Assembly: GCA_937890535.1 (NCBI GenBank)
Contig: CALBXK010000362.1
Span: 1 to 32,637, forward strand
Direction of reading: 5' to 3'
DNA from: an uncultured Spartobacteria bacterium
Lineage (GTDB): Bacteria; Verrucomicrobiota; Verrucomicrobiia; Chthoniobacterales; Terrimicrobiaceae
DNA: 32,637 nt
Shown: piece after piece, positions 1 through 32,637 of the stretch
How the letters are laid out: each line of letters opens with the position of its first letter
Numbering within the stretch: position 1 is the first letter of the stretch
Program-made: the position numbers and the translations under genes
Notes under the pieces: model-generated
Database searches by the model: none
Seen by the model: the letters and a program-made list of their open reading frames with translations, nothing else
Told to the model about the DNA's origin: nothing

Positions 1-297
1 ATAAAACACGGATTTTAAAGAAGATACGTGAAGCGGAGCCATCCTCCGCAGGATGAATGTTTCTGCTTTTGTAAGTCGCTCTCCATCAGTGTCTATTAGT
101 GTCCATTAGTGGTTTCATTCCCGTTTTTAGGTTGATACGAGCAAGGCAGTCGCCAAATGTACGAACGGCTTCAGTGCTGGAAATCGCAACCTTCATACGG
201 AAACATGCAATTTACATAAATCTGTATGTCAAGCACCGATACCAAAATTCCTTCATTCCCAATGGGCCGATACCCCGAAGCATGCTTCGGCTGAGAT
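1..297. other. Intergenic region at window edge, no gene seen
   Basis: No convincing gene is visible. The stretch holds one copy of the dispersed repeat at 81-130 and a small hairpin with arms GCGGAG (33-38) and CTCCGC (44-49) without a following T-run. The right end abuts the 3' end of the minus-strand creatininase-family gene. Short open frames here show no recognisable protein motif. Confidence 0.6.
81..130 (-). repeat. Dispersed intergenic repeat, copy A
   Basis: Read on the minus strand the copy runs CCTAAAAACGGGAATGAAAC, then CACTAATGGACACTAATAG, then ACACTGATGGA. Its inner part is a decamer repeated three times with small changes; on the plus strand the units are CTCCATCAGT, GTCTATTAGT and GTCCATTAGT at 81-110. 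Copy B (5071-5118) matches it almost base for base over the decamers and the following TTTCATTCCC. Function unknown. Confidence 0.8.
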
Positions 298-1104
298 TCA
301 GGGCGTCGATGCCTTGGGTGATGAGTTTTCTTTGATTCGGTTCGGCAATGGCCACGTCGAAAACTCACGCAGGAATTCTATAATAACCGGTGAGATGGTC
401 TCAAACAATTTGCGCCCTTTCACCGCCGTGCCCAGTTCCGGCGAACCCATCGCGCCATTGGGCGTCATCTGTTTGAAAGTCTCGCTCACAACCACCCGCG
501 ATGGCTCATAATTCTGCCGATCGTAAAAGGCCGATCCGAGCGAAGGGCCGTTGCCCTTGGCCAGGTTCATTTTCACCCAGTCCTCGCGCAATGCCAGCAT
601 GAGTGAGGTTTCGTATTCGCAGGCGTGGGACAACGCCGGGGTCTGCATGAAGTTGGCCGCCGCCATTTCTTTCGCAGCCAGTTTCCAATAACTTTGCGCC
701 ACGACCCATAAATCCTGACGATCCTGGCCCAACCGGAAGAGCGCCTCGGCGAACGGCGTCTGGTTGCCGCCGTGGCCGTTCAGCAGAAAGATGCGCCGGA
801 ATCCGGTGGCGATCAGGCACTCCACCAAATCGCGCACCACGCGAACATAGGTTTCGCTGGAGATGGAGAGCGTTCCCGGAAATCCAAGATGATGATGTGA
901 GCTGCCGACCCAAAGCGTGGGCAGCAGCACGATCTGCTCGGGCATGGCGGCTTCTGCCAAGCGGGCAAACTCGGTCGCGATGGCCGTATCGGTGACGACC
1001 GGCAAATGATCGCCATGTTGTTCGACGGCGGCCAGAGGCAAGACGGCAATTGCCCCGGGCGCAGTACGTCCCAGTTCCGGGGAAGTCAGTTCGGTGTAGA
1101 GCAT
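298..1104 (-). CDS. Creatininase-family amidohydrolase
   Basis: This 268-residue protein belongs to the creatininase family of cytoplasmic metal-dependent amidohydrolases, which includes creatinine amidohydrolase, MftE-like peptidases and enzymes acting on formamide intermediates. Visible family motifs are LPLAAVEQHGDHLP (residues 22-35, with Glu28 and His30 as likely metal ligands, and Asp39 soon after), SHHHLGFPGT (69-78), NGHGGN (109-114) and HACEYETS (160-167, with Glu165 as a likely metal ligand). Length is normal. It lies 88 bases downstream of the amidohydrolase on the same strand. That gap contains the word TTGTCAATT, which also occurs in the GntR operator candidate, so it may belong to the same regulon. 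No Shine-Dalgarno sequence is evident before the ATG. The substrate cannot be assigned. Confidence 0.9.
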   Translation of the reverse strand: MLYTELTSPELGRTAPGAIAVLPLAAVEQHGDHLPVVTDTAIATEFARLAEAAMPEQIVLLPTLWVGSSHHHLGFPGTLSISSETYVRVVRDLVECLIATGFRRIFLLNGHGGNQTPFAEALFRLGQDRQDLWVVAQSYWKLAAKEMAAANFMQTPALSHACEYETSLMLALREDWVKMNLAKGNGPSLGSAFYDRQNYEPSRVVVSETFKQMTPNGAMGSPELGTAVKGRKLFETISPVIIEFLREFSTWPLPNRIKENSSPKASTP

Positions 1105-1143
1105 AAAATCAATCGAAGTTTCAAAAAGTTTTGGAGGAGCGCC

Positions 1144-1168
1144 GGTCGGTTGTCAATTTGATCCGACC
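1144..1168 (-). promoter_or_regulatory. Possible secondary GntR site inside a small inverted repeat
   Basis: Arms GGTCGG (1144-1149) and CCGACC (1163-1168) flank TTGTCAATT (1150-1158). That 9-mer is the reverse complement of AATTGACAA in the operator upstream of the GntR gene. It sits about 46 bases before the creatininase-family start codon on the coding strand. Shared control by the GntR protein is an inference; a single 9-mer could recur by chance. Confidence 0.35.
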
Positions 1169-1192
1169 AGACGGATCGTTGGTTTTTGTCAG

Positions 1193-2116
1193 TCAGGACA
1201 ATTTTTTGGTGACCGCTTGTGACGGCACGGATTTCGCAAGAAGCTGCTCTGCATTTTTATGATAGATTTTTTCCGTCACACTCAGGGGCAGTTTGAGCGA
1301 ATCGAGAAAAGCGAGGAGTTCCCCACCGTAATAATCCCGTGCAAAAAGGAATCGGTCCGCAAAACGAGTCAGGAGTTCTTTTGCATAACCCGCGTCACGT
1401 TTCAGGGCGACAAGTGCTGATCCTGCCGATAAATCGGCACATAGATTTTGGTGATGCTCAAGCATCTTTTCCAGGCGTCCTCCAGGCAACACCTCCCCAT
1501 GCGGGTAGGGCTTCGCAGAGTGATCCGCATTGCCTCCGAGTTCCCGCCAGAACCCCGGGGCATGGCCGACGAAAACGGTCTCAGGACAAGCTTCGAGCGC
1601 TCTCTCGAGATTGGCGACCGTACCTCCATACCAAGCCGGCGCATAAGCCCCGCCCTCCGGCGGCAGATAGGGGACGTCCAGATGCAGGACCACTGGGGCA
1701 TTCCTGCGGCCGGCCGCTCGGAAGAGTTCCAGACTTCGAGGGTCATCAATGAGCATTCGAAATTTCCACTCCCCGCACACCTTCACCCCGTGCATGTCGC
1801 AGGCCGCTTCAAAGAGGTCCGGAGCGCCGGGCAGGGACGGGTCGGGACAGTAACCAAGAATAAAACGGTCGGGATACCTGCGCTTGGCAATTATGAGATC
1901 TTCCAGAAGGATTCCCGGATGCGATCCATCCGGCCGCACCCGTGCCGGATTGAGTATTTTGCCGAAACCGGTCGCTTCCGGCTGGCGGGGGTGCTCCGGA
2001 ATTTCCCAGGTGAGCAGCCAGGCCAAGGCAATGCCGTGCTCGTCCATGTCGCGGATGAGCCCGGCGTCATCGCGGCCATGCCAGAATGTGTGCTGATGCG
2101 AATCGATGATTTTCAT
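1193..2116 (-). CDS. Amidohydrolase-2 family metal-dependent hydrolase
   Basis: A predicted cytoplasmic TIM-barrel hydrolase of the amidohydrolase-2 superfamily, 307 residues from the chosen start. The N-terminus MKIIDSHQH gives the HxH metal motif (His7, His9). VVLHLD and VFVGHAPG supply further histidines, and FARDYYGG near the C-terminus supplies the expected aspartate. The frame stays open upstream to 2224, but the start at 2116 is preferred. It overlaps the GntR stop codon as ATGA and places the HxH strand at the N-terminus as usual in the family, while the extension merely runs antiparallel to the regulator's C-terminal codons in another frame. Translational coupling to the regulator suggests that this enzyme or its pathway is what the regulator senses. 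Substrate unknown; relatives include lactonases, decarboxylases and hydrolases. Confidence 0.85.
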   Translation of the reverse strand: MKIIDSHQHTFWHGRDDAGLIRDMDEHGIALAWLLTWEIPEHPRQPEATGFGKILNPARVRPDGSHPGILLEDLIIAKRRYPDRFILGYCPDPSLPGAPDLFEAACDMHGVKVCGEWKFRMLIDDPRSLELFRAAGRRNAPVVLHLDVPYLPPEGGAYAPAWYGGTVANLERALEACPETVFVGHAPGFWRELGGNADHSAKPYPHGEVLPGGRLEKMLEHHQNLCADLSAGSALVALKRDAGYAKELLTRFADRFLFARDYYGGELLAFLDSLKLPLSVTEKIYHKNAEQLLAKSVPSQAVTKKLS

Positions 2117-2847
2117 AATGCCGACGGTAATTTTGGTTTGATGGGCGCCACTTCGGTCTGTCCAGAATTTTTGACAGACTCCTTTCCCTTTTCGCCAAAG
2201 GGACGGAGATGAAATGTCACACACTGCATCGCAGTTTCCGAAGAATCGCCCGCCAGATAGTCAATGCATCGCTGGTGCATCTCGTCCAATAAATCCCTTG
2301 AGTGATCAATCAATCCCATCTTGTAAGCGGAGATGTAAACGAAATGGCTGGTGCAAACCCGTCTCAGTGCCGCCAACAGCCAAGGGTCCCCAGCCAATTC
2401 CCAGACATGGCAATGAAAGGCAAAATTGGGGGCCGCCGTCGCCGGAAGGCCTCCGACATCAAAGGCCTCAAGCATTGCCGATTTCAGATCGGATAGGCGA
2501 CGCAGGTCTTCAGGGCCAACATTCTCCCGGGCCAATTCCAAGGCCAACACCTCCAGTGGATATCGGGTGCGATTGATCTGCGTGATATCCCGCGACGTCA
2601 ACGACGGGACCGCAAAGCCCCGGTTGTGAGAATGAGTGACGATCCCCTCTTCCGACAAAATCAACAACGCCTCGCGAACCGGTCCCCGCGAAATCCCCAA
2701 CTCCGTCGCGAGCGAGGAATCGGACAATTCCGCTCCAGGCGCATATTTCCCCTCAATAAGAGCTTGCCGCAACGCTGTCACCACATTGCTCCGAATCGCG
2801 GCGGGCCGAACCAAAGCAAAAGTCGGGGAACGGGTTTCCGTGTGCAT
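2113..2847 (-). CDS. GntR-family transcriptional regulator, FCD (FadR-type) subfamily
   Basis: A 244-residue DNA-binding regulator. The winged helix occupies about residues 15-82 (ALIEGKYAPGAELSDSSLA, then ISRGPVREAL, the typical recognition helix region). An all-helical FCD ligand domain covers about 90-218. FCD proteins usually bind a metal through Asp-x3-His plus two more histidines. Here the histidines are present (His145, His191, His213), but the Asp position is Asn141, which may weaken metal binding or alter the ligand. The gene overlaps the downstream amidohydrolase by ATGA and diverges from the aminotransferase gene. AAGG lies close to the ATG as a weak ribosome site. It most likely binds the palindrome at 2894-2914 and controls both directions; activator or repressor role is not decidable. 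Confidence 0.9.
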   Translation of the reverse strand: MHTETRSPTFALVRPAAIRSNVVTALRQALIEGKYAPGAELSDSSLATELGISRGPVREALLILSEEGIVTHSHNRGFAVPSLTSRDITQINRTRYPLEVLALELARENVGPEDLRRLSDLKSAMLEAFDVGGLPATAAPNFAFHCHVWELAGDPWLLAALRRVCTSHFVYISAYKMGLIDHSRDLLDEMHQRCIDYLAGDSSETAMQCVTFHLRPFGEKGKESVKNSGQTEVAPIKPKLPSAL

Positions 2848-2880
2848 GGGTATATCCCTTACTGACTGTCTCTTCGAAAT

Positions 2881-2918
2881 TTGTCAACAATCCAATTGTC
2901 AACAATTGACAATTGACA
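2881..2918. promoter_or_regulatory. Operator candidate for the divergent GntR-family regulator
   Basis: The divergent gap contains a perfect inverted repeat, AATTGTCAA (2894-2902) and TTGACAATT (2906-2914), separated by CAA. TTGTCAACAA occurs twice in direct orientation (2881-2890 and 2896-2905), 15 bases apart, and TTGACA occurs at 2906-2911 and 2913-2918. TTGT-N2-ACAA resembles the short GT/AC-centred palindromes bound by FCD-type GntR proteins. The location between the regulator and a divergent gene supports autoregulation. The sites also overlap possible -35 hexamers on both strands. Confidence 0.7.
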
Positions 2919-2941
2919 CAAATAATGATGAACTTTTCCCC

Positions 2942-4195
2942 ATGCACGCCCATTTGGAACAGATCACCCGACGCCAACTTCCTTCCACGGCCTTGGGTGC
3001 AGCCTTAATCGGCAGTGAGGAAGAGGAGCTCCTTCTCGATGTCATTCGCCGCAAGGAACCCTTTCGCTATTACGGAACGAATCTCGAGACACCGCCGCCG
3101 ATGGCCGCGAAGTTGGAGGAGGAACTCTGCGCCTACTTGGATGCTCGCTACGCGCTGGCCGTCTGCAATGGCACTTCAGCCTTGGAAGTGGCCTTGGGCG
3201 CCTTGGGCATTGGATCCGGCGACGAGGTAATTCTTCCCGTTTGGAGCTGGGATTCCTGCTTCACATCCATCATGCGCTCCGGGGCGACGCCGGTTTTGGC
3301 TGAGATCGACCAGACCCTCTGCCTCGATCCCGCGGAAATCCCCCGCCTCTGCACCCCTCGCACCAAAGCCGTCATGATCGTCCATTATCAGGGCGTCGCC
3401 GCCGATATGGAGGCCATCATGGCGGAGTCCCGGAAGGCCGGCATCAAAGTTCTGGAAGATTGTGCGGAAAGCCCCGGCGTCACACATCAGGGTCAACGGG
3501 TCGGAACCATCGGAGACATTGGGATCTTCAGTTTTCAATACGCAAAATCCATGACCTGTGGAGAAGGAGGTGCCGTCGTCACCAACGATCCTGTCCTCTA
3601 CGAACGCTCGGTGCGGATGCACGATTTGGGCAAAATGCGCCCCTATCATGAGGGTAAAGTCGCCGTCTCAGTCAACCGGTTCTGTGGAGGGCAATATCGG
3701 ATGACCGAACTCCAGGCGGCCGTCGCCCTGGCTCAATTACGAAAACTGGAAACGCTGAGGGAACGTTGCCGTCGCACCCAAGCCATCATCATGCAACGAA
3801 TTGGTCATCTTAAGCACCTCCAATTCCGAAGCATTCCCGATCCGATCGGGGACTCCGGATTCGAGATCTATTTCTGGTTGGAAGCCCCGGAGCAAGTTGG
3901 TCCGTTTATCGAATTGCTCGAAAAATGGGGCGTTGCGACACTGAAAGGCTCGGGCACCACTTGCCATTACAATCTGGAATACTGCCAATCCCAACCGACT
4001 CTCGCATCGGGAAGTTCACCATTCGATGCACAACAAAGCTGGCCTGCCCCCGGCTATCAAAAAACAGATTTCCCAAAAACCGAGCAGTTGATTCACCGTT
4101 TTATTGCCGTGCCTCTGGGAGTTCTGTTCACGGACGAAGATGCCGACTACATTGGCCGCGTGATTTGTGGGATTCATGATACTCTTCTGACTTGA
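2942..4195 (+). CDS. DegT/DnrJ/EryC1/StrS-family PLP-dependent aminotransferase
   Basis: A 417-residue fold-type I PLP enzyme of the sugar aminotransferase family. These transfer an amino group to keto sugars, often nucleotide-linked. Visible features are CNGTSALEVAL (PLP phosphate region), the strand EDCAES holding the PLP-pairing Asp, and FQYAKSMTCGEGG with the Schiff-base lysine at residue 202. The start at 2942 begins MHAHLEQITRRQ and lies just after the operator. The frame is open further upstream to 2636, but that part lies antisense to the GntR gene and inside the operator, so it is excluded. It shares the divergent control region with the GntR cluster. A YgjV-like gene follows after 66 bases and is probably co-transcribed. 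No nucleotide-sugar genes lie nearby, so the substrate is open; a catabolic or inositol-type substrate is possible. Confidence 0.88.
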   Translation: MHAHLEQITRRQLPSTALGAALIGSEEEELLLDVIRRKEPFRYYGTNLETPPPMAAKLEEELCAYLDARYALAVCNGTSALEVALGALGIGSGDEVILPVWSWDSCFTSIMRSGATPVLAEIDQTLCLDPAEIPRLCTPRTKAVMIVHYQGVAADMEAIMAESRKAGIKVLEDCAESPGVTHQGQRVGTIGDIGIFSFQYAKSMTCGEGGAVVTNDPVLYERSVRMHDLGKMRPYHEGKVAVSVNRFCGGQYRMTELQAAVALAQLRKLETLRERCRRTQAIIMQRIGHLKHLQFRSIPDPIGDSGFEIYFWLEAPEQVGPFIELLEKWGVATLKGSGTTCHYNLEYCQSQPTLASGSSPFDAQQSWPAPGYQKTDFPKTEQLIHRFIAVPLGVLFTDEDADYIGRVICGIHDTLLT

Positions 4196-4261
4196 GGTCT
4201 CGACACCAAATCTCCGAACTTTCCAAAAAGCACGCCGCAGCACCGCTTCCTGACGCCCTAG

Positions 4262-4807
4262 ATGAATGATGTCTGGTGGTTGGCCCAGGGAGTTGGCCTC
4301 GGCGCTTTATTGGTCAACTGCGGGGCCTTCCTCTTTAAGAGCCGGCAGGCCATCATCGGACTCCAGATTCTTTCGTCAGGAATTTGGGCGTTTCATTTTG
4401 GATTGCTGGACGCCCAGACCGCCGTCGCGATGAACCTCCTTGGCATGGTCCGGCAGGGGGTTTTCTTCTTCCGGGTTCGACACGGTTGGGCGGCCAGTCG
4501 TTGGTGGCCAGTCGGGTTTTGTTTTGCCTTCCTTGTGGGCGGATTCTTGAGTTGGCAATCCCTGTCCTCGCTTCTCCCCATCGCAGCCATGCTCATTGGC
4601 ACCATCGCGGTCTGGCAGATTGAGACTTGGAAACTGCGGCTTCTTTGCATGATTCCCCCACCCCTCTGGTTTTCCTACAATTTTCTCTACGGTTCCCTGG
4701 CTGGCATGCTGGCCGAAGGAATTATTCTTTCCGTCCAAGCGGTCGGCTATCTGATGCATGAACGGAAAGGGCGCTTCCAAAGTAAGCGATCTCCTCGGAA
4801 CGGATAA
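4262..4807 (+). CDS. YgjV-family inner membrane protein
   Basis: A small, very hydrophobic protein of 181 residues with about five or six predicted membrane segments, and basic residues at the C-terminus (KRSPRNG). The overall pattern matches the YgjV inner membrane family, whose E. coli member is of similar length: WLAQGVGLGALLVN at the N-terminus, a KSRQAIIGLQ loop, and a central MNLLGMVRQGVFFF segment. The function of that family is unknown. It follows the aminotransferase by 66 bases on the same strand. No Shine-Dalgarno sequence is apparent. The dispersed repeat copy C begins immediately after its stop codon. Confidence 0.75.
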   Translation: MNDVWWLAQGVGLGALLVNCGAFLFKSRQAIIGLQILSSGIWAFHFGLLDAQTAVAMNLLGMVRQGVFFFRVRHGWAASRWWPVGFCFAFLVGGFLSWQSLSSLLPIAAMLIGTIAVWQIETWKLRLLCMIPPPLWFSYNFLYGSLAGMLAEGIILSVQAVGYLMHERKGRFQSKRSPRNG

Positions 4808-4830
4808 CCCTAAAAACGGGAATGAACCAC
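4808..4830 (+). repeat. Dispersed intergenic repeat, copy C (partial)
   Basis: CCCTAAAAACGGGAATGAAC followed by CAC matches the consensus end of copies A and D and starts right after the YgjV stop. It is inverted relative to copy B at 5071-5118, so the two bracket the intergenic block between the convergent YgjV-like and GH1 genes. Confidence 0.65.
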
Positions 4831-5070
4831 AGTGGGCACAGAGATCACAGAGGGAAAATGGATAAGAAAGAGTAACTTACTAAAATCGTGATGGGCTGTG
4901 GAAAGTCACCTATCAGGTGGGTCGTTACCGAGGCTCCGATTTTCTGCAAGTGCCTTTGAAAGCCTGGCCGTTGCTGCGGATGCGCCTCATTCCTTCCTGA
5001 ATTCGTCCCCTTCGGGCTGCTTTCAGCTGGCGATGTCCGCGGTTCCCACCGCTCCCGTTCCGTTGCAGGT
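4831..5070. other. Gene-free interior of a repeat-bracketed block
   Basis: No plausible gene is seen here. It begins with a purine-rich CACAG-type tract (AGTGGGCACAGAGATCACAG) and contains a hairpin CACCT-ATC-AGGTG (4907-4919). It lies between inverted copies C and B. No terminator with a T-run is obvious for either converging gene. Confidence 0.5.
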
Positions 5071-5118
5071 GTCCATCAGTGTCTATTAGTGTCCATCAGT
5101 AGTTTCATTCCCATTCTT
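5071..5118 (-). repeat. Dispersed intergenic repeat, copy B
   Basis: Three decamers GTCCATCAGT, GTCTATTAGT and GTCCATCAGT (5071-5100) are followed by AGTTTCATTCCCATTC. This is nearly identical to copy A at 81-120. It ends a few bases before the GH1 stop codon and faces copy C. Confidence 0.8.
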
Positions 5119-5122
5119 CTCC

Positions 5123-6454
5123 CTAAGGCTCGGGGTTGGATTTAATGAATTTCGCGAACCACTTCCCGCTGGGCTCCATAATAAGCTTCTTGGTTTTCGG
5201 ATCGAGATGGGTGAGTCCAAAATTCGCCGCATAACCTTCCGCCCATTCGTAGTTGTCGATCAGGGTCCAGGCAAAATAACCCCGAACATCGACCCCATCC
5301 GCCATGGCCCGGCGCATCTGATTCACATGCTCGCGAAAATAGCGGATCTTTTTCTGCTCACTCTGAGTCCCAATGCCATTTTCAAAGACGATGATTGGCT
5401 TGCCATAGCGCTTGTTGACAGCCTGCAGAACATCATAAAATCCCTCCGGATTGATCTCCCAGCCATTCTGAGTGTAATTCGAGTTCTGTTCCCCGTAGGG
5501 CCGGAAGACGAACCGTGTCAGGCTGGCATCCTGGGTGTAGTAGTAATTGACCCCCACGAGATCCATCACGTCCGCCACCTCATCGAGGTGATCCCAGTTC
5601 TGGTGCATCATCATCTGGTAAACAAACTGGGTCGGATCCTGGAGGAAGTTCCGCCGCCAGTTGGGAATTGAATAGATGCCGGCAATCAGGGCATCGGGCC
5701 GCTTACTCCGGATGATGGCCGCCGCCTCACGAAACATGCTCACGGCCACCTTGTGGGCTTTCTTCAAGGCTCCCGGGGTCATTAGCAATCCTGGGGGCCA
5801 GTGCCCGCCAAAATAGCCGATGTAGAGGGCGCCATTGGGTTCATTCTGCGGCACATAAGTTCGCACATAGGGGGCCAGGGCGGTGGCCATGCGATCGACA
5901 TATTCGGCCCAGGCCTTCGCGACGTCAGGATGGAGAAAATTCGAACGATTCTTTTTCTTCGAGTCATAGAGCCAATCGGGAAACGTAAAATGCCAGAGGT
6001 TGACGACCGGATCGATCCCCGCCTCCTTGAGTTGGCGGGCCATGGAGACGTATTGCCGAATGGCCTCCTCATTGAAGACTCCCGGCTTGGGCGCCACCCG
6101 GGCCCATTCGATGCCAAATCGATAGTGGTTGACTCCCAATTTCTTAAGGGCGGCGATATCCTTGTCAAAGTGGGTCCACGAGAAGGTCGCGTCGTCACCC
6201 CGTGGTGGGATATGGCCCTCCTCAGCAAAAACGTCCCAGTCGGTCTTGAAGGAATTGGGCGAGTCCGCCGCGACGCCGCGATCTTCGTTTTGATAGTTCG
6301 AGGTCGAGGTGCCCCACCAGAATTTTCCCGTTTTTACGGCGGGGGACTTCGCCGGCTTTTTATAGGCCTTCGGAGCCATGACACAACTGGCGAGACCGAC
6401 CACCACGGCGATTGCAAAAAGAGCGGAGCGAGGGAAATAGTTTATTATTTTCAT
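5123..6454 (-). CDS. Glycoside hydrolase family 1 lipoprotein (beta-glucosidase-like)
   Basis: A 443-residue GH1 retaining beta-glycosidase, typically active on beta-glucosides or beta-galactosides. The acid/base glutamate lies in QNEPN (Glu205) and the nucleophile in FENG (Glu358). FAWTLIDNYEWAEGY near the C-terminus is the family's aglycone-site region. The N-terminus is a lipoprotein signal: charged start, hydrophobic stretch 9-21, and lipobox LAS-Cys24. It should therefore be exported and lipid-anchored, which is less usual for GH1 enzymes, most of which are cytoplasmic. Some acidic and lysine-rich segments and the shorter loops fit a compact catalytic domain with no extra modules. It diverges from the secreted protein gene at 6510 with 55 bases between start codons. 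Confidence 0.9.
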   Translation of the reverse strand: MKIINYFPRSALFAIAVVVGLASCVMAPKAYKKPAKSPAVKTGKFWWGTSTSNYQNEDRGVAADSPNSFKTDWDVFAEEGHIPPRGDDATFSWTHFDKDIAALKKLGVNHYRFGIEWARVAPKPGVFNEEAIRQYVSMARQLKEAGIDPVVNLWHFTFPDWLYDSKKKNRSNFLHPDVAKAWAEYVDRMATALAPYVRTYVPQNEPNGALYIGYFGGHWPPGLLMTPGALKKAHKVAVSMFREAAAIIRSKRPDALIAGIYSIPNWRRNFLQDPTQFVYQMMMHQNWDHLDEVADVMDLVGVNYYYTQDASLTRFVFRPYGEQNSNYTQNGWEINPEGFYDVLQAVNKRYGKPIIVFENGIGTQSEQKKIRYFREHVNQMRRAMADGVDVRGYFAWTLIDNYEWAEGYAANFGLTHLDPKTKKLIMEPSGKWFAKFIKSNPEP

Positions 6455-6509
6455 AGCGACCCAAGAGGGAGTTGCTTGCTTTTATCGGCTGATCGCCCGA
6501 TCTTCAACC

Positions 6510-7439
6510 ATGATCTCGTGGCATTTCTCCGCATTGACCCTCGCATCGATCGTCATTTTTGCTCTCAGCATTTTCTCTCCAGCCCACGCCGCCGACGATT
6601 CTTTTCGTCCCCCGGACAGTCTCGTATTGAAAAATGGCAAGATCGTAAGGGGACTCATTGTCAAAAATTCCCGGGATGCGGTTTTGATTCAGGAAGAGTT
6701 CGCGGAAAACACCTATCCGAAGAGTGAGATCGTTCGGATCCGCGACGAGCCGGACAACGAGGCCTTGTTCACAGACGTCCATAAAAAAGGCGACTTGCCG
6801 GCCTGGCGGGTCATCGCCAATGACCTCCGCACCCACGACCAAATCAAAGAACTCCAAGAAATTCCGGCCACCAACATTGATCGCGGGGAGTTCAAGAATG
6901 TGCCTTACAAATCGTTCCGGGTGAACCACGACCTCGAGATGAATATTTTCGGGGACCCCGCCGATCCCGCCGGACTGGAGATCGGCATTTACGGCTCGCG
7001 GTCCAGCGAGGAGAAACTCCGCAAAGTTCTCCGCGCCTACCTGGCGGGCTTTCTCTGCAGCCGCGAGGAGATCGCCGCCTTGTATGCCCTCAGCTTTGAT
7101 GGCGGCACCCGTCAGGCCGAGGATTTGGTCCTCGAGATCACCCCCAAGGATGCCCCGGACGCCTACGGGGCCTGGTGGATCTCTCTCCACAATACGAAGA
7201 AAATGGCCCGGGCGCGCCTCAGCGATGCCGAATACGCCCGACACGTTCGTCCGGTGGACGAAGTGATCGACCGGAACGGCAACGTGATTGCCGAGATGAA
7301 AGGTGAGACGCAATCGAATCTCGCTGCAACGATCAAGGACCTCGGCAGCTCAGCGGCTGGAGTGCTGCGAGGATTCTCCCGAAACGACGACGGCGACCTG
7401 CAGCTCATCGTCGAACCGGCGGCGCCGGAGGCAAACTAA
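6510..7439 (+). CDS. Secreted protein of unknown function
   Basis: A 309-residue protein with a clear signal peptide (residues 1-27, cleavage after AHA). The mature N-terminus contains LVLKNGKIVRGLIVKN and YPKSEIVRI. This looks like a small beta-barrel module (a K-N-G-x-x-x-x-G strand pattern) that I have the impression is common in planctomycete and verrucomicrobial exported proteins. The remainder (about 100-309) is not recognised; it has a conserved-looking CSREEIAALYALSF segment and two isolated tryptophans in GAWWISLHN. The flavoprotein gene follows after 5 bases, so the two are probably co-transcribed. No function is proposed. Confidence 0.75.
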   Translation: MISWHFSALTLASIVIFALSIFSPAHAADDSFRPPDSLVLKNGKIVRGLIVKNSRDAVLIQEEFAENTYPKSEIVRIRDEPDNEALFTDVHKKGDLPAWRVIANDLRTHDQIKELQEIPATNIDRGEFKNVPYKSFRVNHDLEMNIFGDPADPAGLEIGIYGSRSSEEKLRKVLRAYLAGFLCSREEIAALYALSFDGGTRQAEDLVLEITPKDAPDAYGAWWISLHNTKKMARARLSDAEYARHVRPVDEVIDRNGNVIAEMKGETQSNLAATIKDLGSSAAGVLRGFSRNDDGDLQLIVEPAAPEAN

Positions 7440-7444
7440 GTCGA

Positions 7445-8857
7445 GTGACGAACTACGATTTCATCATCATCGGAGGGGGAAGCGCCGGCTATGCCGCAGC
7501 TCGGACCGCCTCCGGCCTGGGCCTAAAAACTCTGGTCGTCGAAGGCGGAAAGGAAGTGGGCGGACTTTGCATCCTCCGGGGCTGCATGCCGAGCAAGACC
7601 CTCATCGAGTCGGCCAACCGATTTCTCACTTTGCGCCATGCCTCAGAATTCGGCCTACGCGCGGACGGGATCGGGTTCGACGGCCATGAGATTATTGCCC
7701 GCAAACGACGCCTTATCGGTGAATTCGCCGATTATCGACGCGAACAATTGGAAAATGGAAAATTCGATTTTCTGCGAGGAAGGGCTGTTTTTACGAGCTC
7801 CCACGCTATCACAGTGAAGCTCGAGGACGGATCGCAACGAGAACTGAAAGCCCGTTCCTTCCTCATCTCCACAGGATCGATCATTAGTTCGCCTCCGGTG
7901 CCCGGATTGAAGGAGGCGGAGTGCCTGACCAGCGACACCGTGCTCGATCTCGCCGAAATTCCAGAATCCATCATCGTACTGGGTGCCGGTCCCGTCGCCC
8001 TCGAAATGGCCCATTATTTCAACGGCCTGAATCGCCGCGTCACCGTCATCCAACGCAGCGGGCAATTGCTCAAGGGCGTTGACGAGGATGTCGCCGAGGC
8101 GGTTGAAATGGCCTTTCGCAAGCGCGGGATGGAGATTTTCACTTCAACCAAAATTCTACGCCTGGAGAAAGAGGGCGAATCCCGAAGGGTAATTTTCGAA
8201 CACGAGGGGGGAGAGAAAAAAATCGAGGCGGCCGCCATTCTCAACGGTCTGGGCCGCCAACCGAATTCGGCGAACCTCGGCCTCGACCAAGCCGGAATCA
8301 AATTCGACGGCGGGGCCGTGAAGGTCAACCTCCACCAACAAACCACCCTTCCCCATATCTTTGCCGCCGGCGATTGCTCCGGGCCCTTCGAGGTTGTTCA
8401 TATCGCCGTCGAACAGGGCGAACTGGCCGCCCGCAATGCGGCCCGAATCTTGAGCGGCAAAGAAACCCCTCCTTTGGACAGCATGGACTATCGGCTCAAG
8501 CTCTACGCAGTCTTCACCGAGCCCCAAGTCGCTGCCGTGGGGCTCTCCGAAGCCGAAGCGAGGGAGAAGGGATATAAAATTCTCACCGCCAGCTATCCCT
8601 TCAACGACCACGGCAAGTCCTTGGTCATGAATGAGACCGACGGCTTCGTCAAACTCATCGTCGAGGCCGCCACCCGCGAGATCCTGGGTGCCTCGGTGGT
8701 CGGGCCCCATGCCTCCGATCTCATTCACGAAGTGGTGGTCGCGATGCGCTTCCGGGCCACCGCCGGTCAATTCGCGTCCGTTCCCCACTATCACCCCACC
8801 CTCAGCGAGATCTGGACCTACCCGGCGGAGGAATTGGCGGAGCTTGGAAAATTATGA
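7445..8857 (+). CDS. FAD-dependent pyridine nucleotide-disulfide oxidoreductase, dihydrolipoamide dehydrogenase-like
   Basis: A 470-residue class I flavoprotein disulfide reductase. It has an FAD-binding GGGSAG (residues 10-15), the redox-active pair Cys42 and Cys47 in GLCILRGCMPSK, an NAD(P)-binding VLGAGPVALEMA (about 178-189), a second FAD motif AAGDCSG, and the C-terminal HPTLSE catalytic dyad (His450, Glu455). These motifs fit dihydrolipoamide dehydrogenase, mercuric reductase or a related reductase. No lipoyl-enzyme or mer genes are nearby, so the exact substrate is unknown. The start is GTG, 5 bases after the upstream stop; GGAGG lies at 7427-7431, a rather long 13-base spacing. Confidence 0.87.
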   Translation: MTNYDFIIIGGGSAGYAAARTASGLGLKTLVVEGGKEVGGLCILRGCMPSKTLIESANRFLTLRHASEFGLRADGIGFDGHEIIARKRRLIGEFADYRREQLENGKFDFLRGRAVFTSSHAITVKLEDGSQRELKARSFLISTGSIISSPPVPGLKEAECLTSDTVLDLAEIPESIIVLGAGPVALEMAHYFNGLNRRVTVIQRSGQLLKGVDEDVAEAVEMAFRKRGMEIFTSTKILRLEKEGESRRVIFEHEGGEKKIEAAAILNGLGRQPNSANLGLDQAGIKFDGGAVKVNLHQQTTLPHIFAAGDCSGPFEVVHIAVEQGELAARNAARILSGKETPPLDSMDYRLKLYAVFTEPQVAAVGLSEAEAREKGYKILTASYPFNDHGKSLVMNETDGFVKLIVEAATREILGASVVGPHASDLIHEVVVAMRFRATAGQFASVPHYHPTLSEIWTYPAEELAELGKL

Positions 8858-9123
8858 GCCGACCTTAGGGAGACAACCGGAGCGAAGCGCAGATAGCCGG
8901 AGGCAAACTGTCGGGAGCAATTCTGACAGCCCGAAGGCGAATCAAATAGGAATGAGGAAGTAAGAAGTGGGCCGCTTCGCGACCGAGTGCCGCCTTCGGC
9001 GGGACGCTGGGGATGGATCTCCACCACAGGAGGTTCGCCAGCACTCTCCCAGCCCAATTTGCCCGGAAGACAGCATTGACCTGAGCGCAGGACGATACTA
9101 TCCTAAACATCCACCAAAATTTT
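8858..9123. other. Intergenic region between flavoprotein and bactofilin genes
   Basis: No gene is convincing. It has two weak hairpins: CTGTC (8908-8912) with GACAG (8925-8929), and CCGCC-TTC-GGCGG near 8990-9002. Neither has a T-run. The middle reads like eroded repeat sequence. The distal part carries a promoter candidate for the bactofilin genes. Confidence 0.5.
9076..9104 (+). promoter_or_regulatory. Candidate sigma-70-type promoter for the bactofilin pair
   Basis: TTGACC (9076-9081) and TATCCT (9099-9104) are separated by 17 bases and lie 20 bases before the bactofilin start codon. Both boxes fit the vegetative consensus only partly. The position and spacing are the main support. Confidence 0.4.
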
Positions 9124-9576
9124 ATGAATCTCAACAATCTGACCAGCGGCCTCTCCTCCGACACTTCAGCCTCTTCTTCCAAAAACGTCCTCGCCAATGA
9201 CGTGGTGGTGAAGGGAACGATCAAATTTGAAAACGAGTTAATTTTCGACGGTAAGGTCGAAGGCGAAATCGTCTCGGATGCGGGAGCTCTCACCCTCGGG
9301 AAGAATGCCGATGTGAACGGCGAAGTGCTGACCAAATCCGTCGTCGTCCATGGCAACGTCACCGGAAACATCACGGTCTCGGAACGCTGTGAGCTCAAGG
9401 CCAGTTCCCAGCTCAATGGTGACCTCAAGGCCATGCGGATTGTTATCGAGGAAGGGGCCACCTTCATCGGCAAGTCCGAAGTGACGCCAAACAAAGCCCC
9501 AAGCAAACCCTCCGAGCGTTCGATCACGCCCTCGACCTCGACTTCCAAACCCCAGTCCGCATCCGTGGCGGCCTGA
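9124..9576 (+). CDS. Bactofilin (polymer-forming cytoskeletal protein)
   Basis: A 150-residue bactofilin. The central beta-helical domain (about residues 20-115) shows the repeating hydrophobic-glycine pattern, with VVVKGTIKFENELIFDGKVEGEI, KNADVNGEV and VVVHGNVTGNI. It is flanked by a short disordered N-terminus and a Ser/Thr/Lys/Pro-rich C-terminal tail (about 118-150). Bactofilins form non-nucleotide filaments on the inner membrane and recruit cell wall enzymes for local shape tasks such as stalk or curvature formation. The start at 9124 lacks a Shine-Dalgarno sequence. The zinc-ribbon bactofilin follows after 8 bases, so the pair should be co-transcribed and may co-polymerise. Position next to the dcw cluster fits a role in cell shape or division. 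Confidence 0.9.
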   Translation: MNLNNLTSGLSSDTSASSSKNVLANDVVVKGTIKFENELIFDGKVEGEIVSDAGALTLGKNADVNGEVLTKSVVVHGNVTGNITVSERCELKASSQLNGDLKAMRIVIEEGATFIGKSEVTPNKAPSKPSERSITPSTSTSKPQSASVAA

Positions 9577-9584
9577 TTCCCTTC

Positions 9585-10361
9585 ATGCCGGACGCTCCCT
9601 GCAAGGTACCGTCTCATTGCCCCCACTGCGGATCCGTCCAGCAAGAGTCGCCGCACCTCATCTCGACGTTTTGTCGCGCCTGCGGCAACCACTACAAGGT
9701 CAGTGCCCCCGTCCCGCCAACCAAGCCGGAAGAGGGAATTATTGGACGCGCGGTCCGGAAGATCACTGAGCGGCCACCGAGGGAAATCAATTGTCATCAC
9801 TGTCGGCACAGCCACTCGGTATCCGGCCACGCGAAGAGCACGATCTGTCCCGGGTGCAATAAGAGCATCCAACTCGAAAATCTGACATTTTCGTCCCATG
9901 CCTCCCGGCCCGTGGATACGCGGGGAAAATTGACAGTGGAGTCAGGGGCGAGCCTCACCTGCGCTCACATAATCTGCGGGGAGGGATTGATCCGTGGAAA
10001 AATCAATGGTGTCATATTCTGCGAAGGGACTTTGCGTCTGGCGTGTCAGGAGAATTTTTCCAGCGCCATCACATCGAAAACCCTGATCATCGAAAAAGGA
10101 GCTCTGGTGGATCTTGCGCAGCCGGCTCAGGTCGTTGACCTGGTGGTGCAGGGTCACGCCCGGGGCCACTTTACCAGCACGGGAACAGTTCGCATCCCCA
10201 AACATGGCATTTTAGAAGGACGCCTCACCGCCCGCTCAGTCATCGTGGATCGCGGAGGCGTTTTGCTGGCTGAAAGCAGCATCCGCCCGGACCAGAAGGA
10301 TTTACCACCTTCAGGAACAGATCTTCCAGTTTTCCAAACAATGACGCCGCAGCCCGCTTAG
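9585..10361 (+). CDS. Bactofilin-domain protein with two N-terminal zinc-ribbon motifs
   Basis: A 258-residue protein. Two CxxC...CxxC sets suggest two zinc ribbons, one with Cys12, Cys15, Cys30 and Cys33 and one with Cys70, Cys73, Cys88 and Cys91. From about residue 108 to 240 follows a bactofilin-like beta-helix: GKLTVESGASLTC, GLIRGKINGVIFCEG, VVQGHARGHF and HGILEGRLTARSVIVDRGG. The C-terminus is short and polar. The pairing of zinc ribbons with a bactofilin domain suggests a filament component or adaptor that uses the ribbons to contact protein or nucleic acid partners; this is inference. The gene is 8 bases after the first bactofilin and ends 11 bases from the convergent ftsZ stop. Confidence 0.82.
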   Translation: MPDAPCKVPSHCPHCGSVQQESPHLISTFCRACGNHYKVSAPVPPTKPEEGIIGRAVRKITERPPREINCHHCRHSHSVSGHAKSTICPGCNKSIQLENLTFSSHASRPVDTRGKLTVESGASLTCAHIICGEGLIRGKINGVIFCEGTLRLACQENFSSAITSKTLIIEKGALVDLAQPAQVVDLVVQGHARGHFTSTGTVRIPKHGILEGRLTARSVIVDRGGVLLAESSIRPDQKDLPPSGTDLPVFQTMTPQPA

Positions 10362-10372
10362 CCTAAAAAAAA

Positions 10373-11707
10373 TTAAGGTTTATTTCCCCGCATACGCAGA
10401 AAGGTGGGAACGTCAAGGTCCTCGCCCTCCACGATGGTGGGTTCGCTCTTTTCGAAGCGTCCCCGGGCCACAGATTCAAACTGAAGAGTTTCCTGTTTCG
10501 ATTTTGGAGCCGGCTTGGTTCGGGGACGGGGCTTGGCGTCGACGGACGGTGACCGGACCGGCGCGACCGGACGATTGTCCGGTTCACTGGGTTCGGGAAA
10601 GAGAGGCTTCGGCTCCTCCCCGGATGGGGGCGCTGTCTCCTCGATCGGGAGAGGTCGGGGTTTCCGCTTCGGTTCGGATGCGGGTGCGATTTGTGTCGAT
10701 GGCTCCGTTGAACGCCGGGGCGTCGCCACCGGATCCCCTCCGGCTTCGCGGTCATAATTGCCAAGAATTGTCACCTGAACCGGCGTCGACGGATCGGAGG
10801 CGGTGGTGACGCCGAGAAACACGTTTGCCGCATCGGCGACATGTTTCGTCACGCCGCGCATGATTGCCGCCACCTCGGCGAAGGCGAAGGAGGGCGGGCC
10901 GGAAAGGTGAACCACCACCGCATGGCTTTCGTTGAGCAGACGGCCCCGGTCCAACAACGGACTCTTCAACGCCACCTCCAGAGCCTCGTGGGCGCGATTG
11001 TCTCCTGTAGCCGTGCCTTGGCCAAAGAGCGCTCGGGAGGTCCCCCCTCCCAGGGCGGACAGCAGATCCGTAAGACCGACCGGCAGGGGAGCGCCTCCTC
11101 CCAGAATCCCCGCAAGAGAGGCGACGCACGACAAGAGGGTCGCATCTGCGGCGGCAAAAGTTTCCTCAATTCCTGATCGCGGACCCGCCAACTCCGCCAT
11201 GCGATCATTTTCAAAGTGAATCACGGCATCGGACTGCCGCCCCAGGGCTCCCAGTGCTTCCGCGGCCTGGGCATTGCGACGGCGGCCTTCAAAACTGAAG
11301 GGCGAAGTGAAGAGGCTGAACACCATCACCCCGGATTCCCGCGCCATCTCAGCCACTACCGGTGCGACGCCTGACGCGGTGCCTCCCCCGAGACCACCGC
11401 AGAGAAAAATAAGATCCACGTCCTTCATGAGATCGCGGATTTCACCGAGGGATTCCTGGGCCGCCTGATACCCGATCTCGGGATCTCCGCCGGCCCCCAG
11501 CCCACGGGTCACCTTGGGGCCCAGGGCCAACTTCTGCGTAACAACCGAGGACGTGAGGGATTGGGCATCCGTATTCATCACCACCACATCCGTGCCGGCG
11601 TCTCCGGACATCGCCAGCCGGTCAGCGAGGTGCACTCCGGCATTACCAATCCCCAGGATCCGAAGCCGAACCGTTGCGCTAGGGGAAGACCGTGGGTAAG
11701 AAATCAT
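10373..11707 (-). CDS. ftsZ: Cell division protein FtsZ, divergent
   Basis: Tubulin-like GTPase that forms the division ring. Numbering is from the ATG at 11707 (444 residues). The tubulin signature is GGGTASG (107-113), with NTDAQSL and GLGAGGDPE also present. The tail from about 325 is a Pro/Glu/Arg-rich linker ending in DVPTFLRMRG, a good match to the C-terminal peptide that binds FtsA. Several usually invariant residues differ: the glycine-rich T1 loop reads GIGNAGVH, the guanine-contacting Asn of T6 is Asp188, and in the T7 loop the Asn and first Asp are Pro209 and Gly211, with only Asp214 kept. A TTG at 11755 would add 16 residues and lies 5 bases after ftsA; neither start has a Shine-Dalgarno sequence. 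It is the last gene of the dcw cluster. Confidence 0.88.
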   Translation of the reverse strand: MISYPRSSPSATVRLRILGIGNAGVHLADRLAMSGDAGTDVVVMNTDAQSLTSSVVTQKLALGPKVTRGLGAGGDPEIGYQAAQESLGEIRDLMKDVDLIFLCGGLGGGTASGVAPVVAEMARESGVMVFSLFTSPFSFEGRRRNAQAAEALGALGRQSDAVIHFENDRMAELAGPRSGIEETFAAADATLLSCVASLAGILGGGAPLPVGLTDLLSALGGGTSRALFGQGTATGDNRAHEALEVALKSPLLDRGRLLNESHAVVVHLSGPPSFAFAEVAAIMRGVTKHVADAANVFLGVTTASDPSTPVQVTILGNYDREAGGDPVATPRRSTEPSTQIAPASEPKRKPRPLPIEETAPPSGEEPKPLFPEPSEPDNRPVAPVRSPSVDAKPRPRTKPAPKSKQETLQFESVARGRFEKSEPTIVEGEDLDVPTFLRMRGNKP

Positions 11708-11760
11708 GGGCGGTGAATGGGTTGAAGCGGGTTCTCGTCTAGTTTCATCATGCAATCGGG

Positions 11761-12981
11761 TTAATTTCTACGTCGAAAAAATCCACTAATTTTTTCGACC
11801 ACGCTGCCCACCAGGCCGGCTTCCTCCTCCTCCGCGCGCTGGGCCTGGGCAAATTTAATCAATCCTATGGCGGTGGAGTATTGGGGATTGTTCAAGACGG
11901 ATTTCGGACCGGAGACTCCCGCATCGCGGGTCAACGCCACCGGCAGATCAAAAACCGATTCGGCGACCTCTTGGATATCCCGCATGAGGCTGCACCCGCC
12001 CGTGAGCACGACGCCTGCCCCCAAAGCATGCGGCGAGATTTCTTTTTCAACCTGGCGGCGAATGAGTTCAAAAATCTCGCGCACCCGGGCATGGATGATG
12101 GTGTTGAGCATCTCCCGCTCGATTTCTTTGCCGGAGAACCCGGCATCATTTTTTAGGACGATCATCGCTCCCGGAGTGGCCGACCCAATTTTGGCGGACC
12201 CTTCCTCACATTTGAGGCGTTCGGCCCGGGTGAGAGGAATCCGGAGTCCCATGGAGATGTCGTTGCTGATGTGGTCTCCCCCGACGGCCAGCACTCCGGA
12301 GTGCCGCACCACCCCGCCTTCATAGACAATGTAGTCGGTAACCCCGCCGCCGATGTCGATAACGACGGCGCCAAGATCCTTCTGATGTTGGTCGAGGGCC
12401 GCCTGCGCCGAGGCCAGCGAATTCACCACCACCTCTTCAATCTCAATCCCGTTCTCGCGAATACTGCGCAGGGTATTTTGCAGGCGGGTCTTCACCCCAT
12501 GTACGATATGAAAATCCGCCTCCAGCTTACGGCCCATCAGGCCGACCGGATTGAGCACCCCGGCCTGCCCATCGACAAAATAATGTTGGATGATCGAGTG
12601 CAGGAAATGATTTTCCGAGGGGATGTTGACCTCACGGGCCTTGATCGCGACCTCATTAACATCCTCCTCGTCAATCTCGAAGCGATCCTCGGGAATGATG
12701 ATCTCTCCCCGGCTGTTGAAGCTGCGAATGTGTCCGCCGGTCACCGCCACAGAGACGCTGACAATCTCGGCGTCGCTATTGGTTTCAGCCTCAGCGAGAG
12801 CATCATGAACGCACTCGGTCGCAATCGCCAAATCGACAATCTCTCCTTTGCGCACGCCCCGCGAGGGCGCCATTCCGATTCCCAATATTCGCAAGGTTCC
12901 TTCGCGGCCACTTTCGCCCACCGCCGCACAGACCTTGGTGGTTCCCACCTCGACGCCCACAAATATATCCTGCTTTGCCAT
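11761..12981 (-). CDS. ftsA: Cell division protein FtsA
   Basis: Actin-like ATPase of 406 residues that anchors FtsZ filaments to the membrane. The phosphate-binding loops are VGVEVGTTKVCAAV (residues 8-21) and VVIDIGGGVTDY, and the adenosine region is GVVLTGGCSLM. The FtsA-specific 1C subdomain lies between about residues 85 and 165. The C-terminal segment GLVGSVVEKISGFFRRRN is an amphipathic helix suited to membrane targeting. The start codon directly follows the ftsQ stop (TAAATG), and ftsZ follows. All expected sequence features of a working FtsA are present. Confidence 0.95.
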   Translation of the reverse strand: MAKQDIFVGVEVGTTKVCAAVGESGREGTLRILGIGMAPSRGVRKGEIVDLAIATECVHDALAEAETNSDAEIVSVSVAVTGGHIRSFNSRGEIIIPEDRFEIDEEDVNEVAIKAREVNIPSENHFLHSIIQHYFVDGQAGVLNPVGLMGRKLEADFHIVHGVKTRLQNTLRSIRENGIEIEEVVVNSLASAQAALDQHQKDLGAVVIDIGGGVTDYIVYEGGVVRHSGVLAVGGDHISNDISMGLRIPLTRAERLKCEEGSAKIGSATPGAMIVLKNDAGFSGKEIEREMLNTIIHARVREIFELIRRQVEKEISPHALGAGVVLTGGCSLMRDIQEVAESVFDLPVALTRDAGVSGPKSVLNNPQYSTAIGLIKFAQAQRAEEEEAGLVGSVVEKISGFFRRRN

Positions 12982-13911
12982 TTAGTATTTTTTCTCCGCC
13001 CCGATTCCACCCGAGGGCACTGCCGCCACCACAAAAGTCACTGGCGTGTTCCGTTTCACCATGAGATTCACTGTATTGAGGGTTCGACCGGACTCATCGC
13101 AATGCACCAGCAGTTGTTGCAGGCGGTATAATTGCCCATCGAAGTCGTCGGTTCCAAAAAGAATGTGAGCATTATGGTCACTGACAACCTCAAGACAATA
13201 CCCCCGGGAGATATTAAGGGTCCTGATCCGCAATCGACCATTGGGATTCTTCGCCACCCTGTCGATCAACTCCAGAGCCAGCCGCAGATCCTCGCCAGGC
13301 AAAATGTCGCCGGCGCTGATGTTGTCACTCTGGACCCCATAAATGGCGGGAAGATGAAAATATTCCGGGAGGACATGTCTCGGACGCATGAGGAAACCTC
13401 CAGCATCGACCAGGAGCGATTTTTCCGAGGCCGAAGGATCCCCGGTTTCGCCATCTGGGGCCACCCAGGCGACCGGTTTGCGGGCGATGAGGGAAATCGA
13501 GAGTTGATCCGGCAGTTTCCGCTCGACGCAGACTGATTCGATCTGGGGAAACTCGAGAAGAGCCGCTTTCACCCGGCCGAGATCCACCGAAAATATATTG
13601 CCACCCTCATGGAGCCCGGTGGCGTCCAGAGCTTCTTCCCGCGTCAGGACGCGATCGAGGTCAAGCGTGATGAGACGCAGCGAATAGGCCGTATTTTCGA
13701 AAAAGAAGCGATCAAGAGCGGCACAGGAGCCAAAGAACAACGCCGCGCCCATAACGATGATCATGAAGAGGCTCCAAATCCAGCGGGCGACTTTTTCATG
13801 CCTTCGCCGACGAGCGGTGGACGAACGAATCCGCACGTCGAGCACATGGTCGCGGGACGAAGTCCGGCGGGCCCGACGATTGACTTTTCGAACTGTTCGA
13901 CGTGGAGGCAT
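12982..13911 (-). CDS. ftsQ: Cell division protein FtsQ/DivIB
   Basis: A bitopic divisome protein of 309 residues. An unusually basic cytoplasmic N-terminus (about residues 1-43, rich in Arg) precedes a single membrane segment (about 44-64). A POTRA-like region follows (about 78-146: ITLDLDRVLTREEALDATGL, then IESVCVERKLPDQLSISLIARKPVAWV), then the beta domain. FtsQ links the early ring to FtsL and the FtsW-FtsI synthase. It abuts ddl upstream and ftsA downstream, both as TAAATG. No separate ftsB is seen in the window. Confidence 0.9.
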   Translation of the reverse strand: MPPRRTVRKVNRRARRTSSRDHVLDVRIRSSTARRRRHEKVARWIWSLFMIIVMGAALFFGSCAALDRFFFENTAYSLRLITLDLDRVLTREEALDATGLHEGGNIFSVDLGRVKAALLEFPQIESVCVERKLPDQLSISLIARKPVAWVAPDGETGDPSASEKSLLVDAGGFLMRPRHVLPEYFHLPAIYGVQSDNISAGDILPGEDLRLALELIDRVAKNPNGRLRIRTLNISRGYCLEVVSDHNAHILFGTDDFDGQLYRLQQLLVHCDESGRTLNTVNLMVKRNTPVTFVVAAVPSGGIGAEKKY

Positions 13912-14829
13912 TTACTTATTTTTAGATCGTTGCAGGGAGATCGTGGCGATCCGCGCGCAAAGGGCAGGAAAATCCATTCCAACAACTGCCGCCGCCTTAG
14001 GAAGCAAGCTGGTTTCTGTCATTCCAGGAATGGTATTGATCTCCATGATATTTAAACGCCCATCCGGCGCGAGCAGAAGATCAACCCGCGAATAGATTTC
14101 GAGCCCGAGGGCGCGATGGGCCGCCAGCGAGGCTTCCTGGATGGTCCCGGTCAGCTCAGCACCGATCGCAGCCGGAACAAAATAGTCCGAGGCTCCCTTG
14201 GTGTACTTATGCTCGTAATCATAAAAGCCCTCGTGAGGGACAATCTCGACAATCGGGAGCGCCTCTCCGCCCAGAATCCCCACCGTGAGCTCCCGCCCGA
14301 CAAAAAATTCCTCCACCAACACCTGGTCTCCGAATTGGAAACAATCGGTGAGTGCGGACGTCAGTCCGGCCTGATCGCGAACGATGTGCACGCCAACACT
14401 GGAGCCCTGCAAGGGTGCCTTGACCACACAGGGCGGAGGGAAGCTGCAGGGATCGTTCACCCGCAGGACCTCCCATTTCGCGGTGGGGAGACCGACGGCC
14501 GCAAATCGTTCCTTGCTCAAAATTTTGTCAAAGGCAATCCGGCTTCCCTCGACGCCCTCGCCGGTGTAGGCGATTCCGCGGTCCTCGAGAATTTGTTGAA
14601 TCTGCCCATCTTCACCGAAGGTGCCATGAATCATATTGCAGGCCAGCTCGGTGTCGTCGGGAAGCCGGAAATCCGGCCCCTTCACGTCCACCTCAAGGAC
14701 GTCAGCGCCGCAAGCCCGCAAGGCTCCGGCCACGGCCACTCCTGAGCGTAAGGATACTTCGCGTTCGGTCCCAGGCCCTCCCATGAGCACCGCAATTTTA
14801 AGTCCGCCAATCGAAGGTTCCCCACTCAT
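13912..14829 (-). CDS. ddl: D-alanine--D-alanine ligase
   Basis: ATP-grasp ligase of 305 residues that joins two D-alanines for the UDP-MurNAc-pentapeptide. Motifs include LMGGPGTEREVSLRSG at the N-terminus, HGTFGEDG (68-75), KAPLQGSSVGVH for ATP binding, FYDYEHKY for the omega loop and MEINTIPGMTETSL for metal and substrate binding. The Tyr in the loop and the SSVG serines expected for a D-Ala (not D-lactate) enzyme appear intact. The start overlaps the murC-murB stop as ATGA, and GGGGGAGGA just upstream is a good ribosome site inside the preceding gene. Length is standard. Confidence 0.95.
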   Translation of the reverse strand: MSGEPSIGGLKIAVLMGGPGTEREVSLRSGVAVAGALRACGADVLEVDVKGPDFRLPDDTELACNMIHGTFGEDGQIQQILEDRGIAYTGEGVEGSRIAFDKILSKERFAAVGLPTAKWEVLRVNDPCSFPPPCVVKAPLQGSSVGVHIVRDQAGLTSALTDCFQFGDQVLVEEFFVGRELTVGILGGEALPIVEIVPHEGFYDYEHKYTKGASDYFVPAAIGAELTGTIQEASLAAHRALGLEIYSRVDLLLAPDGRLNIMEINTIPGMTETSLLPKAAAVVGMDFPALCARIATISLQRSKNK

Positions 14830-17111
14830 GCGTCCTCCCCCACGATTTGCACTTCCGTTTCCAGAGTGATGCCCCGACTTTTCGCTGCGGCGGCCTGGAT
14901 CTCTCCGATCAACGAGAGGATCTCCCCGGCGGTGGCCCCGCCATCATTGACGATGAAATTGCCATGGACTTCGGAAACCCGGGCCCGGCCGATGGAATAA
15001 TTCTTAAGCCCGAGTTCCTCGATCAATTGCCCGGCGGGAATCTGGCTGGGGTTCTTGAAAATGCAGCCCGCACTGGCGGCAATGGGTTGCGACTTCCGGC
15101 GATTGAATTCGCTTTGCTCCAAACGGACACCAATTTCCGTCGGGCTGGTAGGAGTTCCGCGCAGGGTCGCAGAGAGAGCATAGTTTCGCCGCAGGGTCGG
15201 CACATCCCGATACCGAATCTCCATTTCTTCCGGGGTGCGGGTAAAAACATTTCCATCCTCATCGCAATACCGCACCTGTTCGACCTGGCCAAAAGTTTCG
15301 AGACCCATGGCCCCCGCATTCATCCGCAGACTGCCGCCGAGGTTGCCCGGAATTCCTTCCATCCATTCAAATCCTCCAAGTCCGGCATGGCGGGCAATGG
15401 CAGTGATTTGTTTAAGCTTGAGTCCGACACCGGCGGTGATTTTATTGCCATTCACCTCGTGACGGGCAAACTCGCCCTTGGACAAATGGACCACGACTCC
15501 AGGGATCCCGCCGTCCCGCACCAGAAGATTGGATCCCCGTCCGATCACCAGCAAGGGCAGTTCTTTGTCGGCGCAATGGCAGACGAGGTCGGTGAATCCT
15601 TCCTCGGTCTCGGGTTCTGCCCAGAATCGAGCCGGCCCTCCGACCCGCATTGTGGTATGGCGCGAAAGCGGTTCGTAGAGCCGGATCGAGCCGGGGCCCA
15701 TGACTTCCTGAAGTTCATCCCTCACCATGAGATCCGTCCTCAGGCGGGCTTCCGCCTCGTGAATATTTCCTGCTCCCAGACTGAGAACCAAATCGCCGTC
15801 CTTCAAGGCGGCTCCCACCGCACGATGGATGGTCAAAATATCCGGATGCGAAAAGGCACCTGCATGCCCGTGGGTTTGCAGGGCGTCGACCACCGTTCCC
15901 CCGGACACCCCGGGAATCGGCAACTCCCCCGCAGGGTAAACATCCCCGATAAAGACCAGATCCGCCCCGTCGAAGGCGCGGCCAAAGTCCTCCGCCAGGG
16001 CCAAGGTCCGGCTGTAGCGATGGGGTTGAAACATGACCAAAACCCGTTTCCAGCCTCCGGTGCGGGCCGTGGCAATGGTGGCTGCGATCTCGGTGGGATG
16101 GTGGCCGTAATCGTCCACGAGAAGATTTCGCTTCGTCGCATGCCGGATCTCAAAGCGCCGCTTGGCACCGCGAAATTCCGTCAAAGCCGCCGCGATCCGC
16201 TCGAAGGGCAGCCCGATCTCGGTGGCCATGGCAATGACCGCCAGGGCGTTCATGGCATTGTGACCTCCGGGAATTCCGAGGGAAACCTCTCCCAGCCGCT
16301 CGTCACCTCTCCAAACGGAAAACTGAGCCTGAAAATTCTGGGTGACCAGATCCGACAATCGATAGCGCGAATCCGCTCCCGCACCATAACTGATGGCCCG
16401 CGGATGGAGGCCACAAACCCTCCTGGCTCCCGCGTCGTCGCCACAGTAGATCACCAGCCCCGCCGTCTGGGCAATCAAGCGAGAAAAGACCTCATCAATG
16501 GCGGCCAAATCTGGGTAAAAATCGAGATGTTCCGCTTCAATATTGAGGATGATCGCATGCTCGGGATGATAATTAACCAGGGTTCCGTCACTTTCATCGC
16601 CCTCGGCCACGAAGAACTCGCCCTCGGAATCCCAGCGTGCATTAGTTCCCAGGATGGGAATCTCCGCCCCAACATAATGAGATGGTTTCAGCCCCCCGAT
16701 ACGTAGCACATGTGCGGTCATTGCGGAGGTGGTCGTCTTCCCATGAGTCCCGCCAATCACGATCCCCTTCTTCGCCTTCATAATGGCGGCGAGGGCTTCG
16801 GCCCGGCGGACCAGCGGACGCCCCAGACGCTTCGCTTCGTCAAAGGCAATATTTCCGACCCTGATGGCCGACGAGTAGATGACCAGATCCGCATCCCGCA
16901 CCTCCCCGGCCTCATGCGGGATATGAAACTTCAGGCCCTTCTTTTGCAGGCGCACCACCTCGGCCGTATCGACGCGATCCGATCCGCTCACCATGTGGCC
17001 CAGAGCCACGGCCAAGCCCGCCAGACCACTCATCCCTGAACCCGCCACCCCAATGAGGTGCACCCGGCGGGGTGCCCCGGCAAAAAATTCAGTCAGCTCG
17101 GCGGAGGTCAT
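14826..17111 (-). CDS. murC: MurC-MurB fusion: UDP-MurNAc--L-alanine ligase / UDP-enolpyruvyl-GlcNAc reductase
   Basis: One 761-residue frame carries two enzymes of peptidoglycan precursor synthesis. Residues 1 to about 455 are MurC: VHLIGVAGSGMSGLA, GGTHGKTTT (121-128 as P-loop), EGDESDGT, GGHNAMNALA and DDYGHHPTEI. Residues from about 474 are MurB, the FAD enzyme acting just before MurC: GRGSNLLVRDGG, WMEGIPGNLGGSLRMNAGA, SAGCIFKNP and a C-terminal ETEVQIVGE with the catalytic Glu. Cys683 stands where MurB usually has the proton-donating Ser. No stop or frame change lies between the halves. GGAGGG precedes the ATG, which overlaps the murG stop as ATGA; the end overlaps ddl as ATGA. The fusion could channel UDP-MurNAc between active sites. 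Confidence 0.95.
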   Translation of the reverse strand: MTSAELTEFFAGAPRRVHLIGVAGSGMSGLAGLAVALGHMVSGSDRVDTAEVVRLQKKGLKFHIPHEAGEVRDADLVIYSSAIRVGNIAFDEAKRLGRPLVRRAEALAAIMKAKKGIVIGGTHGKTTTSAMTAHVLRIGGLKPSHYVGAEIPILGTNARWDSEGEFFVAEGDESDGTLVNYHPEHAIILNIEAEHLDFYPDLAAIDEVFSRLIAQTAGLVIYCGDDAGARRVCGLHPRAISYGAGADSRYRLSDLVTQNFQAQFSVWRGDERLGEVSLGIPGGHNAMNALAVIAMATEIGLPFERIAAALTEFRGAKRRFEIRHATKRNLLVDDYGHHPTEIAATIATARTGGWKRVLVMFQPHRYSRTLALAEDFGRAFDGADLVFIGDVYPAGELPIPGVSGGTVVDALQTHGHAGAFSHPDILTIHRAVGAALKDGDLVLSLGAGNIHEAEARLRTDLMVRDELQEVMGPGSIRLYEPLSRHTTMRVGGPARFWAEPETEEGFTDLVCHCADKELPLLVIGRGSNLLVRDGGIPGVVVHLSKGEFARHEVNGNKITAGVGLKLKQITAIARHAGLGGFEWMEGIPGNLGGSLRMNAGAMGLETFGQVEQVRYCDEDGNVFTRTPEEMEIRYRDVPTLRRNYALSATLRGTPTSPTEIGVRLEQSEFNRRKSQPIAASAGCIFKNPSQIPAGQLIEELGLKNYSIGRARVSEVHGNFIVNDGGATAGEILSLIGEIQAAAAKSRGITLETEVQIVGEDA

Positions 17112-18220
17112 GGTCGGCGCCCTCCGGGAACGGCCGCTTCGATTTCATCGGCCACATTCTCGGCCGCATTGCGTGGCAGAAGGGCCCGGGCGGCGGCGGA
17201 CATTTCCTGACGACGCCCGTCATTGGCCAGAAGATTGGCAATGAGGGCGGCAAAGGCCTCCGGCACCACTTCGGGTTCCCGTTGCAGTTCCGCCGCCCCG
17301 CCATTCACGAACACGTTCGCATTGTGGGTCTGGTGGTCATCGGTCGCAAACGGATAGGGGATCAGTACTGAGGCGAGGCCAAATTGGGAAAGTTCGCTCA
17401 GGCTCGCAGCCCCGGCGCGGGACACAACGAGGTCGGCGGCGGAAAGCACCTCCTCCATCCGATGATGAAAGGGGGCGACATAGTGAGGAATATTCTCCCG
17501 TTGATAATTTGCCGCCGCCAGCCGGTCATCGCGGTCACCCGTCAGGTGGATAATCTGGAGCGATTCCCGACCCAGAAGGGGAGCACATTTGAAAAGAATC
17601 TGATTGATGCCCGAAGCCCCCTGACTACCTCCCATGACGAGCAATGTCTTGCGCTCAGGATCGAGCCGAAAGGTCGCCAACGCCGCCTTACGATCCATCG
17701 GCGCGCCCAGGTCGCGACGAACGGGGGTCCCAGTCACAACACAATTGCGCCCGGGAAAAAGCGCCTCACATTCGGAAAATCCGAGCAGGACTTTCGTCGC
17801 AAAACGGGCGGTAAACTTATTGGCCCGTCCGGGAATGGCATTGGACTCATGAATAAAGGTGGGCAGACGTCGCAAACGGCCGGCCAGAATCGGAGCCGTG
17901 GAGGTGAATCCCCCCATGCCCAGAACCACTGCGGGCCGAAATTTATGATAGGCACGGCGGCAGGTCCCGAGACTCTCCCACGAACGACGCAAAAATCGAA
18001 TGAAGGCCGGGGAAAGCACCGAAGGCATTCCGATGGATGGCAATTTCTCGGCCCTAAAATCCGGATGCGCCTTGAGGGCGAGCGTATCGATTTCCTTCTC
18101 GGAAACAAACAGCATCACCTCATGTCCGCGCGCCTTGAGGGCCTCGGCCACGGCGAGGCCCGGGAACAAATGTCCCCCGGTGCCACCACAGGCAATCACG
18201 ACGCGAAAGGATGGGGTCAT
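17108..18220 (-). CDS. murG: UDP-GlcNAc--lipid I GlcNAc transferase MurG
   Basis: GT-B fold transferase of 370 residues from the chosen start. It adds GlcNAc to lipid I on the inner membrane face to make lipid II. Motifs are RVVIACGGTGGHLFPGLAVAEAL at the N-terminus, GMGGFTSTAPILAG, HESNAIPGRANK, VMGGSQGASGIN and VSRAGAASLSEL, plus the UDP-sugar-binding IPYPFATDDHQTHNA. The frame is open upstream to 18442, but the ATG at 18220 overlaps the ftsW stop as ATGA and places the GGTGGH loop near the N-terminus as in all MurGs. It sits between ftsW and murC. Confidence 0.95.
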   Translation of the reverse strand: MTPSFRVVIACGGTGGHLFPGLAVAEALKARGHEVMLFVSEKEIDTLALKAHPDFRAEKLPSIGMPSVLSPAFIRFLRRSWESLGTCRRAYHKFRPAVVLGMGGFTSTAPILAGRLRRLPTFIHESNAIPGRANKFTARFATKVLLGFSECEALFPGRNCVVTGTPVRRDLGAPMDRKAALATFRLDPERKTLLVMGGSQGASGINQILFKCAPLLGRESLQIIHLTGDRDDRLAAANYQRENIPHYVAPFHHRMEEVLSAADLVVSRAGAASLSELSQFGLASVLIPYPFATDDHQTHNANVFVNGGAAELQREPEVVPEAFAALIANLLANDGRRQEMSAAARALLPRNAAENVADEIEAAVPGGRRP

Positions 18221-19359
18221 AATTTGCACGAACTCCGGATCGCCCGCATAGCCGGGGCCAGGTTCTCCGCAAGCGGATTTCCATGGCGGTAAATATTCAC
18301 AAGGATGCCGATCATAAAATAGCAGATGGCCAGATTGGAACCGCCAAAACTTATAAAAGGCAGGGGCATTCCCTTGTTGGGCATCAAGGAGGTGGTCACG
18401 GCAATATTCACCACAGCCTGCAGGGAAATCATCATCACGCATCCAAAGCCCAACAGCATCCCAAACCGGTCGCGGGCATTAGTCGCCACAATGATGCCGC
18501 ACAGACAAACAAGGAGATAACCGAAGACCGTCAGCAAGGTCAGGCGCAAGCCGAGTTCCTCTCCGATCATGGGAAAAATAAAATCGGTATGAGCGTAGGG
18601 GAGGTAGAGGAATTTTTGCCGACCATCGCCGAGCCCCAGACCATCCAAGCCACCGGAACCGAAAGCGATGAGGGCCTGCCATTGCTGGAGTCCTTCTCCG
18701 AGCCGGAATTTTTCCGGATGCATAAACGCCAACACCCGACCCATTCGTTCATCGATCTGGCTGACAAGGGCAAAGGCCCCGGCCAAACCGACAACACTCA
18801 TCAGGGTCAGCCACCGCAAGCCTGCCCCGCCCACGAACATGACAGTGAGGGCGGTAACGCCAACGAGCGCACTGGTGCCCAAATCCACTTCACATAAAAT
18901 CGGAACGATCAGCACTCCCAGAATCATCAGAGGAAAAACAATTCCAGGTAAGAATTTTCCCACCTGTTTTTCATAACGATCATACCACCAAGCCACGAAA
19001 AACAACGCCGCCACTTTCGCAAGTTCGCTGGGCTGAAACGTGACCGGCCCGAGATTCAACCAGCGGCTTGAGCCATTAATACGCTGCCCAAAGGGAGAGA
19101 CGAAACAAAGAAGCAGGAGGACCACTGCCCCCGCAAAAAATACCCACCAGGTTTTTTTCCACCAGTTGGTGTCGATGCAGGCTGCAACCATCGCCCCGAC
19201 TGTCGCGACGCCCAACCAGGCAACCTGGCGTTTGACGAAAAAATAGATGTCGCCATGACTTTCCTGCGCAAAGGCACTGGTGCTAAAAAGCATAATCACC
19301 CCAAGGGCGGTGAGGCCCGCCACGGAGAGCAGGAGGATGGAGATGGCGTTTCGATGCAT
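18217..19359 (-). CDS. ftsW: Lipid II polymerase FtsW
   Basis: SEDS-family peptidoglycan glycosyltransferase that works with FtsI at the septum. It is 380 residues long with about ten membrane segments. Family landmarks are TFQPSELAK, GLGDGRQKFLYLPYAHTDFIFPMIGEELG (with the essential loop Asp) and MPNKGMPLPFISFGGS. The chosen ATG at 19359 gives MHRNAISILLL directly before the first membrane helix. A TTG at 19404, 3 bases after the LysM gene's stop, would add 15 residues; neither has a clear ribosome site. The 3' end overlaps murG by ATGA. Confidence 0.92.
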   Translation of the reverse strand: MHRNAISILLLSVAGLTALGVIMLFSTSAFAQESHGDIYFFVKRQVAWLGVATVGAMVAACIDTNWWKKTWWVFFAGAVVLLLLCFVSPFGQRINGSSRWLNLGPVTFQPSELAKVAALFFVAWWYDRYEKQVGKFLPGIVFPLMILGVLIVPILCEVDLGTSALVGVTALTVMFVGGAGLRWLTLMSVVGLAGAFALVSQIDERMGRVLAFMHPEKFRLGEGLQQWQALIAFGSGGLDGLGLGDGRQKFLYLPYAHTDFIFPMIGEELGLRLTLLTVFGYLLVCLCGIIVATNARDRFGMLLGFGCVMMISLQAVVNIAVTTSLMPNKGMPLPFISFGGSNLAICYFMIGILVNIYRHGNPLAENLAPAMRAIRSSCKL

Positions 19360-19407
19360 GGTGCACGGGGTCACAGGGAGGGCCCGTGCCCACCCCGCTT
19401 TCAATCA

Positions 19408-20283
19408 TTACCGCGGAATCTTTAATTTCTGTCCGATCTGAATCTTGGTCGGATCAGCGATCTCATTGATCTTGATCAGCTCGTTATAACTGACGCTTAA
19501 TTTTTTCGCGATGCTGTAGGGATTGTCGCCTTTCACGACCACATAGACACCGTCCACCAAGTCGCCGGTGGCACCCTGAGTCTTGGCCGATGCAACGGAA
19601 GCCGGCGCTGCGGGCACGACACTTCGGGTGGCAACAGCGGCAATGACGGCCTTCTTCGTCGTCACCTTGTCCCGAGTGGCCAGAAACGCGTGCTGGGCCG
19701 AAGTGGGCGCGGTGGTTGTTGACAATTCTTTTGTGGATTTCGCCGTCGCGGCAGGCGCGGACGGCTTGGCGGCGTCAGGAATTTTCAACACCTGTCCCAC
19801 TCGGATCATCGAATAGTCGTCGATCCCATTGACGCTTTCAATGGCGGCAATGGTGACTCCATAGCTACTGGCCACACGGGTAAGGGTATCGCCCGCTGCC
19901 ACAGTGTGAGTGCGTTTGTCCCATGTCGCTCCCTGAGGTCCTTGGGCCGAGGTGGCCGGGGCGGCGGATCTGGCCGTCACCGCCGGCGGGGCCGGTTCTG
20001 CCCGGTCGGTCGATTCGACCAAAGCCGTCCCACCCACTTTGTCCGCTTGGCGAGCCTTCATCCAGTTGAAGGCAAAAACCCCGCCGACGGCGACGAGATG
20101 CAGTACAAGTACAACAATCAGCGCGTGGGAGAACCTCATATTGGGTTCCTCGCCGTCCTCATAATCATCCTCATCGGCTTCGTTGATGGTGGCGGCTCGA
20201 GCACGCAATGGCTTGGCGGTTCGACTCCTCCCCTTCGCGGGGGTGGGTCGAAGCGGCATTCTTACGACTTTTTTGGTTTTCAT
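19408..20283 (-). CDS. Single-pass membrane protein with two LysM domains, inside the dcw cluster
   Basis: A 291-residue protein. The N-terminal part is basic then acidic (residues 1-50), followed by one membrane segment (about 54-74) and an exported portion. That portion has an Ala/Pro/Thr-rich linker, LysM 1 (126-169: HTVAAGDTLTRVASSYGV ... VGQVLKIP), a second linker (about 170-245) and LysM 2 (247-290: YVVVKGDNPYSIAKKLSV ... IGQKLKIP). LysM domains bind GlcNAc units of peptidoglycan, so it probably tethers the membrane to the wall, or guides wall synthesis, at the division site. There is no enzymatic domain. It overlaps murD by ATGA and lies before ftsW, so it is co-expressed with the divisome genes. 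It is not a standard member of the E. coli or Bacillus dcw set. Confidence 0.85.
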   Translation of the reverse strand: MKTKKVVRMPLRPTPAKGRSRTAKPLRARAATINEADEDDYEDGEEPNMRFSHALIVVLVLHLVAVGGVFAFNWMKARQADKVGGTALVESTDRAEPAPPAVTARSAAPATSAQGPQGATWDKRTHTVAAGDTLTRVASSYGVTIAAIESVNGIDDYSMIRVGQVLKIPDAAKPSAPAATAKSTKELSTTTAPTSAQHAFLATRDKVTTKKAVIAAVATRSVVPAAPASVASAKTQGATGDLVDGVYVVVKGDNPYSIAKKLSVSYNELIKINEIADPTKIQIGQKLKIPR

Positions 20284-21653
20284 ATCGATGGTATTTTCGG
20301 TTCGTTTTCTGAGATGATGGGCGAAACTTTCAAAGGCAGGGTGTTGACAAGATTCTTAAAGGCCGTGCCCCGCTCGCCGTAGTTGCGAAACATGTCGAAG
20401 GACGAAGTGCCGGGCGAAAACAATACGGTCTCACCTGGGCGGACAGCGGCGGCGGAAAGGGTCACCGCCTCCTCCAGGGATTCGGCCGTCTGGATTTCGA
20501 GCCCGGCACAAGCCCAGGCCTGATGAATGCGTTCCTTCATTTCGCCAATGAGAATGACCAGGCGCACCCGCTCCCGGATCAGGGGGGCAATGGTCTCGAA
20601 TCCAAATCCCTTATCCTTCCCTCCCGCGATGAGAACCAACGGACGATCCTGGGAGAGCAAGGCTTTCTCCAGGGCGTCGAGATTGGTCGCCTTGGAGTCA
20701 TTAATCCATCGAACCCCCTCCCGCTCGCGCACAAACTCGCACCGATGGACTGGCGCATGGTAATCGGTCACTGCTGCGGCCATGCGGTCCAGATCCGCTC
20801 CCAGAGCAACCCCCACCCCAAGGGCCGCCATGAGGTTCTCCGCATTATGCAGGCCCTGTAGCCGAATGGCCGCCTGATCAAGCACCGGCTCTCCCTGGTA
20901 ATGGATAACTTGGTCCCGAAGGGTGAAGTCGGCTTCCTCCGCGACCGCGCTAAAGGTGATGCGCCGGGCCGCCAGGACCGGCAGGGACTCACGGGCATTG
21001 ACGACGGCAAAATCCTCCTCCGTCTGCCGACGAAAAATTCGCAACTTCGCCTCACGGTATTCATCCATGTCCCGGTACCGATCCAGATGATTCGGGCTAA
21101 GGTTCAACCAGACCGCCACATGGGGACGGAAAACGCGGGTGCTTTCCAATTGAAAAGAACTGACCTCCAGCACCATCACGTCCAACACCTCGCTGCGACG
21201 CACCATAGTGGCAAATGGCAGCCCGATGTTCCCGCTGGCCGCTGCCCGCATTCCGGAACCGATGAGCATCGCGGTGGTCAATTCGGTTGTGGTGGTTTTA
21301 CCATTGCTGCCGGTGATCGCAACCACGGGGCAGGGACATTCCTCAAACGCCAGTTCGAGTTCGCCAATAATGGGAATGCCCTTCCTTACCACATTTTGCA
21401 CCAGAGGAACTGCCGGATCGATCCCCGGGCTGAGCACACAAATATCATACCGCGAGGGATCGCTGTCGGCTTCCGGTCCGAAACGCACCGCAATGCCCAA
21501 GCCCCCGAGCCGGGCCGCTTTCTCGCGGAGTTCCGCGTCGTCCCGGCTCTCACAAATTGTCACCCGGGCGCCCTCTTCCCGCAGAAGCAGGGCGGCTGCC
21601 TCGCCACTGTGACCCAGTCCCAAGACCACCGCATCTTTTCCAGAATAGATCAT
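20280..21653 (-). CDS. murD: UDP-MurNAc-L-alanine--D-glutamate ligase
   Basis: Mur ligase of 457 residues that adds D-Glu to UDP-MurNAc-L-Ala in the cytoplasm. Visible features are AVVLGLGHSGEAAALLL at the N-terminal Rossmann domain, SPGIDP, the P-loop ITGSNGKTTTTELT, VLEVSSFQLE, LNLSPNHLDRY, HNAENLMAALGV and NDSKATNLDALEKAL. The frame is open upstream to 21737 but the ATG at 21653 overlaps the mraY stop as ATGA and begins with MIYSGKDAVVLG, the usual start context. The stop overlaps the LysM gene start. No unusual residue was noted. Confidence 0.95.
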   Translation of the reverse strand: MIYSGKDAVVLGLGHSGEAAALLLREEGARVTICESRDDAELREKAARLGGLGIAVRFGPEADSDPSRYDICVLSPGIDPAVPLVQNVVRKGIPIIGELELAFEECPCPVVAITGSNGKTTTTELTTAMLIGSGMRAAASGNIGLPFATMVRRSEVLDVMVLEVSSFQLESTRVFRPHVAVWLNLSPNHLDRYRDMDEYREAKLRIFRRQTEEDFAVVNARESLPVLAARRITFSAVAEEADFTLRDQVIHYQGEPVLDQAAIRLQGLHNAENLMAALGVGVALGADLDRMAAAVTDYHAPVHRCEFVREREGVRWINDSKATNLDALEKALLSQDRPLVLIAGGKDKGFGFETIAPLIRERVRLVILIGEMKERIHQAWACAGLEIQTAESLEEAVTLSAAAVRPGETVLFSPGTSSFDMFRNYGERGTAFKNLVNTLPLKVSPIISENEPKIPSI

Positions 21654-22780
21654 CGAAGTTTCAGGGTGGCGAGGCCGAGAAGGGCAAACAATACGGACAT
21701 GATCCAAAAGCGGACGATGACGGTATTTTCCTTCCAACCGCTGAGTTCAAAATGATGATGGATCGGAGCCATCTTGATGATGCGGCGCCCGGTGAGCTTG
21801 AAGCTGACGACCTGCATGATGACCGAGAGGGCTTCGATGACAAAGACGCCACCCACAATCACGAGCAGCACTTCCTGTTTGCAGCAAATCGCCACTGCTC
21901 CCAGCATCCCGCCAATCGCGAGAGACCCGGTGTCACCCATAAAAACCCTCGCCGGATGAGCATTCCACCAAAGGAATCCCAAACAAGCCCCGAGGAGCGC
22001 CGAACACACCACCGCCAGTTCATCGGAAAATGCGACGTAGGGGATCTGCAAATATTCCGCCGCTTTGACATTTCCCGCCAGATAGGCGATCGCCGCATAG
22101 GCGGCCGCCACCGTGGCGGTGCAGCCGGTGGCCAAGCCATCCAGGCCATCGGTAAGATTCACCGCATTGGAGGTCCCCACGATGACCAGGAGATAGAAAA
22201 TAAAAGTGAAGCCACCCAGGCTCACCACGAGGGGATCCTTGAAAAATGGAATGTAGAGCGTTTGGGCGAGAGCGGAAGATTCCGGATGGGTGAGGAAAAA
22301 GGTGGTGAAGATTCCGGCCAGCACACATTGGAGACCAAACTTCAAGCGGCTGCTGATGCCCTTCGAATCTTTCTTTGTCACCTTCAACCAGTCATCATAA
22401 AACCCGATGCCTCCCAGAAACAACGAACTGAAGAGAACCAGCCACACATAGGGATTATCCGGACGCGCCCAGAGCAGGACCGAGATCAGGATCGAACCGA
22501 TGATGAGAAGCCCGCCCATGGTGGGCGTACCATTTTTTGCGCCGTGGAGTTCGAACAACTTGTGCACCTCTTCCTTGCTGCGAATCGGTTGCCCGAACTT
22601 GAGCGAGATGAGTTTGCGGATGACCAAGTTGCCAAAAATAATCGAAATGAGGAACGCGGTGGCCGCCGCACAAATCGAACGGAAGGTCAGGTATTTAAAG
22701 ACGTTCAATGCCTTTAGAAATTCCGACTCATTGCCTTGGCTTTGGGCCCATCCGGCCAGTTCATAAAGGTAATACAACAT
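21650..22780 (-). CDS. mraY: Phospho-N-acetylmuramoyl-pentapeptide transferase MraY
   Basis: Polytopic inner membrane enzyme, 376 residues with about ten membrane segments. It moves phospho-MurNAc-pentapeptide onto undecaprenyl phosphate to give lipid I. Signature sequences are KNGTPTMGGLLI, GFYDDWLKV (the DD pair), NAVNLTDGLDGLA, ARVFMGDTGSLAIGG and APIHHHFELSGW (the HHH loop). The start shares one base with the murF stop (TGATG), and the stop overlaps murD. Length agrees with the family. Confidence 0.97.
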   Translation of the reverse strand: MLYYLYELAGWAQSQGNESEFLKALNVFKYLTFRSICAAATAFLISIIFGNLVIRKLISLKFGQPIRSKEEVHKLFELHGAKNGTPTMGGLLIIGSILISVLLWARPDNPYVWLVLFSSLFLGGIGFYDDWLKVTKKDSKGISSRLKFGLQCVLAGIFTTFFLTHPESSALAQTLYIPFFKDPLVVSLGGFTFIFYLLVIVGTSNAVNLTDGLDGLATGCTATVAAAYAAIAYLAGNVKAAEYLQIPYVAFSDELAVVCSALLGACLGFLWWNAHPARVFMGDTGSLAIGGMLGAVAICCKQEVLLVIVGGVFVIEALSVIMQVVSFKLTGRRIIKMAPIHHHFELSGWKENTVIVRFWIMSVLFALLGLATLKLR

Positions 22781-24144
22781 CAGTTTTCGAAAGTATGAAT
22801 CACGCGCTCCATCCGGGTTCCGCGGCTGCCCTTGACCAAGACCACATCCCCTTCATGGGCGAGGGAGCGCAGGAGATCGGCGGCCTCATCGACATCCCCC
22901 GCCAGGTGGATATCCCCCAGCCCGGCCTCGCGGGCGGCATCGTGAAGAACGCCAGTTTCCGGTCCCACGGCGATCAGGGTATTCACGGTTTGCGCCGCCG
23001 CCCGACCGACGCGGCGATATCCATCGCCGGCATGAGAGCCCAACTCGCCCATCCCGCCGAGAACCGCGATCCGGCGTCCCCCGGTCGGCAGGGCACTCAG
23101 GGTTTGCAAGGCGGCTTCCATCGAGTCTGGGTTGGCGTTGTAAGTGTCGTCCCATAGAGTGATGCCCCGGATTTGCCGACGCATCAGACGTCCGCCGGTG
23201 AGACGGACGGTGGCCAGCGCTTCGCAGCATTCCTCAATACTAACCCCAAACTCGAGGCCAGCGGCCACGGCCAAAAGCGCATTGGCCACCATGTGCCGAC
23301 CGGGCACCGCCAATCGGGCAGGAAGACTCTCCTCCTCTGCGTGCAGAGTAAAGCGAACCCCGTCCTCCGTCACCTGGACGTCGGAAGCGGTGACGGATCC
23401 GGAGGAAAATCCTGCCCGGATGACACGTCCCCTCGCCCGGGAAGCCAAACGTTCCACAAAGTCATCTTCGGCAGGAAGCACCACCACTCCCTCTGATGGA
23501 ACGGCCTCGGCCAGGTCCCCTTTTTCATCTGCGATGGCTTCCCGGGAACCCATGTGTTCCATGTGGGCGACGCCAATATTGGTGATAATAGCCAGGTCGG
23601 GCCGGGCCAGGGCGGCCAGGGGTGCGATTTCGCCGGGATGATTCATCCCGATCTCCCACACCGCAGCATCGTCTGCCGTGGAAGCAGCCAAAATGGAAAG
23701 GGGAAGCCCGATATGATTGTTCAGATTGCCTTCGGTTTTCACCACCTGGTATCGGGCAGAAAAGATCGCGGCCACAAATTCCTTGGTGCTGGTCTTGCCG
23801 CTGCTGCCGGTGATGCAGGCCACCTTGAGTGCCAATCGGTCCCGCCAGGAAGAGGCCAGCCGCTGCAATGCCTCCAGAGAATCCCTGACCACAATGGCCG
23901 GAAATTCCGACGGCAACTGGTCAAGAACGGCCGCGTCGTCAACAAGGACGGCAGCAGCCCCCAACTCGGCGGCCTTGGGGGCATGATGATTCCCGTCGTG
24001 GTTGGGTCCCCGCAGAGCCAGATAAAGATCTCCCGGCTTCAGGGTGCGGGTGTCTTTGGAAAAAGTACGAATGAGCTGACTGTTCGAGCCCAGGGCCGAT
24101 CCGCCGCACATTTCTGCAATCTCAGGAAGAGGAAGGGCGTTCAT
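22780..24144 (-). CDS. murF: UDP-MurNAc-tripeptide--D-alanyl-D-alanine ligase
   Basis: Mur ligase of 454 residues that adds the D-Ala-D-Ala made by Ddl. It has an N-terminal substrate domain (DTRTLKPGDLYLALRGPNHDGN), a P-loop ITGSSGKTSTKEF, GNLNNHIGLPLS, WEIGMNHPGEI, a TNIGVAHMEHMGS stretch and a DDTYNANPDSMEAAL region with VLGGMGELG. The start overlaps the murE stop as ATGA, with GGAGG and GAGGAA just upstream as ribosome site candidates. Predicted to work on meso-DAP-containing substrate, given the upstream MurE type. Confidence 0.95.
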   Translation of the reverse strand: MNALPLPEIAEMCGGSALGSNSQLIRTFSKDTRTLKPGDLYLALRGPNHDGNHHAPKAAELGAAAVLVDDAAVLDQLPSEFPAIVVRDSLEALQRLASSWRDRLALKVACITGSSGKTSTKEFVAAIFSARYQVVKTEGNLNNHIGLPLSILAASTADDAAVWEIGMNHPGEIAPLAALARPDLAIITNIGVAHMEHMGSREAIADEKGDLAEAVPSEGVVVLPAEDDFVERLASRARGRVIRAGFSSGSVTASDVQVTEDGVRFTLHAEEESLPARLAVPGRHMVANALLAVAAGLEFGVSIEECCEALATVRLTGGRLMRRQIRGITLWDDTYNANPDSMEAALQTLSALPTGGRRIAVLGGMGELGSHAGDGYRRVGRAAAQTVNTLIAVGPETGVLHDAAREAGLGDIHLAGDVDEAADLLRSLAHEGDVVLVKGSRGTRMERVIHTFEN

Positions 24145-25631
24145 TCTTCCTCAACCTCCACCTGTTTGGCCGCGATGGCTCGCCGGGCCATCACTCCATC
24201 CTCAAAGGGGATTTTTCCCGCCGCTGATTCCTGGGTGCTTTCATGTCCTTTGCCGGCGATCAGAACGATATCGCCGGGTCCCGCCCGTTCCACTGCACGG
24301 TGAATCGCGGCCTCCCGGTCCACGATCTGCTCATGCTGATCGGTGCGAAATCCGGTTTCGATTGCATCAAGAATCTGCTGTGGATCCTCGGTGCGAGGAT
24401 TGTCTGAGGTGGAGATACACCAGTCGGAAAATTCCTCCGCCGCCGCCGCCATCAGCGGTCGTTTCGATTCATCCCGGTCGCCGCCGCAGCCAAAGACAGT
24501 GATCACCCGGACGGGTCTGAGATCCTTCAAGGCCCGCAGCACATTGCGGAGGGCATCGTCCGTGTGCGCGTAATCGACGAATACCTGAAAACTGCGCCGG
24601 GACGACACGCGTTCGAGACGACCGGGGACCTGCGGGGCGCTGGCCAGGGCAGCCACGGCGGAGCGCAATTCCATTCCCATTGCAGACACCGCAGCAAGCG
24701 CGGCCAAAGCGTTGGAAATATTATAGGCCCCGATGAGAGGAAGTCGCACCAAGTAGCTCCGGCCCTTCGCTTCGAGGTGAAAGGTACTCCCTGTGCCGTC
24801 ATACTTCGCATCGGTGGCTCGAAAATCGCAACTCGCCCCCAAGCCATAGGTCAGAACCGGAACCTTGCGGGCCAATCGATCCCGGAGCAGGCGCCCGTAG
24901 CGGTTGTCGATATTGATGATGGCGCGGGCCTTTTTCTTTAGCCCGGTACGGAGTCCGTCAAAGAGGCCCGCCTTGGCCTCAAAATAGGCCTCCATCGACT
25001 TGTGATAGTCGAGATGGTCCTGGGTGAGATTGGTGAAGACTGCGGTGTCGAAATCAATGCCCCGCACCCTGTGCTGCACAAGCGCATGGCTGGAAACCTC
25101 CAAGGCCACCGCCTTGGACCCGGCGGCAACAATCTGAGCCAGTAGATCCTGCAAATCGACCGATTCCGGCGTCGTGCGCGGAGCCTCAATCTCATCTTCG
25201 CCAATACAATATTTGATCGTGCCAAGAAGCCCGCAGCGCTTTTGATCTGCATCAAGAAGGTGTTTGATCAGAAAGGCCGTGGTGGTTTTCCCATTCGTAC
25301 CGGTCACTCCCATCACCTTGAGGGCCTGAGCCGGCGATCCGTGGAAGGAAGCGGCCATGTCCGCCATCGCGATCCGGGCCTCGGGGACCCGGATCTGAGG
25401 AAGCACGCAGGCCGCCAAGGCAGCGTCAGAGGCGACCGCAATCGCCCCCAGTTCGGCGGCCTGCGCGACAAATCGAGTTCCTTCCTGCCTGGCACCGCGG
25501 AGGGCAAAGAAGAGGGCTCCGGGCGTGGCCCGCCGCGAGTCATAGCAAAGCGATTCGACCCGCATCTGCGGGTCGGCGTCGGTTTCGAAGATCGCGGTCG
25601 AGGCGAGGAGCTGGGAAAGAGGCACACTCAT
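24141..25631 (-). CDS. murE: UDP-MurNAc-L-Ala-D-Glu--meso-diaminopimelate ligase
   Basis: Mur ligase of 496 residues that adds the third peptide residue. The P-loop is GVTGTNGKTTTAFL (near residue 111); TTPESVDLQ, ALEVSSHAL and FTNLTQDHLDYH follow. The amino acid-specificity motif is DNPR (410-413) within SDNPRTEDPQ, which in characterised MurE proteins marks selection of meso-diaminopimelate over lysine. The motif IVLIAGKGHESTQ is near the end. The start overlaps ftsI as ATGA, with AGGGGA a few bases upstream. The result predicts DAP-type peptidoglycan in this organism. Confidence 0.96.
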   Translation of the reverse strand: MSVPLSQLLASTAIFETDADPQMRVESLCYDSRRATPGALFFALRGARQEGTRFVAQAAELGAIAVASDAALAACVLPQIRVPEARIAMADMAASFHGSPAQALKVMGVTGTNGKTTTAFLIKHLLDADQKRCGLLGTIKYCIGEDEIEAPRTTPESVDLQDLLAQIVAAGSKAVALEVSSHALVQHRVRGIDFDTAVFTNLTQDHLDYHKSMEAYFEAKAGLFDGLRTGLKKKARAIINIDNRYGRLLRDRLARKVPVLTYGLGASCDFRATDAKYDGTGSTFHLEAKGRSYLVRLPLIGAYNISNALAALAAVSAMGMELRSAVAALASAPQVPGRLERVSSRRSFQVFVDYAHTDDALRNVLRALKDLRPVRVITVFGCGGDRDESKRPLMAAAAEEFSDWCISTSDNPRTEDPQQILDAIETGFRTDQHEQIVDREAAIHRAVERAGPGDIVLIAGKGHESTQESAAGKIPFEDGVMARRAIAAKQVEVEEE

Positions 25632-27409
25632 TGGCGATTCCCCTGGGAAAGACGTTTCCCCATCGCCACGGGAAGGACAGGCACCGCGCGCTGAGCAGGC
25701 ATAAGATCCAAATAGCGGGCAGCTTTTTCCGCCACCCGCGAGAAAACTGGAGCGGCCACGAGCCCGCCGTAGTTTAATGAAGCGGAGAGTTTCGCGTCAT
25801 CCACCATGATCAAGCAAACAAAACGAGGATCTTCCGCCGGCAGGTAGCCGACAAACGAAACCACATAGCGACTATCGTAGTAGCCTCCGCTGGGGTTCAG
25901 TTTCTGCGCCGTACCGGTTTTTCCGGCGACGGCATACCCGTTGACGCTCGCGAGGATCGCCGTCCCTCGATCGCTGACAACACTGGTGAGTGCATTGCTG
26001 ACGAAGCGGGCGCTCTCTTCGGGGATGACCCGTCGAATGACCTCAGGCTTGCCCTCCTGGACAATGTTTTTATCCGCATCCCGCACCGCCTTGAGAATGC
26101 CTGGACGCATGAGATTTCCCCCATTGGCAATCACCGCCATAGCCATGGTGGCCTGGAGCGGAGTGACCGCTATGGCGTGCCCCATCGGCATCCGCGTGAT
26201 GGTCAACTTGTCCCAGCGGGCCGGCGGTTGGACCAGACCGCGAATCTCCCCCGGCAAATCCACCCCGGTTCGCTCTCCAAATCCAAACCTCCTCACATAT
26301 TCGTAAAATTTTTCGTCCCCCAGCATGAGCCCCAACTTGGCCGAACCAATGTTCGACGATTTCATAAGAATATCGTGCAGGTTCAATTTTCCGTAGCCGT
26401 GATGGTCATGCAGGATCCGCCCCCCATAGGAAAAACGACCATTCTCACAGTAAATCAAACTCCGATCGTTCACGATATTTTCGCTCAGCGCCGCAGAGGC
26501 GACCACGATCTTGAAGATCGAGCCGGGCTCCAACATATCCATGATGGCCCGATTCTTCATCCCCTCGGGGGCGGCGGAGTTGATGTCATTAAGATCAAAA
26601 TTTGGGCGAGTGGCCATGGCAAGAATCTCGCCGGTCTGCGGCTCGACAATCACACCCACCACACTGGCGGGCTTGGAATCCCGGAAGGTATTGTCCAGCT
26701 CGTCTTCCAGGATCGCCTGCAAACCCATGTCGATGGTGAGTTGAACGCTCATCCCGTTCTGAGCCGGTTGTTCCTGTCCGCGATAAATCACAATTTCGCG
26801 TCCGGTGCGGTCATGTTCAATATGGCGAAAGCCATCCTTTCCCCGCAGGACTTCCTCGAAATGGCGTTCGACGCCCTCGACGCCGACGAGATGCTCGTCA
26901 TGCGGATCCTTGCGGGATAGAAACCCGAGCACATGACTGAGCATCGCCCCATTCGGGTAGGTGCGAATGCTACCCTGCGGAAAATAGAGTCCACGCAGTT
27001 CGTTTTTCTGCATGGCCTTGCCCAGAGCGATGGCCTTTTCCTCGGTCAGTCGAGGCATCAGCACCTTGTATTTGCTGTCGGTGGTTAATTCCTGGCGCAG
27101 CGTTTCCTCCGGGAGATCCAGATAGGGAGCGGCCAATGCCGCCAGCGCCGCGGGGTTCTTGACGTGGGAGCCGTCAATCACGACCTTGCGAACCGGGATG
27201 CTGCTGGCGAGGATCTCTCCGTTGCGATCCAGAATCATTCCCCGCCGAGCAGGGACCTCCAGACGGATCGAATGCTTGGCTGCCGCCAGCGCGGTATATT
27301 CCTCGTGCTTCGTGATCTGCAAATGAATGAGCCGCGCCGAAAAGCCGGTGAAAACCAGCGCCATCAATCCGCAGATGAGAAAAGCCCTCCGATGGACGCA
27401 GGAACTCAT
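25628..27409 (-). CDS. ftsI: Septal transpeptidase FtsI (class B penicillin-binding protein)
   Basis: A 593-residue class B PBP that cross-links septal peptidoglycan in partnership with FtsW. One membrane segment (about 8-30) is followed by the pedestal domain (RRGMILDRNGEILA) and the transpeptidase domain with its three active-site motifs: Ser297-x-x-Lys in EPGSIFKI, SSN in LMKSSNIGSAK, and KTG in VAGKTGTAQK. The Thr common after the active Ser (STFK) is replaced by Ile (SIFK). No PASTA domains are present. GGAGGAG upstream of the ATG is a good ribosome site, and the ATG overlaps the ftsL stop as ATGA. Confidence 0.93.
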   Translation of the reverse strand: MSSCVHRRAFLICGLMALVFTGFSARLIHLQITKHEEYTALAAAKHSIRLEVPARRGMILDRNGEILASSIPVRKVVIDGSHVKNPAALAALAAPYLDLPEETLRQELTTDSKYKVLMPRLTEEKAIALGKAMQKNELRGLYFPQGSIRTYPNGAMLSHVLGFLSRKDPHDEHLVGVEGVERHFEEVLRGKDGFRHIEHDRTGREIVIYRGQEQPAQNGMSVQLTIDMGLQAILEDELDNTFRDSKPASVVGVIVEPQTGEILAMATRPNFDLNDINSAAPEGMKNRAIMDMLEPGSIFKIVVASAALSENIVNDRSLIYCENGRFSYGGRILHDHHGYGKLNLHDILMKSSNIGSAKLGLMLGDEKFYEYVRRFGFGERTGVDLPGEIRGLVQPPARWDKLTITRMPMGHAIAVTPLQATMAMAVIANGGNLMRPGILKAVRDADKNIVQEGKPEVIRRVIPEESARFVSNALTSVVSDRGTAILASVNGYAVAGKTGTAQKLNPSGGYYDSRYVVSFVGYLPAEDPRFVCLIMVDDAKLSASLNYGGLVAAPVFSRVAEKAARYLDLMPAQRAVPVLPVAMGKRLSQGNRQ

Positions 27410-27780
27410 GGGCCGACTCCTCCGTTGGCGACCGTCCGCAGGATCCCATCTTCAATCGCCGTGGCCGGAGGAATTAAGCGGGCAATGCGGTGGTCCTGAA
27501 TGGGCCGCAAGGCAATGACGTGCCGTCCAATTTTACGCTGCAGTTCGGCCCGTGACGAGAGGGCCGAGATCCGGGCCAGCAGCACCTCATTATGCGATCG
27601 TGCCTCACGAATCTCCCGTTCGACCTGGCGGGTTTGTTCTCCAATGGCGTGTTGCTGGTTTTTGACATAGACAAACAACAGGCCGCAGGCTCCCACCACG
27701 ACGGCGAGGAGAAGCCATCGTGCCAGGGGGGCGAGATGAAGAGGATTGACTTGATTTCGGCGGTTGGCGGTACGGCTCAT
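27406..27780 (-). CDS. ftsL: FtsL-like divisome protein
   Basis: A 124-residue bitopic protein: basic N-terminus (1-20), one membrane segment (about 21-39), then a predicted coiled coil (about 41-85: GEQTRQVEREIREARSHNEV and the following heptads). FtsL proteins diverge strongly in sequence, so the call rests on size, topology and position between rsmH and ftsI. FtsL forms a complex with FtsQ and, where present, FtsB to activate FtsW-FtsI. It overlaps both neighbours by ATGA. Confidence 0.8.
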   Translation of the reverse strand: MSRTANRRNQVNPLHLAPLARWLLLAVVVGACGLLFVYVKNQQHAIGEQTRQVEREIREARSHNEVLLARISALSSRAELQRKIGRHVIALRPIQDHRIARLIPPATAIEDGILRTVANGGVGP

Positions 27781-28766
27781 AATGTGGGCAGGCGTTCGAC
27801 GACCCGCAGCTTGGCACTGCGGGCGCGGGGGTTGGATGACGTCTCAGCCTCCGAAGCATCGATGGGATGCGGAGTGAGAAGACGAAAGAGGCGATCCGGA
27901 TTGCGGCGCGGTTCGGGCCACTCGGGCCGATCGATCCACTCCGCACTGCGGCTGCGGAAGTAGTGTTTAACGATACGGTCCTCCAGGGAATGAAAGCTGA
28001 TTACGGCCAATCTCGCCCCGGGAGCCAGACAATGGCTGACGACAGCCAGCCCCCGCGTCAGGGCTCCCAATTCGTCATTCACAGCGATGCGGAGGGCTTG
28101 AAACGTGCGGGTGGCGGGATGGCGGGGACCGGTGCGCGGCACGGCGGCGTCCAAGGCCGCCACCAGATCAAAAGTGGTCTGGAAGGGGCGTTTTTCCCGG
28201 GCCGTGATCAGGCGGGCCGCGATGTGAGAGGCTCGGGGCTCTTCGCCGTATTCACGAAAAATGCGGATCAACTCGCTCACGTCCGCGGTGTTGACGATGT
28301 CGGCCGCGGTGCGCATGGGACCCTGACTCATCCGCATGTCGAGCGGACCATCCTTCATAATGGCGAACCCGCGCGCAGCCGTGTCGAGTTGGTGCGAAGA
28401 AACGCCCAGATCCAGGAGCGCTCCCGCCACCGAGTCGAGACCCTGTTCCTCCAGGATGCGATCCGCTTGGTCGAAATTTCCCTCCGCAAGGCAAAGTCTC
28501 CGCGCATAGCGGCTCAATCGCTCCCGGCAGTGGGCAATCGCATCGGGATCCTGATCCAGGGCCAGCACCTCGGCCCCGTGCTTAAGCAGACTTTCGGTGT
28601 GCCCTCCGCCACCTGCCGTCCCATCGAGGAACTTCAATCCCGGGGCCGGACGCAACAGGGCCATCACTTCGTCGGTCAGGACCGGCGTGTGATAAGTCAG
28701 CACGTCCTCAGGCCTTTCCAAGGTTTGTAGAGGGGGGTCTTCGGAGTCCCAGAAGTTCATAGGCAT
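27777..28766 (-). CDS. rsmH: 16S rRNA (cytosine-1402-N4)-methyltransferase RsmH
   Basis: SAM-dependent methyltransferase (formerly MraW) that modifies C1402 in the ribosomal decoding centre. It has the motif I strand LKFLDGTAGGGGHTESLL, VLALDQDPDAI, GALLDLGVSSHQLD, GPLDMRM, TFQALRIAVNDELGAL and VISFHSLEDRIVK. The start is uncertain: ATGs at 28766 and 28760 and a TTG at 28838 are in frame, and none has a clear ribosome site. The ATG at 28766 gives 329 residues and starts shortly before the conserved VLTYHTPVL. The gap to mraZ is about 138 bases. The stop overlaps ftsL as ATGA. Confidence 0.93.
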   Translation of the reverse strand: MPMNFWDSEDPPLQTLERPEDVLTYHTPVLTDEVMALLRPAPGLKFLDGTAGGGGHTESLLKHGAEVLALDQDPDAIAHCRERLSRYARRLCLAEGNFDQADRILEEQGLDSVAGALLDLGVSSHQLDTAARGFAIMKDGPLDMRMSQGPMRTAADIVNTADVSELIRIFREYGEEPRASHIAARLITAREKRPFQTTFDLVAALDAAVPRTGPRHPATRTFQALRIAVNDELGALTRGLAVVSHCLAPGARLAVISFHSLEDRIVKHYFRSRSAEWIDRPEWPEPRRNPDRLFRLLTPHPIDASEAETSSNPRARSAKLRVVERLPTL

Positions 28767-28904
28767 TGCGGGGGCGGATAATAATAATGGCGTGACCGTG
28801 GGATTTTCCGTCGGGTGTCTTGGCGACGCGAAACCCAAAGGAATAATTCCGGCCAGATTTCGTCATCGGCAGCAGTCGGTCATGGGGTTGAGGGCGGCAT
28901 AAAG

Positions 28905-29354
28905 TTAGAGTCCAATAAGATCGGCGACCTGCTGGAGGGCCTCCATTTGTCCCGGTTTGGCGATGATGTGAGCCTCCCGGCTCCAAATTTCAAAACGGCT
29001 TCTTCCTCCGATGAAGACCACCTCCGAGCCCAGTCCGGTCCGTTCACAATGCTTGTCGTTCAAAAGCACCCGCCCCTGCTTGTCGGTCGTCACCTCATGC
29101 GAGCCGCCGAAAAATTCCCGAATCGCCCGCCGTTTTAACTTCGGATCGGCCACCGATCCCTTGATCTCCAACTCCTGGAGTTCGAACTCCTTGGGCGGCA
29201 TCACCACCAAATACTCTCCGGAAGGATGCGGAATGACATGGAAAGTCTGCCCCACTTCTCCATTCAGCCAGGACGCAGGCACGGCGACGCGCTTCTTAGC
29301 GTCCATGGAACGCTCGAAAGTTCCCGAGAAAAGCGTTGTTGATTCCTGACCCAT
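28905..29354 (-). CDS. mraZ: Transcriptional regulator MraZ
   Basis: A 149-residue MraZ with two AbrB-like swapped-hairpin domains. The first half contains the DAKKRVAVPASW motif and the second TTDKQGRVLLNDKH, both variants of the D-x-x-R-V/L motif. MraZ forms ring-shaped oligomers and binds repeats in its own promoter, repressing or tuning the dcw operon. Such repeats are visible just upstream (29371-29410). It is the first gene of the cluster and diverges from the gene at 29496. Confidence 0.95.
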   Translation of the reverse strand: MGQESTTLFSGTFERSMDAKKRVAVPASWLNGEVGQTFHVIPHPSGEYLVVMPPKEFELQELEIKGSVADPKLKRRAIREFFGGSHEVTTDKQGRVLLNDKHCERTGLGSEVVFIGGRSRFEIWSREAHIIAKPGQMEALQQVADLIGL

Positions 29355-29370
29355 TCAATTTTAGGTTGCT

Positions 29371-29410
29371 TGTGACACATTTCGCCACAACTCCCCACTT
29401 TTCACCACTT
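29371..29410 (-). promoter_or_regulatory. MraZ operator: direct repeats with 10-base period
   Basis: On the minus strand, toward mraZ, the units read AAGTGGTGAA (29410-29401), AAGTGGGGAG (29400-29391) and TTGTGGCGAA (29390-29381), then a weaker ATGTGTCACA (29380-29371). The core GTGGNGA repeats at exactly 10 bases, one DNA turn, matching the known MraZ box layout of short G-rich repeats with 10-base spacing. TTGACA at 29427-29422 is a possible -35 box just upstream, and the predicted -10 region would fall inside the repeats, consistent with repression. Confidence 0.8.
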
Positions 29411-29495
29411 CTTCCCTCAAGTGTCAACGGAAAAACCGCCAGCAGCCCAAGGATTTCCATTTACGGGAGCCGGGCCGAGGGCCTTTAATTTTGAT

Positions 29496-30626
29496 ATGAA
29501 ACTCAAGACAATCATGGGTCAGCCCTCCTGGACTCTCAAAAACAATGCGGTCGAGGCGGCCATGACCCAGACCGGCGGTCATCTCGGGCCCGTGGCTTTT
29601 CGTCTTGGGCGACGGGTTGTTCGACCCTTTCACGTCGCCCCTTGGGCGGAAGAGAAGCTCGAAAAAGTTCCTCCGATTCTTCAAGTTCTCCGGGGTGATT
29701 TTTTCTGCATGCCCTTCGGGGGCAACTCCACCGCGTGGCGGAAGGAACGCCATCCGGCGCACGGACAAACCGCCAACGAGGGTTGGCAATTCGTCGAAAC
29801 GACGGAAGATTCCTCCTCCTGTTCCCTGCGGTTGCGGATGAAAACCACCGTTCGTAAGGCCCAAGTGGATAAACTGATCCAACTGCGAACCAATCATCCG
29901 GCGATCTATTGCCGTCACACGATTTCCGGGGCAACGGGACCGATGAACTTCGGACATCATGCCATGTTGAAATTTCCCACCGGGAGCGTGGGCCGGATTA
30001 GCACCAGTCCCATAAGATTTGGACAAGTCTATCCCGGTCCGTTTGAGAATCCGGTGGAAGGCGGATATTCCTGCCTGAAAGCCGGAGCCGAATTTCGTTC
30101 CCTGCAAAGCGTACCCATGGCCGACGGCGGGCGGGCCGATCTCACCCGCTATCCAGCCCGCGAGGGGTTCGAAGACCTTGTCATGGTGAGCGCCAAACCC
30201 GACACGGATTTCGCCTGGTCAGCAGCGGTCTTTTCCGGGGAAAGGACCGTTTGGTTCGCGCTGAAAGATCCCCGCGTCCTCGCGTCCACCGTCATGTGGC
30301 ATTCCCATGGCGGCCGGCACTATGCGCCGTGGAATGGACGCCATCGTCGTGTTCTGGCTCTGGAGGAAGTGACCAGCCACTTTCACGACGGCCTCGCGGA
30401 ATCCGCGAAAACCAACGCCCTCACCGCCCGGGGCATTCCGACCGCGGTCGAGCTGAACCCCAAACGCCCCACGGTAGTGAATGTGATCATGGCCATGGCC
30501 GTCGTGCCCGAAGGATTCGAAAGAGTCCGGAGGATCGAACGAAAAAAGGACGCTGTCACTTTGGTCGGTGAGGATCATCACCGGGTTACCGTCCCACTGG
30601 ACTGGAAATTTATTTACGGGGCATAA
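29496..30626 (+). CDS. Uncharacterised protein, possibly galactose mutarotase-like fold
   Basis: A 376-residue protein of a family I do not recognise with certainty. Conserved-looking stretches are TQTGGHLGPVAFRL, LRGDFFCMPFGGNS, PAHGQTANEGW, RHTISGATGPMNFGHHAML and HFHDGLAESAKTN. The GGHLGPV start, the H-x-x-T-A-N-x-x-W segment and the glycine/histidine spacing resemble aldose epimerase-like beta sandwiches, so a carbohydrate-binding or epimerase-related role is possible. No signal peptide or membrane segment is evident. A GTG at 29421 is in frame and would add 25 residues, but the ATG at 29496 is preferred because MKLKTIMGQPSW begins the folded-looking part. It diverges from mraZ across the MraZ operator. 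Confidence 0.65.
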   Translation: MKLKTIMGQPSWTLKNNAVEAAMTQTGGHLGPVAFRLGRRVVRPFHVAPWAEEKLEKVPPILQVLRGDFFCMPFGGNSTAWRKERHPAHGQTANEGWQFVETTEDSSSCSLRLRMKTTVRKAQVDKLIQLRTNHPAIYCRHTISGATGPMNFGHHAMLKFPTGSVGRISTSPIRFGQVYPGPFENPVEGGYSCLKAGAEFRSLQSVPMADGGRADLTRYPAREGFEDLVMVSAKPDTDFAWSAAVFSGERTVWFALKDPRVLASTVMWHSHGGRHYAPWNGRHRRVLALEEVTSHFHDGLAESAKTNALTARGIPTAVELNPKRPTVVNVIMAMAVVPEGFERVRRIERKKDAVTLVGEDHHRVTVPLDWKFIYGA

Positions 30627-30894
30627 ATCGGAGGCCGCCCGATTATCCTAAAAACTGGGATGAAACCACTACTGGACACCTTGAAGTGCGCCCGAACTCT
30701 GATCCGGTTGCTATGAGAGAAGATGGTCAATGGCTGGTTCTGTGGCAACGCCGGTTTGCCGACCTTCGGTCGCCCTACGCCCTACGGGCTGCTGGCCGCA
30801 GACTGTCTTCGCTGCGGCTCCCGGCGTTTTGGACCCTCCCCGCACCCCGGAGGACCGGGGTGGCTACAGCGAAAATAGGTTGGAATGTACTTTG
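30627..30894. other. Intergenic region between convergent genes
   Basis: No gene is supported. It contains repeat copy D and three hairpins: AATCGG/CCGATT (30626-30644), CGACC/GGTCG (30760-30772) and a perfect CACCCCGG/CCGGGGTG with loop AGGA (30843-30862). None is followed by a run of T on either strand, so they are not convincing intrinsic terminators. Confidence 0.5.
30647..30680 (+). repeat. Dispersed intergenic repeat, copy D
   Basis: CCTAAAAACTGGGATGAAAC followed by CACTACTGGACACC matches the reverse complement of copy A over about 34 bases with two or three differences. It begins 21 bases after the stop codon of the upstream gene. Confidence 0.75.
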
Positions 30895-31623
30895 TCAAAC
30901 CAGAGAAGCCGTTTCCAATTTTCTTCGCAGTTCCGCCCAATCTCCATCACCCGACCCTGCCAACCACCAAGTTGCAAACCCCTCCGCCTTCGCCGGCACG
31001 ATGTCGTTATCCAAACGATCCCCCACCACCAGCGCCTCTCCGGGAACGAAGCCCCGTTCGGCCAAACGTTCGGTCAGGAACTTAAATACTCCGGGATCGG
31101 GTTTGCCGAATCCCTCCACAAACGACCAAAACATCAGTTCTTGGTCGAAGGCCTCCCTGGAAAGGCCGGTCCCGGCCAGAGCGGCATCCAGTTCCCGCAA
31201 GGTGTAGGCCTGGGCATTGGAAACCAGGCCCAAAAGGATTCCTGCCTGTTGGGCGGCATGGAGGCACTCCGAGGCTCCAGGCATGAGACGCAAGGTGTGC
31301 CGCAATTGCATATGAGCAAAGAGGAAGTCCGCCTGCTCCGCCGCTGGCAGCGAAGCCAGAGCAGGCAGAGCCCGGGACATCACGGCAGTCCAGTCCACCT
31401 CGGGATTTCGAATACCCGCGTCGCGGGCGAGCTCGTGCTCCCGCTGGACAATCCGCTCACACTGCGCCGCCACCTCCTCGAGCGACACAGTGCGCTCGTT
31501 GGGCTCACCGAAAAACGTCGCTTGAAGGAGCTCCTGCCACTGACCTTCGGCCTCGGCCGGCGGCGGCAAGACGTCCAGCAATGTCCCATAGACATCACAA
31601 AAAATAACCCGGGGGCGCTTCAT
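30895..31623 (-). CDS. HAD-superfamily hydrolase
   Basis: A 242-residue haloacid dehalogenase-like hydrolase, probably a phosphatase or dehalogenase-type enzyme in the cytoplasm. Motif I is FCDVYGTLLD with the nucleophile Asp10; the residue two positions later is Tyr12 where typical HAD phosphatases have a catalytic Asp, the DxYGT form seen in 2-haloacid dehalogenases and some related proteins. Motif II is GLVSNAQ, motif III the lysine of FGKPDP, and motif IV VVGDRLDNDI. A helical cap lies between motifs I and II (about 15-115). The start codon lies directly at the edge of repeat copy E. Substrate unknown. The glycosyltransferase gene lies upstream on the same strand with a 66-base gap. Confidence 0.85.
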   Translation of the reverse strand: MKRPRVIFCDVYGTLLDVLPPPAEAEGQWQELLQATFFGEPNERTVSLEEVAAQCERIVQREHELARDAGIRNPEVDWTAVMSRALPALASLPAAEQADFLFAHMQLRHTLRLMPGASECLHAAQQAGILLGLVSNAQAYTLRELDAALAGTGLSREAFDQELMFWSFVEGFGKPDPGVFKFLTERLAERGFVPGEALVVGDRLDNDIVPAKAEGFATWWLAGSGDGDWAELRRKLETASLV

Positions 31624-31624
31624 C

Positions 31625-31647
31625 TTAAAAACCGGAATGGAGCCACC
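31625..31647 (+). repeat. Dispersed intergenic repeat, copy E (fragment)
   Basis: TTAAAAACCGGAATGGAGCC followed by ACC matches the first 20 or so bases of the repeat consensus with a few changes. It occupies the space directly in front of the HAD gene start. The nearby ATCCGTTGCAGG is similar to CGTTGCAGG just before copy B. Confidence 0.5.
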
Positions 31648-31689
31648 TGCTACGCATCCGTTGCAGGCGACTCATGCTTCTTTCTTGCT

Positions 31690-32637
31690 TCATGCGTCTC
31701 CCATCAGAATCGGGTAAAGGCATTCCGTAGCCAGTCGCCGGGTTATGAAGTCCGCTTGGAGACTTCGGGCCACAGTCGCCGAAACCAAATTTTTCTGCGG
31801 GATCCGGGCGGCGTGACGGGCGGCAGCCTGAAATCGCCGGACGAAAGCCGCCTCACCCATCCGCGCCTCAGCGACCGCCGACCAGACTGAGGGTGTCAAC
31901 CCTTCAGCCGCTGCCCGGATTCGCCAGCGACGCAGGTGGGGGTTGAGGGACAGGCTCGCGGACCAAGACTCCTCCACCGGTCGAGCCAGGACCTCCAACT
32001 GAGCCGTGAGAGTCAAACGGCTGAAAGGAACCGGGATCTCTGCCCCCTGATCACAAACCCGAATCCCGGCCCCCTTTCGACGGCAACTGGCGGGAAGGGT
32101 GGCTTTCCAATTTCGCCAGAGCGTGCGTTGACGTTTCTCTTCCCCGGACCAGTCGAAGAGATTTTTTGGAATAAGAATTTCTTCGTAAAGTTGAGGAAAC
32201 TTCAAGCCCAGTGCCTCCATATCGGGGATCACCCGGGGAAGCCTCCGGGCAATGAGCGGTTTACCAGCCGCAGCGGCCTCAACAAACGGCAACCCAAATC
32301 CCTCCTGCAGCGATGTAAAAAGGAGCACTTCTGCTGCGGCCACCACTTCGTCAATCGTCGCCAGAGAATGGCCCCGCCCATGCAAAATTCCGAACCGCAC
32401 TTTCCAAGCCCCCCGCCTCGCCGCCCCTTCGAGTCGTCGCGCGTAAGAGCGTTCGTCCTGGGAACTCACGCCTGCGGTCGTCACCAACCACGCTTCGGGA
32501 CGCAACCATCGCGTCAAAAGAATTGCCTCCGCCAGATTCTTGCGCCGCAGCATCCGGGTCGGCACCACCCAGAGCGGCCCGGCATCGCCCAAGACTCCGG
32601 CCAGGGTTCGCCTCAGAGCGAGGATCTTTGTTTTGGC
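31690..32637 (-). CDS. Glycosyltransferase (GT4-like), 5' end outside the window
   Basis: The frame stays open to the window edge, so the N-terminal part is missing; the visible 315 residues include the C-terminal half. GPLWVVPTRMLRRKNLAEAI and the donor-binding FTSLQEGFGLPFVEAAAAGKP (E-x7-E type) match the nucleotide-sugar-binding domain of GT4 family transferases. After roughly residue 140 of the visible part comes a C-terminal portion of about 170 residues that I do not recognise, rich in Arg, Ala and Trp. Likely to transfer a sugar during polysaccharide or glycolipid synthesis; acceptor unknown. Confidence 0.75.
   Translation of the reverse strand, partial: AKTKILALRRTLAGVLGDAGPLWVVPTRMLRRKNLAEAILLTRWLRPEAWLVTTAGVSSQDERSYARRLEGAARRGAWKVRFGILHGRGHSLATIDEVVAAAEVLLFTSLQEGFGLPFVEAAAAGKPLIARRLPRVIPDMEALGLKFPQLYEEILIPKNLFDWSGEEKRQRTLWRNWKATLPASCRRKGAGIRVCDQGAEIPVPFSRLTLTAQLEVLARPVEESWSASLSLNPHLRRWRIRAAAEGLTPSVWSAVAEARMGEAAFVRRFQAAARHAARIPQKNLVSATVARSLQADFITRRLATECLYPILMGDA

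Follow-up and report, generated by a model that had tools for sequence, protein, structure and literature searches.

Can an FtsZ that lacks part of the T7 catalytic loop still be the protein that divides the cell, and how would its GTPase site then work? Z-ring treadmilling is generally held to be powered, in all bacteria that use it, by the hydrolysis of GTP by FtsZ. The gene that raises the question lies in a 32,637-nucleotide stretch of DNA from an uncultured Spartobacteria bacterium (contig CALBXK010000362.1; hereafter the window), which we infer to belong in Chthoniobacterales. It occupies positions 10373–11707, as a preliminary description of the sequence had correctly stated; its strand, to be added to that description, is the minus strand, with the ATG at 11707, the stop codon ending at 10373 and 444 amino acids encoded.

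The encoded protein is an FtsZ ortholog by descent, as established jointly by its domains, its fold, the position of its gene after ftsA in the dcw cluster and its C-terminal peptide. Both expected domains were detected, Pfam Tubulin (PF00091) at 120.7 bits (cut-off 33) and FtsZ_C (PF12327) at 49.9 bits (cut-off 27), and an AlphaFold2 model, built with 43 relatives, contained the full FtsZ core at pLDDT >90, a value exceeded by 285 residues of the model. The top Foldseek matches to this model were exclusively solved FtsZ structures, the best in the PDB being M. tuberculosis FtsZ (1RLU, E 1.2e-35, TM-score 0.91 by target length). The protein ends in the FtsA-binding peptide EGEDLDVPTFLR (10376–10426, minus strand; EGEDLDVPTFLRMRGNK), where AlphaFold2 predicts a short helix at residues 435–441. 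At 223.5 bits, it scores below the cut-off of 295.2 set for the NCBIfam FtsZ equivalog TIGR00065; that cut-off governs naming and does not define the family, and Verrucomicrobiota as a whole fall short of it, with FtsZ found in 375 of 388 genomes of the phylum and the cut-off passed in 34 of the 388, compared with 79/80 in Bacteroidota.

To locate the changes, we compared individual residues in an alignment with E. coli K-12 FtsZ and relatives (Ec denotes E. coli numbering; all loop coordinates are on the minus strand). The nucleotide side is retained, comprising Asn45, Asp47 and Gln49 of T2, Gly73 of T3, T4, Glu140, Arg144 and Asn167, so that equivalents of S. aureus D46, Q48, R143 and G72 are present as D47, Q49, R144 and G73. 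Loop T1 (11627–11653; residues 19–27) reads GIGNAGVHL where E. coli has GVGGGGGNA, with Gly20 becoming Asn22, Gly21 Ala23, Gly23 Val25 and Asn24 His26. Asn at Ec20 occurs in 22/22 members of the window's GTDB family and generally not elsewhere, and His at Ec24 in 7/22. The T4 signature region (11366–11395; residues 105–114, GLGGGTASGV) is slightly altered, since Ec G109 is A111 and the resulting GGGTASG departs from the strict tubulin/FtsZ signature GGGTG[ST]G; the same Ala is found in 3/22 family members and Gly in the other 19/22. T5/H5 (11276–11302; residues 136–144, PFSFEGRRR) keeps Ec E138 and Ec R142 as E140 and R144, and T6 (11204–11212; residues 166–168, E-N-D) keeps Ec N165 as N167, with Ec P164 replaced by E166. 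At the guanine contact Ec N186, the window has Asp188 (11144–11146). The preliminary description gave this letter correctly and took it for an alteration, but it is an ordinary variant, Asp also being present at Ec186 in FtsZ of B. subtilis, P. aeruginosa and A. aeolicus and in 7/31 Bacteroidota; its oddity is an impression gained from taking E. coli as the yardstick, and we rejected altered guanine specificity because Asp is common here.

The T7 loop (11066–11092; residues 206–214, APLPVGLTD) is a different matter. Asn207 of E. coli is replaced by Pro209 and Asp209 by Gly211, and only Asp212 is retained, as Asp214, which leaves P-x-G-x-x-D in place of the N-x-D-x-x-D of canonical T7-catalysing FtsZ. 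The window protein is thereby an FtsZ ortholog that does not qualify as a canonical T7-catalysing enzyme. The same replacement, with Asp214 standing alone, had been read from the sequence in the preliminary description, as had the change of GGGGGN to GNAGVH in T1, and both readings were confirmed by the alignment. That description had also named a shifted T7 register as a finding that would overturn it. We looked for such a shift and excluded it, as the multiple alignment and four pairwise alignments to solved chains (9V7V, A. aeolicus 2R6R, B. subtilis 2VAM and P. aeruginosa 2VAW) are gap-free near T7, the pairwise ones all in the same register. Since, in addition, the state recurs in dozens of independent assemblies, including that of the isolate Chthoniobacter flavus Ellin428, an alignment or sequencing artefact, for which we found nothing in favour, is next to impossible.

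Could the gene instead be a decayed or accessory copy, with another FtsZ or another filament dividing the cell? The sub-threshold TIGR00065 score would fit such a copy, as would the state of the assembly (3.70 Mb in 410 contigs, 93.6% complete), but a search of this 93.6%-complete genome for the second FtsZ that the preliminary description had asked about found none with the two Pfam models PF00091 and PF12327, each of which gave one match, to the window ftsZ in both cases. The sole weak extra match (contig C204) falls inside an open reading frame that, on our reading of its sequence, resembles a GxG-type oxidoreductase. Relatives that are 95–100% complete likewise carry one FtsZ of the same type, and an FtsZ match was present in 38/39 relatives, including all that are >90% complete. 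The gene is under strong purifying selection, as indicated by an omega of 0.057–0.20 among close relatives, and it is the terminal gene of an intact dcw cluster. Directly upstream lies ftsA (11761–12981, minus strand; TIGR01174, 353.7 bits, cut-off 175.85), a neighbour that adjoins FtsZ in 165/173 loci of the phylum and 21/22 of the family. The rest of the cluster (12982–29354, minus strand), reading upstream, consists of ftsQ, ddl, a murC-murB fusion, murG, ftsW, a LysM protein, murD, mraY, murF, murE, ftsI, a small open reading frame at the place of ftsL, mraW and mraZ, in which murD, murE and murF were assigned by gene order and Pfam Mur ligase domains. Omega and synteny led us to reject decay; a decayed or accessory copy is largely refuted and highly improbable. 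The view of the preliminary description that this is the working FtsZ is upheld by synteny, selection, fold, the C-terminal peptide and the outcome of the search for a second gene.

The T7 state is not confined to one organism. Neither Asn207 nor Asp209 is retained in any of the 22 FtsZ sequences of the window's GTDB family, whereas Asp212 is retained in 21, a distribution that places the state beyond chance. Across the window's order (n = 39), Asn207 and Asp209 are absent in 39/39, with an acid at Ec212 in 37; T7 reads H-I-G-F-D-E in C. flavus Ellin428 and P-V-G-L-A-D in Spartobacteria bacterium LR76. We therefore surveyed the phylum by a profile search of the 388 genomes and aligned 173 FtsZ from 86 families. 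Because these comprise one to a few sequences per family, with some families over-represented, the counts describe a spread sample and are not population frequencies: N-x-D-x-x-D is retained in 12/173 (12 families), compared with 31/31 Bacteroidota controls; the 30 Bacteroidota loci were the best-scoring ones, though all 79 lay above the cut-off. Residue by residue, Asn207 is present in 66 of the 173, Asp209 in 103 and Asp212 in 74; both T7 acids occur in 24, exactly one in 140 and none in 9. All six residues named as conserved between species in the S. aureus structural study (PMC8936486) are found together in 5/173, compared with 30/31 controls. The earlier framing as the altered FtsZ of one organism was therefore right about the alteration and too narrow in its scope, the state being order-wide in a phylum where 12/173 are canonical.

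Quick trees built with the T7 columns removed resolved two groups with opposite losses (families are given by our codes for GTDB families, such as f12 and f13). Clade 1 unites the window's order with f14 and f17, two Verrucomicrobiales-like families that share its loss of Asp209, and has an SH-aLRT support of 98 under a mixture model; Asp209 is lost throughout, and Asp or Glu is retained at 212. Clade 2 (SH-aLRT 100) comprises f13, f16, f20, f21 and f26, of the same class as the window, and retains Asp209 but has lost Asp212 to Thr, Ala or Ser; Asn207 is mostly retained there (37/37 in f13, f16, f20 and f21). An Opitutales-type FtsZ of this class, with a T7 of N-L-D-F-A-T, likewise has Asp209 but no Asp212. 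Other families have lost Asn207 alone or the residue at 212 alone. The minimum numbers of changes on a 106-row tree are 12 at position 209, 13 at 212 and 16 at 207. Given this clade pattern and these counts, the window's T7 loop is an old state of its order, set within repeated and differing losses across the phylum.

In a few families, among them f12 (of the window's order), f15 and f44, both acids and parts of T4 are missing. Three f12 sequences (L160, L162, L165) have a broken T4 (GGLGGETASFL, GGLGGDFGSTF) and also lack Asp209 in T7, which takes the erosion one step further. In f15 (L169, L170, L173; genomes of 2.3–2.5 Mb, two of them single-contig), FtsZ is highly degenerate: T4 reads GGTTGSEL, GGAMGSAG or GLAGATGATV, and no N-x-D-x-x-D can be recognised in T7. 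GTP binding itself may be altered. Thirteen of the 388 genomes gave no FtsZ match at E 0.001, six of them in f44 (G227, G265, G301, G346, G371, G404), whose remaining members carry a very eroded FtsZ; these 13 are possible real losses of FtsZ. Second genes are also found. In three genomes (L200, L201, L202), the additional gene is tubulin-like but distant, encodes the motif STGGGTGNG, differs in its T7 region and probably represents an FtsZ-like family rather than FtsZ; two Bacteroidota genomes have a divergent second FtsZ beside the canonical one (G465:C111:24137-25105; G488:C69:1826-2725).

How the window's GTPase site might work can be approached through the known roles and mutants of other FtsZs, on which the mechanism below is modelled. 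In S. aureus filament structures, D210 (Ec D209) swings the attacking water into place; N208 (Ec N207) is the K+-binding residue of T7 and touches the residues at Ec Asp45 and Gln47; and D213 (Ec D212), R143 (Ec Arg142) and G72 (Ec Gly71) stay put and hold the water (PMC8936486). Read against this scheme, the window FtsZ would have lost the water-swinging and K+-binding functions and kept the water-holding residues. We consider it probable that the protein is a working FtsZ in which the composite GTPase site has been remodelled around a single T7 carboxylate and hydrolyses GTP slowly without a T7 K+ ion. GTP would still drive filament formation, and water held by Asp214, Arg144 and Gly73 of T3 would allow hydrolysis to continue at a low rate. 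The T7 loop would no longer depend on K+ and would owe its shape to two prolines (Pro207 and Pro209) in place of a bound ion. All 22 members of the window's family have Pro207, and 15 of them have Pro209; sister families have Arg, His, Lys or Asn where this family has a T7 proline, making the idea of a proline brace family-specific. Owing to slow hydrolysis, ring turnover would be slow, making the ring less a fast-treadmilling filament than a scaffold that serves FtsA and the synthesis of the septal wall.

Slow hydrolysis is compatible with division in E. coli, where the D212G protein has <1% GTPase activity and forms rings that do not treadmill (PMC7320174), yet is reported to be functional in division (PMC4383033). 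Within the phylum, V. spinosum divides by binary fission and its ftsZ is essential (PMC12283558). Two counter-points weigh on the other side. Z-ring condensation in B. subtilis requires treadmilling (PMC8079713), and S. aureus N208L and D210N each abolish assembly (PMC8936486), which implies that the window's loss is no plain point change and that the interface must differ further or compensate. In these laboratory mutants (E. coli D212G and D212A, S. aureus D210N and N208L), T7 residues are likewise gone, but one at a time, and D212G polymerises into static rings; the window, in contrast, lacks two residues naturally, retains D212 and represents an old, fixed state.

If the site compensates fully, the GTPase would run at normal speed, the lost residues being replaced by the acid at E166, by changed interface residues and, in sister families, by an acidic Ec211. 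Ec164 is indeed Glu or Asp in 45/45 clade-1 sequences (E166 in the window) compared with Pro in 30/32 controls, Ec263 has changed from Asn to His in 34/45, and Gly in place of D209 accompanies an acid at 211 in 20/32, compared with 8/141 otherwise, a pairing seen in sister families. Both couplings nevertheless disappeared in independent-pair tests on the tree, which control for relatedness and gave no support for the Ec164 acid, the Ec211 acid or any single acidic or basic column as compensation; we rejected these candidates as clade signatures, not repeated couplings, in spite of their very strong raw associations. None of the 22 sequences of the window's family has an acid at 211, and Ec164 neighbours the guanine contact in sequence and not the gamma-phosphate. 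A normal-speed enzyme is thus rather doubtful, though a serious competitor to the slow single-carboxylate site. As a separate observation, Ec47 is the position of the Gln by which S. aureus FtsZ locks its T7 K+; in 44/173 sequences, from several lineages, Lys or Arg stands there instead, namely Arg in f14 and f17 and Lys in part of f16 and f20 (L034–L063, L092–L101). Judged from the alignment, such a side chain might stand in for the K+ ion; it also occurs alongside an intact T7, and the window retains Gln.

At the opposite extreme, hydrolysis would be wholly lost and FtsZ would form a static GTP- or GDP-bound scaffold, remodelled by FtsA, wall synthesis or proteolysis. Members of f12, f15 and f44 without both acids and part of T4 still keep the gene, and E. 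coli D212G divides (PMC4383033), as this explanation would have it. The retention of Arg144 and Asp47 in 22/22 members of the window's family speaks against it, as does the distribution of T7 acids, in which one carboxylate is seemingly retained; here the raw exclusion of double loss is strong, but it is not significant once relatedness is controlled, and we rejected a rule that at least one acid must stay. Overall, complete loss is improbable, and slow hydrolysis on one carboxylate remains the reading that we favour.

Set beside known systems, the window protein shares with canonical FtsZ of E. coli, B. subtilis and S. aureus the fold, a single dcw gene after ftsA, the T2–T5 GTP-binding loops, Glu140 and Arg144, the C-terminal FtsA-binding peptide and the long linker; it differs in T1 (Gly20 to Asn, Asn24 to His) and in a T7 missing both the Asn for K+ binding and the catalytic Asp that swings, at 31% identity over the core. 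V. spinosum FtsZ (PMC1845146, PMC12283558) is likewise verrucomicrobial, very divergent and encoded in a dcw cluster, with a GGGTGSG-type T4 and an essential role; it has 673 residues (PMC1845146), compared with 444 and a linker of normal length in the window. FtsZ in f17 has about 600–690 codons and a T7 of K-L-G-L-D-D or R-M-G-I-A-D, and from the resemblance in length we infer that V. spinosum shares this T7 state. FtsZl1 and FtsZl2 (Makarova and Koonin 2010, PMC2875224) also belong to the FtsZ-tubulin superfamily and have divergent features, but sit outside dcw clusters, whereas the window protein is encoded within one, carries FtsZ_C and ends in the FtsA peptide.

That verrucomicrobial FtsZ is divergent has been reported before (PMC1845146, PMC9871819, PMC12283558). 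V. spinosum FtsZ was published as a 'canonical FtsZ' in 2007 with no mention of loops or catalysis (PMC1845146), and the T7 loop is unmentioned in both V. spinosum papers (PMC1845146, PMC12283558). Outside Pilhofer et al. 2008, the principal early survey of ftsZ in the phylum, which may remark on T7, our literature search found no published report of T7 residue loss in verrucomicrobial FtsZ. Elsewhere, conservation between species has been stated for D46, Q48, R143, N208, D210 and D213 (PMC8936486), and a review holds N208 and D210 to be conserved in every FtsZ-bearing bacterium (PMC8456036). With an FtsZ that is ftsA-adjacent, essential where tested and in possession of the six residues in 5/173 sequences, Verrucomicrobiota offer a natural experiment on the need for T7 chemistry, and whether division requires GTP hydrolysis by the T7 mechanism becomes testable in culturable species. 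As the sole FtsZ lacks two of the three key T7 residues and such losses are nearly phylum-wide, the division ring of these bacteria may differ from the textbook one in how it works. More tentatively, and with the odds against so broad a claim, essential Z-rings across Verrucomicrobiota could run without canonical T7 chemistry, lineages having dropped different parts of the triad, with treadmilling slow or dispensable; this loosening could then form the background to the loss of FtsZ in the sister phyla Planctomycetota and Chlamydiota, and would bear on how FtsZ could vanish in related FtsZ-less phyla. Inhibitors of FtsZ that target the region of T7 may also act differently in these bacteria.

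Several further features of the locus were observed. ZapA, as a possible partner in filament dynamics, was not matched by PF05164 in the window genome; it is absent from many bacteria, and its absence here is uninformative. Upstream of mraZ lie two plus-strand open reading frames of about 400 amino acids (29421–30626 and 30730–31890), with no Pfam match at 1e-5. Within the dcw cluster, the LysM-domain protein (19408–20283) sits between ftsW and murD, and the murC-murB fusion gene (14826–17111) represents a known verrucomicrobial trait. On the other side of ftsZ, a bactofilin gene (PF04519; 9585–10361) is convergent with it, 12 bases off the ftsZ stop codon.
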